Source: Chryseobacterium sp. MEBOG06 (lineage in GTDB: Bacteria; Bacteroidota; Bacteroidia; Flavobacteriales; Weeksellaceae). From it: a stretch of 64,000 bases of DNA. The position numbers were made by a program, and so were the translations under genes. How positions within the stretch are numbered: the stretch's first letter is position 1; each line of letters starts with the position of its first letter. The stretch is taken from contig NZ_CP084580.1 of the NCBI RefSeq assembly GCF_021869765.1, forward strand, positions 744,001 through 808,000, written 5' to 3'. Below the pieces are notes generated by a model. It had not been told where the DNA came from and did not search any database. It saw only the letters and a program-made list of their open reading frames with translations. Of the stretch, positions 1 to 64,000 are shown one piece after another.

Positions 1-751
1 CATGTCCTTCTTTAATTGAATTTAAAACGAATGTCCGTGCTTCATTATTGTAAATATTGAAATTTTCAGGAACTTTCAAGTCAAAATCTATTAATATTCT
101 GACAGGATTGGTACCCTCTAAATTTCTAACTGTTAAGCTTGGGTTGTCATTTAAGGCTGTTTGAGTTCCTACAAGGATTGCGTGCTCATCTGCTCTCAAT
201 TGATGCACAAATTGATTAGTTAATTTGTTAGAAATGGCTGTAGGTTTAAAATCTTTATCTAGAAACCCGTCTCCTGACTCGGCCCATTTTAAAATAATAT
301 AAGGCCTTTTCTTTTCATGATAGGTGAAAAACCGCTTATTCAGCCTGATGCATTCATCTTCTAAAATACCTGAAATAACTTCAATTCCCGCATCCTGGAT
401 AATCTTTTTTCCTTTACCATTCACCTTGTCATGAGAGTCCATTGCGCCAATTACCACTTTTTTGAATCCCAATTCTTTAATTTTTAAAGCGCATGGAGGT
501 GTTTTTCCATAATGGGCACATGGCTCCAGCGATACATAAATAGTTGATTCCGGGATGAGTTCTTTATTTGTAACAGAGTTGATGGCATTGATTTCTGCAT
601 GGTTTTCTCCTGCTTTGTGGTGATAACCTTCCCCAATGATCTCTCCATTGTGAACGATTACACTTCCTACAAGAGGGTTTGGGTAGGTGTTGCCCAATGC
701 TTTCTGAGCCAGTTCAATACATCTTTTGATATATAATTCGTCGTTGTTCAT
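1..751 (-). CDS. ribD: Riboflavin biosynthesis deaminase/reductase RibD, 3' end missing
   Basis: RibD deaminates the pyrimidine intermediate of riboflavin synthesis and then reduces its ribosyl side chain. I translated the open frame by hand from the ATG complement at 749-751. About 250 residues are visible. The deaminase zinc site is present as HAEINA near residue 50 and PCAHYGKTPPC near residue 77. The following reductase domain (YIILKWAESGDGF) begins and is then cut by the window edge. Typical family length is about 340-370 residues, so roughly a third is outside. The next gene in the same direction (DUF349) is upstream, about 60 bases away. Confidence 0.93.
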   Translation of the reverse strand, partial: MNNDELYIKRCIELAQKALGNTYPNPLVGSVIVHNGEIIGEGYHHKAGENHAEINAINSVTNKELIPESTIYVSLEPCAHYGKTPPCALKIKELGFKKVVIGAMDSHDKVNGKGKKIIQDAGIEVISGILEDECIRLNKRFFTYHEKKRPYIILKWAESGDGFLDKDFKPTAISNKLTNQFVHQLRADEHAILVGTQTALNDNPSLTVRNLEGTNPVRILIDFDLKVPENFNIYNNEARTFVLNSIKEGH

Positions 752-814
752 ATCTGTAAAAAGAAAAAGCGAAGACAAATTGCTTTGCTCCGCCTTTATT
801 TATTTTGTTAAGAT

Positions 815-2617
815 TTATTCTCCGGCAATAATGTTGTGGAGATTTTGTTTTAAAGTTTCCAGATGAGCTTTCTTTTCATCAATGGTGTTGTAAGTATCCT
901 TTAATAAAGGATTTTCTCTTGACGGTTTGGTAAAGAAGGCAAGGTTGTTTTCCAGCTTTACAATTTCGCCTTCAAGATCAGAGATTTGATTTTTGATCTT
1001 TCTTGCTTTGTCAGTAAGTTGGTTTTCAGATAAACCTTCTTCTTTCAGTTCAAGCTCATTGATCTTATTGATTTTTAATTTCTCTCTTAAAGTCTTGTTG
1101 AATTCAGTATTGATAGAGATTTTATCTCTAGGAACTTTACCAATGTTGTTCCATGCTGTTTTGATCTGCTCAATTTTTTCGATGCTTCCTTCTTCATTGG
1201 AAACAGTTTTCAGTTCATCAAGAAGGACTTTTTTATTTTTATAATTCTCTTTCCAGTTGTCTGTAGAGGTGTTGCTCTTTTCTCTGTAATTATTGAAGAA
1301 TGCATTACACGCATCACGAAACTCATCCCAGATTTTATTGGTCATGCTCTTTGGAACGTGGCCAATTTTTTTCCAGTCTTCCTGCAGCTTTTTGAATAAT
1401 GGAACGGAAATATCCCATTCTTCATTATTTTGGTTGTCCTGTGCGGTCTGGATTAGTTGTAATTTTTCTTCCAGGTTGGCCTGCTGAGAACCTTTCAGGG
1501 ATTTATAGTAATTGTTTTTTGTGGTATTAAAAGCTCTGAGTGTTATTTTAAAATCATTCCAGTTTTGGTTTGATAATTTTCTTGGTACACTTCCGGTTTT
1601 TAAGAATTCAGAACGAAGATCTTCCACTCTTTTGATGGCATTTTGCCAATAGTTGTGGTTAGGAGTTTCTGATGGCTCAGAAAGTTTCTTAATCTCCGTG
1701 ATAATCTGATTTTTCTTTTCAAGATTTGTATTCTGCTCTTTTTCTATTGAAGCGGAAAGTTCAGATTTCCTTTCGTGGATTTTATTGGAAATTTCTTTGA
1801 ATTCTTCCCATGTTTTTTCACGGAACTCTTCTGCTACTGGTTCTGCCTCTTCTTTCCAAAGCTTGTGAAGATACTGAAGCTCATTTAAAGCTTTTTGAAT
1901 TACCGGCTCATTTTCCAGTTCCTGAGCACGAGCAATAATGTGTTGTCTCTTCTCTAAATTGTGGCTGTATTCCTGTTCCAAAAATTCTTTATTCAGATCC
2001 AGCATCTGATAAAACTGATTGAGGTGGTGGAAATAATTGTTGTTAAGAATTTTAAATTCAGATTTGGCTACCTGTCCTGCTTTTGCCCATTCTTCTTTTA
2101 TCTCACGGATGGATTTGAAAAGATTAATTCCCGGTTCAGAGTTAGTATAGAGATTTTTAAGTCTTTCAATAATGTTTTGGCGGTGTTCCAGGTTTTTTTT
2201 CTGTTCTTCCTCCTGACCTTTCTGGAAATCATCATGCTTTTCTCTGAAGATGTTGACTAGAGCGGAATATTTAGTTTGCAAAGGATGTTCATAACTGAAA
2301 TTTTCAGGAGCATTTCCTCCTTCAGCATATTCATGCTTTTTATCTTCCACTTCATCATGGATGTAATGATTTGCTTTTTCCTTCAATTGGCTGAATCTTT
2401 TAAAATTCTCACCAGCGTTGGGAGTGTTGATGATTTTTTCCATTTCCTTTAAAGCATCAGCCAGAGAAATTTCTACCTCTTCATGTTCTTCCACGTGTTC
2501 TGTGTCATCATCATGAGGGGCTGCATCATGAGAAACTGTGTTTTCTGATGTCTCCTGAGATACTTCGTTAGGATTTTTATTTTCTTCGTTTTCAGAAAGA
2601 TTGTTTTCTGTAATCAT
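815..2617 (-). CDS. DUF349 repeat protein
   Basis: This 600-residue, highly charged protein has an acidic Glu/Asp/His-rich N-terminus (about residues 1-50) and then several helical DUF349 units. Each unit carries a Trp-centred motif such as DWKKIGHVPK and TAWNNIGKVPR. The C-terminus (about 530-600) is a predicted coiled coil. Large DUF349 proteins are widespread in Bacteroidota and their biochemical role is not settled, so I assign none. No signal peptide or membrane segment is visible, which suggests a cytoplasmic protein. It lies between ribD and aroE, all on the minus strand. Confidence 0.88.
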   Translation of the reverse strand: MITENNLSENEENKNPNEVSQETSENTVSHDAAPHDDDTEHVEEHEEVEISLADALKEMEKIINTPNAGENFKRFSQLKEKANHYIHDEVEDKKHEYAEGGNAPENFSYEHPLQTKYSALVNIFREKHDDFQKGQEEEQKKNLEHRQNIIERLKNLYTNSEPGINLFKSIREIKEEWAKAGQVAKSEFKILNNNYFHHLNQFYQMLDLNKEFLEQEYSHNLEKRQHIIARAQELENEPVIQKALNELQYLHKLWKEEAEPVAEEFREKTWEEFKEISNKIHERKSELSASIEKEQNTNLEKKNQIITEIKKLSEPSETPNHNYWQNAIKRVEDLRSEFLKTGSVPRKLSNQNWNDFKITLRAFNTTKNNYYKSLKGSQQANLEEKLQLIQTAQDNQNNEEWDISVPLFKKLQEDWKKIGHVPKSMTNKIWDEFRDACNAFFNNYREKSNTSTDNWKENYKNKKVLLDELKTVSNEEGSIEKIEQIKTAWNNIGKVPRDKISINTEFNKTLREKLKINKINELELKEEGLSENQLTDKARKIKNQISDLEGEIVKLENNLAFFTKPSRENPLLKDTYNTIDEKKAHLETLKQNLHNIIAGE

Positions 2618-2691
2618 AGCAAATCTTTTATGTGAGTGGCGTTAATATCCTTTGTATATAGCTGTAAGGCCAATTAAAGTACTAATTTATG

Positions 2692-3429
2692 TTATTTTTT
2701 TTGAAAATTCCAAATTTCCCAAGCTTTTTCTGCTTGCTGTTCAAGCATATAATACCCATTGACGGTTTTTGCTCCTTTTTCCGAGGCATTGATGATAAAT
2801 CGGGTATAATTGGGGTTGTATATTAAATCTATAACCAGGTGTTCCGGAGACAGTGCCTCAAAAGGAAAATCCAAACAATCATTTATATTTGGAAATGTCC
2901 CTACAGGAGTGCATTGGATAATTATTTTATGTTCCTGAACGGTCTCTACATCAAGGTTGTTAAAGTTTATTTCAGAATTTCTCGATACAATCATAGAAGG
3001 AATGTTATGTTTTTCTAAAACATATTGTACTGCTTTTGCGGCACCTCCGTTTCCTAGGATTAAAGCTTTATCATGGGAAGGTTTTTTGTGCAGAAACAAC
3101 GTCTTTTCAAAACCAAAAGCATCCGTATTATAGCCCGTTTTTTTACCATCCTGAATCAGTACACAGTTGACAGCTCCTATTTTTTCGGCTTCATCACTTA
3201 ATTCATCGAGATAATGAATGATTTTTTCTTTGTAGGGAATGGTTACATTGAACCCTAACAGTTCCGGAGAAGAAAATAGGTTTTCCACTTCATTGATTTC
3301 GTTCAGGTCAAAAATATCGTAGGAGAAGTTCTTCAGCATGAGCTTTTGAAACTTATTTTCGAAGAATTTTTTAGAAAAAGAGTAGGAAATATTGCGTCCT
3401 ATCAACCCTAATTTTTTATTGGAATTCAT
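2692..3429 (-). CDS. aroE: Shikimate dehydrogenase
   Basis: AroE reduces 3-dehydroshikimate to shikimate with NADPH in aromatic amino acid synthesis. The 245-residue protein has the substrate motif NVTIPYKE near residue 60, with the catalytic Lys. It also has NTDAFGF near residue 98 and the glycine-rich nucleotide loop GNGGAAKA near residue 125. The C-terminal DLIYNP and YMLEQQA segments are typical. The length is slightly short but normal for Bacteroidota. The start codon is followed upstream (3431-3480) by the terminator of the next minus-strand gene, so aroE is probably transcribed from its own promoter. Confidence 0.95.
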   Translation of the reverse strand: MNSNKKLGLIGRNISYSFSKKFFENKFQKLMLKNFSYDIFDLNEINEVENLFSSPELLGFNVTIPYKEKIIHYLDELSDEAEKIGAVNCVLIQDGKKTGYNTDAFGFEKTLFLHKKPSHDKALILGNGGAAKAVQYVLEKHNIPSMIVSRNSEINFNNLDVETVQEHKIIIQCTPVGTFPNINDCLDFPFEALSPEHLVIDLIYNPNYTRFIINASEKGAKTVNGYYMLEQQAEKAWEIWNFQKK

Positions 3430-3446
3430 ATGATCAAAAATAAAAA

Positions 3447-3470
3447 AAAGACCGGATAAAACCGGTCTTT
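3447..3470 (-). terminator. Rho-independent terminator after the endonuclease gene
   Basis: A perfect 9-bp stem, AAAGACCGG/CCGGTCTTT, has a six-base loop. Read on the minus strand it is followed by a run of T. It lies just after the stop codon of the endonuclease gene at 3493. Confidence 0.85.
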
Positions 3471-3492
3471 GATTTGAAATATTTTTTAATAA

Positions 3493-5274
3493 TTAATCTA
3501 CGATAAATTTAGTAGAGAAATTATCTGCTTTAAGGATATAAGTTCCTTTTACCATCCCTTTAAGGTTGATCTTGTTTGAGTTTTTGAAAGGATTTACAAT
3601 TGTCTCAATTAATTTTCCTGAAAGATCATAGATATCAGCTTTCGAAATTTTGTTAAGATTTTCTCCTTTTACAAAAAGTTCGTTGTTTCTTACCGGGTTA
3701 GGGTATACTGTAAAACTTGATTTGTCTTTTTTGGCTTCAGAAGTGGCTAATGTAGCACATGTCCAGGTAAGATCATCCATAGCTACTCTGTCATTGTTCG
3801 GATTTACAATTTTAATGACTGCATCACCGCTTACTCCTACATTGATTGTTTTTGTATTTACTGTAGCGCTATAAGGAATAGTTCCTACTAAGACATCGTT
3901 TACTAAGACATTTAAGTTTGCGTTGTTTCCACCAAACTTAAGTTGAGTCGTTAATGTTAAAGTCTGAACACCTCCGGAAATCACAGAGCTTGTTAAGGTG
4001 CCTTTTTGAGTACAAACTGCCTTACCGTTGATTGTTTGGTCAGTTCTGGCTAATGTAGCAGTCCATGTTATATTATTGTTGGTCCATGTTCTGGTAGAGT
4101 ATGAAGTATTTTGGCCTGAACCATCCAGCATTGTGCTAAAGTCTTCCGTTCCACAACTTCCGCTTCCAGCAGGTCCGTCAAGTGTTGTTTCTGTAGCTGT
4201 TGTACTTTGTGGAGAATAGTTTCCGTAAGCATCTTTAGCAATTACATAGAATGTATATTGTGTAAGTGGTGATAATCCGGTTACAATAGTAGAAGTTCCT
4301 GTAACAGTAGCTCTTAATGTACCATTTGCATAAATATCATAACCTGCTACTCCGGTATTGTCTGTTGAAGCAGTCCAGCTCAATGCAATAGAATTTGATG
4401 TAGGATTATTGGCAATTAAATTAGTAGGAATTGTAGGTACTTCTGTATCTACAACTGGTGTTCCCCAGATTTGAGTAACATATTCCGGGTGGTCAATAAA
4501 TGGATTTCTGTTTCCCTGTACAGTATAGCTGGCGTTATTTCTGGCAATTTCAGTAGGTGATACAGGGTCTTGTAAATGCCAAGCTAATAATTGGTCTTTT
4601 TCCCATATCTGTAATCCTGGAAATGTTGTGTTTCCAAGCATACCACCTGATTGAAATGTTGAAAGTTTATCCTCATATCTTGTTACAAAGTAAAAAATCA
4701 TTCTGGCGATATCCCCTTTAAATTCGTCAATAGGTTCAAATACTGTAGAGGTGTAACCCGGAGATGCACTTGCTCCTAGTTTAGAACCATTAGATGAAGT
4801 ATAGGTTGCTGACCCTACTTTTCCGAAAGGAAAAGCTCCTCTCATACCATTTACTTTACTATCTGTAGGTCTGATGAAATGAACGTCAGAATACATAGGA
4901 TTCTGTGAACCAAACAAACTTTGAGGAACAATATGTTCTCTGTTATAGCAGGTTCCTTCAGGACCATTTTGTCCACATTGATTGGTTCCCATGTTAAAAG
5001 TATAAAAGTCGGGACCATTAGGAACTTCAGTATAAATATCAAGGACGGTGTTGTCTCCTTCGTAATAAGTGTCTCTATCTGTTGTATAATAGGCAGTCCA
5101 TAAGGCTGAATAGCCAATATAGACGTTAGGAGCAAGATAAATTATTTGGCTTAATTTGGTTTTTAGTGCAGGACCAGTTAAACCAGCTGTCCCGTTATAA
5201 TAATTGGCAGGAGCCTGTGCTAAAGCGTTTATTAATGCCACGTTTAGCAGGAAAAAAGATAAAATTCGTTTCAT
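3493..5274 (-). CDS. Secreted endonuclease I family protein with FN3 and T9SS sorting domain
   Basis: This 593-residue exported protein has a signal peptide (cleavage after about LINALAQ). The endonuclease I domain (about 20-270) carries the catalytic NREHIVPQSLFG and DVHFIRPTDSKVNG motifs. A fibronectin type III domain follows (about 283-365), then a beta-rich domain beginning SCGTEDF (about 372-510). The final 75 residues form a type IX secretion sorting domain, starting FTVYPNPV and ending KFIVD. The likely job is extracellular nucleic acid degradation for nutrient use. This assignment rests on motif recognition. The gene stands alone, with its own terminator. Confidence 0.9.
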   Translation of the reverse strand: MKRILSFFLLNVALINALAQAPANYYNGTAGLTGPALKTKLSQIIYLAPNVYIGYSALWTAYYTTDRDTYYEGDNTVLDIYTEVPNGPDFYTFNMGTNQCGQNGPEGTCYNREHIVPQSLFGSQNPMYSDVHFIRPTDSKVNGMRGAFPFGKVGSATYTSSNGSKLGASASPGYTSTVFEPIDEFKGDIARMIFYFVTRYEDKLSTFQSGGMLGNTTFPGLQIWEKDQLLAWHLQDPVSPTEIARNNASYTVQGNRNPFIDHPEYVTQIWGTPVVDTEVPTIPTNLIANNPTSNSIALSWTASTDNTGVAGYDIYANGTLRATVTGTSTIVTGLSPLTQYTFYVIAKDAYGNYSPQSTTATETTLDGPAGSGSCGTEDFSTMLDGSGQNTSYSTRTWTNNNITWTATLARTDQTINGKAVCTQKGTLTSSVISGGVQTLTLTTQLKFGGNNANLNVLVNDVLVGTIPYSATVNTKTINVGVSGDAVIKIVNPNNDRVAMDDLTWTCATLATSEAKKDKSSFTVYPNPVRNNELFVKGENLNKISKADIYDLSGKLIETIVNPFKNSNKINLKGMVKGTYILKADNFSTKFIVD

Positions 5275-5353
5275 TGTTTTAAATTGGGGCGTAAAGGTAC
5301 AAAAAAATGAAACTGAAGTGTATTAATTTAATGTAATATAGGATCTTAATATA

Positions 5354-6559
5354 TTAGTTTTTAGTAATATATTCTTTGCTTATTTTTGAAAAAAACCATG
5401 AGATAGTAATTCCAAATAAGCCTGCAGTAAAAGCTACGATGAAGTAATTTTTCCCGACAATTTTTACAGGGAATGGAAGTGTTTCATTTGCTCTGAAGAA
5501 CTCTGTATAAAGTTGGAAATAGCATAGTGCTGTACCAAAGATTAATCCGGTAATTACTCCGGAAACCACAATAAGAATTCCGGTGTAGAAATAGGTCATT
5601 CTCAAATGGATCAAAGGGAAGCCTAGTGAAATAAGGGATTTTGCCTGTTCTTTTTTATCAAGCTGGAGGATAATAATAGCCCCGGCAAGATTAAAGGTTG
5701 TAATAAAAATTACCAATGCAAAAATCAGATAAATAAATAGCTTTTCTGTATTAATCATTTTCCAGAAAGCAGCATTTTCTTCTTCTTTGGTTTTTATTTC
5801 AATACTTTTCCCTAAAGACGACTGTAAGTTTTGCTTTACTGAATCTGCATTTTCAGGATTTTTTAATTTAATAACAATCTGATAAGCTGATTTTTTAGGT
5901 AAACTCAGTAATTCCTCGGTAAGTTCAATAGGAGAGATAATATAATTGTCAAGTTGGTCTTTTCCGGGGAAAACTCCTGTTACGAGAATGTCTCTTTTGT
6001 TATAAATATCTTCATCCTTATTGATAATCCCGGTACCTGGTTTAGGCATAAAGATCGTTGCGTAATGATTGGAAGAATCTATAGGAATGGAAAGTCTGTT
6101 GTTCAGGCTGTTTTCCATCAATACCTCATTAGAATATCTGAAACTAGGGTAGGTGCCGTAGAATACATCCTTATTGATTGGGTTGACTTTGATATAAGCT
6201 GAATCAACACCTCTCAGGTAGGCAATATCTCCTTTTCCATTGAAATTGATATAGACCTTCTCTTCAATTACCCTTGAAAAGCTGCTGATCTCTTTATTGC
6301 CGGTCAGAACTTTATTTACTGCATCCAGATTTTTAATGGTTTTCCCGGAAGCACTATTTAAAGTCAGATCAGCATGAAGGTTAGAAATAAGGTCTTTATT
6401 CAGGTCTTCAAGCCCTGAAAATACTGAAATAATAACGAACATTGCAGCCACAGCAACCGTCATGGCACCTACCGCAAGCCACGTAATGAACGTAACTGCA
6501 GTACTGCCTTTTTTAGCCAGAAGATACCTGGATGCTATGTAAAATGCAATATTCTTCAA
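5354..6559 (-). CDS. FtsX/LolC-E-like ABC transporter permease
   Basis: This 401-residue inner-membrane protein has one transmembrane helix near residues 25-48, a MacB-type periplasmic domain (about 50-260) and three C-terminal helices (about 270-300, 320-350 and 365-390). This is the FtsX-fold architecture of lipoprotein-releasing permeases. The N-terminal SRYLLAKKGSTAVTFITWLA is typical of Bacteroidota LolC/LolE-like proteins. The ATPase partner is not adjacent, which is common in this phylum. The gene starts four bases after the rbfA stop, so the two are probably one transcript. The exact substrate, probably outer-membrane lipoproteins, is inferred from the family. Confidence 0.87.
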   Translation of the reverse strand: MKNIAFYIASRYLLAKKGSTAVTFITWLAVGAMTVAVAAMFVIISVFSGLEDLNKDLISNLHADLTLNSASGKTIKNLDAVNKVLTGNKEISSFSRVIEEKVYINFNGKGDIAYLRGVDSAYIKVNPINKDVFYGTYPSFRYSNEVLMENSLNNRLSIPIDSSNHYATIFMPKPGTGIINKDEDIYNKRDILVTGVFPGKDQLDNYIISPIELTEELLSLPKKSAYQIVIKLKNPENADSVKQNLQSSLGKSIEIKTKEEENAAFWKMINTEKLFIYLIFALVIFITTFNLAGAIIILQLDKKEQAKSLISLGFPLIHLRMTYFYTGILIVVSGVITGLIFGTALCYFQLYTEFFRANETLPFPVKIVGKNYFIVAFTAGLFGITISWFFSKISKEYITKN

Positions 6560-6562
6560 GAT

Positions 6563-6922
6563 CTATAAAACAGGATTGTCGCCTTCGCCTCTTAATTCTC
6601 TTTCCAGTTTTTCAACATCATCAAGAGCGGTGTCCAGGTAAAAGTTAAGTTGTGGAATAATACGTACCTGTTTTGCCATTTTCTGGCCAAGGAAGTTTCT
6701 GTACTGAGGTTTATTTTCTTCGATTTCCTTCATTACAGCGGAACGGAATTCCTGAGGAAAAATGCTTAAATAAATTTTAGCAATCCCTAAGTCAGCCGTT
6801 ACTTTTACATCTGAAACGGATACCAATACACTTTGTTTGCTGTCTGCAGCCTGTTTGCGGAAAAGTTCTGCGAAGTCTTCCTGAATGATCTGTGCTACTT
6901 TTCTTTGTCTGTTACTTTCCAT
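6563..6922 (-). CDS. rbfA: Ribosome-binding factor A
   Basis: RbfA is a small KH-fold protein that matures the 30S subunit and 16S rRNA 5' end. The 119-residue sequence opens with the standard RQRKVAQIIQEDFAEL helix and has the KVTADLGIAKIYLSIFP strand pair. It ends in the helix FYLDTALDDVEKLERELR. A TAnnTTTG promoter element lies only eight bases upstream of the start, so the mRNA is nearly leaderless. It is cotranscribed with the LolC/E-like gene. Confidence 0.94.
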   Translation of the reverse strand: MESNRQRKVAQIIQEDFAELFRKQAADSKQSVLVSVSDVKVTADLGIAKIYLSIFPQEFRSAVMKEIEENKPQYRNFLGQKMAKQVRIIPQLNFYLDTALDDVEKLERELRGEGDNPVL

Positions 6923-6930
6923 AATTTATG

Positions 6931-6938
6931 CAAATTTA
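6931..6938 (-). promoter_or_regulatory. Bacteroidota -7 box of rbfA
   Basis: Read on the minus strand this is TAAATTTG, matching TAnnTTTG. It sits eight bases upstream of the rbfA start codon. No clear TTG -33 box was found at the expected spacing, so confidence is moderate. Confidence 0.55.
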
Positions 6939-7015
6939 GTACTTTTGTTTGAATTGGTACTTTGAAATTCAACTACAGTATCAAATTTAAGATTTAATTA
7001 TATTTATTACTACTT

Positions 7016-7414
7016 ATGAAACTAGAACATATTGGTATTGCCGTAAAGTCTTTAGGGTTCTCAGACGAACTTTTTTCTAAATTATTGGGAAAAGAATCTT
7101 ACAAAAAAGAAACTGTGGAAAGAGAAGGAGTAGTTACTTCTTTCTATGAAACTGGAGAAAGCAAAATAGAACTTTTGGAAGCCAGTAACCCAGAAAGTCC
7201 GATCTCAAAATTTATAGATAAAAAGGGTGAAGGAATCCATCATTTGGCATTTGGGGTTGAAAATATAGTGGAAGAAGTAAAAAGATTAAAAAAAGAAGGG
7301 TTTCAATTTATCTCTGAAGAACCCAAAGAAGGCGCTGATAATAAATTAGTTGTATTCCTTCATCCCAAGTCTACAAATGGAGTGCTGGTAGAACTTTGCG
7401 AAGAAAAGCGATAA
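7016..7414 (+). CDS. mce: Methylmalonyl-CoA epimerase
   Basis: The enzyme interconverts the (R) and (S) forms of methylmalonyl-CoA in propionate and branched-chain metabolism. The 132-residue VOC-fold protein has the metal ligands expected for the family: His in LEHIGIAV (residue 5), His in GIHHLAFGV (about residue 77) and Glu in VLVELCE near the C-terminus. It is divergent from rbfA, and a tRNA gene follows. Length and motifs agree well with Bacteroidota Mce. Confidence 0.93.
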   Translation: MKLEHIGIAVKSLGFSDELFSKLLGKESYKKETVEREGVVTSFYETGESKIELLEASNPESPISKFIDKKGEGIHHLAFGVENIVEEVKRLKKEGFQFISEEPKEGADNKLVVFLHPKSTNGVLVELCEEKR

Positions 7415-7420
7415 AAAGTT

Positions 7421-7449
7421 TTGTAGTGAAAGAAATTTTACTATTTTTG
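7421..7449 (+). promoter_or_regulatory. Promoter of the CAT-anticodon tRNA
   Basis: A TTG at 7421-7423 and TATTTTTG at 7442-7449 are separated by 18 bases. This fits the Bacteroidota -33/-7 consensus. The tRNA begins 28 bases after the -7 box. Confidence 0.7.
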
Positions 7450-7476
7450 CAAACACAAAATTTAACCAAGTTTTGA

Positions 7477-7550
7477 GGTCCTATAGCTCAGTTGGTTAGA
7501 GCACCTGACTCATAATCAGGTGGTCCCTGGTTCGAGCCCAGGTGGGACCA
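7477..7550 (+). tRNA. tRNA with CAT anticodon (Ile2 or elongator Met)
   Basis: A full 74-nt cloverleaf is present. The acceptor stem GGTCCTA pairs with TGGGACC with one G-T pair. The D-arm is canonical. The anticodon stem CCTGA/TCAGG encloses a CTCATAA-type loop, and the T-arm CCTGG/CCAGG encloses TTCGAGC. The discriminator is A and CCA is not encoded. A CAT anticodon outside initiator tRNA is either elongator Met or lysidine-modified Ile2, and the sequence alone does not settle this. Confidence 0.95.
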
Positions 7551-7562
7551 CTTTTTAAATCA

Positions 7563-7595
7563 AGCACTTACAGAAATGTAGGTGCTTTTGTTTTG
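7563..7595 (+). terminator. Rho-independent terminator after the tRNA
   Basis: AGCACTTACA pairs with TGTAGGTGCT (10 bp, one T-G pair) around a GAAA loop. A T-rich run follows. Confidence 0.85.
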
Positions 7596-7918
7596 TAATG
7601 GGTAAAGGTACTGGTCAAATTTAAGAGTAAAGTTTTTAACATGAAAGGGATCGATCACCTGAGCAGCACAAGGAAAGCATGTTTTGGCAATATACTTCAT
7701 GAACCTGCCATATCCATAATAATCTCATTTACCATCATACGAAGCCTTCTGCTGATTTAAAAAAAATGGGCAATGACAAAATCACTCTGAGTCCCGGTTA
7801 TAATTGCAACAATACTTCCTTTTCTCCCTTTGGCTCTTTTGGAGATAAGAATTTTTGTAATTAAATAGGATTAATTATAAGTGCCTTTCGAGCTTTCAAC
7901 CGGCTATGGTTGTATCTT
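7596..7918. other. Intergenic stretch with no supported gene
   Basis: I see only a 38-codon ORF starting near 7640 with no family resemblance or clear start signal. Nothing else in this AT-rich stretch is supported. It lies downstream of the lanthipeptide operon and may hold its terminator, but no strong hairpin is visible. Confidence 0.4.
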
Positions 7919-8773
7919 TTAGGAACTTTTGAAGGCTTCGGTTTTATAATACCTTCGTAAATAATCATAAATTACCATTTCAAATAAGCGTTGATCAGAT
8001 ATAAAAAGTCTATTGATATTCATATGGAATATGCTTTGGAAGAAGCTTTGTAAAGGTATTTCTAAAGATTGATTTTCATGATGATGGATAATATTTTGAA
8101 ATGCAGTGTTGCTTGCTTCTATATTGGCAATAATAAGATTTCTTTCTTCCAAGAACTCTTCTGATCGTATAAAATTTAAATATTGTGGTTTAAACTCCCT
8201 GTATTTTTTATCCAGTTGGCTGTTAAGTCTTTTATCTACATTGAATTCTTTTTTGAAAGCATTATTTAAATTTATGATCCATTCAAGCTTTTTCTCAATG
8301 GATGTATTGATCTTATTCAAGAGCTCATCAATATAAAAAAGATTGACCGTTATTTTTTCAACATTATTGTAGTGCAGACATTGAAGCGTAAATTCACTAT
8401 TTTTATGAAATAATGTTTCTGCATCTTCCATTGTATTAGATCCATATCTTTCAACTTCTTGCTTATATCTATCGATTAGAATAGTTGAAATTTCACCACT
8501 TTCTATATACTGTTGTAAGGTTTGATTAATTTCATCAAGGGCTTTAACGTAGTGTTCTGTTTTATTTGTCCTATTTAATTTAAATCGTATTCTCAAATGT
8601 GACTTCGGATCATTATAACGAATAAAAAACCATTTTAAAATATGATTATTTTCCTGCAAATATTTAACTAATGGCTCAATGGATTCCTCTAAAATAGTAT
8701 CTGCTGTTTTTATTCCTGTATAAATTTTGAAATACAGCCATTCATCTGCAATAGTAGATTTTTGTTCAGCCAT
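7919..8773 (-). CDS. Lantibiotic dehydratase elimination domain (SpaB_C / thiopeptide-type) as separate protein
   Basis: This 284-residue protein matches the C-terminal glutamate-elimination domain of LanB dehydratases. It has DEWLYFKIYTG at the start, DPKSHLRIRFKLN near residue 60 and a helical C-terminus ending in DYLRRYYK. I chose the ATG complement at 8771-8773. This start overlaps the end of the dehydratase gene by eight bases, as expected for translational coupling; the longer open frame has an AT-rich, gene-unlike extension. In NisB-type enzymes this domain is fused to the glutamylation domain, so here the enzyme is split in two. It should remove glutamyl groups from Ser/Thr of the precursor to give dehydro residues. 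Confidence 0.85.
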   Translation of the reverse strand: MAEQKSTIADEWLYFKIYTGIKTADTILEESIEPLVKYLQENNHILKWFFIRYNDPKSHLRIRFKLNRTNKTEHYVKALDEINQTLQQYIESGEISTILIDRYKQEVERYGSNTMEDAETLFHKNSEFTLQCLHYNNVEKITVNLFYIDELLNKINTSIEKKLEWIINLNNAFKKEFNVDKRLNSQLDKKYREFKPQYLNFIRSEEFLEERNLIIANIEASNTAFQNIIHHHENQSLEIPLQSFFQSIFHMNINRLFISDQRLFEMVIYDYLRRYYKTEAFKSS

Positions 8774-10994
8774 TATTCTTTTTTTTATTGTAAATTGAAA
8801 AAATAAACTGGTGCATGAAATCATTATTTTCGTTGTACAGAAACTCCTCAATAATAATAGATTTTGATTTTTTAACAGTATCAATAAAAACTTTCACTAA
8901 ATCATAATTTTCAAGATTAATAGTAAGTTTATTATCAGACTGTACCCATTGTATCCATTGTGGAATCAGCCTTTTATTTCTCCATGTTCTTATTTCTGAT
9001 AATAATTGCTCTTTATTATCCATTTCATCATTTTTAAATACTGAAAATTGAGTAAACTCTTTTTCTGTAATTTTCCACCAGGCTTTTGAAAGAATTATAT
9101 TTTTATACTCAACTCTTGGTAAAAATTGATAAATTGTTTTGAGATCTCCCCAATTAAAATTAATTGCCGGTCTTATGTTCTGTCGATGAAGATCACATAA
9201 GAAGTGATAAATAGGTAGGGGATTGGCGGAATAATTATGTGAATTTGTTAAATAAGGTTTGACTTCTTTGTTTAGCTTTTTAGAACGTAAAACAATTTTA
9301 TTGTTTTTCAAAGAAATATATAAATCATCAATAGAAATTTGATTTTCTTCCGGTAAAACTGACTGAGCTAAAAAAGGAATTTCATAGGATCGCAATATAG
9401 GTCTTCTTATTACATTTCCTATTCTAGCTTCCGGAAGATGGATAATTTCTGCTGAAATATAATCTGTATTCAACTCCTGTTCTTTTTTTGCTATTATCTT
9501 GGTTAAATTTCGTACCTCTGATTTCTCTGAACAAAATCTTGCTAAAACATTAGCCGCGCTGTTTCCACCCCCTCCACTCAGAGAAAGTTTTTCCAGGTTT
9601 CTATCAGAAATAATCTCTGTTACAAAAGAAATGGTATCTGGAAGATCATCCCAATCTTCCCGAAAATTCTCAAAATCTTTATCAGATACTTCAATTTTGT
9701 ATTGATGGTTTAGTAAGGCTTCCTGAACTTTTTCATTCAGAATTTGCTGAAAAGGATCTACTTCAATTCGTACATTTGATTTTTCCTGACCATCAGAATA
9801 TTCAAGGTTTTCAATATAGGGATGTAGTCCTTTTGTTGCAATATCTTGTCTGTAACCAATCCCAATCTCAGTATCCAAAACATAAGCTAATGGCATTTCC
9901 TGTTTTTCGAACCTATCATAGAATGCTTGTTTAAAACTATTTAAGTGAATATCCTTGGGAGGAAAGGTGATTTTATTTAAAAAAGAAATTGCCTCTTTTA
10001 ATTCTTTTTTCCAGTAAGAAGGTAGAATGAACTTCTCTTTGAAATACAGATCAGTCTGAAACAGATATTTTGGATCATATTCTGCATTGAATAATTTGAT
10101 TAAGTTCTCGATATCAGAATATACCGAAACAGGATTTCCAATTTTGGTGTCTATTTCATCCAGTTTAATCTTTATAGAAGTTAAAATATCTGCTTCTTTT
10201 TTTATTCCTAATCTATTGAGTGAATCGATGATAACATCTAAGAAATCTTTTCCGGAGACTGTAGGTTCGAGCTCACTTACTAATACCTGATTGTCAATGA
10301 GTTCGTTGATGAATTCAGTAGCTTCTTCTTTTGTGATTTCTTCACTGATCAGGATACCTGAAAGCTGTTCTATTGTTTTGCCCTTACGTGTAGATTCTAA
10401 TACATCCTGTAGTTCATCAGAATGGAGGACTGATGAGATAATATAATCTCTTTTTCCATGAGTATATTCATATTCAAAATACCGGATTCTATTCCTTATT
10501 TTGTAAATACTATTGTTAGGATAGAATAGTAAACGACTTTTTATCTCTGGTATTTTTACAAGATGATTTGACAGACCAACCAGGAAATGCATGTCCAGTT
10601 TAGTTTCTCGAAAAAGATGATTGCTTGAGAGATGGTCTTTTCTAGTAAAGAGATTTATGGATGAGCTAAACTTTCCGAGACCGACCTCGGTAAATAAGCC
10701 AAATGGAATGGAGCGGGTACTCATCCGACTATAATACTTTAAAAAACTATTTTTAAGCTTTTGGTTTTCTTTATTGGGAAGATCCTGATCTGACCTGATC
10801 CACTCATTTAGTTTTCTATGAAGGTAAGGAGATGCAAGATAAATAGCCTCCTGAAAAACAGGATCTGCATATATTGATTTCAGTTCATCGATAGGAATTT
10901 CATCTTTACCTGTTATTTTCTGAAATTTCTTCCGCGAAAATAATGGGGTACGAAAAACATAGTCTTCAAAAAATTGATAAGGAAAATGAGACAT
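8766..10994 (-). CDS. Lantibiotic dehydratase glutamylation domain (LanB N-terminal)
   Basis: The 742-residue protein corresponds to the tRNA-Glu-dependent glutamylation part of class I dehydratases. The signatures are STRSIPFGLF near residue 92, ending in the GLGKF strand, and GGGGNSAANVLARF near residue 480. Its size plus the 284-residue downstream protein (about 1030 in total) equals a normal full-length LanB, which supports a split enzyme. It begins directly at the end of the oligopeptidase gene. The probable substrate is the small peptide encoded at 13204-13398. No cyclase gene follows. Confidence 0.88.
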   Translation of the reverse strand: MSHFPYQFFEDYVFRTPLFSRKKFQKITGKDEIPIDELKSIYADPVFQEAIYLASPYLHRKLNEWIRSDQDLPNKENQKLKNSFLKYYSRMSTRSIPFGLFTEVGLGKFSSSINLFTRKDHLSSNHLFRETKLDMHFLVGLSNHLVKIPEIKSRLLFYPNNSIYKIRNRIRYFEYEYTHGKRDYIISSVLHSDELQDVLESTRKGKTIEQLSGILISEEITKEEATEFINELIDNQVLVSELEPTVSGKDFLDVIIDSLNRLGIKKEADILTSIKIKLDEIDTKIGNPVSVYSDIENLIKLFNAEYDPKYLFQTDLYFKEKFILPSYWKKELKEAISFLNKITFPPKDIHLNSFKQAFYDRFEKQEMPLAYVLDTEIGIGYRQDIATKGLHPYIENLEYSDGQEKSNVRIEVDPFQQILNEKVQEALLNHQYKIEVSDKDFENFREDWDDLPDTISFVTEIISDRNLEKLSLSGGGGNSAANVLARFCSEKSEVRNLTKIIAKKEQELNTDYISAEIIHLPEARIGNVIRRPILRSYEIPFLAQSVLPEENQISIDDLYISLKNNKIVLRSKKLNKEVKPYLTNSHNYSANPLPIYHFLCDLHRQNIRPAINFNWGDLKTIYQFLPRVEYKNIILSKAWWKITEKEFTQFSVFKNDEMDNKEQLLSEIRTWRNKRLIPQWIQWVQSDNKLTINLENYDLVKVFIDTVKKSKSIIIEEFLYNENNDFMHQFIFSIYNKKKNNG

Positions 10995-13196
10995 TTATTT
11001 TTTTGTTGCTTTTAGGGGCTGATAATCCGGGTGTCCCAATTGCCAGAGAGCAAATGCAAAGATATCAGACAGATTGGAATATCTTTGGGCTACCGGAATA
11101 CTTCCGCCATGACCTCCTTCATAATCAATATTTAATAGAATAGTTTTTTTTGAATCGCTATTTGCTAATAATTTAGCTGCAAATTTGGTTGATTGCCAAG
11201 GTGCTATTCTAGGATCATTAATTCCTGCAGAGAGTAAAGTAGCAGGATATTTTTTCCCTTTTTTAATATGTTCATAAGAATCCATTTCTAGCAATCCCTT
11301 GAATTCTATCGAATCATTTGGATTACCATATTCCTTAATACTGGTTGCCTGAATACCATTATTCTCGAATCTGATAGTATTCAACACTCCTGATTCTATT
11401 ATTGCTGCCTTAAATAATTCGGGTCTCTCAGTCATGGCCCTACCGATGGCTATTCCTCCCGCACTGGCCCCCCAAATCGCAATTTTTTCAGATGATGTAA
11501 ATTTTTGACTGATCAGATATTCAGTACAAGCAATTAAATCTTTCCAGGTATTAGGCTTTTTATTTTTCTGTCCGTCAACATGCCATTGTGCTCCTTTTTC
11601 TCCTCCTCCTCTTACATGTGGAATGGCAACTATACCTCCCTGATTCACCCACAACAGATAACTTTTTGCAAAAAAAGGTACCGAAGATTCACCAAAAGCT
11701 CCATAGCAGTCTATAAGAGTGGGATTTTTACCATTTCTCTTACTATTTTTATTATAGATTATAGACAGTGGAACTTCTGTTCCATCATAAGATTTTATGG
11801 AAAGCTCTTCAACAATAATATTTTTGAATTCCGGAAAATCTATAAGAGGAACAAGATTTTCTTGGGTAAAAGTATTGGTTGATAAATTATATTTAAAACG
11901 TTGCTCATCATTGGCCCATCCTGAACAGTTAATCCATATATCTGAAAAACTCTCTCCCTTTGACTGCAGATCTACACTGCCGGCAACGTATGGTAATTTG
12001 ATGGAGATGTCTTTTCCATCCTGATACAAGTATAATTTGGCTTCAACTCCATTTTTGGTAGTAACATAATAAATGCCATCTTTTGTAATGTTGTATTGCT
12101 TTATTACTTCATCTTTTTTTTCAGGAATTAGGACCTCGGGGTTTTTAAAATCTCTTGCTGTAATACTGGTTTTGCATAATTTATAATTGGATGAATTATA
12201 TCCTGATAAAAAGTAAATATCATTTCCTGATAATCTTATTGAAAATGCCTTACTGTCTTTATCATACAATGGCTTCCAGTCTTTTTTACCCTCTAATAAA
12301 TCCTTTTTTTCAATAAAAAATGTTTTTCTAAAATTTTCTGCATCTACCAATATCCCTATGTAATACTGATCTTCCGGATTGAAAGACAATATAGCAGGAT
12401 ATTCGGTACTGCTGATTTTTAGATCAGGATTATGAGTATTTGAAAAAACATCATTAAGCTCTTTTGGGTTTTCGCCTATTTTATACAATATAGCCTGTGT
12501 GTTTTTTCTGAAGTCTTTTGACTGCAAATCGACCACGGGATAGTAGGTATAAAAAAAGCCGTTATTGTCATCCAACCATTTAATCCCTCCAACGGTGGAA
12601 GGATTTGTATTTATAATGGTTTGATGATAAATATTTTTTTTATCCACATCCATTACAATGACCTCAGACAGTTCTTTACCTCCCTGTGTTAATGAAATTG
12701 CCACTTTGCTTGCATCCCAACTGGGACTTATAAGATTGATAATAAAGTTTGCTGCTTTGGCGTTGGCTGTAGTTTTCTTTGAGGAAATGAACTCTGATGG
12801 ATCATAGAGCAAGTTTTCTTTTCCATTAAAACCATTTCTGTAATAAACTTTCGCAGTCTTTTCTCCAACATTTCTTTTTAAGTAAAAATATTTATCATTT
12901 CTTGTTACTTTTAAATCGGATATAGAATATCCTTCTCTTTTATCAAATTCTAACCTTTTATTTGAATAGTAATCCCTATTAGGTATAGAGCTGAGTACAG
13001 AAGTTGTAAAATCTGATTGAGACTTCATCCAATTGGTTACTGCAGGATCTTTTAAATTTTCTAAATTCCTGTATTCATCAATTATTTTTAATCCAAAATA
13101 GCTATCTGTAGCTGGAATGGATGGAGCATGATTATTAAATTGAGCTTTTAAGGATGTTGTTAAAAGAATAGAAATGAGAAATATTTTATACTGCAT
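10995..13196 (-). CDS. Exported prolyl oligopeptidase (S9A)
   Basis: This 733-residue serine peptidase has a signal peptide (cleaved near LTTSLKAQ), so it acts in the periplasm. A seven-bladed propeller fills about residues 70-440. The alpha/beta hydrolase domain carries the nucleophile motif GASAGG (about residue 575), the HVRGGGEKG oxyanion region, an Asp in NDPRIAPWQ and a His in YEGGHGG. It sits between the lanthipeptide precursor (seven bases upstream) and LanB. Prolyl oligopeptidases serve as leader peptidases in some class III lanthipeptide systems, so a maturation role is reasonable inference. The precursor has Pro residues in its C-terminal part. Confidence 0.9.
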   Translation of the reverse strand: MQYKIFLISILLTTSLKAQFNNHAPSIPATDSYFGLKIIDEYRNLENLKDPAVTNWMKSQSDFTTSVLSSIPNRDYYSNKRLEFDKREGYSISDLKVTRNDKYFYLKRNVGEKTAKVYYRNGFNGKENLLYDPSEFISSKKTTANAKAANFIINLISPSWDASKVAISLTQGGKELSEVIVMDVDKKNIYHQTIINTNPSTVGGIKWLDDNNGFFYTYYPVVDLQSKDFRKNTQAILYKIGENPKELNDVFSNTHNPDLKISSTEYPAILSFNPEDQYYIGILVDAENFRKTFFIEKKDLLEGKKDWKPLYDKDSKAFSIRLSGNDIYFLSGYNSSNYKLCKTSITARDFKNPEVLIPEKKDEVIKQYNITKDGIYYVTTKNGVEAKLYLYQDGKDISIKLPYVAGSVDLQSKGESFSDIWINCSGWANDEQRFKYNLSTNTFTQENLVPLIDFPEFKNIIVEELSIKSYDGTEVPLSIIYNKNSKRNGKNPTLIDCYGAFGESSVPFFAKSYLLWVNQGGIVAIPHVRGGGEKGAQWHVDGQKNKKPNTWKDLIACTEYLISQKFTSSEKIAIWGASAGGIAIGRAMTERPELFKAAIIESGVLNTIRFENNGIQATSIKEYGNPNDSIEFKGLLEMDSYEHIKKGKKYPATLLSAGINDPRIAPWQSTKFAAKLLANSDSKKTILLNIDYEGGHGGSIPVAQRYSNLSDIFAFALWQLGHPDYQPLKATKK

Positions 13197-13203
13197 GCGA
13201 AAA

Positions 13204-13398
13204 TTATTTAGTAATAGGTATCTTAGGTCCTCCTAATCCGTCATCAAGTGAGCTTCCATCATCACCATTTGCACAACCATCAATATTTTGTACAACATGT
13301 CCAGGACCACCTCCAAATACTTTGTGAAGATTATCAATTTTTGCGATTTGTAATTTTTCTAAAGATAGTTTCTTTTTTGCTTTTTTTTCATTTTTCAT
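13204..13398 (-). CDS. Class I lanthipeptide-type precursor peptide
   Basis: The product is 64 residues from the ATG complement at 13396-13398. A longer reading begins with TTG and is less likely. The Lys-rich leader contains KKLSLEKLQIAKI, the pattern typical of Bacteroidota class I lanthipeptide leaders, and is followed by a glycine stretch (FGGG). The core region has one Cys, two adjacent Ser, one Thr and many Gly, Asp and Pro. It is the first gene of the operon with the oligopeptidase and split LanB. With only one Cys it could form at most one thioether ring per chain, so it may be mainly a dehydrated peptide. Confidence 0.82.
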   Translation of the reverse strand: MKNEKKAKKKLSLEKLQIAKIDNLHKVFGGGPGHVVQNIDGCANGDDGSSLDDGLGGPKIPITK

Positions 13399-13465
13399 TT
13401 TAAATTTTTTTTTAATTGTTCGCAAATAAAGTTATTTTTTCCCTTTACTTGAAAAAAAAGGCTTC

Positions 13466-13483
13466 ATAAATTCATGAATTTAT
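13466..13483. promoter_or_regulatory. 18-bp perfect palindrome, candidate operator
   Basis: ATAAATTCATGAATTTAT is its own reverse complement. It is the only such element between the divergent lanthipeptide precursor and the AraC/TPR regulator, so it may be the regulator's binding site. The AT-rich background lowers confidence. Confidence 0.4.
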
Positions 13484-13568
13484 ATTTTTTTTGAGTATTT
13501 AATGTTTTGATTGTTAGTGTTTTAATATTGTTTTATTTAATTTTAGTGAGACTTTCATTTTTAAATAA

Positions 13569-13576
13569 TATTTTTG
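13569..13576 (+). promoter_or_regulatory. -7 box of the AraC/TPR regulator gene
   Basis: TATTTTTG matches TAnnTTTG and ends seven bases before the ATG at 13583. The transcript would therefore be almost leaderless from that ATG; a second ATG at 13592 is the alternative start. No good TTG -33 box was seen. Confidence 0.5.
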
Positions 13577-13582
13577 TAAAAA

Positions 13583-15343
13583 ATGAGGAAGATGTTTAAA
13601 ACAAGGTTGCTTTTGCTGCTGGGAGTTATTTGTAATTTATTTTTTGCACAAAAAAATAATACTGAAAATATTCCAAAGAGTGTTTTAAAAAATTATACAT
13701 ATCAGGAACTGGAAGAAAAATTCTATGAAATTCAACCGGATGATATCAATGGTAAAAGAAATATTGCGAAATCTTATCTTGAAAAAGCCAAAGATGATCA
13801 TGATGAAACTCAAATTGCCGAGGCCTATGTTATGTTGCATTTTGATGAAACTTTACCAAATGCATTAAAATATCTTGATAGTTTGCAGGTTATCACTAAA
13901 AAATCCAAAGAAATTTATTATCCGGCCAGAACCTTTTTATTAAGAGGAAATTTATATTTTAAGTTTGATAACCTCCAGGCAGCATTGAACAATTATGTAT
14001 TGGGACTAAAATATGCTAAAGAGAAAGGTAATAAAAGACAAATAGCAATGGCAAACATAAGCATTGCTTATTTAAAAAATTATATTGGGAAGCATGCCGA
14101 GACAGCTAAAACTCTTAGACATTATTTATACAATGCCGATTATCTCAATGAGGATGAACACAATCTTCTTAAACTAAATTTGGCAGACTCTTATATAGAA
14201 ATTAATAAAATGGATTCGGCATTTATATTAATACAGGAAGGGTTGAAAACCGCAAAAAAAAATAAAAGTGTTTATAGTTATTATCAAAATTTAGGGTTGT
14301 TAGGTTACTATAATTTTACATTAAAAAAATATAATATTGCAATTGAAGATTTGCAACAGTGTAAAAAATATTTTTTTTCAACAAGCTATAAAAGCAAGAG
14401 AAATCAAAATTACACTCTTCTAAACTTAGGAAGATCTTATGCCGGGCTACAGGAAAGTACCAAAGCAATAGAAAATTTTGCCAAAATTGATTCCATGGTA
14501 CTTAAAACAAACTATGTTTTTCCTGAGCTTAGAGAGGTTTATACCTATCTTATTGATTATTATAAAGAAAAGAAAGATAGAGAGAAGCAACTTTATTATG
14601 TTGAAAGATTTTTAGAAGTGGATCATGTATTAGATACTCGGTTCAGATATATCTCAAGAGAACTTCCCCGACGTTATGATACACCTAACCTGTTACAGGA
14701 AAAGGAAGCCATTATCAAAGAGCTGAAACATCGAAAAATATTCTTTTATATTGCTGTTGGTGTTTTGATAATAGTTCTTTTATTATTAATAAACTTTTAC
14801 TTTAAATACAAAAATTCTGAAAGAAAGTACAAGAAAATTGCTCAGGATTTGATCCAGTCTGTGAATGAGAATAAGATTGAAAAGGAATCTAAAATAGAGA
14901 AAGAAATAATTGCAGATGATGTATTATTACCAAAAACAGAAAATGCAACAGAGAAAACATCTAAAACTGTTTCCGAAGATATAACACAGGCTATTTTAAA
15001 AGAACTTAATATTTTTGAAAGTAAAGAGCAGTTTTTAAATAAAGGAATCACCCTTGGAACTCTTGCGAAAATGATTAAAACAAATTCTAAGTACTTATCA
15101 GAGGTAATCAATACTGATAAAGGAAAAAATTTTGCGGCCTATCTAAACGATCTTCGTATTGATTATGCGATTGGCAGATTAGCAAGAGATAGAAAGTTTC
15201 GTTCATATAAAATTCCTTTTATCGCTGAAGAACTAGGGTATAATAATGAACAAGCTTTCACTTTAGCTTTTAAAAAGAGAACTGGAACTCTTCTCTCGGT
15301 TTATTTAAGAGAAATTGAAAAGTCTGTAACATCAAATAATTAA
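13583..15343 (+). CDS. TPR-transmembrane-AraC hybrid regulator
   Basis: The 586-residue protein has an N-terminal signal sequence (ending near LFFAQ). Helical TPR repeats follow (about 60-370), then a single transmembrane segment (IAVGVLIIVLLLLINFYF, about 392-409), a linker and a C-terminal AraC-type helix-turn-helix domain (about 470-580, with IPFIAEELGYNNEQAFTLAF). This membrane-anchored layout is common in Flavobacteriia. It is divergent from the lanthipeptide operon and the likely regulator of one or both RiPP loci; that role is inference from position. Confidence 0.88.
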   Translation: MRKMFKTRLLLLLGVICNLFFAQKNNTENIPKSVLKNYTYQELEEKFYEIQPDDINGKRNIAKSYLEKAKDDHDETQIAEAYVMLHFDETLPNALKYLDSLQVITKKSKEIYYPARTFLLRGNLYFKFDNLQAALNNYVLGLKYAKEKGNKRQIAMANISIAYLKNYIGKHAETAKTLRHYLYNADYLNEDEHNLLKLNLADSYIEINKMDSAFILIQEGLKTAKKNKSVYSYYQNLGLLGYYNFTLKKYNIAIEDLQQCKKYFFSTSYKSKRNQNYTLLNLGRSYAGLQESTKAIENFAKIDSMVLKTNYVFPELREVYTYLIDYYKEKKDREKQLYYVERFLEVDHVLDTRFRYISRELPRRYDTPNLLQEKEAIIKELKHRKIFFYIAVGVLIIVLLLLINFYFKYKNSERKYKKIAQDLIQSVNENKIEKESKIEKEIIADDVLLPKTENATEKTSKTVSEDITQAILKELNIFESKEQFLNKGITLGTLAKMIKTNSKYLSEVINTDKGKNFAAYLNDLRIDYAIGRLARDRKFRSYKIPFIAEELGYNNEQAFTLAFKKRTGTLLSVYLREIEKSVTSNN

Positions 15344-15384
15344 AATTCAAAAGCTTTATATAAAAGTCTTTATTACAATTATTT

Positions 15385-15438
15385 ACGTTCCCTAGATTCA
15401 TAAATCTATTTTAATAGATTTATGAATCTAGGGAACGT
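15385..15438 (+). terminator. 54-bp near-perfect inverted repeat, probable terminator
   Basis: Two perfect 26-base arms (15385-15410 and 15413-15438) flank a two-base centre. The T-rich stretch TTTTTGTTTT begins three bases later. It follows the AraC/TPR gene by about 40 bases. The arm is far longer than ordinary terminators need. Because it is symmetrical it could also work on the other strand or be a relic of a mobile element end. Confidence 0.6.
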
Positions 15439-15720
15439 TGTTTTTGTTTTAAAAAAAATCTCCTATATGTTTGTCTCAAGAACATATGAGGAAATCAGCT
15501 GTATAATTTTAAGAGATTTAACTTCAAAATGAAGAGTTATCCCAATTACGAAAAGGAAATACTATCTGAGCATAATTTCAAAACAATAACTGTTAGGATT
15601 AAGTTTCAAAAATATCTCTTTTACTATTCAGCTTCTTTTTCTAACTAAAACATTTTGTAGTGATCAGTTGATTTCTGATTGTGATTTCAAAAATTAAATC
15701 CAAAAGTTAAAAGACTATTT
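15439..15720 (+). other. Leader region of the second RiPP locus with a 39-codon ORF
   Basis: This gene-poor stretch contains an ATG-initiated ORF at 15529-15648 (39 codons, starting MKSYPNYEKE). It has no family I recognise and no Cys. It could be a regulatory or unrelated reading frame. No clear promoter or riboswitch was identified. Confidence 0.3.
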
Positions 15721-16613
15721 ATGTATAATATACCTGCTTTCATTATTGAGGAACACCATGAAGCTTTTTTGTATGGAACTATGCATACAAAAAGCAAATA
15801 ATAGGACTTAATAACGACTTATTGCATTTTGATGATCATTCTGATATGTCTCCACCTAGGCTGAATACAGTTCTTACTTTTGATCATTTAAAAACAATTG
15901 AGAAGGTAAAAGAATTTACCTATTCAGAACTGGGAATTGCAAGTTTTATGCTTCCTGCTGTATATCTAGAAATTGTTAATAATATATTTTGGTTTAAAAT
16001 AGACAGAAAGCCAGAAGAAACTTTTGATATGTTTTTAAAATCTTATCAGGATGATGATCGATTTTTAATTACGGGAAAGAAAGAAACTTTGCTTCCTCAT
16101 CAGATTTCGAAAAGCACACAATATTATCAGTATCATAAGCTATCATTGTCGGATACAGATAAAGTTTTTACCTCAAATAAGGTACTGCTTGATATTGATT
16201 TAGATTTTTTCTCATGTATTGATAATCCCTATCATGAAAAGGATGTTGTTATTGAGATTACAGAAGAGGAATACAATAGTTTTCTTTCCAATAAATATCA
16301 TTATTTAAGATTTATCACAAATAATATTGAAGCTGTAGAAAATAAAGGAAGTTATTTTTATGTGATTAATAATCATAGGTTTATATATCCTAGTCCAAGA
16401 GAGGTATCCCAAGAAGAGATTCTCACCAGAATTAATTCTTTCAAAAATTACCTGATCACAAAAAATATTACTCCGGAGCTGATCACTATTTGCAGATCAA
16501 GATTTAGTGGATTCACTCCTGAAAATCAATGGGAATTTATTGAAAAATCTCTACTTGAAGCTCTTTCAGATGTTTATAATATTGAAACTATTCATATCAA
16601 TGAAATATCATAA
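15721..16613 (+). pseudogene. UPF0489 family peptide arginase, frameshifted
   Basis: UPF0489 proteins have an arginase-like fold. One member, OspR, converts Arg to ornithine inside a RiPP precursor. The ATG at 15721 encodes MYNIPAFIIEEHHEA and then runs into a stop after 26 codons. The main frame resumes in the next register with FVWNYAYKKQII and the metal motif HFDDHSDM, and continues to 16613. One extra T in the T6 run at 15765-15770 would restore a continuous protein of about 297 residues. The split part alone would lack the EEHHEA metal-binding segment. This is either a real inactivating indel or a homopolymer error. It overlaps the S41-like gene by 14 bases. Confidence 0.8.
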
Positions 16614-18441
16614 GTATATAATATTTATTTTTTTTATTGGGTGTTCCCTTTTAAAGTCACAGTATCATCTTAAATATCGTGACGATATGACACTGAATAT
16701 CATTTATAGCATGAGCAACAGCTTATACTTGAAAATGAAGATGCCTTTTCCCGGCTATAATGTGTATGGCGAAAAGAAAGAGGGGTATGATTTGAAGACA
16801 ATAACAGGAACAAAGACAGAAAATGATGTTGTTTACCTTCCGATTGAATTACATAATATAAATATTAAGTACCCAACGACATCTTTTATTCTTCAATATA
16901 AAACAGCTAATGTTAAAAAGTTTGATATTAATATCATTCGAAAAAGAGATACTATTAAAATTCAGAATGTTAAAAATACCGAGGATGGATATCAGTTTCC
17001 TGTGGAAAAAATTTTTTCCTCTTCAGACAATATTCTTGGTATAGAGTATAAGATTTACAAGCAAGAAGATAGTAAACCTTACGAGTTTTTTATTGGGAGA
17101 ATGGATATAGCTTATTATAACGAATACGAGGATATTTCTCCTTTTAATGCATCCTATGAGAAATTGACAGCAATACCTTCTCCCTCTGCCTTTGGGTTAT
17201 ATACGCTTTATAGTCATTATCCTAAGGAATATTTACAAAATATGGTCTTATCTAATATATCTATAGAATACCCTGATAGTTATAAAAAGGCCTTACTTCA
17301 ACTTACTGGAGATAATATTAAAAGATATTCTTTTTATGAAGAGAAAAAGATCAAGAAAAAGAATGTTGCCCAAAAATTTGAAAAATTGGCAGCTACTCTG
17401 TTAAATACTGAAATAGATGATTGTGAGCTGACCGAAAAGCTAAACAATTTTTTGTTTGAAAATTTTTACGATCCTCATTTTAAAATTAATTCCCGATGTG
17501 GGCAGGGTGAAAGAAAATTAAGCCCACTCAGGGTACAGAAGGTGAGCAAAAGGTATATTATTGTAGCCAATTTAGATTCTGGCCTTCAGCAGCAAGTTCC
17601 TTTAGGAAGTGAACTGTTATCTGTAGGAAAAAAGAAAATTTCTGATTACAAAAAAGAAAAAGATCATTATCTGAACGATAAAGTCATTGACAAGATAAAT
17701 TATTTGTTGTCAGGTAAAGTAGGAGAAGAAGTGCTTGTTCAGCTTAAATCAAATGGAGTGGAGAAAACGGTTTCCTTTAAGATAAAAGACGGATATCCGA
17801 TTCCTGATAATTTTAAGCCGAAACAGGGGCAGTTTAAAGTTACGGATGCCGTCAGCTATTTTAAGATCAATTTATTTTCAAGAGAAATACCAACACTTTT
17901 TGTTAATCATCTTAAAGAAATTAATGCCTCAAAAGGATTAGTTATTGATTTGAGGGGAAATGGAGGAGGAGAAGGAAATGAAGGAGCACGATTACTCTCC
18001 TACATGATCAATAAAGATTTCAAATATACAGATATCCTTAATAGAGATACTAAGAATTTGGACTCTTTAGTGGTATCAACGAATGCAGCTCTTTTTTCGG
18101 TTGATGAAAACAAAAAAATAATAGTACTGGTGGATCACAATACAGCATGTGCGGCAGAATTATTTGTACGTGCGTTAAAGGAGAATAGAAAAAGGGTGAC
18201 TGTAATAGGAAGAGAACGAAGCGCTGGATCCATCACGCCTACCTATAACATTACTTTTGGTGATAAATATAAAACAACATTATTGACTGGAAGTTATGCT
18301 CCCTATAAATATGTCCTAAAAAATCCCAAAAATGTGGGTATTGAACCGGATATAATGGTTGATATAAATGATGTATATGATTTACAACCCTATAATGATA
18401 AGGTTTTCACAGAGGCAGTAAAGGTAGTTACAGTACCATGA
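16600..18441 (+). CDS. S41-family peptidase homologue with Cys at the nucleophile position
   Basis: The product is 613 residues from the ATG at 16600, which overlaps the UPF0489 stop; an upstream reading in the same frame is probably spurious. A signal peptide is evident (IIFIFFIGCSLLKSQ), so the protein acts in the envelope. A PDZ-like segment (about 325-415) precedes the S41 protease core with VIDLRGNGGG and GSITPTYNI. The usual Ser in the family's SAxE-type motif is replaced by Cys in NTACAAELF, codon TGT. It could be a Cys-nucleophile variant or an inactive scaffold. Its place between the arginase and the precursors suggests leader removal or clearance of the peptide product. Confidence 0.8.
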   Translation: MKYHKYIIFIFFIGCSLLKSQYHLKYRDDMTLNIIYSMSNSLYLKMKMPFPGYNVYGEKKEGYDLKTITGTKTENDVVYLPIELHNINIKYPTTSFILQYKTANVKKFDINIIRKRDTIKIQNVKNTEDGYQFPVEKIFSSSDNILGIEYKIYKQEDSKPYEFFIGRMDIAYYNEYEDISPFNASYEKLTAIPSPSAFGLYTLYSHYPKEYLQNMVLSNISIEYPDSYKKALLQLTGDNIKRYSFYEEKKIKKKNVAQKFEKLAATLLNTEIDDCELTEKLNNFLFENFYDPHFKINSRCGQGERKLSPLRVQKVSKRYIIVANLDSGLQQQVPLGSELLSVGKKKISDYKKEKDHYLNDKVIDKINYLLSGKVGEEVLVQLKSNGVEKTVSFKIKDGYPIPDNFKPKQGQFKVTDAVSYFKINLFSREIPTLFVNHLKEINASKGLVIDLRGNGGGEGNEGARLLSYMINKDFKYTDILNRDTKNLDSLVVSTNAALFSVDENKKIIVLVDHNTACAAELFVRALKENRKRVTVIGRERSAGSITPTYNITFGDKYKTTLLTGSYAPYKYVLKNPKNVGIEPDIMVDINDVYDLQPYNDKVFTEAVKVVTVP

Positions 18442-18477
18442 GAAAAAAAATAAAAATTAGTATAAACTCAATACATA

Positions 18478-18638
18478 ATGAAACAGACAAACTTTAAAAA
18501 ACAACTTAAAATTTTTCATCCTTTAATTTGATGGAAGTAAGTGAAATTGCATAGTCCTATGTTCTTAGAAAATATGTAAATACAAGAAAGGCTAACGGTG
18601 ATACTACTAAACGTGGTACAGATATAAAAGTAAATTAA
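18478..18638 (+). pseudogene. Possible decayed third RiPP precursor
   Basis: An ATG at 18478 opens a 17-codon Lys-rich reading frame. Another register further on, read through one stop at 18552-18554, gives a tail with GDTTKRGTDIKVN. That tail resembles the GDSTGTDTDILF end of the intact precursor at 18678. Spacing and order suit a decayed paralogue. The resemblance is short, so this is tentative. Confidence 0.35.
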
Positions 18639-18645
18639 CAAAATA

Positions 18646-18659
18646 ATAAGGAAGTAAAA
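18646..18659 (+). repeat. Left arm of 14-nt inverted repeat enclosing the precursor genes
   Basis: ATAAGGAAGTAAAA here is the exact reverse complement of TTTTACTTCCTTAT at 19047-19060. The pair brackets both precursor genes and could close a long-range RNA stem around them. Confidence 0.55.
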
Positions 18660-18677
18660 ATAAAAACAAAAATTATT

Positions 18678-18869
18678 ATGAAATCAAACATTAGTAAAAA
18701 AGAAGAACTTAAAAACAGTTTAGTTAAAAAAGAGCTTGTAAAGCCTTTAAACTATAATTCAGAAAAAAGTAAAGAAGTAGAATCTTTATGTGGAGAACTT
18801 AGAAGCTGTGGAGCTTTAAGAAGACAATCCGGAGATTCTACCGGTACAGATACTGATATCTTATTTTAA
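18678..18869 (+). CDS. RiPP precursor peptide 1 (63 aa)
   Basis: The leader is Lys/Glu-rich (KKEELKNSLVKKELVKPLN). It is followed by a distinct C-terminal core with two Cys (LCGELRSCGALRR), three Arg and a hydroxyl-rich tail (SGDSTGTDTD). Arg residues are candidate targets for the neighbouring peptide arginase. Cys and other core residues are candidates for the radical SAM enzyme and the two oxygenases. The exact modification sites are inference. No published family comes to mind. Confidence 0.75.
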   Translation: MKSNISKKEELKNSLVKKELVKPLNYNSEKSKEVESLCGELRSCGALRRQSGDSTGTDTDILF

Positions 18870-18894
18870 CATTAACCATTAAAATTCAAAAGTT

Positions 18895-19038
18895 ATGAAA
18901 ACAATTAAAAAAGTAGCACTTACCAAGTCAATCGTTGCTAAGAATCAAAATGTACAAACGTTACTTAATCCTGTAGATCCGGGGACAGGATTAGAGCCAG
19001 GATGCAGATCCACAACGTTAAGCCAATTACAACCTTAA
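18895..19038 (+). CDS. RiPP precursor peptide 2 (47 aa)
   Basis: This small ATG ORF lies 25 bases after the first precursor. Its leader is MKTIKKVALTKSIVAKN, and its core includes Pro, Gly, one Cys next to Arg (PGCRSTTL) and several Thr. It shares the leader-then-core layout with peptide 1, and a strong terminator follows. Sequence similarity to peptide 1 is low, so the same enzymes may handle two core types. Found by reading the frame by hand. Confidence 0.68.
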   Translation: MKTIKKVALTKSIVAKNQNVQTLLNPVDPGTGLEPGCRSTTLSQLQP

Positions 19039-19046
19039 TATTAATC

Positions 19047-19060
19047 TTTTACTTCCTTAT
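19047..19060 (+). repeat. Right arm of the inverted repeat enclosing the precursor genes
   Basis: TTTTACTTCCTTAT is the exact reverse complement of 18646-18659. It lies between the second precursor and the terminator hairpin. Confidence 0.55.
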
Positions 19061-19067
19061 ATAGGAG

Positions 19068-19098
19068 GATAGCTACATCATGATGTAGCTATCTTTTT
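19068..19098 (+). terminator. Terminator between precursors and maturation genes
   Basis: GATAGCTACATCA followed directly by TGATGTAGCTATC forms a perfect 13-bp inverted repeat with a T run. Partial termination here would give many precursor transcripts per maturation transcript, a common RiPP layout. Confidence 0.85.
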
Positions 19099-19113
19099 CA
19101 AAAAAACAACACG

Positions 19114-20568
19114 ATGTTATCACAAAAATATAAAGCCAGCCCCTACAACCTGTTAATTCCTATCGAAGAAACAGAAGAATTCTTATTGTATAATACCTTT
19201 TTAGGAGGAATTGAAATCCTAACTCAAAAAGAAGGAATATTACTTTCAGAATTGATGTCTTTACAAAAAATTTATGAAGATCGGATTCCCTCTCTTCATA
19301 AAGATTTATTTAAATATCTATTATCCAAAGATTATATTATTAAAGAACAGGATTTTATCAATTTTGCCGAAAATCTGTACCTTAAAAGAAAAAAGCTTGA
19401 AAGTGCTAATGGGATCTATTTGACAATAGGAACCACAATCACTTGCAATATGGCTTGTCCATATTGTTTTGAGTTTCACAAGCCGAAAGATATGCTGAAA
19501 GATCAAAAAACTTTTGAAAAAATTGTAAGCTATCTTCAGGAGATTTTATCCATGGAAAGAAATATTAAAAAACTTTTTGTAACATGGTATGGAGGAGAGC
19601 CTTTACTGAACATGAAAGCAATAAAAAGTTTATCGCCTATGTTTATTGAACTATGTGAAAAAAATAATATTGCTTACGAAACGGACCTTATTACAAACGG
19701 AATTTTTCTCACTCCTGAAAATGTAAAAATACTACAGGAAAATGCTGTTAATCAAGCCCAGGTTACTCTGGATGGAGCGCAGGAAACCCATGATAAATAT
19801 CGGCCTTTAAAAAAGCATGGAGATGAAAACTATACTAAAATTTTAGAAAATCTATCACTTCTTCCTGATAATTTTCAGATCAACTTGAGAATGAATATAG
19901 ATAAAGAAGTTGCGAAAACAATTCCTGTTTTGTTGTCTGATTTACAAAAATATAATATATGGCCGGCTAAATACCGAAGCTTTTCCTTTTCCCCAGCATG
20001 GTTGAGAACGTATGATGGAGAAATTATTTCAGAACAAGAGAAGAAGAAAAGATTAACCGTTGATGAATTTTTTGAAGTAAAACAAAATTTTAGATTTACT
20101 CAAATTAAAATTTTTAATGAATGGGCTACAAATAAGAATATTAGGACCGCAAAATTAGCCTGGGAGCTACCTCAATTTCAATCTGACTGCCCCACCTGGG
20201 TCTCTCCATACGGACTCGTAATCGATCCTTTGGGTAATATTCATAAATGTTGGGAAACAATACACGAAGCCAAAAAAGCTCCTTCAAATGTTTTTGAAGG
20301 ATATAAAAAAGAACATTTTAAAGATTATACTGATTTTAACAGGTATAATGTAAATGAAATCTGTAGAAATTGCAAATTCCTTCCGGTATGTGATCAAATT
20401 TCATGCTCTCATCAGGCTTTAAAAAATACAATTCCTCAGTGTACCTACTGGAAATATAAGGCAGAAGATTTTATTAAAGAGCAATATTTAAGACTTAGAT
20501 CAAATCCTGAACAAATATCATCACCAGTAAGCAATCTTGCTATAAATACCGGACACACAAATAAATAA
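19114..20568 (+). CDS. Radical SAM/SPASM peptide maturase
   Basis: The 484-residue enzyme has an N-terminal peptide-recognition-like region (about 1-100). The radical SAM cluster motif CNMACPYC is at residues 111-118. The C-terminal SPASM domain carries Cys in CPTWVSPYG (residue 359), HKCWE, CRNCKFLPVC and SCSHQ, enough for two auxiliary clusters. YGGEPLLN near residue 166 is the SAM-binding GGE motif. Such enzymes form thioether, C-C or other crosslinks on precursor peptides. The gene directly follows the precursors, which are the likely substrates. The particular reaction cannot be read from the sequence. Confidence 0.92.
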   Translation: MLSQKYKASPYNLLIPIEETEEFLLYNTFLGGIEILTQKEGILLSELMSLQKIYEDRIPSLHKDLFKYLLSKDYIIKEQDFINFAENLYLKRKKLESANGIYLTIGTTITCNMACPYCFEFHKPKDMLKDQKTFEKIVSYLQEILSMERNIKKLFVTWYGGEPLLNMKAIKSLSPMFIELCEKNNIAYETDLITNGIFLTPENVKILQENAVNQAQVTLDGAQETHDKYRPLKKHGDENYTKILENLSLLPDNFQINLRMNIDKEVAKTIPVLLSDLQKYNIWPAKYRSFSFSPAWLRTYDGEIISEQEKKKRLTVDEFFEVKQNFRFTQIKIFNEWATNKNIRTAKLAWELPQFQSDCPTWVSPYGLVIDPLGNIHKCWETIHEAKKAPSNVFEGYKKEHFKDYTDFNRYNVNEICRNCKFLPVCDQISCSHQALKNTIPQCTYWKYKAEDFIKEQYLRLRSNPEQISSPVSNLAINTGHTNK

Positions 20569-20574
20569 TTAACT

Positions 20575-21561
20575 ATGAAAATTGCTATAGTAGATACAGG
20601 TGTTGATAGGTTTCATTCCCGTTTGAACAACTGTTTTATTGAAGGAATTACCATTTATGAAGATGAAACAGGAAGTATTCATCTTATCAAAAATGAATTT
20701 GACGATAATGACGGTCATGGGACAGGTATTGCTTCTATTATTCATAAACATATTCCTGAAGCTGCACTATATGTGGTTAAATTGAGCTCTTATCATGAAA
20801 ACAAAAGCGAAAATCTTTTAATCAACGCGATTTCTCATATTGTTGAGCACTACCAGGTGGATATTATTAACATCAGTATGGGAATTAATTCTGATACAAT
20901 TTCCAACGAATTAGAGAAGGTTTGTAAAGCAGCATTTGATAAAAATATGTTTATTTGCGCGTCTTCATTTTATTTTGCAGAAAAACCTTGTTATCCTGCT
21001 CATTTTAATACTGTTATTGGAGTAGGAACGGGGATTATTAAAGATAAAACACATTTTAGGTACCTGAAAAATAATCCGACCAATATACTCGCTAAAGGCG
21101 GGTTGCAAAGGGTTGCCAATAAAAACAATAGCTTTAAATTTGGCTCAGGAACAAGTCTTGCAACAGCTCATTTTACAGGAATATTAGCCAACGTATTGAA
21201 AAATGGAGAAGTAAATAGTGTAGAAGAATATGTTACCTGGTGTGAGGAAAATTCCAATGATTCCATATTAAGCTTTAATCGAAAAAATTCCGATACTGAA
21301 AGAGAAGTACATTCAATATCTAGTCAGCTTATCAAAGAAGACACAATCAATAGCATATTAAAAGCCTATAAGTTGCCTTCCGATGTGAAAAATATAGCCT
21401 TGTTCCCTTTTGAAGAAAAGGAAATGCGGAGTATCGTAGAATTCAGAGATATGTTGAGCTGCAACATATCTCTTATTATCGGTTATCCCAGAGCTATAAA
21501 AATGGATCATATCTTTTCTGCTTTGAAAATATCGACATTCCTTTTACCAATAAACACTTGA
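20575..21561 (+). CDS. Subtilisin-like serine protease (S8), probably part of a longer fused protein
   Basis: The protein has a catalytic triad of Asp7 (VDTGVD), His48 (GHGTG) and Ser194 (GTSLAT). It has no signal or propeptide, so it is likely cytosolic and suited to leader removal. It begins six bases after the radical SAM stop. At about 21496-21502 the frame probably breaks. A sixth A in the A5 run would continue in the next register with NGSYLFCFENIDIPFTNKH and join the P-loop domain of the following entry. The annotated C-terminal 15 residues are therefore suspect. The complete protein would have about 640 residues. Confidence 0.82.
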   Translation: MKIAIVDTGVDRFHSRLNNCFIEGITIYEDETGSIHLIKNEFDDNDGHGTGIASIIHKHIPEAALYVVKLSSYHENKSENLLINAISHIVEHYQVDIINISMGINSDTISNELEKVCKAAFDKNMFICASSFYFAEKPCYPAHFNTVIGVGTGIIKDKTHFRYLKNNPTNILAKGGLQRVANKNNSFKFGSGTSLATAHFTGILANVLKNGEVNSVEEYVTWCEENSNDSILSFNRKNSDTEREVHSISSQLIKEDTINSILKAYKLPSDVKNIALFPFEEKEMRSIVEFRDMLSCNISLIIGYPRAIKMDHIFSALKISTFLLPINT

Positions 21562-22501
21562 CATCCAATGAACTTAATAGCTTTGATACCCTGGTTATTG
21601 GATATTTTCTTGAACAATTATTAGATCATAATTTAATATTCAGTTATAATTTAATAAAATCTTGTGTTGAACTTGATAAAAACTTTATCATATGGGATGA
21701 AACGGTATACAGATTCTTAAAAAAATTGATTGAGACCAGCTATCCGGCATATCAGGGACAACTGATATTCAATAACGTAGATAAGCCTTTGGTTGGGAAA
21801 TTATACAGCTTAGCACCTTTACAGGAATATTATTCACCTACAATCTGTGTTATTGGAACTGGCAGTGTACAGGGGAAATTTACAGTTCAGATGACATTGA
21901 AAAGATTGTTGGAAGAGCTTGATTATAAAGTTTCACTTATTTCAACAGAACCTCAGGGGGTTCTTTTCAATAGTGATTTTATTTTCCCATTTGGTTATAA
22001 CCCCCCATAGATATCAATATCGGGGAATGGAGTAAAATATTACAAATAGCTTTTCAGACTATTCAGAGAGAAAAAAAACCCGAAATTTTTATAACTGGAA
22101 TTCAAGGAGGAGTAATTCCTAAGTATCCTGTTAATATTGGTCTTGAAGGTTCTCAACTAAAACAATTAGCTTTTATTTTGGGAGTTTATCCCGATGCAAT
22201 TATTTGCACAATCAGTCCACATGACGAGATCGATTTTATCAAAAAAACTATTTCAGTAACCACTTCGTATGTAGACGGGCAGCTCCTTTTCTATTCTTTG
22301 TCACCCTATACCTATAAAAAGCTTAACAATATTATTGATAAAAGTACGATGTATAGACTTTCTGATGATGAATATGAAGAATGCAGGAAAAGAATGGAAA
22401 AAGAATTAGAGAAGCCTGTATTAAACATAAAAGATGAAAATAATTATTCATCAGTACTTGAATTAATCCAAAACAATTTTTCAAATGCAACAGTTAATTG
22501 A
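21558..22501 (+). pseudogene. DUF1611-like P-loop domain, frameshifted, probably the second half of the S8 protein
   Basis: The first segment begins with TTG (TSNELNSFDTLVIGY) and includes the P-loop GTGSVQGKFT near residue 107. It meets a stop at 22008-22010. The following register continues directly with DINIGEWSKILQ, TGIQGGVIPKYP and YPDAIICTISPHDE to 22501. One more C in the C6 run at 22001-22006 restores one frame. Because this segment itself flows back into the S8 gene after one extra A, I read 20575-22501 as one subtilisin plus nucleotide-binding protein with two single-base deletions. The similarity to DUF1611 is from memory and tentative. Confidence 0.6.
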
Positions 22502-23327
22502 CAAGATTACCAGAAATAATTTAACGCCTATTTCTGAAGACTTTTCTTATAGTATGGATGAAAAGTATTTTAATGAGCAGTACGGCTATCAAAAAATTCC
22601 TGTAGTTATTAGGAATGCATATCAACACTGGAAAATTAAGGAGAAATGGACATTGCCATATTTGATCTTAAAATTACCTGGTAAAGAAAGTTTTGACAGT
22701 TATGATAAAAAATTAAGCCTGGAAGAATATCTAAAAAATGACTTCATCAATAAATTATATTACAAGACTCAATGTCATTCATCTAATGAATTATCTGATG
22801 ATTATGATATTCCTGATGAATTAAGATGTTGGTATAAAAACTATCGTAAACCACCCAAATTATTTTTATCGTGGCTATATGTTGGAAAACAAAATACTTT
22901 TTCAGATCTCCATCAGGATCTTTGGGATACCAGTGCATGGAATTATCTGATAAAAGGAAGGAAACTTTGGTTTTTTTTCCCAAAATCATTAAATTCCATT
23001 ATAAAAGCTGATATAGATTCTTATAAAATTCAAAACATAATTGATAATATTCTTAATAATAAAGATCCAAAACTTCAGCCATTATATTGCATTCAAAATG
23101 AAGGTGATCTGGTGTATACACCCTCTGGCTATTATCATGCTGTTGTAAATTTAGACCTGACCATCTCATTAACTGAAAACTTTATTAATAAAACAAATTA
23201 TGATGTAGTATATGATAATTTTAAAAAGAACTTTGATAGTAGTACAAAATCCTTATTAGAAATTATAGAATATCATTTAAAATTAGAAAAAAATGGAAAA
23301 GCTAGCCAAGATAGAAAAAACAATTGA
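22485..23327 (+). CDS. JmjC/cupin_8 Fe(II)/2-oxoglutarate oxygenase
   Basis: This 280-residue protein has the cupin_8 pattern of protein and peptide hydroxylases. The metal ligands are His142 and Asp144 in DLHQDLWD and a distal His in SGYYHAVVN near residue 217, with the core segment KLWFFFP between them. It overlaps the previous gene by 17 bases and the next oxygenase by 35 bases. Its probable role is hydroxylation of a residue in the precursor core; target and position are unknown. Confidence 0.83.
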   Translation: MQQLIDKITRNNLTPISEDFSYSMDEKYFNEQYGYQKIPVVIRNAYQHWKIKEKWTLPYLILKLPGKESFDSYDKKLSLEEYLKNDFINKLYYKTQCHSSNELSDDYDIPDELRCWYKNYRKPPKLFLSWLYVGKQNTFSDLHQDLWDTSAWNYLIKGRKLWFFFPKSLNSIIKADIDSYKIQNIIDNILNNKDPKLQPLYCIQNEGDLVYTPSGYYHAVVNLDLTISLTENFINKTNYDVVYDNFKKNFDSSTKSLLEIIEYHLKLEKNGKASQDRKNN

Positions 23328-23868
23328 AGTGGTAAAAGTTGATAATAAAGAAATAACAATTATTAACAACTTTCTGGATTCAGATGAAATCAATGCTTTT
23401 TACGAATATGTTTCAGATCTTTCTTTCGTAAAAAAGGAAAAAGATGATGAATATGATGAGTATCCAATCTTTAGTGTTGATTTTATTCCTGAAGAATTTA
23501 TTAATGATACTTTTATCGGAATAAAAATCAAAGAATATTTACAAAGTATAAACATGTTTGATCAGTTCTTGTTATATCGTTCCTCTATTAATATGTCTCA
23601 CTATGGAGATGTTGAATTTCCTCATTATGATTGTCCAATAGATCGAAAAGATATTACTGTACTGTTGTATGTAAATAATAAATGGGATTACAAATGGGGA
23701 GGTGAAACCTTATTTTACGAAAGTCATGATTCAAAAGCAGCCGTATTGCCAAAGCCTGGCAGATTAGTTATATTTCCCGGAAATATAGAACATTTGGGAG
23801 GTGTTCCCACAAGAATCTGTAAAGCTTCAAGATTTAGTTTAGCCTTAAAATTTGCATATATAAAATGA
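23293..23868 (+). CDS. Prolyl-hydroxylase-like 2OG-Fe(II) oxygenase
   Basis: The 191-residue protein has the HxD...H facial triad: His111 and Asp113 in FPHYDCP and His167 in NIEHLGGVP. A C-terminal basic residue in ASRFSLALKF would bind 2-oxoglutarate. It is unrelated in overall sequence to the cupin_8 neighbour, so the locus has two different oxygenases. It overlaps both flanking genes. It probably modifies the peptide or a carrier-bound group. Confidence 0.83.
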   Translation: MEKLAKIEKTIEVVKVDNKEITIINNFLDSDEINAFYEYVSDLSFVKKEKDDEYDEYPIFSVDFIPEEFINDTFIGIKIKEYLQSINMFDQFLLYRSSINMSHYGDVEFPHYDCPIDRKDITVLLYVNNKWDYKWGGETLFYESHDSKAAVLPKPGRLVIFPGNIEHLGGVPTRICKASRFSLALKFAYIK

Positions 23869-24119
23869 TTATTAAAGAAAAAGTAATAAACGTACTAGAA
23901 GAAATTTTCAAAGAAGATAATATCTCGCATATTTTTCCTGAAGACGGAACACTGGACGATAAACTACAAATGTTGATTTCCGAATCACTTATCGCTCTTC
24001 AGATAACATGTTCGCTGGAGGATGAATTTGAAATAGAATTTGAAGATGATGAGGTAGATTATGATTTTTTCTCAAGTATTGATTCAATAGTAGAAACGGT
24101 TCAAAAGCATATTAAATAA
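23865..24119 (+). CDS. Acyl-carrier-protein-like small protein
   Basis: The 84-residue acidic helical protein follows the ACP pattern. ESL at residues 40-42 stands where DSL carries the phosphopantetheine Ser (Ser41), followed by the LEDEFEIEFEDDEV helix. It is translationally coupled to the oxygenase before it and the receptor after it (stop/start overlap TAATG). A carrier protein in a RiPP operon is uncommon. It could carry an acyl or aminoacyl group, or serve as a scaffold if Ser41 is not modified. No phosphopantetheinyl transferase or synthetase is visible in the locus. Confidence 0.65.
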   Translation: MIIKEKVINVLEEIFKEDNISHIFPEDGTLDDKLQMLISESLIALQITCSLEDEFEIEFEDDEVDYDFFSSIDSIVETVQKHIK

Positions 24120-26479
24120 TGTATCTATCAAGAATTATATTTTTTCTGATTATTTGCAGTAGTAATATTTTACTGTCTCAAAACTTTTCTCTGGACGGAA
24201 AGGTTCTGGATTCTATATCCCGTAATCCTATGCAAAAGTCTGATATTACGTTATCTTTGGCAAAAGATTCCACCAAAATATATAAAACGACGTCCCGCGA
24301 AAATGGAAGTTTTTCTTTTGATAACATTCCACAAGGAATTTATTATTTTCAGCTTCATTCCGGAAATGTAAAATCTTTGGATCTGATTAATATCAACCAG
24401 TCTATTAAAAAAGATTTTTACATAAGTAATATACAAACAGAAAATATAAAAGAAATTTTACTGATAAAGGAAAAACCTCTTATTGATCAAAAACCTGATA
24501 AAACAGTTATTACTATTGATAAAAGTATTTATGATACAGGTAGAAATTCATACGATTTATTGAATAAGCTGCCGGAGGTCTATGCAGATCCCTTGGGAAA
24601 TATAAACTTTAGAGGTGATCAGGGCGTGAGTATTTATATTGATGGTAGGAAAATTAATATCCCTTCAAGCCAGATTAAAGGATATCTGAAATCAATCCCT
24701 TCAGAAAGCATTAATTCTTACGAAATAATATCAACTCCCGGGTCAGAATACGACGCTCAGGGTACTAATGCTATTATTAATATTGTCACAAAAAAGAATA
24801 TCGAATATGGATTTTCCGGAAGTCTGAATGCAAGTCTTCTGCAAACCAGATATACAACTACCAATCTGGGAGGAACTTTGAACTACAGGAAAAATAAATG
24901 GAATTTTTCTACAGTACTCAACTATGATAATAATGTATTTTACAGTAAAACCAAATCTGAAAGACAATATAAACAAGAGAATAGATTCCTGAATCAAGAT
25001 TATTATTATAAGGAAAAATATGATAATTATGCATTGACAGTGGGAGCTGAATATGATATCAATAAAAACTCTAAGATTGGGGCAAAATATCAATTGAACT
25101 ATACAGACTGGAATGTTAATTCTAATTCATCATTACAGATGGATTCAGTAACGCTGACTCATAATAATAAAAAAGAGTTTATTAATAATCAAAATGTTAA
25201 TGTATATTATAAATTGAAATTAGACTCATCCAAATCCAGTTTAACTCTTAATTATGATTTTTTAAACTATAACAATCCCTCAAATTCTTATTATATCAAT
25301 TCTACTCAGAATTCTACTCCGTTTGAAATGTATTATATTGATAATCCGATAAAAATCAATATAAATACTTTCTCAGCTGATTTTAATAAGCAGTTTGAAC
25401 ATTTCGTATGGCAGTCGGGAGCAAAACTGAGTTTTATAAAAACAGATAATAACAATATTTATTTTCAAAAACAAAATAATCAGGATATCATAGACAACAC
25501 CAGATCTAATCATTTTAATTATCAGGAGGATATACAGGCTATTTATTCTAATATTATCTATTCTTTTGAAAAGGATTGGACTGCCAAACTTGGTTTAAGA
25601 GCAGAGAATACAATATACAAAGGAGTTTCCAATGAAGATGGGTTTAAGCGAAGCAGATTTGATGTTTTTCCTTCTTTCTTTCTTAGAAAAAAATTGAATA
25701 ATAAACAGGTTTTGAATCTATCTTATGTCTTAAGGATTCAAAGACCAGCATATGAATTTTTGAATCCATTTATTGATTATCAGGATCCTTATTCAATAAA
25801 AACAGGAAATACAAACCTAAAACCAGCCTTCTCAAATCTTGTAGAACTAAAATATATCAAAAGTTCAAAATATAGCTTAACGCTCAGTTACAAGAATACA
25901 AAAAATTTGATAGGACAAATTTATACCACTCAGGATAATTTGGTGTATGCAACTACTTATGATAATATCAGTACTGAAAACATATATACACTTTCATCGA
26001 ATATTCCTCTAAAATTTGCGAGCTGGTGGGAGACCAATATTTATTCTTATATCAATTATAAATCTGTAGTTTTTTCTGAGGGGGAAAATAAAGGCAGATA
26101 TGCTTTAGCTTCCTTTTTTGTCAGAAATTCTAACACATTTAATTTACCCGATGACTATTCGTTGGAATTAAGTGGTTTTTATAAAGGGAACAGCCTGTTC
26201 TATATTTATAAATCTAAACCCCAGTATAGTGTAGATTTATCTTTCAAGAAAAGCTGGAAAAACATGTCACTATCAGCCGAGCTTACAGATGTCTTTAATT
26301 CATTGGATTCAAGAGTTATTACCGATAATGCTACCATCCATCAATATTCCAGAACGAAATACCCTACAAGAGTCTTTTCTGTAGGCTTCTCTTATAACTT
26401 TGCTAAAGGGAAAAAAGAGGCGACAAAATATGATGACGATGAGAAAAATTCAGATGAAAAAGACCGCATAGAACGATGA
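24119..26479 (+). CDS. TonB-dependent-receptor-like outer membrane beta-barrel protein
   Basis: The 786-residue protein starts with a signal peptide (SNILLSQNF). A CarboxypepD_reg-like domain (about 25-105), a plug domain (about 120-225, with GVSIYIDGRKI and GTNAIINIVTKKN) and a long beta-barrel follow. The C-terminus has the aromatic-ended strand VFSVGFSYNF before a charged tail. This is the outer-membrane beta-barrel family common in Bacteroidota. In a RiPP operon it may export, import or recognise the product, or confer immunity. Confidence 0.87.
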   Translation: MYLSRIIFFLIICSSNILLSQNFSLDGKVLDSISRNPMQKSDITLSLAKDSTKIYKTTSRENGSFSFDNIPQGIYYFQLHSGNVKSLDLININQSIKKDFYISNIQTENIKEILLIKEKPLIDQKPDKTVITIDKSIYDTGRNSYDLLNKLPEVYADPLGNINFRGDQGVSIYIDGRKINIPSSQIKGYLKSIPSESINSYEIISTPGSEYDAQGTNAIINIVTKKNIEYGFSGSLNASLLQTRYTTTNLGGTLNYRKNKWNFSTVLNYDNNVFYSKTKSERQYKQENRFLNQDYYYKEKYDNYALTVGAEYDINKNSKIGAKYQLNYTDWNVNSNSSLQMDSVTLTHNNKKEFINNQNVNVYYKLKLDSSKSSLTLNYDFLNYNNPSNSYYINSTQNSTPFEMYYIDNPIKININTFSADFNKQFEHFVWQSGAKLSFIKTDNNNIYFQKQNNQDIIDNTRSNHFNYQEDIQAIYSNIIYSFEKDWTAKLGLRAENTIYKGVSNEDGFKRSRFDVFPSFFLRKKLNNKQVLNLSYVLRIQRPAYEFLNPFIDYQDPYSIKTGNTNLKPAFSNLVELKYIKSSKYSLTLSYKNTKNLIGQIYTTQDNLVYATTYDNISTENIYTLSSNIPLKFASWWETNIYSYINYKSVVFSEGENKGRYALASFFVRNSNTFNLPDDYSLELSGFYKGNSLFYIYKSKPQYSVDLSFKKSWKNMSLSAELTDVFNSLDSRVITDNATIHQYSRTKYPTRVFSVGFSYNFAKGKKEATKYDDDEKNSDEKDRIER

Positions 26480-26504
26480 TTGTTTAGCTTTAGATAAATT
26501 AATA

Positions 26505-28118
26505 ATGACATATTTTTTCAAGTATATCATCCAGTATTGGAGACTCGGATTAATAATTATATTCCTTTTATTAACGACTAGTATTGCTTCCTTAGCGACT
26601 CCATACGCTTTGAAAATTATCATTGACGATATATTTCCTAAAGGCAATTTTTCGGATTTGGTAAAAGTACTGATGGCACTGGTTGGTATCTATATTATTA
26701 GAATATTTTCTTCCCTTTTATCAGAAATTTTTTATACAAAATTAGGAGAAAGCATTTCAAGGGATATTCGGGTAGAAATGTTTAGAAGTTTACTTTTGAA
26801 ACCAATCTCTTTTTTCAATAATCTGAAAATCGGGGACGTAGTTTTTACCTTGATTGAAGACGTTGATAATGTACAGAGGTCCCTTTCGAATTTAGTGCTG
26901 GTCTTGATGAGTAATATTTTTACCTTTATTGGTATTGTGGTAATGCTGTTTTATCTGAATACTGAATTGGCGGTATATAGCATACTTTTTATTCCCGCAT
27001 TATTGCTTTTATTAAAAAAGTTTACTCCGCTTGTTAAAAAGAGTTTCAAAGAAGCAAGAGATCTGGAAAGTAGTATTCAAAATTATTTTATTGTCATCAT
27101 CAAAAATATACGAGTAGTGAAGTCTTATAATACCATTCAGTATGAGATTAAAAAATTATCCGGTATTCATGAAAAATTTATTGATAAAGTAATGACCTAT
27201 AGTCGGTATAAATCTATCAACAGTAACTCTTCTACGTTTATTATTGCACTAGCACCAATATTGGTTCTTATTGTGGGAGGACATAAAGTCTTTGAAAAAG
27301 AAATGACATTAGGTGTGCTTATTGCCTTTATTCAATATCTTAACAGGATTTTTGCTCCTAGTACTACAATAGTCAACAGTTATAACCAGCTTGTAAGTTC
27401 CTCAATTTCGGCTGAGAAAATTCAGGTTTTCTTTGACGATCTGAAATTAGGGTTAGGGAATATCTCTGAAAACTATCCTGTTAAGGATATAGAGATTCAA
27501 CATATATACCTTAAAAATATATCATTAGTCATTAATAATAAAGTTATCCTTAAAGACCTTACTTTACAATTTGAAAACGGAAAAACCTACTCAATTCTTG
27601 GGCCGAGTGGAAGCGGTAAAAGTTCAATTATTAATCTTCTTACCAGGCTTATAGAGCCTACATCAGGAGAAATACTAGTGAACGGATTAAACTTGAATCA
27701 AATCTCAGACTGGAACTCTTACTTTGCTTTGATAGAAAGAGATAACCAGATATTTAATGAGTCTGTATCCGATAACATCAAATATGGAACAAAAGAAGAA
27801 AATAAAGATATTGATTTAGCATTATCATTATCTCATTTAAATGATATCATCACTGAAATGTCCCAAGGAAAAGATACAATATTATCACATACCGGAAACT
27901 CTCTGTCAGATGGCCAGAAGCAACGTATTTCAATAGCAAGAGCGATATATAGATCTCCCAAGATTTTTATTTTTGATGAAGCAACCTCATCCTTAGATAT
28001 TGCTTTAGAAAAAAAGATAATTGATAATATTAGGAATCATCATCCTGATAGTATCATCATTATTGTTTCCCACAGAAAAGAAACGACCATACTATCTGAT
28101 TATATTATTCATTTATGA
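26505..28118 (+). CDS. ABC transporter, fused permease and ATPase
   Basis: The 537-residue half-transporter has six N-terminal transmembrane helices (about 15-300). Its ATPase domain has Walker A GPSGSGKSS near residue 366, signature LSDGQKQR and Walker B IFIFDEATSSLD. No C39 peptidase domain is at the N-terminus, so leader cleavage must occur elsewhere, perhaps by the subtilisin. It is the last gene of the RiPP operon and the only exporter seen near either RiPP locus. It may serve the lanthipeptide too, though that is speculation. Confidence 0.9.
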   Translation: MTYFFKYIIQYWRLGLIIIFLLLTTSIASLATPYALKIIIDDIFPKGNFSDLVKVLMALVGIYIIRIFSSLLSEIFYTKLGESISRDIRVEMFRSLLLKPISFFNNLKIGDVVFTLIEDVDNVQRSLSNLVLVLMSNIFTFIGIVVMLFYLNTELAVYSILFIPALLLLLKKFTPLVKKSFKEARDLESSIQNYFIVIIKNIRVVKSYNTIQYEIKKLSGIHEKFIDKVMTYSRYKSINSNSSTFIIALAPILVLIVGGHKVFEKEMTLGVLIAFIQYLNRIFAPSTTIVNSYNQLVSSSISAEKIQVFFDDLKLGLGNISENYPVKDIEIQHIYLKNISLVINNKVILKDLTLQFENGKTYSILGPSGSGKSSIINLLTRLIEPTSGEILVNGLNLNQISDWNSYFALIERDNQIFNESVSDNIKYGTKEENKDIDLALSLSHLNDIITEMSQGKDTILSHTGNSLSDGQKQRISIARAIYRSPKIFIFDEATSSLDIALEKKIIDNIRNHHPDSIIIIVSHRKETTILSDYIIHL

Positions 28119-28392
28119 GTTTGAGTAATTTAATGACTTTTATGTATTATATTAAGCGTTTGTTTAAAAAAGCCATAAAAGATAATTAAACCTTAGTTAA
28201 CAGTCGTCTTTTCCAGATGCCGTTGCAGAATGGAGGTTCGTAGACAATACGACTTTAGAAATTTATAGTATAATTACATAAAAAACACATACAATCTCAT
28301 AGTTTTAAAGAACATATCTTATTTTCAATTTTGTACAGAGCTGCATGTAACATTGTGTTTTTTTATTATCATTTTTTCCGTATCTTGAACAT

Positions 28393-29082
28393 ATGCAAGA
28401 GGATCTTAAGAAAGAATTTTCATCAATGGTCTCTAAACCTAGCTGGGTAATCACCTGGCTTATGAATATTTTCGGAGGAGCAGTATTGTTGATTATGTTT
28501 ATAACACTTGCTGTGTTCCCTTTTTTAGTCTCCGGGAGTATAAAGGTATTTGTTGTAGTTACTATATTGTATTATCCTGCTTGGGCTGTAGGTATGTATC
28601 AGTTTTTCCATTATGTAAAAAAGAATATGGCTATAGCAATAAAAAAAATTATAGTAGATGATAAAGGGATTCATTTTTATAAAAAAGATGGAGGCATAGA
28701 TGAAATTCTTTACAGCCAGTTGGGACTGTCCCGCCTTTCAGATGATTATGAGGTATACATCTCACAACGACGCAAAAGCTGGATGCTTGCTGTAGGAATA
28801 GATCGTAGTGAAACTAAGGTGGCGTTTGACGGGACACACCTTGGAAGTATCTATTACATAAAAAATGCAAGAGCTCTTCGGGCCAGATTTGTTGAAGGAA
28901 TTGCTCATTTCAGACCCGATTTGAGAATAGACCCATTGGTTTTTGAAGAATTTAGTATTCATCCAGAAAAGTTTACATTTGATGGGAAAAGATATATGAA
29001 ACACATTATAGAGATTGCTGTCACAGTAAGTGTTTTATTATTGATAAGTGTCTTAATACTCATTGTTATAAAGATAGTGTGA
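28393..29082 (+). CDS. Membrane protein of unknown function
   Basis: The 229-residue protein has two N-terminal transmembrane helices (about 22-45 and 50-70), a cytoplasmic middle domain with FDGTHLGSIYYI, and a C-terminal helix (about 205-229). I do not recognise the family. The start ATG follows a terminator-free AT-rich stretch of 270 bases. It stands alone between the RiPP operon and the antiporter. Length and helix layout resemble small PH-domain-like membrane proteins, but this is not secure. Confidence 0.72.
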   Translation: MQEDLKKEFSSMVSKPSWVITWLMNIFGGAVLLIMFITLAVFPFLVSGSIKVFVVVTILYYPAWAVGMYQFFHYVKKNMAIAIKKIIVDDKGIHFYKKDGGIDEILYSQLGLSRLSDDYEVYISQRRKSWMLAVGIDRSETKVAFDGTHLGSIYYIKNARALRARFVEGIAHFRPDLRIDPLVFEEFSIHPEKFTFDGKRYMKHIIEIAVTVSVLLLISVLILIVIKIV

Positions 29083-29472
29083 TAGAAGGAAAACCGTAAA
29101 ATGTCTCTGTTTTTCCTGAACAAGTATCATAATAACACCGCTCAGAATATTTAATTTTACCCATTATTAAAAGCCTCTGCAATGAGCGTGAAAATATTAA
29201 ATATTCCAGATGTGGCTAGTTAAAGATTACTCCTCTGAAAAGTGATGATTTTTACATCATAGATTTTGAGACACAGAATAATATTAGACTAAAATCTGAA
29301 CCCGTAACCATCGATTTTTTTTTCCTCTGCCCATCTTCCGCAAAAAAAGGACTCTCCCCCAAAGTATTCAGAAATCAATGAAACCTTAACCATTTTTAAG
29401 TTGAAAATCAGATAAAAAGTGAATATTTATTAAAAATTATTTAATTTGGTTTAAAAATTAATTCAAAAACAG
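29083..29472. other. Intergenic stretch without recognised features
   Basis: This 390-base AT-rich stretch has no long reading frame. I see short poly-T and poly-A tracts but no strong hairpin, RNA gene or repeat. The promoter of the antiporter gene probably lies in its last 100 bases. Confidence 0.4.
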
Positions 29473-31053
29473 ATGGTGGAAGATTTTATTTATTATTTAG
29501 GGCTGGTCCTCGTAATTATTGGGGCAATTATGCTTGCCAACCGTTTAAAAGTGGCTTACCCAATCATATTGGTTATTGCAGGCTTGATCATCAGTTTTAT
29601 TCCTGGCTTGCCAGTCATAAAAATTGATCCGGAGCTTATCTTTATTATATTCCTTCCCCCTCTTCTGTATGAAGGTGCCTTTGCAGTATCGTGGAAGGAA
29701 ATATGGAAGCTGAGGCGTATCATCACCAGTTTTGCTTTTATTGTAGTGTTCCTTACAGCAATATCTGTGGCTTTTATAGCCAATACATACATTCCAGGAT
29801 TTTCATTGGCGTTAGGTTTTGTATTGGGAGGCATTGTATCTCCACCTGATGCGGTGAGTGCAGGAGCTATTTTAAAATTTGTAAAAGTTTCCAGAAATGT
29901 TTCTACCGTTTTGGAAGGAGAAAGTTTGTTCAATGATGCATCCTCGCTTATCATCTTTAGATTTGCAATGGTTGCTGTGGCAACAGGGCAGTTTATTTGG
30001 CAGGATGCAGTTGCAAGTTTTGGATGGATGGTATTTGGAGGCTTAGGCATAGGATTGCTGTTAGCTTTTGTTTTTTTGAAAATTGAAAAAATATTTCCTA
30101 CAGATGTTAATATGGATACTATACTCAGTCTGGCAGCTCCCTATGTCATGTATATTGCCGCTGAAGAAGTTCATTCTTCAGGAGTTTTGGCGGTTGTAAG
30201 CGGTGGATTATTTCTTTCTGTGAGAAGACATGAGATTTTCAGGACCTCAGAATCCAGACTAAGAGGTTCCAATGTATGGGAAAGCTTTGTGTTTCTTATT
30301 AATGGAATTGTGTTTTTGCTGATCGGGCTGGATCTGCCGGAAATTATGATAGGACTGGATAAAGAAGGAATCAGTTTATCAGATGCAGTAAGTTATGGAC
30401 TATTAATAACAGCTGTACTGATCATTGTACGTTTTCTCGCTTCCTTTGGAGCCGTTTTTACGACCCTGATCATGCGGAATTTTATTAATGTGGCAGACAG
30501 AGATCCGGGAATGAAAGCACCGATACTGATGAGCTGGACAGGAATGCGCGGAGTGGTTTCTCTGGCTGCAGCATTGTCTATTCCTGTTGTAATGGAAAAT
30601 GGACAGCCTTTTCCGCATCGTGACCTTATTCTCTTTATTACTTTTGTAGTGATTTTAGTGACCTTGATTCTCCAGGGACTTACTTTACCGGCATTGATCA
30701 AGAAACTTAACTTATCAGATTCCGGAGGAGGATATATGTCTGAAGAGGAATCAGAACATTTCTTACGAAAAGAAATGCGTCGTGTTACCTTTAAGTATCT
30801 GGATGAAAATTATAAAGAAAGAAGAAGTGAAAACGAGTATTTCAACAGACTAATGGACCGATGGGAGCAGGAAGACAAAGAAGATTCTGTACACAAACTC
30901 TCAGATGAAGCCAAAGAAATCTATTTTGAAACCCTCGAACAGCAGCGTATCTGGCTTCGCGAAGAAAACAGACGTAACCCGAATATTGACGAAGAATACA
31001 TAAGACATTATTTAACAAGACTGGATCTGGAGGAGGAAAGACTTAGAATGTAA
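29473..31053 (+). CDS. Na+/H+ antiporter, CPA1 (NhaP-like)
   Basis: The 526-residue inner-membrane protein has about twelve hydrophobic helices in the first 400 residues. The last 110 residues are a charged cytoplasmic tail (many Glu, Arg and Lys). The signature GGIVSPPDAVSAGAILKF near residue 120 and EGESLFNDASSLIIF near residue 155 carry the cation-binding acidic residues of the family. The likely role is pH and sodium homeostasis. The MBL gene starts ten bases later. Confidence 0.9.
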   Translation: MVEDFIYYLGLVLVIIGAIMLANRLKVAYPIILVIAGLIISFIPGLPVIKIDPELIFIIFLPPLLYEGAFAVSWKEIWKLRRIITSFAFIVVFLTAISVAFIANTYIPGFSLALGFVLGGIVSPPDAVSAGAILKFVKVSRNVSTVLEGESLFNDASSLIIFRFAMVAVATGQFIWQDAVASFGWMVFGGLGIGLLLAFVFLKIEKIFPTDVNMDTILSLAAPYVMYIAAEEVHSSGVLAVVSGGLFLSVRRHEIFRTSESRLRGSNVWESFVFLINGIVFLLIGLDLPEIMIGLDKEGISLSDAVSYGLLITAVLIIVRFLASFGAVFTTLIMRNFINVADRDPGMKAPILMSWTGMRGVVSLAAALSIPVVMENGQPFPHRDLILFITFVVILVTLILQGLTLPALIKKLNLSDSGGGYMSEEESEHFLRKEMRRVTFKYLDENYKERRSENEYFNRLMDRWEQEDKEDSVHKLSDEAKEIYFETLEQQRIWLREENRRNPNIDEEYIRHYLTRLDLEEERLRM

Positions 31054-31063
31054 AAAGAAAGCA

Positions 31064-32110
31064 ATGAATTTAGTAAAACAGCTCGGGCAGTTTCCCGATG
31101 AAAAAAGAAAAGAATATTTCAATACACTTCCCAATTATAGTAATGGGAAATTTCAAAATATATTGACGACTCCTCCTTTATTAGAAGGCGAAAGTATGAC
31201 AAAAGCACTTCTTCACAGTTTGTGTAAAGTGGAAAATACATCTCCCAGATTGCCGCTTCCGTCTGTAATAACGGATCTGAAAAATCTTCAACCCGAAGAA
31301 AATATCCTGGTATGGTTTGGGCACAGTTCCTATTTCATACAGATGGATGGTAAGAAATTTCTGATAGATCCAGTTTTCAGTGGAAATGCTTCTCCCATGC
31401 CAGGTTTCATCAAGGCTTTTCAGGGAGCAGATTATTATAAACCGGAACATATGCCGGATATAGATTTTCTGCTTATTTCACATGATCACTGGGATCACCT
31501 GGATTATAAAACCGTGTTGGCTTTAAAAGATAAAATAGGTAAAGTGATTTGTGGATTGGGAACCGGCCAGCACTTTGAGTATTGGGGTTGGAGTCCTGAT
31601 GAAATTATAGAAAAAAACTGGTGGGAAACTATTGATATAGCAGATGGTTTTAGAATTACGCTGACTCCCGCCAGACATTTTTCCGGGAGATTACTGAACA
31701 GAAATATCTCCCTCTGGACTTCTTTTGTATTAAAAACACCTACGAAAAATCTGTTTTTAGGTGGTGACAGTGGTTATGGAAATCATTTTAGCAAAATAGG
31801 AGAACAATATGGTCCGTTTGACTTAGCTATAATGGAAAACGGGCAGTATAATGAAAAATGGCCATACATTCATACATTGCCGGAACAGCTGATCACGGAA
31901 ATAAAAGAATTAAAAGCCAGAAATTTTATTCCTGTGCATAACTCAAAATTCAAACTGGCACAACATCCATGGTATGAACCTTTGGAACTGACCTCAAAAT
32001 ATGCAGAAGAAAACAACGTCCCCGTTACTCTTCCAATGATCGGAGAAAAAGTAGACCTCAATCAGTTGGGCGCCATTACCTGGAAAAAATGGTGGCAGGA
32101 ATATATTTGA
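31064..32110 (+). CDS. MBL-fold metallohydrolase (NAPE-PLD/UlaG-like)
   Basis: The 348-residue protein has VWFGHSSYFIQMDGKKFLID followed by the zinc motif SHDHWDHLDY near residue 142. A further His is in ARHFSGR and an Asp in GGDSGYG, typical of the NAPE-PLD-like group. No signal peptide is visible. The substrate cannot be read from the sequence. It is coupled to the antiporter gene and ends before a palindromic terminator shared with the convergent lipoprotein gene. Confidence 0.85.
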   Translation: MNLVKQLGQFPDEKRKEYFNTLPNYSNGKFQNILTTPPLLEGESMTKALLHSLCKVENTSPRLPLPSVITDLKNLQPEENILVWFGHSSYFIQMDGKKFLIDPVFSGNASPMPGFIKAFQGADYYKPEHMPDIDFLLISHDHWDHLDYKTVLALKDKIGKVICGLGTGQHFEYWGWSPDEIIEKNWWETIDIADGFRITLTPARHFSGRLLNRNISLWTSFVLKTPTKNLFLGGDSGYGNHFSKIGEQYGPFDLAIMENGQYNEKWPYIHTLPEQLITEIKELKARNFIPVHNSKFKLAQHPWYEPLELTSKYAEENNVPVTLPMIGEKVDLNQLGAITWKKWWQEYI

Positions 32111-32170
32111 TAAATACATTGATCCTGAAACCCACTGTTCAAAAAAAACTTTTTAATTAATTACTCTTAT

Positions 32171-32210
32171 AAAATAGAAACCTGCCCAAATTTGGGCAGG
32201 TTTCTATTTT
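32171..32210. terminator. Bidirectional terminator between converging genes
   Basis: A perfect 40-base palindrome with GCCCAAATTTGGGC at its centre and AAAATAG/CTATTTT ends. It separates the plus-strand MBL gene from the minus-strand lipoprotein gene and has T or A runs on either side. Confidence 0.85.
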
Positions 32211-32227
32211 ATATCAAACAATAAGCA

Positions 32228-33070
32228 CTACAAAGGCTCATTATGGTTAACCTTTGTGTGGATGATGTCATAAAATGCACCAGGATTATTAACAGCATCA
32301 GGAGTAATCCTGTAAGTGAACGTAGTTTCGTTCAGGACCAGAATATCTACAACGCGGGTGAATGTAGGTGTGGTAAGCGTTCTCTTTTTGCCATCCGGAG
32401 AAATGGACCATGTTCCTTCAGATCTTAAAATATCATTTAATCCAAAAATTTTGAAAGTTCCGTTAGCTTTAAAATAAGAATAGCCTACATATCCGGCTAC
32501 ATTAGCATCACTTAATGCCACATTATTTCCACTTTTATCCTTCGCACCAGTTGTTTCCCAAGGAGTAGAAGCTAATGTAAGCTGTCCGTTAGTGGGCTCT
32601 GCATGGGACGTCTTTGTATGGATAATGTCATAATAGATAGACGGGTCGGAAGAGTTAGGACGGATTCTGTAGGTGAATTCATTCCTGTTTAAAACAAGAA
32701 TCTCAACATCACGCGTAAAAATAGTAGTTCCATCCGGATTCAATGAAGCTATAGTTCTTGTTTTTCCCTGAGGATCCACAGACCATGTACCTCTTGATCT
32801 AAGTACATCATTCAGCCCGTAAATAACAAAATTTCCATCAGCTTTAAAGTAAGCAAAACCTACATATCCAGCGACGCTGGTATCAGTTAGTGCCACACTA
32901 TTTCCATTTTTATCTTTAGCTCCTGTAGTTTCCCATGGAGTAGAAGACAGAACCTGTGAGGGAGTCTGCTGCTCAATTACAATCTCGTTGTCATCATTTG
33001 AACATGAAGCAAATGATGCTGACAAAAGTATTACTGCAGACAGATAACATAGTTTTTTCATTGTATTCAT
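32228..33070 (-). CDS. Lipoprotein with two copies of one domain
   Basis: The 280-residue protein has a lipobox (SFASC, Cys23) and a Ser/Asp start typical of Bacteroidota lipoproteins. It contains two similar units, about residues 38-150 and 165-275. Each begins with TPWETTGAKDK and includes AGYVG and RSRGTW or RSEGTW, and each ends in YDIIHTK. The repeat resembles DUF4822-like domains, a memory match only. It is likely a surface or periplasmic lipoprotein of unknown function. The duplication explains its length. Confidence 0.83.
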   Translation of the reverse strand: MNTMKKLCYLSAVILLSASFASCSNDDNEIVIEQQTPSQVLSSTPWETTGAKDKNGNSVALTDTSVAGYVGFAYFKADGNFVIYGLNDVLRSRGTWSVDPQGKTRTIASLNPDGTTIFTRDVEILVLNRNEFTYRIRPNSSDPSIYYDIIHTKTSHAEPTNGQLTLASTPWETTGAKDKSGNNVALSDANVAGYVGYSYFKANGTFKIFGLNDILRSEGTWSISPDGKKRTLTTPTFTRVVDILVLNETTFTYRITPDAVNNPGAFYDIIHTKVNHNEPL

Positions 33071-33288
33071 AAGGGTATTTTTAAGTATTTACAAACTTAT
33101 TTCTAATAAACATCAAACACTTGTATGAAATATCTCTTTTGTTGTAGAAAACATAACAGATATCTTATTTTGTTTTTTAACATGATATTTTAATGTTTCA
33201 GAATCTTATGAGGAATTAGTTTTTTAGAGATATATCAGGTATTTAAGGTGAAAAATGTAGTAATAAGTATTTCCTGCAATAAAAATTA

Positions 33289-33296
33289 TATTTTTG
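33289..33296 (+). promoter_or_regulatory. -7 box at the start of the RNA island
   Basis: TATTTTTG fits TAnnTTTG and lies four bases before the ATG at 33300, so a near-leaderless transcript is expected. This is also why I prefer that ATG over the upstream TTG at 33294. Confidence 0.5.
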
Positions 33297-33299
33297 AGT

Positions 33300-34001
33300 A
33301 TGAATAACAGAAACCGTGGAAAAAATACAGGAGATGATACTTTATTTGCTTCAGAAAAGCAGATTAATAAGTTGAAGCTGGCTGTTCAGGATATGTTGTA
33401 TCTGCTGACAAGAGACTACCCGGAAAAAGCAGCATCTGATCTTGTGGGAAACCGATACAGATTAAAAACAAGACAATTACAAGCTTTAAGAGGAGCCTCG
33501 GCCTCAGAGATACAGATCCGGAATCGGAAATTAAAACAGTTAGAACCTTCAGCTTTAAATGGAAAAACAATATTTCTTGATGGATTCAATGTTCTTATTC
33601 TGCTGGAGAGTTTGCTTTCTGGTGCTTATATTTTTGAAGGAATGGATGGCTGTTTCCGTGACCTTTCCGGAGTTCATGGGACCTATAAAAGAGTAAATCA
33701 GACTTCAGGGGCCATTGAGCTTACAGCTTCCTTTTTTAAAAAAAATAATATTCATAAAATCGTATGGGTTTTTGACCAGCCTGTTTCCAATAGCGGAAGA
33801 ATAAAACAGATTCTTCTTGAATTTGCAGATCAAAATAAACTTAATTGGGAAGCCGAACTACAGTACAATCCGGATAAATTTCTGGCGGAAAGCCCAGAGG
33901 TTGTAGTTTCCTCGGATGCCTGGATTCTGGACCATTGTAAAGAATGGTTTAACCTTATCAAAGAAGAAAATCTTTCTGTGAACCTGATCAAAACGCAGTA
34001 A
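33300..34001 (+). CDS. DUF434/DUF5616 protein (PIN-like)
   Basis: The 233-residue protein opens with a short basic N-terminus. The DUF434 region (about 18-75, with DLVGNRYRLKTRQLQALRGA) is followed by the DUF5616 part (about 85-230). That part has acidic residues spaced as in PIN-like nucleases: IFLDGFNVLI, WVFDQPVSNS, VVVSSDAWIL. A nuclease-like fold acting on RNA is inference. It is the first gene of the region rich in tRNA-like elements and is followed three bases later by an unknown gene. Confidence 0.75.
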   Translation: MNNRNRGKNTGDDTLFASEKQINKLKLAVQDMLYLLTRDYPEKAASDLVGNRYRLKTRQLQALRGASASEIQIRNRKLKQLEPSALNGKTIFLDGFNVLILLESLLSGAYIFEGMDGCFRDLSGVHGTYKRVNQTSGAIELTASFFKKNNIHKIVWVFDQPVSNSGRIKQILLEFADQNKLNWEAELQYNPDKFLAESPEVVVSSDAWILDHCKEWFNLIKEENLSVNLIKTQ

Positions 34002-34004
34002 AAT

Positions 34005-34655
34005 ATGAATATGTTTGAACAATATATCCCACTGATTTCAGAAGAGTGGAAAAGTAAATATCGGCCCATTTTAGAAAAACAACATTTGAAAAATCTGGAC
34101 GAAAACATTCGGAAGTTTAAAGAAAATACCTTAGAATGGGATCTCCCATACTTTAATGAAGAAGTAAAAATCAACAGACAGATAAGCTTTGAAAAATTTA
34201 TTCTTATCCTTGACAGCTTTGATTCTGATGAGGTAAAAACAGCACAGCTGGAAACAATTCCGTTCGAACATTGGCTGAATATTTTAGGGCAGAGGCTTAC
34301 CTCAGCAAGCATCCGGGATGAAAGTGCGGTTCCTCCTTTGAAAAGTACGTTAATCAATGCCTGCGAAGAATATTTTAACAGTGAGATTACGATTGCACAG
34401 AGAGCCTGGGAAAAACATACCGGCAGAATGGATGATGTCTTTTGGGGAGAGATCAAAGGAAATAATAAAGAAAAACAGAAAAAAGTAATGGCAAAAATTG
34501 ATGAAATTTTAGGCAATGCAACCTGGTGGAATGTTTTCTTTCATTACAAACACGAACTGGTTTTTGAAGTCAGGGAAAAAGAAGGCCATGGAATCCGCTG
34601 GAGCCATGGCGGAACAAAGCTGATAGGTTTTCTGGAAAAATTCATCAACGAATAA
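34005..34655 (+). CDS. Unknown 216-residue protein
   Basis: The protein has no recognised family, signal or membrane segment. It is rich in Lys and Glu, with a mostly helical middle (about 40-170) and a C-terminal stretch including WWNVFFHYKHELVF and HGIRWSHGGTKLIGF. It starts three bases after the DUF434 gene stop, so it is translationally linked to it. Its function may be tied to that nuclease-like partner. Confidence 0.7.
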   Translation: MNMFEQYIPLISEEWKSKYRPILEKQHLKNLDENIRKFKENTLEWDLPYFNEEVKINRQISFEKFILILDSFDSDEVKTAQLETIPFEHWLNILGQRLTSASIRDESAVPPLKSTLINACEEYFNSEITIAQRAWEKHTGRMDDVFWGEIKGNNKEKQKKVMAKIDEILGNATWWNVFFHYKHELVFEVREKEGHGIRWSHGGTKLIGFLEKFINE

Positions 34656-34939
34656 AAACAAATCGTAAAAATCCATAGTTTAGATTATCCCATCCCTTTC
34701 CTTTAGAGGGATTCTCGCTCTTCCGGCCTTGAAATTAAAAAGAATCTCATATTTTTCAAATCTAAGTGTGTGTTATCCGTTTCAACTTTCTTATTTAAAG
34801 TGACTTAAGTATTGGGTCTTCTTGAGCCGTTGTGGTTACAGAAAGTTTAAAAGCTTCATTTTATACTGCCTATAGATAAACGATTTTTAAAAAATTACCT
34901 TTTCTTTTTTCTACGTAAAAAGATTGCGCACTATGCCTG
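34656..34939. other. Stretch before the tRNA-like elements
   Basis: There is no gene in these 280 bases. The segment is pyrimidine-rich near 34690-34720 and otherwise AT-rich. It leads to a promoter-like box at 34940. Confidence 0.35.
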
Positions 34940-34947
34940 TAATTTTG
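34940..34947 (+). promoter_or_regulatory. -7 box upstream of tRNA-like elements
   Basis: TAATTTTG matches TAnnTTTG exactly and sits 14 bases before the first tRNA-like element. A TTG at 34924-34926 is closer than the usual spacing, so the -33 box is uncertain. Confidence 0.5.
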
Positions 34948-34960
34948 CTGATATAAAAAT

Positions 34961-35033
34961 GGAAACGTTAGCTCAAAGGAAGAATTCTGGCCCTCAAGTC
35001 AGAGGTTGAGGTTCAAATCCCGCTTATCTTCCA
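34961..35033 (+). tRNA. Degenerate tRNA-like element 1
   Basis: This 73-nt sequence has tRNA size and landmarks. GGAA pairs with TTCC at the ends, a TTAGCTCAAAGG D-loop-like segment follows, and an anticodon-type stem TCTGGC/GTCAGA encloses a six-base loop. The T-loop-like TTCAAAT has only two base pairs of T-stem. With so weak a T-arm and acceptor it is unlikely to be a working tRNA. No anticodon can be assigned safely. Confidence 0.5.
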
Positions 35034-35042
35034 ATAAAAAAC

Positions 35043-35120
35043 AGTAAAAGAAATAGTTTAATCTGGAAAAACTTATTCATACAGAGTGCATTATCGGTTC
35101 GATCCCGGTTTTCTTTTACT
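35043..35120 (+). tRNA. tRNA-like element 2 with 10-bp acceptor stem, in the 5' UTR of the next gene
   Basis: AGTAAAAGAA and TTCTTTTACT form a perfect 10-bp terminal stem. The T-arm ATCGG-TTCGATC-CCGGT is intact, and a D-arm-like segment (TAGTTTAATCTGG) is present. I cannot find a proper anticodon arm in the middle. The element ends 15 bases before the ATG at 35136, so it is probably cotranscribed and could be cut out by tRNA processing enzymes. Confidence 0.6.
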
Positions 35121-35135
35121 TTAAAAAATAATGTT

Positions 35136-35570
35136 ATGCTTAAAAAGTTATTAATTTTTTTCAAAATTATTGATGAAGTTCAGATCCCTGTCCCTATAAA
35201 AAGAGGAGCAGCCCGAAAACCGATGCACATGTCGGAGAAAAAGATGCCTGAGGTCATAGTGCCTGCCGGTATTGTGCCTATAAAAAGAGCAATCGTCAGA
35301 AAAAGGGAGAAAATTGAAGATTTCAAAGAGTACACAGAAAACTATATGGAATATTGTCTTGAGAAAACCAGCAATCAGCATATGATGAAAGTATCCTCTT
35401 ACAAAGTGATCAATCGCAATGAGAGTACCGAAACGGTTTTTATTCAGAATGATGCTTTTATCACCCACAACGAGCATAAAATGATTCGTATAGAGAGCCC
35501 GTATTTTGTAAAATATATTCAGCAGGAATATAATCCGATAACCCAATTAAATGAAAATGCATACGACTAA
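35136..35570 (+). CDS. Unknown basic 144-residue protein
   Basis: I do not recognise a family. A short hydrophobic N-terminus (LLIFFKIID) is followed by two copies of VPIKRxAxRK (residues about 19-28 and 48-57), each preceded by Pro/Ile/Val stretches. The C-terminal half contains FIQNDAFITHNEHKM. The basic repeats could bind RNA, which would suit the tRNA-like element just upstream, but this is speculation. It overlaps the following gene by 20 bases, so the two form a pair. Confidence 0.68.
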   Translation: MLKKLLIFFKIIDEVQIPVPIKRGAARKPMHMSEKKMPEVIVPAGIVPIKRAIVRKREKIEDFKEYTENYMEYCLEKTSNQHMMKVSSYKVINRNESTETVFIQNDAFITHNEHKMIRIESPYFVKYIQQEYNPITQLNENAYD

Positions 35571-37473
35571 TTCCATAAAAAGATATAAAATATTCTCCGA
35601 AGAAGATGCGCGAGAAATAGTTACCGATGAGTATTCGTCGATAGAGATCTATGCTAAAAACATGACTTTGGGTTTCACAGAAATAGAAGGTAACCTTTTA
35701 GTACGTGGAGAGGGCTGCCGCTTTCCGGATCTTGTGAATATTAAAGGGAATCTATCCGTAGATGCTGCAAACTGTTCGCTTCCCAGTCTTAAAAGTGTAG
35801 GTGGCAGTTTGGCAATGCATAGTTCGGCAGTTCTGGACAGACTGGAAACAGTAAAAGGAAATTTTAAATGCATTGTCAACTTTGGATTTAAAAATTTAAT
35901 AAAAATTGGAGGAGGAATTGAATTAAAGAATGCAGAAGTATATTCAGCCAATAAAAAACTGGTCGGGACAAAGAAGGTGTTGACAGTCAACCATCAGTAT
36001 CAGGCTGATTTTCTGCCCAAAGATGGAGTTTTTAATATAGATGTCTTTGCCGATGATATTACCTTTCCGCATCAGGAAATTCATGGTAAGATTAATATTT
36101 ATGGTAAAAATGTTTCTTTTCCTAACCTTGAATTTATTCATGGACGGTTTAAAATTGAGTGTCGTGATAAGGCCGGGGCTCATTTCAAACATGATTTTCC
36201 GGTCCTGAAAAAAATGATTGGAAATCTGAAGATTGATAATGTCAAAGTTTCCTTTCCTGAGCTGCAGGAAATAGTTGGTAATATTGAAATAAATAAAGGC
36301 TCTTATACAGAATTTCCATTGTTGGAGAAATCAGGTAGTGTTTTTATCAGACAAAATTCAGAGGCGAAGTTTCCGGTTTTGAGGATTGTAAATGGTGATC
36401 TTCATAACTATGGTTTGGAGACCTGCTCGATGACAAAGCTGGAGATGGTAAAAAGATCATTTTTTACCAACCGTATCCTTGCAGAAAACATTCTGGAAGT
36501 GGGCAATCTGGTGATGAGTAAATACTGTGAATTTAATAAGTTAAAAAGGATTAACAGCAGTGTGGTCTGTAATGAAAGGTTTAATTTCAAATCTTTAGAA
36601 TATATTGGCTGTCTGACGAATGAGAGTCAAAAAGAATCAAAGCTTCCTTCAATAAAAAAGATCGGTCATTATTTGTATGATGAAAAAAATGGTTTTGAGG
36701 ATTTTGCGGAACAGATTTATTTTAAAGTGAAGGAAAACCTGTACATCACAAAAGATTACTTTTATATTTCACAAATACTTCCTAATATTATTTCCAGTCA
36801 TTCTCTTCATCCGCTGCACAAGCTGGTTTCTATTTTAAAATTAAGACACAAGAGTTTTCAAAACTTTATAACCCGTGATTATGAAAGGGAATGGACGAAT
36901 TATACTTCGCCTAATTTTTTGAAAATCCTAAATATTATTGAGGAAATATGGAATACCGTAACTCCAATTACTTATGAGGAATTTTTCACCCATTATGACA
37001 GAAATTTCAGGCTTTTATGCTTCAGTTATTTCGGTGTGGGAGCATTAATGGAAAAACTGGAAGCAAAGAAGATCAACCAGGAGAATATTCTGGTCAATTA
37101 TTTTGAATATGATAAAAATGGCAATAAAATATCGCTGCGCAGAACCAATCATTACGAAGTATATAAAGTGGAAAATGAGAAATTTAAACTCTTTTTCTGG
37201 GGGACAGAAAAGTATTCCTATGCAGTGAAATGCTGGTGCCCTTCTACTTCGGAAGAACATTGGCTATGGATAGAACCACAGTACAAAGATAATGCTCTAA
37301 CGGCAATAGCATCTACATTCAGAATTCACGAGAACATTATTCCCCACATAACGTGTCTGAAAAGACAGGGCGATCTTATAATTTGTGAGCTGGAAAAAGA
37401 AGTTATACCGAAAGGAAATGTAAGACCTTTAACTTCTGAAGAATATTTTGATCTTCTTGAAGCAGAATCATAA
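35551..37473 (+). CDS. Large beta-solenoid repeat protein with C-terminal Cys/Trp domain
   Basis: The 640-residue protein is built from about 15 irregular repeats of roughly 20 residues with the pattern FPxLxxIxGNLxI (for example FPDLVNIKGNLSV, FPELQEIVGNIEI). They fill about residues 25-370, as in leucine-rich or receptor-L-like solenoids. The rest (about 370-640) is a different, mixed domain with WCPSTSEEHWLWIEPQ near residue 555. There is no signal peptide, so it is cytosolic. Such solenoids usually bind a ligand. A sensor or scaffold role in the RNA island is inference. A tRNA-like element follows nine bases after the stop. Confidence 0.72.
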   Translation: MKMHTTNSIKRYKIFSEEDAREIVTDEYSSIEIYAKNMTLGFTEIEGNLLVRGEGCRFPDLVNIKGNLSVDAANCSLPSLKSVGGSLAMHSSAVLDRLETVKGNFKCIVNFGFKNLIKIGGGIELKNAEVYSANKKLVGTKKVLTVNHQYQADFLPKDGVFNIDVFADDITFPHQEIHGKINIYGKNVSFPNLEFIHGRFKIECRDKAGAHFKHDFPVLKKMIGNLKIDNVKVSFPELQEIVGNIEINKGSYTEFPLLEKSGSVFIRQNSEAKFPVLRIVNGDLHNYGLETCSMTKLEMVKRSFFTNRILAENILEVGNLVMSKYCEFNKLKRINSSVVCNERFNFKSLEYIGCLTNESQKESKLPSIKKIGHYLYDEKNGFEDFAEQIYFKVKENLYITKDYFYISQILPNIISSHSLHPLHKLVSILKLRHKSFQNFITRDYEREWTNYTSPNFLKILNIIEEIWNTVTPITYEEFFTHYDRNFRLLCFSYFGVGALMEKLEAKKINQENILVNYFEYDKNGNKISLRRTNHYEVYKVENEKFKLFFWGTEKYSYAVKCWCPSTSEEHWLWIEPQYKDNALTAIASTFRIHENIIPHITCLKRQGDLIICELEKEVIPKGNVRPLTSEEYFDLLEAES

Positions 37474-37481
37474 TGTAAATA

Positions 37482-37556
37482 ACAGAAACAGTAGTTTAAT
37501 GGGAAAAACGTTCCGCGATAGGAAAAGTTACCGGTTCGATCCCGGTCTGTTTTTGT
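37482..37556 (+). tRNA. tRNA-like element 3 with 10-bp acceptor stem, before the sirtuin gene
   Basis: ACAGAAACAG and CTGTTTTTGT make a 10-bp terminal stem with one G-T pair. The T-arm ACCGG-TTCGATC-CCGGT is perfect and adjoins the acceptor. The D-arm-like TAGTTTAATGGG is almost identical to element 2. A short TTCC/GGAA stem with a six-base loop stands where the anticodon arm should be. It ends 18 bases before the sirtuin ATG. Confidence 0.62.
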
Positions 37557-37574
37557 TTTTTAAAATTTAAAACC

Positions 37575-38402
37575 ATGGAAGAATTAAAATCAATTTTAAA
37601 TACAATAATTAAATATAAAAAAGGATATATCACTTTCCTTACCGGAGCGGGAATCTCTGCAGAAAGTGGGCTTCCTACCTACCGTTCTATTGATGGAATC
37701 TGGATTAAAGGAACAAAGTTCCACCGTCCGGAAGAATTTGGAACTTTCAGATATTTCAGCCAGGAGCCGGAAGAAGTCTGGCAGTACAACCTTTTTTGGA
37801 AAAAAATGATTGCCGACGCAGTACCCAATAAAGGACATCTTGCTTTGACCGATATAGAAGAGCTTTTGGGGGATAGATTTAAGCTTATTACTCAGAATGT
37901 AGATGGTCTCCACCAAAAGGCTGGAACGAAAACGGTATATGAAATTCACGGTAGTAAACAGAAAGTTCGATGTTCAAAAGAATGCAGCGGGCCGGTTGAT
38001 TTTCCAGACAATGTTGCATTTAAAGAATATACCGAAGATCTGACTCCAGAAGATATTGATGGATTGAAATGTAAAAAATGTGGAAACTGGCTCCGTCCGA
38101 ATACCTTATGGTTTGACGAAAGTTATAATGAAAAATATTATTACTTTGATACTGCATATGATATTGCAGATCATACGGATATTCTTTTTGTAATTGGGAC
38201 TTCAGGATCTACAACATTGCCTGTCAATATTGTAGAAACCGTAAAAATACGAGCAAAACACATTGTGGTCATCAATCCGGAAAATGATACTTATTTCCAT
38301 TACATTCTTAAAGGATTTAAAACACTGAACTGTATACAGGAGAGCAGCAGTATTGCTCTTCCAGAATTGAAAACAATGATAAAAGAAATTATAAATACAT
38401 AA
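37575..38402 (+). CDS. SIR2 family NAD-dependent deacylase
   Basis: The 275-residue protein has the sirtuin NAD motif TGAGISAESGLPTYRS (residues about 23-38), TQNVDGLHQKAG near residue 110 and catalytic His in YEIHGS. The structural zinc Cys pairs are CSKEC and CKKCG. GTSGSTTLPV near residue 213 completes the Rossmann fold. The zinc site marks it as a classical deacylase and not a minimal defence SIR2. Its place downstream of a tRNA-like element and upstream of tatD suggests a role in the RNA island, perhaps in NAD- or ADP-ribose-linked RNA processing. Confidence 0.88.
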   Translation: MEELKSILNTIIKYKKGYITFLTGAGISAESGLPTYRSIDGIWIKGTKFHRPEEFGTFRYFSQEPEEVWQYNLFWKKMIADAVPNKGHLALTDIEELLGDRFKLITQNVDGLHQKAGTKTVYEIHGSKQKVRCSKECSGPVDFPDNVAFKEYTEDLTPEDIDGLKCKKCGNWLRPNTLWFDESYNEKYYYFDTAYDIADHTDILFVIGTSGSTTLPVNIVETVKIRAKHIVVINPENDTYFHYILKGFKTLNCIQESSSIALPELKTMIKEIINT

Positions 38403-38412
38403 ATTTACCTTA

Positions 38413-38451
38413 CAGCAGAAGCAGTCAGAACTACTGATGCCTCTGCTTTTT
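38413..38451 (+). terminator. Terminator after the sirtuin gene
   Basis: AGCAGA/TCTGCT forms the outer stem and CAGT/ACTG an inner stem, followed by TTTT. The internal loops make it imperfect. Confidence 0.6.
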
Positions 38452-38483
38452 AATTTAAATAAACACATAAAAAAGTAAAACAA

Positions 38484-39269
38484 ATGAATACATACATTGA
38501 TATTGGCATTAATCTGACCAATAAACAGTTCTATAATGAACACGAATAAATTATTAACCGGGCTCTGGATAATGGAGTAGAACATATGATTCTTACTGGG
38601 ACCAGCGTGAAAGGAAGTAGAGAGTCTGCTGAAATAGCAGAGGAATATGCGGAAATTTTGTTTTCAACAGCAGGAATTCATCCCCACGATGCCAAATCCT
38701 TTAATCATGAAAGTATCGCTGAGCTTAGAAAGCTATTAAAGCAGGATCATGTGATATCAGTAGGAGAGTGCGGACTGGATTTTGATCGTGATTTTTCTCC
38801 CAGACCTGTTCAGGAAAAATGTTATAAAGCTCAGCTGGAACTTTCAATAGAAGTTGATAAGCCTCTTTTTCTTCATGAAAGATCAGCTTTCAAGAGATTT
38901 AACGAAATCACAGACGATTATCTTTCCAAATTACCCAAAGCAGTGGTTCACTGTTTTACCGGAACATTGGAGGAAGCGAAAATTTATCTTGATAAAGGAT
39001 TTTATTTGGGGTTTACCGGAGCAATCAGTGATGAAAAAAGATTTAAACATTTGGAAGATGTGATCAAATATGTTCCCCTCGATCGAATGATGATTGAAAC
39101 CGACGCTCCATTTATGCTTCCGAAAAATATGCCCCGGATTCAGAACAGGCGGAATGAACCCTCATTTTTACCCTATGTGGCACAAACAATTGCCCACTTG
39201 AAAAAAATCGGTATATCCGAAGTCGCAGATGAGACTACAGAAACTGCTAGAAAATTTTTCAGCCTGTAA
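38484..39269 (+). pseudogene. TatD-family metal-dependent hydrolase with in-frame stop
   Basis: The natural start at 38484 encodes MNTYIDIGINLTNKQF. After codon 21 comes a TAA at 38547-38549 where related proteins carry a charged residue; GAA to TAA is one substitution. The frame then continues unbroken to 39269 with SVGECGLDFDRDFS, LHERSAF, VVHCFTGT and IETDAPFML, all standard TatD motifs. The stop removes the first metal-binding strand (the family HxH is IDIGINL here, already divergent). Reinitiation at ATG 38586 is possible but would give a truncated barrel. Confidence 0.8.
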
Positions 39270-39304
39270 AAAAGAGCTCTACTGATACAGTAAAGCTCTT
39301 TTTG
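39270..39304 (+). terminator. Terminator after tatD
   Basis: AAAAGAGCT and AGCTCTTTT with an inner TACTG/CAGTA stem and an ATA loop give an almost complete hairpin with a T run. It lies between converging tatD and deoD genes. Confidence 0.8.
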
Positions 39305-39362
39305 TATAGTAAAGCAGAAAAGATATTTGCAAATTTGATGTTTGCCAGTCTGCTTTTAGTTC

Positions 39363-40073
39363 TTATAAACTTTTGATTGCCGATTCCAAAGCCAGCTCCA
39401 TCATTGGTTTCAAAGCTGTTTCTCTTTCGTCAGCAGAAATCTTTTCATGAGTTGGGATGATGTCAGTTACTGTAAGGATGGTAGCTGCGTTTTTCCCTAA
39501 ATGCTGAGCATTCGCAAACAAACCAAAGGCTTCCATTTCTACTGCGGGACAGTTATATTTTGTAGCAATAGCAGGAGTTTCAGGATCTTTTCTGTAGAAA
39601 ATATCACTGCTGTGGATGTTGATCGCTTTAGCATCTAATGATAATTCCTTAGACGTTTCATTGATGGTACTAAAGATATTCCCCTGGTGAGGAAGAATCT
39701 CATCTTCAATTCCCCATGCATATTTAGCGTAAGTACTTTCACTGGCTGCATTTTCAATATTTAAAATATCAAAAAGTTTAAGATCGGTATTATAGGCTCC
39801 ACAAGTTCCGATTCTGATGATGGTATCTACTTCATACTCTGTATAGAGCTCAAAAGAATAGATTCCGATACTTGGAAAACCCATTCCACTTGCTCCAACA
39901 GTAATTTCTTTACCCTTATAAAGACCTGTATAATAAAATATTCCTCTGGTTTTGCTTACCAGTTTCGCATTTTCTAAATAATTTTCAGCGATATACTGTG
40001 CACGAAGCGGATCCCCCGGCTGCAATACTACTTTAGCAATTTCTCCTTTTTTTGCACTGATGTGAATACTCAT
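39363..40073 (-). CDS. deoD: Purine nucleoside phosphorylase, DeoD type
   Basis: The enzyme splits purine (deoxy)nucleosides with phosphate for salvage. The 236-residue sequence matches the hexameric class: GDPLRAQYIA near residue 20, GASGMGFPSIGIYSFELY near residue 60, RIGTCGAY near residue 87, VEMEAFGLF near residue 178 and the final TVTDIIPTHE. It is a standard-length, intact gene on the minus strand, inserted between parts of the RNA island. Confidence 0.95.
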   Translation of the reverse strand: MSIHISAKKGEIAKVVLQPGDPLRAQYIAENYLENAKLVSKTRGIFYYTGLYKGKEITVGASGMGFPSIGIYSFELYTEYEVDTIIRIGTCGAYNTDLKLFDILNIENAASESTYAKYAWGIEDEILPHQGNIFSTINETSKELSLDAKAINIHSSDIFYRKDPETPAIATKYNCPAVEMEAFGLFANAQHLGKNAATILTVTDIIPTHEKISADERETALKPMMELALESAIKSL

Positions 40074-40283
40074 AATGTTATTTTGAATGGGGCAAAGATA
40101 ATAACTTTTAGATTGACTGAGTCATCAGAAATAGGTATAAACAACTTTTTAACACTTGATTTTTCGTGAAGCCTTACAGATTTTTAAGACCTGTAAAGAG
40201 GCCACGGAGATTATTTATTCTTAATTATTGGAAGCTATTTTCTACTTTTTACTGCTGCCTGTTCACAAAGAAAAATTGCAGGC

Positions 40284-41135
40284 TCATTCTTCAACTTGTT
40301 TCCTATACTGCGTTGGTGTTGTATTTTTTATCCTTTTAAAAACACGGTTATAATATGGGATATCATTAAAACCTGAGGCAATGCAGATCTCTGCAACAGA
40401 TAATTTTGTTTTTAGCAGCATTTGGCAGGAAGATTCAACCCTGAATTCGGTAAGATAAGAGAAAAAAGACTGGCCGTTCATTTTTTTGAAAAATACACAA
40501 AATGACGATTTCTGCATTCCCATCGATTTTGAAATCTCCTCAAGACTTATATGCCGTTGAAAATTTCCTAATACAAAAAGATGAATTGCCTGAAGTTTCC
40601 GTTCTTTGCTGTTTTCAATGACTGGCCGCCCTACAATATGCATTTCCTTGCAGTAAGATATTACCTGTAATAAATGAATAAAAGAAGAAAGTCTTTCAAT
40701 AGGATTCTGATGAATCATGGAAGCCATTAAGATCTGTAACTTTTCCAGCAGTTCACCTTCAAATGATACTGCATTTTCATTACTTTGAAGCTCAGAAATA
40801 CTATAATATAATTCAGGAAAAAGACTTTTACAGTGTATTAAAAAATCATTCTCTATAACTATTGTTACATTTTCAATTTTACCTTCATCATCATGTACCG
40901 ATTTGTCAAAAGACCAGCAATGCGGAATGTTGGGGGGAATAAGAATAATTTCACCTTTTGAAAAATTTTCAATAACATTTCCAATCGTTCTTACTCCGCT
41001 TCCTGTCAAAATATAAGACAGCTCCCAGGTTTGCTGTTGATGGAGCGGCACTTGTTGATCCCATGTAATATGCACATGATCAAAATGAAAGGTGCTGGTT
41101 TTATTTTTTGGATAATATTTTAAATTTTGTTTCAT
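40284..41135 (-). CDS. AraC-family transcriptional regulator with cupin domain
   Basis: The 283-residue protein has an N-terminal cupin-like effector domain (about 15-110, with GEIILIPPNIPHCW) and a C-terminal AraC DNA-binding domain (about 185-280, with CIASGFNDIPYYNRVFKRIK and TPTQYRKQ). It is divergent from the acyltransferase gene at 41248, which it may regulate. Inducer unknown. Confidence 0.9.
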   Translation of the reverse strand: MKQNLKYYPKNKTSTFHFDHVHITWDQQVPLHQQQTWELSYILTGSGVRTIGNVIENFSKGEIILIPPNIPHCWSFDKSVHDDEGKIENVTIVIENDFLIHCKSLFPELYYSISELQSNENAVSFEGELLEKLQILMASMIHQNPIERLSSFIHLLQVISYCKEMHIVGRPVIENSKERKLQAIHLFVLGNFQRHISLEEISKSMGMQKSSFCVFFKKMNGQSFFSYLTEFRVESSCQMLLKTKLSVAEICIASGFNDIPYYNRVFKRIKNTTPTQYRKQVEE

Positions 41136-41247
41136 TGTGATAAAGTGAAATTGCCAGAATGCAAATATGAGACAATAATTAAAAAATATAGAACAATATT
41201 GTTGAAGAAGAACATTTTATTTTTGTATTGTATCTTTTTAAGACAAT

Positions 41248-42402
41248 ATGAATCAAACTTTAAACATTTCTCAATCGAGACCCCACTACGAAATTCTGGA
41301 TGGCCTTCGTGGTATAGCGGCAATTATGGTCGTTTTTTTTCACGTTTTTGAAACATTTTCAAATGGAGATCATACCCAACAAATTATTAATCACGGATAC
41401 CTGGCGGTGGATTTTTTCTTTATGCTTTCCGGATATGTAATCAGTTACGCCTATGACAACCGCTGGAACCAGATGACCTTAAAAGATTTTTTTATGCGCC
41501 GTCTGATAAGATTGCAGCCAATGATTATCATCGGATCTTTAGTAGGGGGCATTTTATTCTATTTTCAGCATTCCGAAGGCCTGGGCTGGGGAGGAATTGC
41601 TGCCACTCCGGTTTGGAAGCTGCTATTGGTAATGTTTATAGGAATGACAGTGATTCCTGTAGGCAAAAGTTTAGACATACGGGGATGGAACGAAATGCAT
41701 CCTTTGAACGGACCTGCATGGTCATTGTTTTTTGAATATATAGCCAATATAGTCTACGCACTTTTTTTAAGAAAAGTTTCAAAAATTGTGTTGGGGATTT
41801 TAGTATTGATCTCTGCGGGAGTTACCATTCAGTATGCATTCACTAATCCAAATGGAGATATCATTGGTGGCTGGTCTATAGATAATGCCACTCAAATGAG
41901 AATAGGCTTTACAAGATTAGCATTTCCTTTCTTGATGGGGATTTTTTTAGCAAGAGCAGTTCAATTAAAATATACAAAAAATGCTTTTTTAACGACCAGT
42001 ATTATATTGATTATCCTGTTTGCATTTCCCCGGTTAGGAGGAAATACAGCCCATTGGCAAAACGCTTTTTATGAATGTTTTACATTAATGATCATGTTTC
42101 CGGCTGTTATACTGCTGGGTGCAGGCGGAAAAGTTGTAGGGGAGAGAGCAAACCACTTATGCAAATTTTTAGGTGACATTTCATATCCAATTTATATTAC
42201 TCATTTTCCTTTAGTCTATGTTTATATGGCCTGGGTAGTCAACGGCAAACATACACTGGAAGAGCCACAAACATTGATCATGGGAATAATAACGGTTATT
42301 ATTGCTGTCATTCTTGCCTACCTTTTCATGAGATTCTATGATATTCCGGTTAGAAAGTGGCTGAACACGAAGTTGATTGTAAAAAATAAAATAGGAAAAT
42401 AA
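41248..42402 (+). CDS. Acyltransferase 3 family membrane protein (OafA/YrhL-like)
   Basis: The 384-residue protein has about ten hydrophobic helices. It has the family signatures LDGLRGIAAIMVVFFHVFE near the N-terminus (catalytic-type His) and FMRRLIRLQP near residue 90. ISYPIYITHFPLVY near residue 312 completes the core. Such enzymes acetylate or succinylate envelope sugars or macrolides. The acceptor is unknown. Divergent AraC gene upstream; strong terminator downstream. Confidence 0.9.
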   Translation: MNQTLNISQSRPHYEILDGLRGIAAIMVVFFHVFETFSNGDHTQQIINHGYLAVDFFFMLSGYVISYAYDNRWNQMTLKDFFMRRLIRLQPMIIIGSLVGGILFYFQHSEGLGWGGIAATPVWKLLLVMFIGMTVIPVGKSLDIRGWNEMHPLNGPAWSLFFEYIANIVYALFLRKVSKIVLGILVLISAGVTIQYAFTNPNGDIIGGWSIDNATQMRIGFTRLAFPFLMGIFLARAVQLKYTKNAFLTTSIILIILFAFPRLGGNTAHWQNAFYECFTLMIMFPAVILLGAGGKVVGERANHLCKFLGDISYPIYITHFPLVYVYMAWVVNGKHTLEEPQTLIMGIITVIIAVILAYLFMRFYDIPVRKWLNTKLIVKNKIGK

Positions 42403-42444
42403 GAAATAGTTTAATTCTCAAAGCACAACCTGGTGTTGGCTTCT

Positions 42445-42475
42445 CAGTTCACATTTTTCATGTGAACTGTTTTTT
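42445..42475 (+). terminator. Terminator after the acyltransferase gene
   Basis: CAGTTCACAT and ATGTGAACTG form a perfect 10-bp stem with a TTTTC loop, followed by TTTTTT. Confidence 0.9.
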
Positions 42476-42631
42476 ATTACGTAGAACCTCTGTTTTATTT
42501 ACTATTATATTAATTCTTAAAAAAGACTTTATTTTATGCAATTTTATAAGGTTAAATCAATAAACAGTCTTTTATTGCCAATCCTTTAGTTAAAAATTGT
42601 ATTCTCTGCAAAATAATTTTATTTTTGTTAG

Positions 42632-43279
42632 ATGATGGAAACAGGATCCCCATTTTTAGATACAATCTTTTTACTCAGGAAGAATGAATGCATTACCCTT
42701 TTTTCAAGTTTACATGAAATTTCCTTAAAAGAAGAATTGGATGCCGCAGATTATTTCGAAACCGAGTTTGAAAAAGAAAGACTTGAATTTTTGTCTGATC
42801 AGTTGATCTGTAGTAAAGAAACAGCAGTTTGGGCGGCAAAAGTTTTGTATCATAGTGCTCAGCTGCACCTTATCAGAGAAAATACAGCAAAAGATATGGA
42901 CAAACTGATTCCGGAATTTAAAGGAGTAAGAAATATTTCATCTATATTATCTGCTGATTTGTCATTAAGGTTTTTACCTCAGATCATTCTTGTTTTAAAT
43001 ATTGCAGACTCTGAAGATAAGCTCATTACCATACTTGAGGATATTCTGACACTATTTCATTATTCCGGAATCGGATACGATCTTGATCTTAAAAATATCA
43101 ACTGGGAAAAAGAACTTGAAGATAAAACATATCGGAAACTGTACCTGGAAAGAATCGTTGAAAAAAGAGATTATAAACTGGCGGAAATTCCGTTCATCAA
43201 TAAACTGCTCATTGCAGAATTTGGAATGCATAAAGAAACATTCTGGAAAGAATTAAAAATAATAACTCAAGAAAACTAA
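42632..43279 (+). CDS. Accessory protein of a MoxR-vWA system
   Basis: The 215-residue helical cytosolic protein has no motif I can name. Its stop overlaps the MoxR start by one base. Its position as first gene of the tightly packed operon matches the accessory (bpX-type) proteins reported for MoxR-vWA-beta-propeller ternary systems. The family assignment is from context. Confidence 0.65.
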   Translation: MMETGSPFLDTIFLLRKNECITLFSSLHEISLKEELDAADYFETEFEKERLEFLSDQLICSKETAVWAAKVLYHSAQLHLIRENTAKDMDKLIPEFKGVRNISSILSADLSLRFLPQIILVLNIADSEDKLITILEDILTLFHYSGIGYDLDLKNINWEKELEDKTYRKLYLERIVEKRDYKLAEIPFINKLLIAEFGMHKETFWKELKIITQEN

Positions 43280-44415
43280 TGACTCAGAATATCAATAAAC
43301 TCAATACAGTCCTTACCTACGTAAAAGATACTTTTGTAGGTAAAAATGATGTGGTGGATCTACTGGGAATCTGCCTTCTGGCCAGAGAAAATGCGTTTTT
43401 GTACGGGCCTCCGGGAACAGCAAAATCAGCGATTGTAAGAACCTTATCAAAAACGGTAAAAGACGGCAAAAACTTTGAATATCTGCTAACCCGCTTTACA
43501 GAACCCAATGAGATTTTCGGTCCTTTTGATATCCGGAAACTAAAGGAAGGAGAGCTTTTGACTAACACGGAAGGGATGATGCCTGAAGCTTCTTTGGTTT
43601 TTCTGGACGAAATTTTCAATGCTAATTCCGCTATCTTGAACTCGCTTCTGATGGCCCTCAATGAAAAAATATTTAAAAGAGGAAAAGAAACGAAACACTT
43701 ACCTACACTAATGTTTGTAGGAGCAAGTAACGTACTTCCGGAAGATGAGGCTCTAAATGCATTATTCGACCGTTTCCTTGTGAGAATTAATGTAGATTAC
43801 GTCAATCCTGAACTACTGTATCAGGTTCTCCTGGCAGGAAGAAAACTTGAAAATAACGAAGAGGAAACAGAAGTTCCGCAAATTCATGCAGATGAGATCA
43901 GGGAACTTCAGAATCTGTGCAGAACAGTAGATCTTAAGCCGATCTATGAAGTTTATCTGAATACCATCATGAGTTTACGAAATACAGGAATTGCCATCTC
44001 GGACCGTAGAGCAGTGAAGCTTCAAAACCTAATTGCTGCAAGTGCCCTGATCTGTGGAAGAAATGAAGCTGTGCTTTCAGATCTTTGGGTTTTAAAACAC
44101 ATCTGGGATACAGAGGAGCAAATTGAAATTCTTGAAGGAATTATTAACAGAACCATAGAGAAAGATGATCATCCAAAGTCTCATCCTCAGGCTATGCAGA
44201 ATAAGACCCCCAATCCGGAAGAGGTGATGAAAGATGTGAAAATCCTTGTAGATAAATGGAATGAGGGAGTGTTGAGTTTTGAAGAGCAAAACGTGATCAA
44301 GGATAAATTAAGATATCTACAAACTCGTTGTGACTGGATCAGAAATCCGGAGCAGAAGCAGTATATTCAGCAAGAAATAGAAACCTTATGGCAGAAGATT
44401 CTTCAAAGCATATAA
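43279..44415 (+). CDS. MoxR-type AAA+ ATPase
   Basis: The 378-residue ATPase has Walker A LYGPPGTAKSA near residue 38, Walker B LVFLDEIFNAN near residue 107 and sensor-1 FVGASNVLPEDEALNALFDR near residue 150. Sensor-2 is near ISDRRAVKLQNL. A C-terminal helical extension follows (about 290-378). MoxR proteins act with vWA partners as chaperone-like remodelers. It overlaps the next gene by 28 bases. Confidence 0.93.
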   Translation: MTQNINKLNTVLTYVKDTFVGKNDVVDLLGICLLARENAFLYGPPGTAKSAIVRTLSKTVKDGKNFEYLLTRFTEPNEIFGPFDIRKLKEGELLTNTEGMMPEASLVFLDEIFNANSAILNSLLMALNEKIFKRGKETKHLPTLMFVGASNVLPEDEALNALFDRFLVRINVDYVNPELLYQVLLAGRKLENNEEETEVPQIHADEIRELQNLCRTVDLKPIYEVYLNTIMSLRNTGIAISDRRAVKLQNLIAASALICGRNEAVLSDLWVLKHIWDTEEQIEILEGIINRTIEKDDHPKSHPQAMQNKTPNPEEVMKDVKILVDKWNEGVLSFEEQNVIKDKLRYLQTRCDWIRNPEQKQYIQQEIETLWQKILQSI

Positions 44416-45131
44416 AAGAATTCTGGGCAGAACTTCCCCGTGCCAATGAAGATTTTCTGGGATCTATCAGAGACTGGAGAAATGTGCAGATCGCCTTGGA
44501 TGATGACACCATATGGCTGAAAGATTTTACAGAGGAGCAGGCAGTATCTTCGGAAATACACCAGTTTCCTGACTTTGTACTGTATGAGCTGCGCGACGGA
44601 CTTCTGTTTAGAAAAGGCGCTTTGGTTCCCAGTAAAAAGATGAGAACAGCCTTGCTTTGGATACCTATTGATAAAGCTTTGAAACTTACATTGCCGGTTT
44701 CTAATAACAACTATTTCGGAATCAGTGAGAAAGTTCAGATCAGCCTTATACAAAGTGATGAAGAAAAACCGGTAATAGGTTTACTGTGCAACATCGCTGA
44801 TATTAAAGAAAGTATGGCTGCAATACCTAAATTTAAACTTGAAAAAATACAATGGGTAGTCATAGGAGATAAAGCCCTGTTTGTGGGAACTCCATTATTA
44901 AGCCTTCCGGGAAAAACATATTGGACCAAAGATGGGCATTTACTGCCTTCCGGACTAGACTTTGAGTTTAAAAATGTAAGTATATTACTGCATCAAAGGT
45001 ATAATAAAGAGTCAGATGGATGGCTTTTATGGGATGAAAACGGAAGCTATTTTTCAATAAAAAAATCAGATTTCCGAGAGCTTTCCATAAGTTCATTTCG
45101 TCTTACTCAAAAATCTAAAGAATGGAATTAA
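44388..45131 (+). CDS. Accessory protein (bpX-type) of the MoxR-vWA system
   Basis: The 247-residue protein overlaps MoxR upstream and the vWA gene downstream. It has mixed beta structure with several Trp/Gly-rich strands (VWLLWDENGSYFSI type near the C-terminus). I do not see a catalytic motif. By order and size it fits the bpX0/bpX1-like components of the ternary system, but I cannot verify which one. Confidence 0.65.
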   Translation: MAEDSSKHIKEFWAELPRANEDFLGSIRDWRNVQIALDDDTIWLKDFTEEQAVSSEIHQFPDFVLYELRDGLLFRKGALVPSKKMRTALLWIPIDKALKLTLPVSNNNYFGISEKVQISLIQSDEEKPVIGLLCNIADIKESMAAIPKFKLEKIQWVVIGDKALFVGTPLLSLPGKTYWTKDGHLLPSGLDFEFKNVSILLHQRYNKESDGWLLWDENGSYFSIKKSDFRELSISSFRLTQKSKEWN

Positions 45132-47500
45132 AGGTATACTTCCAGTCCTATGAAAACTACTTCTGGGAATGGAAAACTGATGAAGATGTTCCCGGAGATT
45201 CCGGATATCATGAAAATAACCTTCTCTCGGTTCCGGGAGTAGGAGCTATTGCTTACAGACCCTATATAATGGAAATCCTAAAAGAACTTCAACCGCAGGG
45301 ATGGCCTCCATTTGGGGCATTGCTGATGGTTTTGTATGCTATGCAGGATGGATATATAGATTTTGAAGGCCCGTTGAGACGTACTGCTGATTTTTATAGA
45401 ATAGGGAATTTTGATTTCAATGCTGAAAAAGAAATTAAATTCCTTGAAAAGATAAAATTGCTTCCAAAAGTTTATAAACAAAAGCAGAACAGAGTTGTTC
45501 TTTTGCAGACCTTGTTTAAAAATGGACACAATAGAATATCTTCCGTGAATGCAGAGGCCATTCTGAAAATCTATTATAAAAGGCCACATGAAATTTCGGG
45601 GTGTGCGGAAAAGCTAAATGCAAACCCCACTGCTCTAAACAGAGATTTGAGCGCCTTAGATCTCAATAGGGAATTTCCAACTGTACAATCTATCATTGAT
45701 GCCATGAAAGGTATTATTGAAGAGCCGGAACTGGATGATGAGGTTGTACAGGAAGAAGCAACAGCAGATGCCGATAAAGATTTTATAAGAGAACTCATTG
45801 AAGAACCCAAAACATTTCAGGTGGGCAGCCTGATCAAAAGAATCTGGAGCGGCCTGAAAATTCCGATGCGCCATCTTTCTCCGGGAGAACAGCCTATTGG
45901 CGGAATCTCGGATATGACAAATAAAGGTGATTTCAACAGAATGCTTCTGTCTGAGTTTGCCAATGAAGATGAGGTTTTTATGAATCGTGTAGCTAATAAT
46001 GAAGCTCTTTACATTCAAAGAGAAATACCGCCTGAAGAAAATATTTTCGAAAGAATTATCCTTATCGATACATCCCTTAGAAATTGGGGAACCCCAAAAG
46101 TATTGGCTTTTGCATCAGCTATTGCCATTATCAAACATCCGAAAGCCCATTCAGAATGCCAAGTATTTGCGCTCGGCCAGGCAGAAATTTCTATCTCTTT
46201 AAACAAAGTGGAAGAGGTGGTTGAAAATCTGAATCAGGTAAGTCCTGTCTTGGAAGTTTCAGAAGCACTGGAGAAATTTTTTAAAGAAGAACATTCCGAA
46301 AAAGATATTGAAGTTTTTTTTATTACCCACCAGGAAAATATAGCTGATGAAAAGGTTCAGAAGGTCATTCATGAAAATAGAGACCGTCTCAGATTTTTGG
46401 TTACAACCGCTTCAGATGGGGAAATTAATTTTTATAAACACCATAAAGGAACAAGAAAGCATATTCAGAAAATAAAACTGCCATTACAGGAATTGTGGGC
46501 TAATCCGCCCAGACAAAAACAAACAGTCAATAATGTAAACAGTAAGAAAACCGACCTTCCGCAAAACTATCCGATCCTCTTTCCAACGCCGGTTAATAAA
46601 ATTGCTCAGTTTCTATATGAAGGAGAATTTTATATTCTGAGTGTCAAAAAGCAGCTGCTGAAAACCTACCTTTCTGATAATTATTACGACAGAAATTCCT
46701 ATGATTACTATAAAACATTCCATGGTTGTGAAGTTTTGTTTGATAATATTTCTGTAAAACCAAGAGGACAATTTGCTTTAGCCAAAAATAAACAACAGCA
46801 TTTTATACTATGCCAATATCAGCCTGATAAAAAATTAGTATCTAAGCTTAATATTAATACCAAAGAATATTCAGAACAGAATCTTACCGGATTGAATATT
46901 CCCGATTCATACAAGCTGATTTATTTTAGTAAAAACTTTTATCTGCATCAGCCAGAAAATCCACTGTATTACAAAATAAATATAGATGGAAATATTTCCC
47001 TTGAAACTATTTCCGGAAAAGACAAAGAGCTCGAAAGAAACAATACAAAAGCAGAAGCAGAGGTTGCCAAACTAAATAAAAACGGATTAAAGATTATCAG
47101 TAATTTTACCAAAATAGGAATCAACGAAAATCATAATATTGTCATTTCCGGCAATGTATTAGGAAGCCTGTATGAGAACGCATTGACCCTCCATAAGAAC
47201 CAATCTGATATTATCATACTTGCAGAACAGGATAAAAATAAATTTACTTTTCCAGATGGAAGTGAAATTGTTACCGATGCCCGGGGAATGCTTATTTTCA
47301 GAAGCAGTAACAAAGGAATTGAAGAGTTTTTTATCCCTTCTACCACTTATGGCCTGCTGTCTCTGGCTACCTATATTGAGTTCGGAGGAACAGAATATTA
47401 TCTTCCGGAACATCCCTTATTGAAAATAAAAACAATGGAAGATATGCGTTCCCGGTTTTTAAAAGCATTTATAGAACAGATCTTGGATTATGGAACTTAG
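45122..47500 (+). CDS. vWA-domain plus beta-propeller protein
   Basis: This is the largest gene of the operon (792 residues). An N-terminal helical part (about 1-230) is followed by a vWA-like domain (about 280-460). The metal site is degenerate (IILIDTSLRN, with DxS kept). After residue 480 the sequence becomes a series of beta strands with FYILSV and AREMLIF-type repeats, fitting a beta-propeller. In MoxR-vWA-beta-propeller systems the vWA protein is the partner of MoxR and the propeller binds a target. No signal peptide. Confidence 0.72.
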   Translation: MELKVYFQSYENYFWEWKTDEDVPGDSGYHENNLLSVPGVGAIAYRPYIMEILKELQPQGWPPFGALLMVLYAMQDGYIDFEGPLRRTADFYRIGNFDFNAEKEIKFLEKIKLLPKVYKQKQNRVVLLQTLFKNGHNRISSVNAEAILKIYYKRPHEISGCAEKLNANPTALNRDLSALDLNREFPTVQSIIDAMKGIIEEPELDDEVVQEEATADADKDFIRELIEEPKTFQVGSLIKRIWSGLKIPMRHLSPGEQPIGGISDMTNKGDFNRMLLSEFANEDEVFMNRVANNEALYIQREIPPEENIFERIILIDTSLRNWGTPKVLAFASAIAIIKHPKAHSECQVFALGQAEISISLNKVEEVVENLNQVSPVLEVSEALEKFFKEEHSEKDIEVFFITHQENIADEKVQKVIHENRDRLRFLVTTASDGEINFYKHHKGTRKHIQKIKLPLQELWANPPRQKQTVNNVNSKKTDLPQNYPILFPTPVNKIAQFLYEGEFYILSVKKQLLKTYLSDNYYDRNSYDYYKTFHGCEVLFDNISVKPRGQFALAKNKQQHFILCQYQPDKKLVSKLNINTKEYSEQNLTGLNIPDSYKLIYFSKNFYLHQPENPLYYKINIDGNISLETISGKDKELERNNTKAEAEVAKLNKNGLKIISNFTKIGINENHNIVISGNVLGSLYENALTLHKNQSDIIILAEQDKNKFTFPDGSEIVTDARGMLIFRSSNKGIEEFFIPSTTYGLLSLATYIEFGGTEYYLPEHPLLKIKTMEDMRSRFLKAFIEQILDYGT

Positions 47501-49187
47501 AATAAAACCTTTCCCGAAAAATAATTATCCAAGAAGAGGACTTTTGATCAGGGGCTCTTCCCCTGTGATATGGCTTCAGGAAATGGAAAAACTCAGCATA
47601 AAACTGAGTGGAGTAAAATCTTATGCTATTCCGGCAAATCTTCCCAATGAGTTATATGGGTGCTTTCTTGTTTTTGATGATCACGCTCCCCAGGAAATAG
47701 GAAAAAATGCTTATTTCCAGTGTGTAGATCACCGATTTTTTATTCCCGAAAACACTACTTTTTATCCTAAGATCAATCAGGAAGATTGGGAACTGCTTGA
47801 CGAATTTCTTTTGATAATGCATCCTGAGTTTGGACTGGTAAAACTATCCGAAGAAATTGATTGGATAGCCTTAATAAAAGAACCTGAAAAAACAGATGGA
47901 AGTATCAGAAAACCACTGAACGGAGTTGTCATTCCCCAGAAAATAGACCGCTATACCGTTGAGATGGATGATGAAAAAGTACTTCAGGCACTAGAGCCAT
48001 CTCAGACAGAAGAAGAATGGATGAACAACCTGCCTTTTGACCTGAAGAAAGTAATGGCAGGAAATAAAAAGGAAATAGAAAAATATTTAAAATATATTGA
48101 AAAATATCCTGACAGAGCCATAGAACTAGGGGTACCTTTAGATATCATGGGAACTTCCAGAGGAGATGGCTTTGGAAAATTTACCTGGCTGGGAGGATTG
48201 TTTGGAGGGAATTTTAATGGTAAAAAAGAGAGTGCCGGTACAAGAAATTTTCGTAGAATATTCTGGGCAGTTATTATTATTGCGATTCTTTTAAGAATAG
48301 TACTGCCATCGGAAAAAGATAAGGCTGGACAGGCAGAAACAGGTGTTTCTTCAGGAACTGTTGTGACAGATGCCGTAAAAGCTCCCTCAGACATGATTGC
48401 TTTTCAGTCTGGAATTTCAGAAATTGATCTCAAAATCGATTCTATTTACCATCAGAAAAGAAAAAAACTATCCAATGAACTCATTACCGCAGGTGTGGTA
48501 GAATCCAGAAACGAAAAAGAAAGAGAAAACTATAAAAAGTCCGGAGGAAGAAGCGTGGGCGAAATAGGTCAGGATATTGATAAACTGGGTAATAATGAGC
48601 AGCAGAGCAGAGATTCTCTCAAAACAATTTATACTAAAAAAATTAAAAAACATGTTGCCGGAAAAACGGAACAACTGAAACGCAGAATTTCGGATTCTCT
48701 GAAACAATATACCAGAGGACAGCCTGTAAATGGAGATGTTGTGAAATATATTTTAAAGAAAAAGCAGGTTTTAATGGAAGATTCCCTTGGAAAACTTTAC
48801 GGAACCTTCAATAATGCAGATCCTTCTTCAGCATCAGTCAAAAAATCTAAAGTAAAAGGAATGAGTACAGATAGCTCTCCACTAAAAAAAGAACCTCCGG
48901 TTACTGATATCCTGTATATGATTATCTTTATGATCGCTGCAGTCGGATTTTATTCCTTTTTCTTTAAAAATAAATCCGTAAACCTGGGTGGTGATCATGT
49001 ACCGGGATGGGTGAAATTAATTTTAATAGCAATACTTATCGCAATGCTGATCTATCTGTTTTACCCATTAGTAAAAATGTTTGGATATAACTGGTTTGTA
49101 TGGGCACTTGTTATAGGAGTAATGTTGCTGCTTTACCGTCTGTTCAGAGAAGATAAAACCATTTTAAACTCAGATGATGATGAATAA
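47490..49187 (+). CDS. Membrane protein of the MoxR-vWA system
   Basis: The 565-residue protein has a soluble N-terminus (about 1-240) and a transmembrane helix near 258-272. A coiled-coil-like charged region (about 300-455) and three more helices near 472-490, 505-525 and 528-548 follow. It overlaps both neighbours by about ten bases. It probably anchors the AAA+/vWA complex to the inner membrane. Not a family I can name. Confidence 0.68.
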   Translation: MELRIKPFPKNNYPRRGLLIRGSSPVIWLQEMEKLSIKLSGVKSYAIPANLPNELYGCFLVFDDHAPQEIGKNAYFQCVDHRFFIPENTTFYPKINQEDWELLDEFLLIMHPEFGLVKLSEEIDWIALIKEPEKTDGSIRKPLNGVVIPQKIDRYTVEMDDEKVLQALEPSQTEEEWMNNLPFDLKKVMAGNKKEIEKYLKYIEKYPDRAIELGVPLDIMGTSRGDGFGKFTWLGGLFGGNFNGKKESAGTRNFRRIFWAVIIIAILLRIVLPSEKDKAGQAETGVSSGTVVTDAVKAPSDMIAFQSGISEIDLKIDSIYHQKRKKLSNELITAGVVESRNEKERENYKKSGGRSVGEIGQDIDKLGNNEQQSRDSLKTIYTKKIKKHVAGKTEQLKRRISDSLKQYTRGQPVNGDVVKYILKKKQVLMEDSLGKLYGTFNNADPSSASVKKSKVKGMSTDSSPLKKEPPVTDILYMIIFMIAAVGFYSFFFKNKSVNLGGDHVPGWVKLILIAILIAMLIYLFYPLVKMFGYNWFVWALVIGVMLLLYRLFREDKTILNSDDDE

Positions 49188-50199
49188 ACAGAAATTTATA
49201 GACAAGTTTATGGCCGCTTTTGTACTGCTGGCCATATTTAAGCTCATCGGGATCGCAGCACAGCTTTTCCATGAAAGTTTCTGGAGTGTAGTTGGAACAC
49301 TGGCTATTTTTTTAGTAGTAGTCTTTATCATACTCCTTGTCATCACTTCCCTGAAAGCTAAAGAGAGAAATGAACGCAGCTCAGGAAAAAGAGGAAGCAG
49401 CGGGGGAAGCTTTTATCTGGAAAATGCGCTTTTCGACAGAATCAGAAGCAAATATGAAGAACTTGCCGAAAAATATATTGCTGAGAAAGACTATAAAAAA
49501 GCAGCAAGAGTTTATATGAACCTTCTTCAGGATAATTACAGAGGAGCCAAAACATTGGAAGATGGCGGATTTTATAATGAAGCAGCCGTTGTATATCTTA
49601 AGAAACTGAAAAATAAATCCGATGCTGCAGTCTGCTATGAAAAGGCTAAGCAATACAAAAAAGCCATCGATCTGTACAAAGAAATGGAACAAAAAGAAAA
49701 GGTAGGCGATCTGTATAAAGAGATCAATGATCTTAAAAATGCTCATACTTATTATCAAATGGTTGTTGATGATTATACAGCCAATAACCAGATGGTAAAA
49801 GCTTCTTTGATATATCGTAAAAAAATGGAAAAAACAGAAGAAGCCCAAAAAATACTATTGAAAGGCTGGGAAGAAGATAAAGATGCATTCAATTGTCTGA
49901 ATAATTATTTCGCTAATATTTTTGATATCAAAGAGCTGAAAACAGAAATTCGTGATTTATACAGAAAAACTCCTGATTACAGGAAGACCACTTATCTGGA
50001 TGCCATGAAACATGAATTTAGAAAAGATCCGAAACTGCAGGAAGTGACCAAAAATATCGCATATGAGATTATTGCTGAAAAAATAGGAACCCGTTCAGAA
50101 ATTGTTAATGAGCTGAAATACTTTAATCCGGATGATGGAGTAATCCTGAAAGATATTTCCAGATTTAAAACTGGACGTAACAAAATGTTCAGAAATTAA
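49174..50199 (+). CDS. Membrane-anchored TPR-like protein of the MoxR-vWA operon
   Basis: The 341-residue protein has two N-terminal transmembrane helices (about 12-32 and 38-62). It continues with helical TPR-like repeats: KYIAEKDYKKAARVYMNLL, GGFYNEAAVVYLKKLK and KAKQYKKAIDLYKEME. The C-terminal 130 residues are helical. This is the final gene of the operon and precedes the attenuator leaders by about 200 bases. Confidence 0.72.
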   Translation: MMMNKQKFIDKFMAAFVLLAIFKLIGIAAQLFHESFWSVVGTLAIFLVVVFIILLVITSLKAKERNERSSGKRGSSGGSFYLENALFDRIRSKYEELAEKYIAEKDYKKAARVYMNLLQDNYRGAKTLEDGGFYNEAAVVYLKKLKNKSDAAVCYEKAKQYKKAIDLYKEMEQKEKVGDLYKEINDLKNAHTYYQMVVDDYTANNQMVKASLIYRKKMEKTEEAQKILLKGWEEDKDAFNCLNNYFANIFDIKELKTEIRDLYRKTPDYRKTTYLDAMKHEFRKDPKLQEVTKNIAYEIIAEKIGTRSEIVNELKYFNPDDGVILKDISRFKTGRNKMFRN

Positions 50200-50398
50200 G
50201 ATTAAACCATTCAGTAACAAGCTTACTTTAATTAAAAATTGATTTTTTTAGTGTCCTGAAATACCATACAATTAAGTTAAAACTTTGAGTTTAAAAACTG
50301 AATTATAATTTTAACTTTTTATGATAACAATGAGCTTTGAAGCACATCATTGTATTACCCAGAGTTGTGAAAATTATAAAATAATAACAAAAAAGATT

Positions 50399-50406
50399 TA
50401 TCTTTG
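50399..50406 (+). promoter_or_regulatory. -7 box of leader 1
   Basis: TATCTTTG is a perfect TAnnTTTG match. The ATG of the small ORF is at 50419, 12 bases later. The expected transcript start is near 50412. No TTG at the standard distance is obvious. Confidence 0.6.
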
Positions 50407-50418
50407 CACCAGAAAATT

Positions 50419-50547
50419 ATGACAATACAAAGAGCACATATCAATGCAGAACTATTCGAAAGTCCTTCTAACAAAGGATTGTTCGGATATGATTGGATGA
50501 TATGGAATGAGGCGAAATGTGCTGACTTTGGAAATTATTTACTGTAA
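50419..50547 (+). CDS. Leader peptide 1 (42 aa) of a candidate attenuator
   Basis: The reading frame has ATG at 50419 and TAA at 50545-50547. The peptide uses 19 of the 20 amino acids (all but Val), including the rare Trp (two), Cys and His, and shares the motif GLFG with leader 2. Its stop precedes a terminator hairpin by about 30 bases. The segment TGAGGCG at 50508-50514 inside the ORF is complementary to the 5' arm of that hairpin (CGCCTCG, 50581-50587). This is the architecture of an amino-acid attenuator leader. A stable protein function is unlikely; its translation probably is the function. Tiny ORF, so medium confidence. Confidence 0.6.
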   Translation: MTIQRAHINAELFESPSNKGLFGYDWMIWNEAKCADFGNYLL

Positions 50548-50577
50548 ACTTGTAAAAATTTAATCAAAATACTGCAG

Positions 50578-50608
50578 AAACGCCTCGATTTTTCGAGGCG
50601 TTTTTTGT
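50578..50608 (+). terminator. Terminator of attenuator 1
   Basis: AACGCCTCGA and TCGAGGCGTT form a perfect 10-bp stem with a TTTT loop and a TTTTTT tail. It can be opened by pairing of the 5' arm with the leader ORF (50508-50514). Confidence 0.9.
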
Positions 50609-50697
50609 TTTTTAGGTCAGAAATTATTTAGAATGAAAAAAAATAACTATAAACATGAAAATTTTTTAATTAATAATGAAACTTTAATACGATAAAA

Positions 50698-50783
50698 TAG
50701 AGTGATAAGTAACCCGGTGAGAGACAGTCATTTAGGTAATTAAGACATCCGCAAAGTATTGCGGAGAGGAATTTTACACTCTA
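50698..50783 (+). ncRNA. Structured RNA between the two attenuators
   Basis: TAGAGTG (50698-50704) and CACTCTA (50777-50783) close the element with 7 bp. Inside is a perfect hairpin TCCGCAA-AGTA-TTGCGGA (50748-50765). It is tRNA-sized (86 nt) but has no T-loop or anticodon arm that I recognise. It may be a regulatory RNA or a degenerate tRNA-like molecule of the array. Confidence 0.45.
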
Positions 50784-50934
50784 AAAACAGGGGTTAATTA
50801 ACTGATTTTCAATTTGTTATATTTGATATTTATTTGCGAGTTAAAAAAAATCATATTTACTTTGCAACCGAAAATTGAAAGCAACAGGTTTTCAGGATTC
50901 AATTAAAAATAATTTAGAAACAAACAAAAATAAA

Positions 50935-51060
50935 ATGAAGCAATTACATAGCATATTCAATCAATATTCAGGACTATTCGGACAGGAGCCGGTAGGAAGT
51001 CTGTGTATTCTTGACAATGAAATGGTGGATAAAAGGTGCTTATATACGTGGGTCAGCTAA
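50935..51060 (+). CDS. Leader peptide 2 (41 aa) of a candidate attenuator
   Basis: I chose the ATG at 50935; an in-frame upstream extension lacks a standard start. The peptide uses 19 of 20 amino acids (all but Ala) and contains QYSGLFGQEP, sharing GLFG with leader 1. It includes two Cys, one Trp and one His, and codons that are rare in this AT-rich sequence (CCG, ACG, CTG, GTC). The ORF segment AGGTGCTT (51034-51041) is complementary over 8 bp, with one T-G pair, to AAGCGCCT at 51085-51092, the 5' arm of the terminator. The tRNA-like array begins right after that terminator. Confidence 0.6.
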   Translation: MKQLHSIFNQYSGLFGQEPVGSLCILDNEMVDKRCLYTWVS

Positions 51061-51084
51061 TGATCTCTTACGTTAAAATATATG

Positions 51085-51116
51085 AAGCGCCTCCCGAAAA
51101 GAGGCGCTTTTTTTTT
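51085..51116 (+). terminator. Terminator of attenuator 2
   Basis: AGCGCCTC and GAGGCGCT form an 8-bp stem with a CCGAAAA loop and eight T. It lies 25 bases after the leader stop, immediately in front of the first tRNA-like gene, so read-through would be needed to transcribe the array from this promoter. Confidence 0.9.
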
Positions 51117-51188
51117 GGTTTCTTTAGCTTATTTGGTAAAGCGCCGGTCTGTGGAACCGGAGAACAGGGTTCGATCCCGAAGATACCC
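51117..51188 (+). tRNA. tRNA-like, anticodon GTG (His), degenerate
   Basis: The anticodon arm CCGGT-CTGTGGA-ACCGG is perfect, with anticodon GTG at 51151-51153. A D-arm with TAGCTTATTTGG is recognisable. The acceptor pairs 6 of 7 (GGTTTCT/AGATACC). The T-stem has only two pairs next to TTCGATC. A weak T-arm makes it an unlikely functional tRNA-His. Confidence 0.6.
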
Positions 51189-51194
51189 CCAGTA

Positions 51195-51268
51195 GATCTC
51201 ATAGCTCAATTGGTTAGAATATCGGTCTGATACACCGAAGGTTGAAGGTTCGATTCCTTCTGAGATTA
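51195..51268 (+). tRNA. tRNA-like, anticodon GAT (Ile)
   Basis: The acceptor GATCTCA pairs with TGAGATT (7 of 7, one G-T). The anticodon arm is TCGGT-CTGATAC-ACCGA and the T-arm GAAGG-TTCGATT-CCTTC; both stems are perfect. The acceptor starts with a G-T pair and is AT-rich, and the loop has C at position 38, both unusual for a housekeeping tRNA. Confidence 0.7.
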
Positions 51269-51274
51269 CAAAAT

Positions 51275-51348
51275 GGTTCCGTAGCTCAACTGGATAGAGC
51301 ATGGGTTTTCTAAACCCAGGGTTAGAGGTTCAAATCCTCTCAGAATCA
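51275..51348 (+). tRNA. tRNA-like, anticodon TCT (Arg)
   Basis: The acceptor GGTTCCG/CAGAATC has one C-A mismatch. The anticodon arm TGGGT-TTTCTAA-ACCCA and T-arm AGAGG-TTCAAAT-CCTCT are perfect. Discriminator A is followed by CA. Confidence 0.7.
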
Positions 51349-51357
51349 CAAAAGAAA

Positions 51358-51414
51358 GGTTCATGGAAAGCTTCCGATCCGGCTGTCTCCCGGAAAAGAA
51401 ATGGAAATGAACCC
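51358..51414 (+). tRNA. Minimal tRNA-like lacking a T-arm, anticodon GTC (Asp)
   Basis: The acceptor GGTTCAT/ATGAACC is perfect. A mini D-hairpin GGAA-AGC-TTCC and the anticodon arm TCCGG-CTGTCTC-CCGGA follow. The region that should be the T-arm is only a short A-rich linker. The total is about 57 nt, close to armless mitochondrial tRNAs. Confidence 0.6.
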
Positions 51415-51419
51415 CAAAG

Positions 51420-51491
51420 CTGGAAAGATAACGGTGGTTGTTTACCCGTCTTGGACGCGGGAGGTCGCAAGTTCGAATCTTGCTTTTCAGA
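51420..51491 (+). tRNA. tRNA-like, anticodon TGG (Pro)
   Basis: The acceptor CTGGAAA/TTTTCAG pairs 7 of 7 with one G-T. The anticodon arm CCCGT-CTTGGAC-GCGGG has one wobble pair. The T-arm GCAAG-TTCGAAT-CTTGC is perfect. Confidence 0.7.
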
Positions 51492-51497
51492 CTATTT

Positions 51498-51569
51498 GTT
51501 CCATTAGCATAGTGGTAAGTGCATTCGGCTTTCTACCGAACGACAAGGGTTCAAATCCCTTATGGAATA
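51498..51569 (+). tRNA. tRNA-like, anticodon TTC (Glu)
   Basis: The acceptor GTTCCAT/ATGGAAT has a terminal G-T pair. The anticodon arm TTCGG-CTTTCTA-CCGAA and T-arm AAGGG-TTCAAAT-CCCTT are perfect. Confidence 0.75.
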
Positions 51570-51574
51570 CAAAA

Positions 51575-51646
51575 GATTTTGTAGCTCAATGGCAGAGCAC
51601 CGGTCTGTTAAACCGGAAGTTGAAAGTTCGAATCTTTCCAAAATCG
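51575..51646 (+). tRNA. tRNA-like, anticodon GTT (Asn)
   Basis: The acceptor GATTTTG/CAAAATC, anticodon arm CCGGT-CTGTTAA-ACCGG and T-arm GAAAG-TTCGAAT-CTTTC are all perfect. The discriminator is G, as in many tRNA-Asn, so it may well be aminoacylatable. Confidence 0.75.
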
Positions 51647-51680
51647 CAGATAAAATGTTAATTGTTTCAGGAGAAAAAGA

Positions 51681-51740
51681 AAAAGTTTGTCGAGAGCAGA
51701 AGATCTTTACGCCAAACACGAAAAATACAGACAGACTTTT
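51681..51740 (+). ncRNA. Array element A, copy 1
   Basis: AAAAGTTTGTC (51681-51691) pairs with GACAGACTTTT (51730-51740) over 11 bp. The interior begins GAGAGCAGAAGATCTTTA, shared with the other copies. Four more copies are in the array. No known RNA family was recognised. Confidence 0.65.
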
Positions 51741-51797
51741 CTTGATCTCATTAAAAAACAGTTAGAATTAAAAAATATCATTTATAAAATTTTAGGT

Positions 51798-51863
51798 AAA
51801 AATAAAGCTTGTTAAGCGCAGAAGTTCTTATATCAAACGAAAATTAAAACAGGCTTTATTTTT
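51798..51863 (+). ncRNA. Array element A, copy 2
   Basis: AAAAATAAAGC pairs with GCTTTATTTTT and the next bases TTGTT with AACAG. The core AAGCGCAGAAGTTCTTATA is shared. The long A/T outer stem with a T run may also end transcription. Confidence 0.6.
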
Positions 51864-51921
51864 TATGAAATAATAAAAGTGGGGAAAAGAGTACTCACAA
51901 ATTATAATTGATAATCAATCT

Positions 51922-52003
51922 GATGGTTCGCCGAAGTGGAAGAGTCGGGGTGGTCTGCAAAACCGCTGTATAAACTGAGTGGGTTTGAATCCCATAACCA
52001 TCT
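51922..52003 (+). tRNA. tRNA-like, anticodon GCA (Cys), with an extended variable arm
   Basis: The acceptor GATGGTT/AACCATC is perfect. The anticodon arm GTGGT-CTGCAAA-ACCGC has one T-G pair, and the T-arm is GTGGG-TTTGAAT-CCCAT. The discriminator T is typical of tRNA-Cys. The variable region is longer than usual. Confidence 0.68.
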
Positions 52004-52041
52004 CAAATAACTAAAATGAGATTAGTTCCGGAGAATAAATA

Positions 52042-52095
52042 AAAGTTTGTCGAGCATAGAAGTTCTTATATTAAAAAAAAATTAAGACAAACTTT
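52042..52095 (+). ncRNA. Array element A, copy 3
   Basis: AAAGTTTGTC and GACAAACTTT form a perfect 10-bp stem, with an outer GGAG/CTCC that may extend it. The core GAGCATAGAAGTTCTTATA is close to copy 2. Confidence 0.65.
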
Positions 52096-52111
52096 ATTAA
52101 CTCCATCGAAA

Positions 52112-52138
52112 AATCAGTTGCTGTAAAAATGACTGATT
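52112..52138 (+). repeat. Short hairpin in the array spacer
   Basis: AATCAGT and ACTGATT form a 7-bp stem around a 13-base loop, between element A copy 3 and the interrupted tRNA-like gene. Confidence 0.4.
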
Positions 52139-52151
52139 GCTCATGAAAACC

Positions 52152-52287
52152 GGAAGTACGCCGACGTTGGAGAGTCGGGGCAGACTGATATGAGGAACGA
52201 ATTGAACGATTCCTTAAAAAAATGAAGAAATACAAAGTTAAAATCTGTTGCTTCATTGCTGAGTAGGTTCGAATCCTGCTACTTCCA
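52152..52287 (+). tRNA. tRNA-like interrupted by a 52-nt insertion in the anticodon loop
   Basis: The acceptor GGAAGTA/TACTTCC is perfect. A type II-like D-arm and variable arm are present, and the T-arm GTAGG-TTCGAAT-CCTGC has one T-G pair. The anticodon stem GCAGA/TCTGT is interrupted: CTGA is followed by 52 bases (52189-52240) before AAA. Without the insert the loop would be CTGAAAA with anticodon GAA (Phe). Other registers could give Tyr. The insert contains a hairpin AGGAACG/CGATTCCT with a bulged A. It is far shorter than group I introns. Confidence 0.55.
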
Positions 52288-52292
52288 CTATA

Positions 52293-52364
52293 CCGCTGAT
52301 AATGTAATGGCAGCATGCAGGAAATGTACTCTTGTTGTTTAGGTTCGATTCCTGGTCAGTTGGT
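52293..52364 (+). tRNA. tRNA-like, anticodon TGT (Thr?), degenerate
   Basis: The T-arm TTAGG-TTCGATT-CCTGG and anticodon stem CAGGA/TCTTG are present, but the loop AATGTAC lacks the universal T33. The acceptor CCGCTGA/TCAGTTGG has a bulge. Assignment as Thr is uncertain. Confidence 0.45.
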
Positions 52365-52369
52365 TTATT

Positions 52370-52441
52370 ACTCTATTCGTCTAACGGTTAGGACGCCTGC
52401 CTTTCGAGCAGAAAATAAGGGTTCGATTCCCTTATAGAGTA
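52370..52441 (+). tRNA. tRNA-like, anticodon TTC (Glu), second copy
   Basis: The acceptor ACTCTAT/ATAGAGT is perfect. The anticodon stem CTGC/GCAG has 4 pairs plus a C-A mismatch, with loop CTTTCGA. The T-arm AAGGG-TTCGATT-CCCTT is perfect. It is diverged from the Glu copy at 51498. Confidence 0.68.
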
Positions 52442-52446
52442 CAGGA

Positions 52447-52528
52447 TGTGAATGAACTGGTCAATCTTGAATTAATACTAATACCATGAAAGTTCAGATT
52501 AGAAAAAATTGATCAGTCACCATTCACA
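52447..52528 (+). ncRNA. tRNA-sized structured RNA without canonical arms
   Basis: TGTGAATG pairs with CATTCACA (8 bp) at the ends. Inside, ACTGGTCAATCTT can pair with AAAATTGATCAGT. It ends in A followed by CA, like neighbouring tRNA-like genes. No T-loop or anticodon arm is evident. Confidence 0.4.
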
Positions 52529-52539
52529 CAAAACAAGAA

Positions 52540-52607
52540 AAGAGAAGAGGTCTGTCAAGCACAGAAGATCTTTAGTCAAATATAAACACAGACAGCCTTT
52601 TTCTTTC
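52540..52607 (+). ncRNA. Array element A, copy 4
   Basis: The stem AGGTCTGTC/GACAGCCT has one bulged T and extends into AAGAGAAG/TTTTCTTT. The core AAGCACAGAAGATCTTTAG agrees with copies 1 and 5. Confidence 0.6.
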
Positions 52608-52683
52608 TTGAAATAAAAAATAGAAGTAGATGGTGATAACTGTTGAACGGTTATTAATCAGTATTTATAAAAATTAGGAAAAA

Positions 52684-52762
52684 GAGAAAGATTTGTCCGG
52701 AGCAGAAGATCTTTACAAAACAAATACTATTGGCATAGTTTATTAATAGACAGAGCTTTCTC
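52684..52762 (+). ncRNA. Array element A, copy 5
   Basis: GAGAAAGATTTGTC and GACAGAGCTTTCTC pair over 13 of 14 bases. The core GGAGCAGAAGATCTTTAC is nearly identical to copy 1. Its interior is longer because of an extra A/T-rich segment. Confidence 0.62.
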
Positions 52763-52777
52763 AAACCTAAAAAAACT

Positions 52778-52853
52778 GCGGGAATGGTGGAATGGCAGAC
52801 ACTCTTGATTTAGGATCAAGCTTTTGGGGGTTCGAATCCCCCTTCCCGTACCA
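52778..52853 (+). tRNA. tRNA-like, anticodon TAG (Leu), with encoded CCA
   Basis: The acceptor GCGGGAA/TTCCCGT starts with a G-T pair. The anticodon arm is CTTGA-TTTAGGA-TCAAG and the T-arm GGGGG-TTCGAAT-CCCCC. The 3' end carries A then CCA. It lacks the long variable arm normal for tRNA-Leu, which is odd. Confidence 0.7.
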
Positions 52854-52886
52854 TGATAAATGATAAAAAATTATCAGTTATTCCCT

Positions 52887-52959
52887 GGAAGAGTGGTGTA
52901 CAAGGTGTGCACGTTAGTCTGAAAAACTAAAGGTACAGGTTCGATTCCTGTCTGTTCCA
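52887..52959 (+). tRNA. tRNA-like, anticodon GAA (Phe)
   Basis: The acceptor GGAAGAG/CTGTTCC has one mismatch. A D-hairpin GTGTAC/GTGCAC, an anticodon arm TTAGT-CTGAAAA-ACTAA and a T-arm ACAGG-TTCGATT-CCTGT are present. It is the last member of the array. Confidence 0.68.
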
Positions 52960-53142
52960 CAAAATATTTTACTTCGATATGATAATGTCAGCATTACAGT
53001 TTCAAAAACTAAACTAAAGTAGGCATGAAAAATCAAGCTTGAATTTTAAATATAAGTTAGAAGCTAAAAGGCAGAGAAAATCTGCCAGTCAATTATTTAT
53101 CAATAATCATTTATTAATTATCAAAAAAAATATGTAGAAAAA

Positions 53143-53628
53143 ATGGAAACGCAACAACAAACATGGCAGAATATGAATGGAAAAATTTTCCAGGACTCTA
53201 TCACACAGCTGGTAGAAAAAGCCATTATCCGCGAACAGGCACACGGACATCGTCTGAAAGTATGTGTGGGATCAGATTCCCATGTATATGGAGAAGCCAT
53301 CAATTATGCTACGGCAGTAGTATTTATTCGTGAAGGAAAAGGAGCGTTTACCTTTATTAGAAAAGAAAGAGAAATACAGAGTATCAGTATCAAAGAGCGA
53401 ATGTTGAATGAAGTAAACAAATCCGTAGAAATCGCATACGCTATCTGCTCTCTGTTGGAAACTTATGGAGTAGAAATGGAGGTACACGCAGACATCAATA
53501 CCGATCCGGATTTCAAATCCAATGTTGCTTTGAAAGACGCAATGGGATATATTCTGGGAATGGGGTATGTGTTTAAAGCAAAACCTTTTGCTTTCGCAAG
53601 TTCCAACTGTGCTGATATGATGGTATAA
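53143..53628 (+). CDS. Ribonuclease H-like protein (YkuK/DUF458 family)
   Basis: The 161-residue protein resembles YkuK-type RNase H folds: VCVGSDSHVYG near residue 45 carries the first Asp, EMEVHADINTDP near residue 112 the second, and the C-terminus has another acidic residue (NCADMMV). It follows the array by about 180 bases. Family members are poorly characterised; an RNA-processing role here is inference. Confidence 0.8.
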   Translation: METQQQTWQNMNGKIFQDSITQLVEKAIIREQAHGHRLKVCVGSDSHVYGEAINYATAVVFIREGKGAFTFIRKEREIQSISIKERMLNEVNKSVEIAYAICSLLETYGVEMEVHADINTDPDFKSNVALKDAMGYILGMGYVFKAKPFAFASSNCADMMV

Positions 53629-53716
53629 AATAACCGGAGATCTGAAGCTGGAATTTTTTGCAGTATATTATTAATTTTCTGCATCCAGCTTTAGGCATCT
53701 ATCCAAAAAAAGACTA

Positions 53717-54529
53717 ATGAAAACAATTTTAATCATTAACGGAGAAAAATACTGGAAAGATTATTTTGCCGGATATGAGGTAGTTCAGAAGAAAGTTCAA
53801 ACCTCAGAATTTATCGTAAAAGATTCTTCATTATATGTTGTTGATGCAGAAGGAGTCTGCAAACCGGATGTAATTTTTTGGAGGTTGGGAGCTGTAAATC
53901 CTGAAGCAAAGCACAGAAGCATTTTGGAATTGATTGACTATGCCGGAGTTCCATGTGTGAACTCAGCTTCAACGCTATTAATAGGATACGACAGATTATC
54001 AATGCTAAATAAATTAAAAAGACTAGAATTACCTGTTGTTGAATTTAATGCAGCCACAGCAATTACTCAGCTGAAAAACCTGGAAATGACATTTCCTTTT
54101 GTAATTAAAGTGGGAAACCATCACGGTGGATATGGTAAGAGCTTAGTTTCGAACGAAGAACAGTGGGAAGAATTGAAAGATTTGCTTTTCATTCACCAGA
54201 ATTATGTGACAGTTGAGAAATTTATCAATTATCAAAATGACATTCGTTATCTCGCTATCAATGATAAAGTCTGGGCAATGAAAAGAAAAGGCAGGTATTG
54301 GAAAGCTAATTCTCTGACTCAGGAATATCATATGATTGAACCGGAAAAAGAATGGATAGAAAAAATAAAACTTTTACAGGAAAACATTAAAGCAGATATT
54401 GTGGCTATTGATATACTGGAAACAGAAAACGGGAAAAAAATAATTGTAGAATATAATGATATTCCAGGTCTCTCAGGATTTCCTGAAGATGTAAAACTGG
54501 AATTATCTGATATAGTAAAAAATAAATAA
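53717..54529 (+). CDS. ATP-grasp protein 1 (RimK-like)
   Basis: The 270-residue protein has an N-terminal pre-ATP-grasp domain. The ATP-grasp region follows with FVIKVGNHHGGYGKSLV near residue 135 and a metal-binding Glu/Asn in IVEYNDIPGLSGF near the end. Such enzymes ligate a carboxylate to an amine, often on peptides. First of three consecutive ATP-grasp genes. Confidence 0.82.
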   Translation: MKTILIINGEKYWKDYFAGYEVVQKKVQTSEFIVKDSSLYVVDAEGVCKPDVIFWRLGAVNPEAKHRSILELIDYAGVPCVNSASTLLIGYDRLSMLNKLKRLELPVVEFNAATAITQLKNLEMTFPFVIKVGNHHGGYGKSLVSNEEQWEELKDLLFIHQNYVTVEKFINYQNDIRYLAINDKVWAMKRKGRYWKANSLTQEYHMIEPEKEWIEKIKLLQENIKADIVAIDILETENGKKIIVEYNDIPGLSGFPEDVKLELSDIVKNK

Positions 54530-54553
54530 AAGAACCTTCAAAAAGTAATAACC

Positions 54554-55330
54554 ATGTTTTTTTTAGTTCAGGCTAATATATACCTAGATCCCGATCATTA
54601 TAAAATTTTTGATGCTCTGAAAGAGTTAAATATTGATTATGAGGTCATTAATATTCCTCCGGGCGCAGAAAGAATAGATTTCGAAACAGACCGGAAAAAT
54701 GTTTTTGTGTATGGTTCGGTGACAATTGCACGATTGGCTAAACAAAATTCAGGCTGGTTTCCCGGTTCTTTTTATGGAGGCAACCACTTGTATGAAGTGT
54801 ATTCACAATATTATGGTGAGAATCTTCTTAATCACAAGGTTTGTATTCATAGAATTTCTGAACAATTAAACTGGAAAGAAGGTGAAAAGAAATTCATCAA
54901 ACCTTACAATGAAGCAAAGATTTTTACAGGAAAAGTATTTACAGAAATAGAATGGAAAGATTTTGTTTTTGAATCACTGGAAAGCGAATCCAACAGAATT
55001 ACAGAGCAATCTTTAGTTCAGGTTTCAAAAGCAAAACAAACTATAAAAGAAGCCAGACTTTGGATTGTAGGTGGACAAATTATCGATGGGGGATATTATA
55101 AATTTAATGATAATGCTCCTTTTGAAGAAACGGTTTCAGATGACGGATTAATTTTCGCCAATAAGATGATTGAGCTTTACAATCTTGAAGAAGCTTTTGT
55201 AATGGATATTTGTTTAATGAATGAAGGCTGGAAAATTGTTGAAATAAACTGTATCAACAGTTCTGGATTTTATCCCAATACCAACGTGAAAAGTATAATC
55301 AAAGCTTTAGATATCTACTTTTCAAAATAA
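54554..55330 (+). CDS. ATP-grasp protein 2 (R2K clade-like, DUF4343)
   Basis: The 258-residue protein fits the R2K-type short ATP-grasp: VNVFVYGSVTIARL-like strand near 55, ARLWIVGGQIIDGGYYKF near residue 175 and the metal-ligand region VEINCINSSGFYP near the C-terminus. R2K ATP-grasps are reported in RNA-repair and conflict gene clusters. The start lies 24 bases after the first ATP-grasp gene. Confidence 0.75.
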   Translation: MFFLVQANIYLDPDHYKIFDALKELNIDYEVINIPPGAERIDFETDRKNVFVYGSVTIARLAKQNSGWFPGSFYGGNHLYEVYSQYYGENLLNHKVCIHRISEQLNWKEGEKKFIKPYNEAKIFTGKVFTEIEWKDFVFESLESESNRITEQSLVQVSKAKQTIKEARLWIVGGQIIDGGYYKFNDNAPFEETVSDDGLIFANKMIELYNLEEAFVMDICLMNEGWKIVEINCINSSGFYPNTNVKSIIKALDIYFSK

Positions 55331-55341
55331 AAACTAACAAC

Positions 55342-56127
55342 ATGACTCATAATAGAATAGCCGTTATCGGTTTACACGAACAGGAATATGAATATATAAG
55401 GAAACATTTTGACGGCCTTATGATCTGGCACGAGTCGATTCCGAAGATAAAAGTAATTAACGGAATATTGTATGTTGAAAAAGCCCAGGGAGCAGGAATG
55501 CTTCCGGTAGACAAAGTGGTATACCATGGAATTTTTGAAGATGATCTTGATTTTATAGCCGGACTGGCACTGTGGAACGGACCGTGTTTTCCAAACGCTT
55601 ACGGAATGTTGGACTGCAGATTGAAAATTCCTTGTCTGGCGAAGGCAATGAAATATTCAAAATTCAATTCTCCAAGAGGATTTATTTCTGCAGGTGCTTA
55701 TGTGAATACAGACACAGAATTGGTCGCCAAATGGGGCAACTGGCATTGTGGAGAAAACAAATATAAGTTCACAGGAAGTTGGCAAGCTTCAGAAAACAGC
55801 GTTTTGGAACCTTATTTTGAAGGAGAAGCCGTAAGAATTTTAAACATTGGTGAAAAATCATGGCAGATAAAGCTGGAAGGAGACACATGGCTAAAATCCA
55901 TTCATCCCGATGATGCCCAATTTACAGAAACAGATGCGGAACTTTTACAAGATACGCTCACGCTGAAAGAAAAAATGGGGATGGATGTCATAGCCAATGA
56001 CTATATCGTTCAAAAAGACGGAACCAGGCATTTGCTGGAGATCAATCATATTCCGAATATTACGAGATTTGAAGAAGTAAGACTACACTTTTTAAAAACT
56101 GTGGTAGAATGGATTTTTAAAAATTAA
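55342..56127 (+). CDS. ATP-grasp protein 3
   Basis: The 261-residue protein has the same short ATP-grasp length, with a C-terminal metal-binding motif HLLEINHIPNITRF, and shares the region WQIKLEGDTW. It is coupled to the previous gene (11-base gap) and to the next (3-base gap). It could form a complex with the other two ATP-grasp proteins. Confidence 0.75.
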   Translation: MTHNRIAVIGLHEQEYEYIRKHFDGLMIWHESIPKIKVINGILYVEKAQGAGMLPVDKVVYHGIFEDDLDFIAGLALWNGPCFPNAYGMLDCRLKIPCLAKAMKYSKFNSPRGFISAGAYVNTDTELVAKWGNWHCGENKYKFTGSWQASENSVLEPYFEGEAVRILNIGEKSWQIKLEGDTWLKSIHPDDAQFTETDAELLQDTLTLKEKMGMDVIANDYIVQKDGTRHLLEINHIPNITRFEEVRLHFLKTVVEWIFKN

Positions 56128-56130
56128 ATA

Positions 56131-56508
56131 ATGGAAATTACAAAAAGATTATTGTTTCTGGACGATATAAGATACCCTGTTGAAGCGTATCAGTACACCA
56201 AACAGGAGATATTCCTCAGAAATGACTGGCATATCATTCGGAATTACGAACAGTTTGTCAACAGTATTTTGGAAAAAGGGCTTCCGGAAATGATCTCTTT
56301 TGACCATGATCTTGCAGATAACCATAATCTTAATCAGGATACTCAGCAATATGGAGAAAAAACAGGATATGACTGTGCAAAATGGCTCATAGAATATTGT
56401 ATGGATCATTATTTAGACTTGCCAAAGTTCTATTGCCACTCCATGAATCCTGTAGGAAAGGAAAATATTCAAAGCCTTTTAAAAAATTTTAAAGAACAAA
56501 AAAAATGA
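56131..56508 (+). CDS. Cyclic-phosphate processing receiver domain protein
   Basis: The 125-residue single-domain protein starts with LLFLDDIRYPVEA and has SFDHDLADNHNLNQ and FYCHSMNPVGKENI, the acidic and His residues of the cpPRD family. Family members are predicted to open or process 2',3'-cyclic phosphates on RNA. It overlaps the RNA ligase gene by four bases, which fits an end-healing partner of a ligase. Confidence 0.82.
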   Translation: MEITKRLLFLDDIRYPVEAYQYTKQEIFLRNDWHIIRNYEQFVNSILEKGLPEMISFDHDLADNHNLNQDTQQYGEKTGYDCAKWLIEYCMDHYLDLPKFYCHSMNPVGKENIQSLLKNFKEQKK

Positions 56509-57518
56509 TTTTCAAAACATATAACACTATAGAAAATGCTTACCAGGCCCGGGTGATCGAACAGATCAGGCTGCAGGGCTATGGGGATGAGGTTTTCATC
56601 GTGCAGGAGAAAGTTCATGGAGCTAATTTCTCTTTCTTTACCGATGGAAAGGAGATTAAAATTGCGAAAAGAACTGCTTTCATCGAAAAAGATGAAAAAT
56701 TTTTCAATGCACATCAAATTTTGGAGCGTTACAGAAAAAATGTAATTAAAGCGTTTCAAAAGGTAAAAACCATATATCCGGATATTGAAACCATAGTGAT
56801 CTATGGTGAATTGTTCGGCAGCGGTTACAAACATAAAGAAGTAGAACCGGTAAAAGATGCTGTGAAAGTGCAAAAAGGGATTGAATATGCACCTTACAAC
56901 GAATTTTATGCCTTCGATATTAAGTTGAACGGAGTGACCTACATGGATACAGATATCATCAACCAAATTTTCGAAGAAACAGGTTTTTTCTATGCTAAAA
57001 CATTGTTTCAGGGTACTTTGGAAGAAGCTTTGAAGTTTCCAAATGTTTTTAATTCTAAAATTCCAACCTGGTTGGGATTCCCGGAATTAAACAATATGTG
57101 TGAAGGAACCATCATAAAAACTTTGAAAACCAAATATTTTGGAAACGGTGCAAGGGTCATTCTGAAAAATAAGAATGAAAAATGGATAGAAAAATCAAAG
57201 ATGATAAAAAAAACGGCAAAAACTGCTCAAAAGCCAGTTCATTTTAGTGAAAAAGCTCAGCATATCTGGGACGAAATCCAACAATATGCTACAGTAAACA
57301 GATTGAACAATGTTGTGAGTAAAGTTGGCGAATTCGAACCCAAAATTATAGGAAAAGTAATCGGCCTTTTTGCAAAGGATATTTTCGGAGATTTTGAAAA
57401 AGACTTCCCGGCCGCTTTTACAATTATTGAAAAAGAAGAGCAGAAAAGGATCAACAAAAAGTTGAATTCTTTAGTGGTTGATATTGTAAATGAAGAATTA
57501 ATTTCAGCAAAAGTGTAG
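56505..57518 (+). CDS. RNA ligase (Rnl2-like)
   Basis: The 337-residue nucleotidyltransferase has motif I EKVHGANFSF, with Lys in KVHG near residue 36. IVIYGELFGSGY is the motif III region near residue 104, and EGTIIKTLKTKY lies near residue 205. A C-terminal helical extension follows. The ligase seals 3'-OH to 5'-phosphate RNA ends after AMP activation. Overlap with the cpPRD gene and vicinity to the tRNA-like array suggest repair of cleaved tRNA. Confidence 0.88.
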   Translation: MIFKTYNTIENAYQARVIEQIRLQGYGDEVFIVQEKVHGANFSFFTDGKEIKIAKRTAFIEKDEKFFNAHQILERYRKNVIKAFQKVKTIYPDIETIVIYGELFGSGYKHKEVEPVKDAVKVQKGIEYAPYNEFYAFDIKLNGVTYMDTDIINQIFEETGFFYAKTLFQGTLEEALKFPNVFNSKIPTWLGFPELNNMCEGTIIKTLKTKYFGNGARVILKNKNEKWIEKSKMIKKTAKTAQKPVHFSEKAQHIWDEIQQYATVNRLNNVVSKVGEFEPKIIGKVIGLFAKDIFGDFEKDFPAAFTIIEKEEQKRINKKLNSLVVDIVNEELISAKV

Positions 57519-57570
57519 TTTGCTGGTGATGCCAGTGAATAAAAAACTTTTGCCGCTAAAACAATTAAAA

Positions 57571-58161
57571 ATGAAAAAGATAAGTACATTATTCAAAAAA
57601 GATATAAATAATTTAGGACGAGTTATTAACGAAATTAATCCTGAAAACAATTGGGTTTTTAATGAAAAAGCTATTGCTACACAAAAGTTTGATGGTTCCG
57701 CATGTGCGGTAATCAACGGTAGATTATACAAAAGATACGATGCCAAGAAAGGTAAAACAGCTCCTGAGGGCGCAATTCCGTGTCAGGAGGCAGATCCCAT
57801 TACAGGCCATCATCCGCATTGGGTAGAATGCAGTATTGAGAAAAAAGATGATCAATACTTCTGGGAAGGGTTCAATGCTTTAGCTGAATCGGGCAGTGTG
57901 GAAGATGGTACTTATGAACTTATCGGTGAGAAAGTACAAGAAAATCCTGAAAATATTAAAGGTCATTTATTAGTAAAACATGGCCATAATATTCTTAGGT
58001 TAGAAAGTTTGGATTTTGATTTTATCAAAAGCTTTTTGAGTAATCCTGAGAATAATATGGAAGGTATTGTTTTTCATCATCCAGCGGATAATCGTATGTG
58101 TAAGATCAGGAAATCTGATTTTGGTCTACGTAGAAAAGCGGTAAAAGAACTTATTGTTTAA
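57571..58161 (+). CDS. RLIG1-like RNA ligase (DUF5565)
   Basis: I chose the ATG at 57571 (MKKISTLFKKD), as the extension before it starts from TTG and has no conserved features. The 196-residue protein has ligase motif I TQKFDGSACAV with Lys in KFDG near residue 35. Further motifs are EGIVFHH near residue 170 and CKIRKSDF near residue 182. The family includes human RLIG1 (C12orf29), a 5'-3' RNA ligase. Two unrelated RNA ligases side by side are notable. Confidence 0.8.
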   Translation: MKKISTLFKKDINNLGRVINEINPENNWVFNEKAIATQKFDGSACAVINGRLYKRYDAKKGKTAPEGAIPCQEADPITGHHPHWVECSIEKKDDQYFWEGFNALAESGSVEDGTYELIGEKVQENPENIKGHLLVKHGHNILRLESLDFDFIKSFLSNPENNMEGIVFHHPADNRMCKIRKSDFGLRRKAVKELIV

Positions 58162-58377
58162 AATAAAGATTAAGTTTCGGTAATTCATTTTATCGGAACT
58201 TTTTTACGTGTTAAATTGAACCATAAAAAGCCAAAGAACTATTATGAAGCATTCTCTTTGTTATTCCGTAGAAATCTAGGTAAAGTTTGTAGGAATAATG
58301 ATTAAAATTTCGCGTTTAGATTCTTTCAAGGATAAACGGAGAATAGAACTTTTGTGGTTAATAAAAAAATAAAAAAA

Positions 58378-59322
58378 ATGGTACAGGCAGAAATAAAAAG
58401 TCTTTTAAAAGAAGACATCAGTATATTGATTAAAGTTCCCAATTCAGGAAAGCATTATTTATGTGATTGCGGAGAAGCCAGTTTATTGACAGTAAAAGAA
58501 ATACAGTCGATATCAGCGGTCTTCATCAGCCATACCCACATAGATCATTTTTCAAATTTTGACGGAATTTTCAGGCATCAGATCGGAAGTGGAGAAAAAG
58601 TAGTGATCTGTGGACCCGCCAATATTCATCAGCAGGTTGAAGCAAGATTAAAATCGTATACCTGGAATCTGATTGATGAAAATGCTATTGAATATGAAAT
58701 CCGGGAAATTGTTTCAGAAAAAGAAATTAATATTTATAAAATCCATCCCCCATATTGGACTCTTGAATTTGTAAAAACCCAGGATTTCCTTTTTGAAGAT
58801 GAATATGTAAACGTTGATTTTGCTATTCTGGATCATAAAACAGATTCCATATCCTATCTGTTTAAAGAAAAAGATTCCGTTACCTTTAATGAGAATGGCT
58901 CAGGATTTAGAAAAGGAAAATGGATTAGTGAACTGAAAACGGCTTTTGGAAATAATGACCAGGGTAAGGAAATCGAAATCGAAGGAACGGTATATAAAGC
59001 TTCTGATTGGTTTCATTTACTGACGAATAATCCCGGATATAAGCTGGGCGTCATTATGGACCACGCAGCGTGTGAAGAAAATTATGAAAAAATAAAAGCT
59101 GTTTTTGAAGGAGCAGACCTTGTGTATATCGAAACGTTTTACAAAGATACCGATCAGGAATTTGCAAAAATCAATTATCACAGTTTTGCCTCTGCATCAG
59201 GAAAAATCATGAATGAATGTCGGGTAAAAGAAGCCGTTCCCATTCACTTTTCAAGAAGATATACGGAAACTGATCAGGAGGAAATTGAAACTGCTTTTTA
59301 TACAGCATTCCAAAAGGATTAA
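58378..59322 (+). CDS. RNase Z-like MBL-fold protein
   Basis: The ATG at 58378 (MVQAEIKSLLKED) is preferred to a GTG extension. The 314-residue protein has the MBL zinc motif SHTHIDHFSNFDG near residue 49. A later Asp is in VIMDHAACEEN, and the His-Phe-Ser-Arg-Arg-Tyr segment near the C-terminus recalls RNase Z. It probably acts on tRNA 3' ends, such as those of the array, but the substrate is not proven. Confidence 0.82.
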   Translation: MVQAEIKSLLKEDISILIKVPNSGKHYLCDCGEASLLTVKEIQSISAVFISHTHIDHFSNFDGIFRHQIGSGEKVVICGPANIHQQVEARLKSYTWNLIDENAIEYEIREIVSEKEINIYKIHPPYWTLEFVKTQDFLFEDEYVNVDFAILDHKTDSISYLFKEKDSVTFNENGSGFRKGKWISELKTAFGNNDQGKEIEIEGTVYKASDWFHLLTNNPGYKLGVIMDHAACEENYEKIKAVFEGADLVYIETFYKDTDQEFAKINYHSFASASGKIMNECRVKEAVPIHFSRRYTETDQEEIETAFYTAFQKD

Positions 59323-59537
59323 TTAATAGATAGAGTAAAACTAAACCGTAAAAGCTAAAAAAGACAATAAGCATTTAAGCTGTTCCCAATTCCTTTAAAA
59401 ATACATTTTAAGGATTGCAACTGCAGGCATTTTGTTGGTCATTCAGCAGGAGCCTCAACGATGAGAAGTGTATGTGATTTAAATTACTACACCATTTAAA
59501 GATCTCTTTTTACGGAAAAAATTAAACAATAAAAAAA

Positions 59538-60101
59538 ATGAAACCTACTATATTTTTTACAGCAGACCATCATTTTGGTCACGAAAATATTATAAAATTC
59601 TCTGAAAGGCCATTTGAGTCTTTGGAGCATATGAACGAAGAACTTATTAAAAGATGGAATGAAAGAATCCAACCCGGTGATACCGTCTATCATTTAGGTG
59701 ATTTCAGTTTAGGAAAACCGGATTTTACAAAGGAAATTCTGGATAAGCTAAATGGAAACATCCATCTGATAAAAGGGAACCATGAAGGAGCGGCGTTAAC
59801 GTACCCTAAACGGTTTGCTTCCATCAGAGATTACCATGAACTTAAAATTGATGATTCCGATAATAAGAACGGAAAACAAAAAATCATTCTTTTTCATTAC
59901 GCCATGCGTACCTGGAACGGTTCACACCGTGGTGTCTGGCAGTTATACGGACATTCTCATGGAACTTTACCGGATGATGAAATGGCATTAAGCTTTGATG
60001 TAGGGGTAGACTGCCATCATTTCTACCCGATTTCTTACGAAGAAGTAAAAGAAATCATGAAGCAGAAAAAATGGACCCCGCCATTTGAACCAAGAGAATG
60101 A
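59538..60101 (+). CDS. Calcineurin-like metallophosphoesterase
   Basis: The 187-residue protein has all metal-site motifs: FTADHHFGHENI near residue 7, VYHLGDFSLG near 52, IKGNHEG near 80, HYAMRTW near 114 and YGHSHG near 136. Such enzymes remove phosphate or cyclic phosphate from RNA ends. The start follows an AT-rich gap of about 215 bases without other features. Confidence 0.88.
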   Translation: MKPTIFFTADHHFGHENIIKFSERPFESLEHMNEELIKRWNERIQPGDTVYHLGDFSLGKPDFTKEILDKLNGNIHLIKGNHEGAALTYPKRFASIRDYHELKIDDSDNKNGKQKIILFHYAMRTWNGSHRGVWQLYGHSHGTLPDDEMALSFDVGVDCHHFYPISYEEVKEIMKQKKWTPPFEPRE

Positions 60102-60362
60102 TGATGAGTGATAATGAGTTATAATAATGCGTGAAAATGAGGAGAGATGGTGAATATGCTTATAATACTGCCAGAATTTTAAGTGAAATTCTGAAGTAGT
60201 AAAAAAACAAATTAGTAACAATTTAAGCCGGAAGAGATAAAGAACGGAGATTTTATTCTTCATTTTTCCATCCTGTCTGTCATTCCATAATAATCTCAGC
60301 TCAGGAAAAGAAAATACATTTTAGAATATGGATAAGTCTTCCGGCAGACAAAATTTAAACAA
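60102..60362. other. Intergenic stretch before the exonuclease gene
   Basis: About 260 bases of AT-rich sequence with repeated TGATAATGAG-like motifs near 60102-60130. No gene or strong hairpin. The GTG start of the exonuclease follows. Confidence 0.35.
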
Positions 60363-60914
60363 GTGAAAACAACAGAAAATATATTAATAGTAGACCTTGA
60401 AGCAACGTGTTGGGATAACCGTCCGCCAAGAGGTGAAGAAAGTGAGATCATAGAGATCGGTGTATGCATTATGAATGCCAGAACCGGTAAGATTTCCAAA
60501 AATGAAGGAATTTTAGTAAAACCCCAATACTCAAGAGTAAGTCCGTTTTGTACCGAACTTACTACACTTACACAAAGTATGCTTGATAGTGAAGGGATCA
60601 TGCTGGATGATGCATTTGATATTCTGAGAGCAGAATATGATTCTGAAGAACTGACATGGGCGAGCTATGGAAATTATGACCTGAATATGCTTCAGGACCA
60701 GGCCAGAAGATTCTATACAGATTATCCAATGAGTGATGATCATATCAATGTGAAAACCTTATTCGGGGCAACTCATCCTACCATCAGAAAAAGTGTGGGA
60801 ATGAACAGGGCTTTGGGCGAATTGGGCTTCACACTGGAGGGTACTCATCACAGAGGGGTTGATGATGCTAAGAATATTGCGAAAATCCTTCATTGGTGTT
60901 TGAATAATAATTAA
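60363..60914 (+). CDS. DEDDh 3'-5' exonuclease
   Basis: The 183-residue protein begins with GTG. The exonuclease motifs are IVDLEATCWD (Asp and Glu near residue 9), SYGNYDLNMLQ near residue 103 and HHRGVDDAKNIAKI near residue 163. This is a KapD-like RNA exonuclease by pattern. It is the last gene of the RNA island and is followed by a long palindromic terminator. Confidence 0.9.
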   Translation: MKTTENILIVDLEATCWDNRPPRGEESEIIEIGVCIMNARTGKISKNEGILVKPQYSRVSPFCTELTTLTQSMLDSEGIMLDDAFDILRAEYDSEELTWASYGNYDLNMLQDQARRFYTDYPMSDDHINVKTLFGATHPTIRKSVGMNRALGELGFTLEGTHHRGVDDAKNIAKILHWCLNNN

Positions 60915-60938
60915 ACTTCTCAATAGAAGTGAAAATGG

Positions 60939-60972
60939 AAGGGGTCTGTTTCAAATTTGAAACAGACCCCTT
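60939..60972. terminator. Bidirectional terminator at the island end
   Basis: A perfect 34-base palindrome, AAGGGGTCTGTTTC joined to GAAACAGACCCCTT through AAATTT. It separates converging genes. Confidence 0.87.
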
Positions 60973-61048
60973 TATATTTTAAGATGCCTTAATTATACAT
61001 AGTTCAACTTTCCAATAGATAGTGCATAAACTGAAAATCAGCCGGATA

Positions 61049-61933
61049 TTATAGGACTGTATCAGCTATAAGATCACAGATAAGGCTGTGTAATTCTGAA
61101 GGAATAGAATGCCCCATTCCGTCAATCAGGACAAATTCAGAATTTACAATGGAATATGCAATATCTTTTCCACACTCCGGATGAAAGATCAGATCATCTG
61201 TTCCGTGAATGACCAAAGCAGGTGCTGTTATCTTTTTAAGCACTTCCGGATTATATTGATAGGAGCCCATGGCCATAATCTGTCTGATTATACCGTTTTT
61301 AGTTTTGGAACGATTGAGTTCTTCTTCTATAAGAGCAATTTCCAGGTTTTGATCAAATGAATACCCGCTGCCTGATATTTTTCGGGCAAAAGAAATTTTT
61401 TCAGCAAAATATTTTTCTCTTTCTGTTACAGGATTGGCTGAAGGTTTCATCATCATTTCCATAATTTCTGGGTCGGCTGAAGGTAAAACTGGATGTAAAG
61501 ATGTTGACATAATGATTGTTAATGATAAAACACGTTCCGGGAAGTAAGAACCTAGCAATTGAGCAATAATTCCTCCCATAGAACGCCCAACAAAATGAGC
61601 CTTTTCAATCTGTAGATGATCCAATAATCCAATGACATCTTTAGCCATATCCATTAGAGAATAGGGGAGATCTTCCGGTTTCAGCGTAGAAAAATATTCC
61701 TGAGTATTTCCATTAAGATGAATTTCTTTTCCAGAAATATAGACAGAAGATCCGGAATCTCTATTGTCAAAACGGATTACTTTGAAACCTTTATCCACCA
61801 ACAATTGGCAGAATGGATCTTCCCAACGAATCATCTGGTTTCCCAATCCAGCAATCAAAACAATAGTCTTTGGATTTTCTTCCCCAAATATCTCGTAACA
61901 GATTTCTACTTCTCCAATTTTTACTGTTTTCAT
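61049..61933 (-). CDS. Alpha/beta hydrolase
   Basis: The 294-residue protein has the nucleophile elbow GRSMGG near residue 115, the oxyanion segment LIAGLGNQM near residue 27, an Asp in VIHGTDDLIFHPE near residue 246 and the catalytic His in GMGHSIPSEL near the C-terminus. No signal peptide. Substrate unknown. It is followed on the same strand by small genes, with a short gap to 61940. Confidence 0.88.
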   Translation of the reverse strand: MKTVKIGEVEICYEIFGEENPKTIVLIAGLGNQMIRWEDPFCQLLVDKGFKVIRFDNRDSGSSVYISGKEIHLNGNTQEYFSTLKPEDLPYSLMDMAKDVIGLLDHLQIEKAHFVGRSMGGIIAQLLGSYFPERVLSLTIIMSTSLHPVLPSADPEIMEMMMKPSANPVTEREKYFAEKISFARKISGSGYSFDQNLEIALIEEELNRSKTKNGIIRQIMAMGSYQYNPEVLKKITAPALVIHGTDDLIFHPECGKDIAYSIVNSEFVLIDGMGHSIPSELHSLICDLIADTVL

Positions 61934-61939
61934 CTGCTT

Positions 61940-62371
61940 TTATTTTTTGTATGACAGTATTTCTTCCAATGGCAAAAGCCTGGAGTCTTCAATCGCTGCA
62001 ATTCTGTGGCCTACGATTTTCATGTACGCTTCATTCTTTTCAAAATTGAAAAAATCATTGACGCTTTTCTGTTTAATGAGCATACAGATATCCCAATATT
62101 CATTCTCGGGACCAATTAAAAACTGTTCTCCTTTTCCTATGAATATAATTTCGCCGCCGCTTTCTTTTAAAAATGGTTCAGTTTCTCTGATGTATGTAAA
62201 ATAAGCATCCCAACCACTGGTTTTTTCAGATGGTTGAAGATCCGGATATTGAGAATAATCTGCCTCTTTCTTGAGTTTGATAAGATTCATATTGATAATG
62301 GGACCTTGTATATTTTTCAAAAAAAGATGTTTTCCTGCTTCAAAAGTAGGAGAGAGATAATGTGTTGACAT
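61940..62371 (-). CDS. DUF1330-like ferredoxin-fold protein
   Basis: The 143-residue protein resembles DUF1330 or EthD-like dimeric alpha+beta barrels: IINMNLIKLKKEADY and ESGGEIIFIGKGEQF segments and EDSRLLPL near the C-terminus. Six bases separate it from the next gene upstream. Function not known. Confidence 0.7.
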   Translation of the reverse strand: MSTHYLSPTFEAGKHLFLKNIQGPIINMNLIKLKKEADYSQYPDLQPSEKTSGWDAYFTYIRETEPFLKESGGEIIFIGKGEQFLIGPENEYWDICMLIKQKSVNDFFNFEKNEAYMKIVGHRIAAIEDSRLLPLEEILSYKK

Positions 62372-62376
62372 AGTTT

Positions 62377-62715
62377 TTAGTATAACTCATTATTTATCTC
62401 AGAAATATAAGCCTTCTCAGCCTTTTGTATTTCTTTACGATAATTGATGAATGAATTTTCCTGCTTGGGTATAATCATTACAAATTCAAAAGTAAAAGCT
62501 TCACTTCTAGATTCTGTCCAGTCTTTTTGCAGGGCTGTATTGTTGCACAGTCCGCTGTTTAATTCAAATTGTATCCTGTTCACAAGAGCTTCCAGGTTCA
62601 ATGAGCTTTGGATGTATTGTTTTCCGTTGCTGTTATTCTTTAAAGACAGAACGCCCATAGTAACGGTATGGTTTTTTGCCTTCTCTCTTAATTGTTGTTT
62701 TAATGCATTTTTCAT
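62377..62715 (-). CDS. GIY-YIG-like nuclease domain protein
   Basis: The 112-residue protein shows the GIY-YIG superfamily pattern as found in Bacteroidota (MGVLSLKNNSNGKQYIQSS, then LNRIQFELNSG and ALQKDW). The usual GIY and YIG residues are altered (MGV and YIQ), so catalytic ability is uncertain. It lies upstream of the DUF1330-like gene and six bases downstream of the MarR gene stop. Confidence 0.78.
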   Translation of the reverse strand: MKNALKQQLREKAKNHTVTMGVLSLKNNSNGKQYIQSSLNLEALVNRIQFELNSGLCNNTALQKDWTESRSEAFTFEFVMIIPKQENSFINYRKEIQKAEKAYISEINNELY

Positions 62716-62722
62716 ATCATAG

Positions 62723-63148
62723 TCATTGTATATTTCCCCCTAACTCAAATAAGAAATCACTTACGGTACGGAGAGATTTATTCTTTTTAGGGGCTAAAAT
62801 ATCTTTTGTAATATTTTCCGCACTGATCAGAGCTTCTTCAAAAATCTTTTTCCCATTGGGAGTAATGACCACGTAGCTTACTCTCGCATCCCTTTCATTG
62901 GTTTCTCTTCCTACTAACCCTATTTTTTCCAGGGGATTCAATAATCGTGTTACCCCGGAAGCGGTAATTCCTATCTTTTCCGCAAGGTCTATTCTGCGCA
63001 TCTTGCTCTCAGAAGACGTATTCAGAATGTAAAGAATGATAAAATCATTGAGCCCAAGCCCGTGCACACTCAAAGCATCAAACTTTCTTGAGATGACAGA
63101 TTGAAGCTTATTGATATTCATTAAGAGTAATAATTCAGAACTTATCAT
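62723..63148 (-). CDS. MarR-family transcriptional regulator
   Basis: The 141-residue protein has a winged-helix MarR core: FIILYILN near residue 36, the recognition helix IGITASGVTRLLNPLEKIGLV (about 64-84) and a wing with RETNERDARVSYVVIT. It lies upstream of, and probably regulates, the three genes downstream on the same strand. A later in-frame Met (residue 10) is an alternative start. Confidence 0.88.
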   Translation of the reverse strand: MISSELLLLMNINKLQSVISRKFDALSVHGLGLNDFIILYILNTSSESKMRRIDLAEKIGITASGVTRLLNPLEKIGLVGRETNERDARVSYVVITPNGKKIFEEALISAENITKDILAPKKNKSLRTVSDFLFELGGNIQ

Positions 63149-63184
63149 TGATTTATATTTGATTTATCAATTATTTTTATTTTG

Positions 63185-63192
63185 CAAATATA
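63185..63192 (-). promoter_or_regulatory. -7 box of the marR operon
   Basis: On the minus strand this is TATATTTG, a TAnnTTTG match, 36 bases upstream of the marR start. A -33 TTG at the right spacing was not evident. Confidence 0.5.
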
Positions 63193-63307
63193 TACATTTT
63201 AATGAGTTAAGTTTGGTTTTTGAAATAAAATTTAATCAAGAATTATAGTAAATGATTTTTTAATACCATTTGAAAATATGAATTTTCTTCACTACTTTTA
63301 AAACATC

Positions 63308-64000
63308 ATGAAAACAAGTATTATATACACCAAAAGAGATGAGAAAACTGTACTGGAAGAGAGTACTCTTAATGAACAGAAAGTATATCTTAAACATATT
63401 TACGAAAATGAGGTATTGAAAAAACAGAAGTCTGGAACAGGAATAAAGTAGATTCCATCACTTTATATCCCTCCGAAGACGAAAAAACTTCAGATGAAGA
63501 AATTCTATTTTGAGAATATTTTTCTCAGAAGTGTTCAGATCATTCGCATTAAGAATAAAGATGAATATCAATGGATTCATGACAAAAAATATACTAATCT
63601 TCTTCTCACAAAAGAGGAAATGTATATCAATGACTTTAACAGCAGGAAAATAGCATCATATAAAGTTGATCAGCTTAACGGAGTACAGTTGACAAAATAT
63701 CTGTACCCGAAAGACGGAGACTATCGCGAAATAGATTACTCTAGATCCAGAAATCCTTATCTTGAAAAAGAGAAATTTATCAGCTATCTCAATGAGGTTT
63801 TAGCAGAAAACAACAGTTCTCTCAACCCAGCGTATTATTTGGAATTTTTACCATTTTTTCCTTCGGGAGAAGATCCTGAATTTGAAACGGTACGTTACTT
63901 TTCTTTTTACGAAAATAAAGAGATCACCCTACAGCAGGCATTTTTTGAAAGAGAGTTTGATAAGAATATTTATACTGAACATCAGCTTCGGAGAACAGAT
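63308..64000 (+). pseudogene. Unknown protein, apparently frameshifted, truncated by window end
   Basis: The ATG at 63308 gives 47 codons to a TAG. A second register provides TEVWNRNKVDSITLYP, and the third register from about 63494 on gives a long open frame to the window end (FENIFLRSVQIIRIK, then YLYPKDGDY). One extra A in the A6 run near 63420 and one T less in the T4 run near 63508 would join all three into one protein of at least 230 residues. I do not recognise it. Either indel errors or decay. Confidence 0.5.

Follow-up and report, generated by a model that had tools for sequence, protein, structure and literature searches.

The trp, his, and phe leaders are attenuators of amino-acid biosynthesis operons that carry control codons for one or a few amino acids, and attenuators are the textbook sensors of such limited sets. 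Small upstream open reading frames (uORFs) can also sense antibiotics, as in the B. subtilis BmrC/BmrD leader (PMC4191407) and the E. coli TopAI-YjhQ uORF (PMC12121999), where ribosome stalling in the small ORF reportedly controls a translation-stress response. RNA repair can be induced through a protein: the rtcBA operon is turned on by tRNA damage through RtcR, a CARF-domain activator that binds tRNA halves (PMC7790460). In Anabaena, the trn operon is a silent multi-tRNA array that is activated by translational stress under the protein repressor TrcR, and the word "leader" is absent from the main text of that report (PMC10272220). Each of these four elements (attenuators, uORFs that sense antibiotics, repair under RtcR, and tRNA arrays induced by stress) is known by itself, and we found no system that combines them or that uses a full-coverage leader. 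Among the papers listed by searches of an open-access library, none describes, by title and the beginning of the abstract, an attenuator with all amino acids, and none was listed for a Chryseobacterium operon of tRNA genes with an RNA ligase. Literature searches on the MoxR-vWA-bpX ternary systems, including passages of PMC7159879, brought up no tRNA-census leader.

The window analyzed here is a 64,000-nucleotide stretch of the Chryseobacterium sp. MEBOG06 genome, in which two leader ORFs precede an array of tRNA-like sequences. As in the trp, his, and phe attenuators, a short ORF lies by a promoter and an ORF-linked segment would compete with the terminator arm. The leaders differ from these attenuators in that no run of one amino acid is seen (each of 97 distinct 42-residue leader-1 peptides contains 18 to 20 amino acids), no protector hairpin is predicted, and tRNA-like sequences and RNA-repair-type genes lie downstream. 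Membership in the class of amino-acid operon attenuators was rejected, as neither a control-codon cluster nor a protector hairpin was found. Below the Rfam thresholds, the family that scores highest on leader 1 is Phe_leader (RF01859), which was rejected at 36.9 bits against a gathering score of 55. A T-box riboswitch was likewise rejected, with none among the 12 Rfam matches of the window at gathering scores or among the 16 matches at E values up to 2 in positions 50380 to 51120. BmrC/BmrD and TopAI-YjhQ are reported to sense ribosome-targeting drugs, whereas the codons of the leaders described here are constrained to cover the tRNA pool. In contrast to control by RtcR, no regulator protein would be needed, as the ribosome itself would notice in cis that a tRNA is missing. 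Pfam matches to RtcR or to RtcB/RtcA were found neither among the 16 proteins encoded at positions 42632 to 60914 nor among 4 more that were scanned, and RtcR-controlled RNA repair beside the operon was therefore set aside.

We consider it probable that leaders 1 and 2 are ribosome-operated attenuators, or "tRNA-census" switches, which would permit read-through into the array and the repair genes when any one tRNA is lacking. We also favor, by a smaller measure of confidence, the broader proposal that a leader of about 26 codons has been selected for all 24 isoacceptor groups, such that the loss of any single tRNA would release tRNA look-alikes and RNA-repair enzymes without a sensor protein, in Chryseobacterium and in a second family. 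A leader that samples all tRNAs would make a global damage alarm and, if the proposal is true, would account for the timing of RNA repair in systems that have no RtcR-like activator. In addition, a single sequence of 78 nucleotides (nt) would yield a testable prediction for each isoacceptor group.

The region directly upstream is occupied by a bpX operon (MoxR-vWA-beta-propeller; bpX4, bpMoxR, bpX2, bpX0/bpX1, and bpX3; positions 42632 to 49187), which is followed along the window by a gene without a Pfam match (49174 to 50199), leader 1, terminator 1, a spacer, leader 2, terminator 2, the array, an RNaseH_like gene, and cargo genes. The host genome is 5.29 Mb in size, and its named relatives in the genus are Chryseobacterium. 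A separate conserved promoter-like box stands ahead of each leader, both on the forward strand, as are all features that follow. The box of leader 1, TATCTTTG (50399 to 50406), is a -7 box of the TAnnTTTG type, the Bacteroidetes promoter consensus; TAnnTTTG occurs inside the last 40 nt ahead of leader 1 in 117 of 118 distinct upstream stretches. The box of leader 2, TTACTTTGC (50857 to 50865), is present in 119/119 distinct upstream stretches, and the spacer carries a conserved element, TGAGAGACAGTCATTTAGGTA, with a small hairpin (50718 to 50769). The tRNA-like array (51117 to 52960; 10 ARAGORN calls) begins 8 nt past the terminator-2 hairpin. The first gene past it encodes an RNaseH_like protein (PF04308; 53143 to 53628) and is followed by variable cargo (53717 to 58161) comprising ATP-grasp genes, a cREC_REC gene (56131), a T4 Rnl2-type RNA ligase gene (56505), and an RLIG1-like gene (57520).

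The first-pass annotation had described two ORFs of 42 and 41 codons with 19 amino acids each, and its coordinates and missing residues proved exact. Leader 1 (50419 to 50547; 42 codons) lacks Val, and in the window its predicted sensor, codons 1 to 26 (50419 to 50496), uses 18 different amino acids, with 21 of the 24 isoacceptor groups represented. Leader 2 (50935 to 51060; 41 codons) lacks Ala, and its predicted sensor, codons 1 to 29 (50935 to 51021), contains 16 amino acids and 19 groups. Frame, start, and length are conserved, promoter boxes lie upstream, and both ORFs are predicted from these sequence features to be translated. A scan of the window for ORFs of 25 to 80 codons with terminators (15 on the forward strand and 4 on the reverse) found five ORF-plus-terminator pairs, of which only leaders 1 and 2 reach 19 amino acids (the others have 16, 18, and 16). 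Finding 19 of 20 amino acids in 42 codons is moderately rare (2% of real 42-residue windows and 5% with independent residues), and the whole-ORF count was dropped as the main statistic because it is too weak; the range covered by codons 1 to 26 of leader 1 is far rarer. The motif GLFG, whose conservation had been suggested as a check, fell away as a needed element, since many relatives read GSFG, FAYD, or FVYD instead.

A strong intrinsic terminator follows each ORF, as had been noted. Terminator 1 (50579 to 50602; -16.6 kcal/mol), with its 5′ arm at 50579 to 50587 and a subsequent T run, lies 31 nt past the leader-1 stop, and terminator 2 (51084 to 51109; -14.9 kcal/mol; 5′ arm AAGCGCCTC) lies 23 nt past the leader-2 stop. 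The antiterminator 5′ strand, or region 2, is predicted to pair with the terminator arm in both leaders, from positions 50508 to 50523 in leader 1 (core TGAGGCG, 50508 to 50514) and from positions 51034 to 51046 in leader 2 (AGGTGCTTATATA). The pairings of TGAGGCG with CGCCTCG (50581 to 50587) and of AGGTGCTT (51034 to 51041) with AAGCGCCT (51085 to 51092), both reported earlier, are exact, and the predicted duplexes run further. The inner 6 pairs of terminator 1 are retained in 93 of 93 distinct genus segments and the 7 pairs of terminator 2 in 110 of 111. The antiterminator core of leader 1 keeps 6/6 pairs in 82 of 93 distinct segments and 5/6 in the other 11, and that of leader 2 keeps 7/7 pairs in 109 of 111 and 6/7 in the other 2; when region 2 of leader 1 is shifted by 3 or 6 nt, no more than 4 of the 6 pairs remain. 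In leader 2, a U of the segment stands opposite either a G (AGCGCCT, 92/111) or an A (AGCACCT, 18/111) of the arm, with one TGCGCCT, and the pairing codons are almost without synonymous variation (AGG 68, TGC 65, TTA 67, and TAT 66 of 68).

Conservation of the ORFs and pairings in relatives, the test that the first-pass annotation had suggested, is borne out by these core pairs and by the leader-1 DNA, which is found in 142 of 148 genus genomes. RNaseH_like is found in 141 of the 148, and five genomes lack both. In one further genome (G039) leader 1 was not found and the RNaseH_like match begins 61 nt from a contig end, and in another (G123, 73% complete) RNaseH_like was not found and both leaders are open. 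A third (G067, 99% complete) keeps leader-1 DNA that reads frameshifted with a mismatched terminator; it has no RNaseH_like match, and no tRNA call was made in the 14 kb fetched. Loci were compared across 144 sources (the window, 60 genus genomes, 80 named contigs, and 3 genomes from a further genus in the family [g3]). Many of these are the same assembly, and distinct peptides or DNA sequences were therefore counted where possible; four are cut contigs, and the 133 and 137 "loci" referred to below still include repeat assemblies. Each leader was found in 137 of the 144 overlapping sources, giving 100 distinct peptides for leader 1 (97 of them with a length of 42) and 110 for leader 2, and both leaders were found in 134 sources (116 distinct). 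The leader-1 pattern missed L084, L172, and L199, although L084 and L199 do have leader 1, with an altered start, and the leader-2 pattern missed L041, L078, and L224, although leader 2 is present in L041 and L078. In the three g3 genomes, both leaders belong to the Chryseobacterium type.

The layout also recurs outside the genus, in four diverged leaders of another family of the order (g30). Two g30 genomes have 14 and 16 tRNA calls before an RNaseH_like gene of 65% identity, and this locus also has two leader ORFs with terminators. About 20 kb away, a second leader pair lies ahead of an Rnl2-type ligase, in a cluster that includes two RlaP RNA-repair genes (one genome scanned). The four leaders have 38 codons and 19 amino acids (A1), 43 and 18 (A2), 37 and 19 (B1), and 34 and 16 (B2), where the start codons of A2 and B2 were chosen by the analyst. 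Their terminators lie 23 to 30 nt past the stop, and region 2 lies in the last third of the ORF; judged by eye, they have little sequence in common with the Chryseobacterium leaders.

Folding predicts that the antiterminator of leader 1 is free when a ribosome is stalled at codons 1 to 26 and that of leader 2 at codons 1 to 29. Across the six leader types, the fold predicted for the RNA transcribed as far as the terminator loop joins the 5′ arm to a segment in the last third of the ORF, with A-site limits for the antiterminator at codons ∼26 (leader 1), 29 (leader 2), 23 (A1), 31 (A2), 23 (B1), and 25 (B2), given a ribosome edge set at 15 nt by assumption from general knowledge; the prediction for B1 dips at codons 15 to 17. 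An antiterminator dependent on ribosome position is thus predicted in six of six leaders, and the comparison with codon-permuted ORFs is weak leader by leader (folding P of 0.047, 0.15, 0.043, 0.17, 0.22, and 0.36, Fisher combined 0.016; duplex P of 0.042, 0.14, 0.006, 0.23, 0.12, and 0.18, Fisher combined 0.002). Under the proposed mechanism, a ribosome stalled within these codons for want of a tRNA would leave region 2 of the ORF to pair with the emerging 5′ arm, so that the terminator would not form in time; a ribosome running on into region 2 would open it, which would free the arm and let the terminator form. The trigger would be the loss of a usable tRNA, whether cleaved, unrepaired, or uncharged, for which an anticodon nuclease is one candidate cause, and the output would be tRNA-like RNAs and RNA-repair enzymes.

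The equilibrium fold of the full RNA favors the terminator (0.86 to 0.97), so antitermination must be kinetic, and attenuators generally work kinetically. The classic attenuator layout attributed to this region stands for the ORF, the terminator, and the pairing, but not for the protector hairpin or for masking at the stop codon of leader 1. A protector (1:2) hairpin was not predicted and was rejected, because the antiterminator remains the dominant nascent structure in the prediction even when the ORF is unoccupied from nt 16 onward. Read-through, and with it activation of the region, should therefore also follow if the leader is not translated or if its translation halts altogether. The region-2 core of leader 1 ends 30 nt ahead of the stop codon, and the usual footprint of a ribosome at a stop codon would not reach 30 nt back. 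As region 2 lies behind a ribosome at the stop codon, the masking step of classical attenuators has no simple counterpart here, and termination in a healthy cell must rest on the timing between ribosome and polymerase or on following ribosomes.

Coverage was counted over 24 isoacceptor groups, with Leu, Ser, and Arg split in two and Ile split into ATA and ATY, an assumption from general knowledge. Background codons and windows were taken from 24 genes of the window, some of which belong to this system, and were also used for g30; the codon tests were restricted to leader-1 ORFs of exactly 42 codons (the 97 distinct peptides noted above; 114 distinct DNA tips, of which 103 also include the control gene). 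Codons 1 to 26 of leader 1 contain 16 amino acids in 4 of the 97 peptides, 17 in 11, 18 in 30, 19 in 29, and all 20 in 23, compared with a maximum of 18 in 10,614 real background windows. All 24 groups are represented within these codons at 26 of the 133 loci, which amount to 11 distinct DNA sequences, while none of 10,590 real windows goes beyond 21 groups and 4 reach that number. The chance under independent codons is 1.4e-9 for 24 groups and 1.7e-4 for the 21 of the window itself, and leader 1 has 22.1 groups against a mean of 20.4 in synonymous redraws of the same peptides. The sensor of leader 2 holds 14 to 19 amino acids in codons 1 to 29 of the 110 distinct peptides, lacks Trp in 104 and Thr in 76 of them, and has a chance of 0.05 for its 19 groups in the window. 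When both sensors are pooled, 47 of 111 distinct pairs have all 20 amino acids, and the usual gap is Trp (52 pairs). The claim that the leader samples nearly every tRNA is therefore upheld for leader 1, with up to 24 of 24 groups, and has to be tempered for leader 2, whose sensor is less complete (16 amino acids). Composition is wide in three of the four g30 leaders, with 20 groups in 23 codons of A1 (2 of 10,662 real windows), 18 in 23 codons of B1 (75 of 10,662), and 19 in 31 codons of A2 (465 of 10,470); B2 is ordinary, with 14 amino acids and 15 groups in 25 codons.

Since shared descent makes these counts dependent, a compensation test was run on a 114-sequence tree whose construction left out the sensor DNA, and group-changing substitutions were compared with the same change on other ancestral backgrounds of equal state. 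The substitutions of leader 1 spare the last codon for a tRNA: the sensor changes by -0.22 to -0.25 groups per change versus an expected -0.40 to -0.41 (z of 7.4 to 7.6), and 40 to 41% of the changes fall at singleton groups versus 71 to 73% of sites that are singleton. By stretch of leader 1, z is 3.6 to 4.2 for codons 1 to 20, 7.4 for codons 1 to 26, 6.3 for codons 1 to 28, 4.7 to 4.8 for codons 1 to 30, and 1.0 for codons 27 to 42, and the peak coincides with the boundary given beforehand by folding. These results are statistical evidence for selection on leader 1 to retain its range of isoacceptors, and near-complete sampling in leader 1 holds by isoacceptor group, with its peak in the predicted sensor and with compensation on the tree. 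None of 200 random codon partitions reached a z of 7.4 (maximum, 5.5); their mean of 1.3 indicates that part of the leader-1 value is not tRNA specific. By clade, z is 1.5 in SLNL (51 tips) and 4.9 in the rest (63 tips). The sensor of leader 2 has a z of 2.9 in its 41-codon form (69 tips) and 1.8 in its 45-codon form (18 tips), while the tail has -1.1 and -0.1, respectively. Column shuffles of the leader-1 peptides gave a mean of 19.48 amino acids versus 19.14 ± 0.05, and shuffles within two clades gave P values of 0.105 and 0.002 for leader 1 and 0.085 and 0.044 for leader 2.

The alternative that survives best, although we judge it unlikely, is that the leaders are general translation-stress attenuators, like BmrB or the TopAI-YjhQ uORF, which would react whenever ribosomes slow down or are lost, be it through ribosome-binding drugs, damaged rRNA, or failed initiation, and for which the codon range would provide even sensitivity. 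Such attenuators would have the same anatomy, folding gives the antiterminator as the default state when translation is absent, uORF attenuators that sense antibiotics are well established, and the inducible tRNA array of Anabaena responds to translational stress (PMC10272220). This alternative leaves unexplained the spared last codons and the retention of both groups of Leu, Ser, Arg, and Ile. Where the amino acid occurs at least twice, both groups are used in 89 of 93 cases for Leu (56 expected), 89 of 89 for Ser (39 expected), 36 of 38 for Arg (16 expected), and 92 of 93 for Ile (40 expected), counts that come from related sequences and are not independent.

Sensing of any missing amino acid, with the array and later genes as a starvation response, would agree with the near-complete amino-acid sets of the leaders and with the sensing of tRNA charging by classical attenuators. 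We regard it as very improbable, because the constraint on leader 1 is clearly stronger by isoacceptor grouping (z of 7.4) than by amino-acid grouping (z of 2.7), as expected if tRNAs and not amino acids are sensed; coverage that is guarded more by isoacceptor than by amino acid favors tRNA loss over starvation as the trigger. Moreover, the downstream genes of the window encode RNA ligases, a cyclic-phosphate receiver, an RNaseH-like protein, and tRNA-like RNAs, not amino-acid biosynthesis, and the RNA ligase, cREC, and tRNA-like RNAs favor damage repair where they are present. Just as little credence is given to the reading of the ORFs as functional small proteins, with terminators that end short transcripts and an array with its own promoter. 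The dN/dS ratio in the leaders is mixed (0.14 to 2.2 by segment): purifying selection in parts (0.14 in codons 2 to 12 of leader 2 and 0.44 in codons 15 to 30 of leader 1) and the nearly constant length of leader 1 speak for a protein product, whereas the middle of leader 2 has a dN/dS of 1.1, and what the g30 leaders have in common with those of the genus is the layout and, in three of four cases, the wide composition, but by eye little of the sequence. The first tRNA-like sequence falls within the same 10-nt bin as the 8 nt of the window in 120 of 137 loci, which leaves little room for an array promoter. Chance, as a neutral odd composition of one ancestral leader kept by descent, is the least credible explanation: the genus sequences are related by descent and the whole-ORF count would arise by chance at 2 to 5%, but 34 overlapping control windows of the 49174-to-50199 gene have a z of -0.05 ± 1.0 on the same tree (maximum, 1.87), 24 of 24 groups were reached in 11 distinct sequences, and wide coverage also appears in g30 A1 and B1.

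For the preferred reading of tRNA-sensing attenuators, a minimal full-coverage ORF with a terminator and an internal pairing makes a search rule that could find such alarms elsewhere. RNaseH_like homologues elsewhere gave no lead to further leaders. Matches to RNaseH_like were found in 75 of 395 genomes of a class draw; among the 71 matching class genomes outside the genus and g30, 40 were fetched and have no tRNA array beside RNaseH_like, and three of these have tRNA calls at least 4 kb from it. No array was found in 15 regions of an order draw with low-similarity RNaseH_like homologues, and another g30 genome (G175) has no RNaseH_like match at an E value of 1e-25. Rnl2 occurs in 5 of the 395 class genomes, three of them outside the known groups (G660, G533, and G714). 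No such leader was found in G660, which was fetched widely (L300), or in G324 (with Rnl2 and, by eye, a bpX4-like gene) and G284. A plasmid search gave no match, and a phage search gave only ligases of less than 60% identity.

The first-pass annotation had placed a tRNA-like array and RNA-repair genes downstream of the leaders, which is correct for the window, but one whole-genome draw, with 29 genomes of the genus, has an Rnl2-type ligase in only 16 of them and lacks it in 13. Within 7 kb past RNaseH_like in 74 named loci, which were themselves fetched by RNaseH_like, cREC was found in 64 and Rnl2 in 58, and the ligase is absent from this interval in 16. As the ligase is missing in many genomes, RNA repair is not a constant output of the locus and the cargo varies. 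The arrays past terminator 2 comprise 1 to 18 tRNA-like sequences (median, 13), and all 1,615 of these are on the same strand. They could possibly serve as decoys, replacements, or repair substrates. Look-alikes of Ala, Gly, and Val tRNAs are missing from the ARAGORN calls of the genus arrays (0 of 137 loci), which may hint at which tRNAs are attacked in nature. One of the g30 arrays carries a Gly tRNA call.

In the arrays of tRNA look-alikes that follow terminator 2 across the genus Chryseobacterium, Ala, Gly, and Val anticodons never occurred among ARAGORN calls at 137 loci, and Glu, Pro, His, Cys, and Leu(TAG) anticodons were each found at 109 to 120 of the loci. One tRNA-like stretch of the window (52140-52290) was not called by ARAGORN and, as judged by eye, seems to contain an insertion of ∼75 nt. 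Interspersed among the tRNA-likes are five copies (at 51674, 51796, 52034, 52539, and 52680) of a repeat of ∼37 to 62 nt, which together span 51674-52716 and share a core like GCAGAAGATCTTTA. This repeat is possibly a separate small structured RNA family.

The spacer between terminator 1 and promoter 2, the conserved box ahead of leader 2, measured 231 to 234 nt in every one of the 104 distinct genus sequences retained after filtering. It includes an element, TGAGAGACAGTCATTTAGGTA, with a small hairpin (50718-50769), and a similar element is present in the two genomes from another family of the same order, which carry diverged leaders. An Rfam search of 50380-51120 returned no match overlapping this element.

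Downstream of the RNaseH_like gene (PF04308), some genomes (relatives' loci L183, 9598-11115; L190, 12406-13503; and L269, 1588-2688) have a TROVE protein of the Ro60 type or a Band 7 protein among their variable cargo. Both proteins have been tied to RNA repair in other settings. A second set of tRNA-like elements (35046 and 37484) lies elsewhere in the window, within 34960-37555, adjoining a Sir2 gene and a gene whose product is 640 aa long. A comparable arrangement occurs in that other family, at locus L295, with tRNA-likes at 9125, 10578, and 10667 and a 645-aa protein.

Among leader 1 homologues (P0010-P0027), 9 of the 27 peptide matches bear the NCBI name "penicillin-binding protein," apparently a misannotation that has spread.
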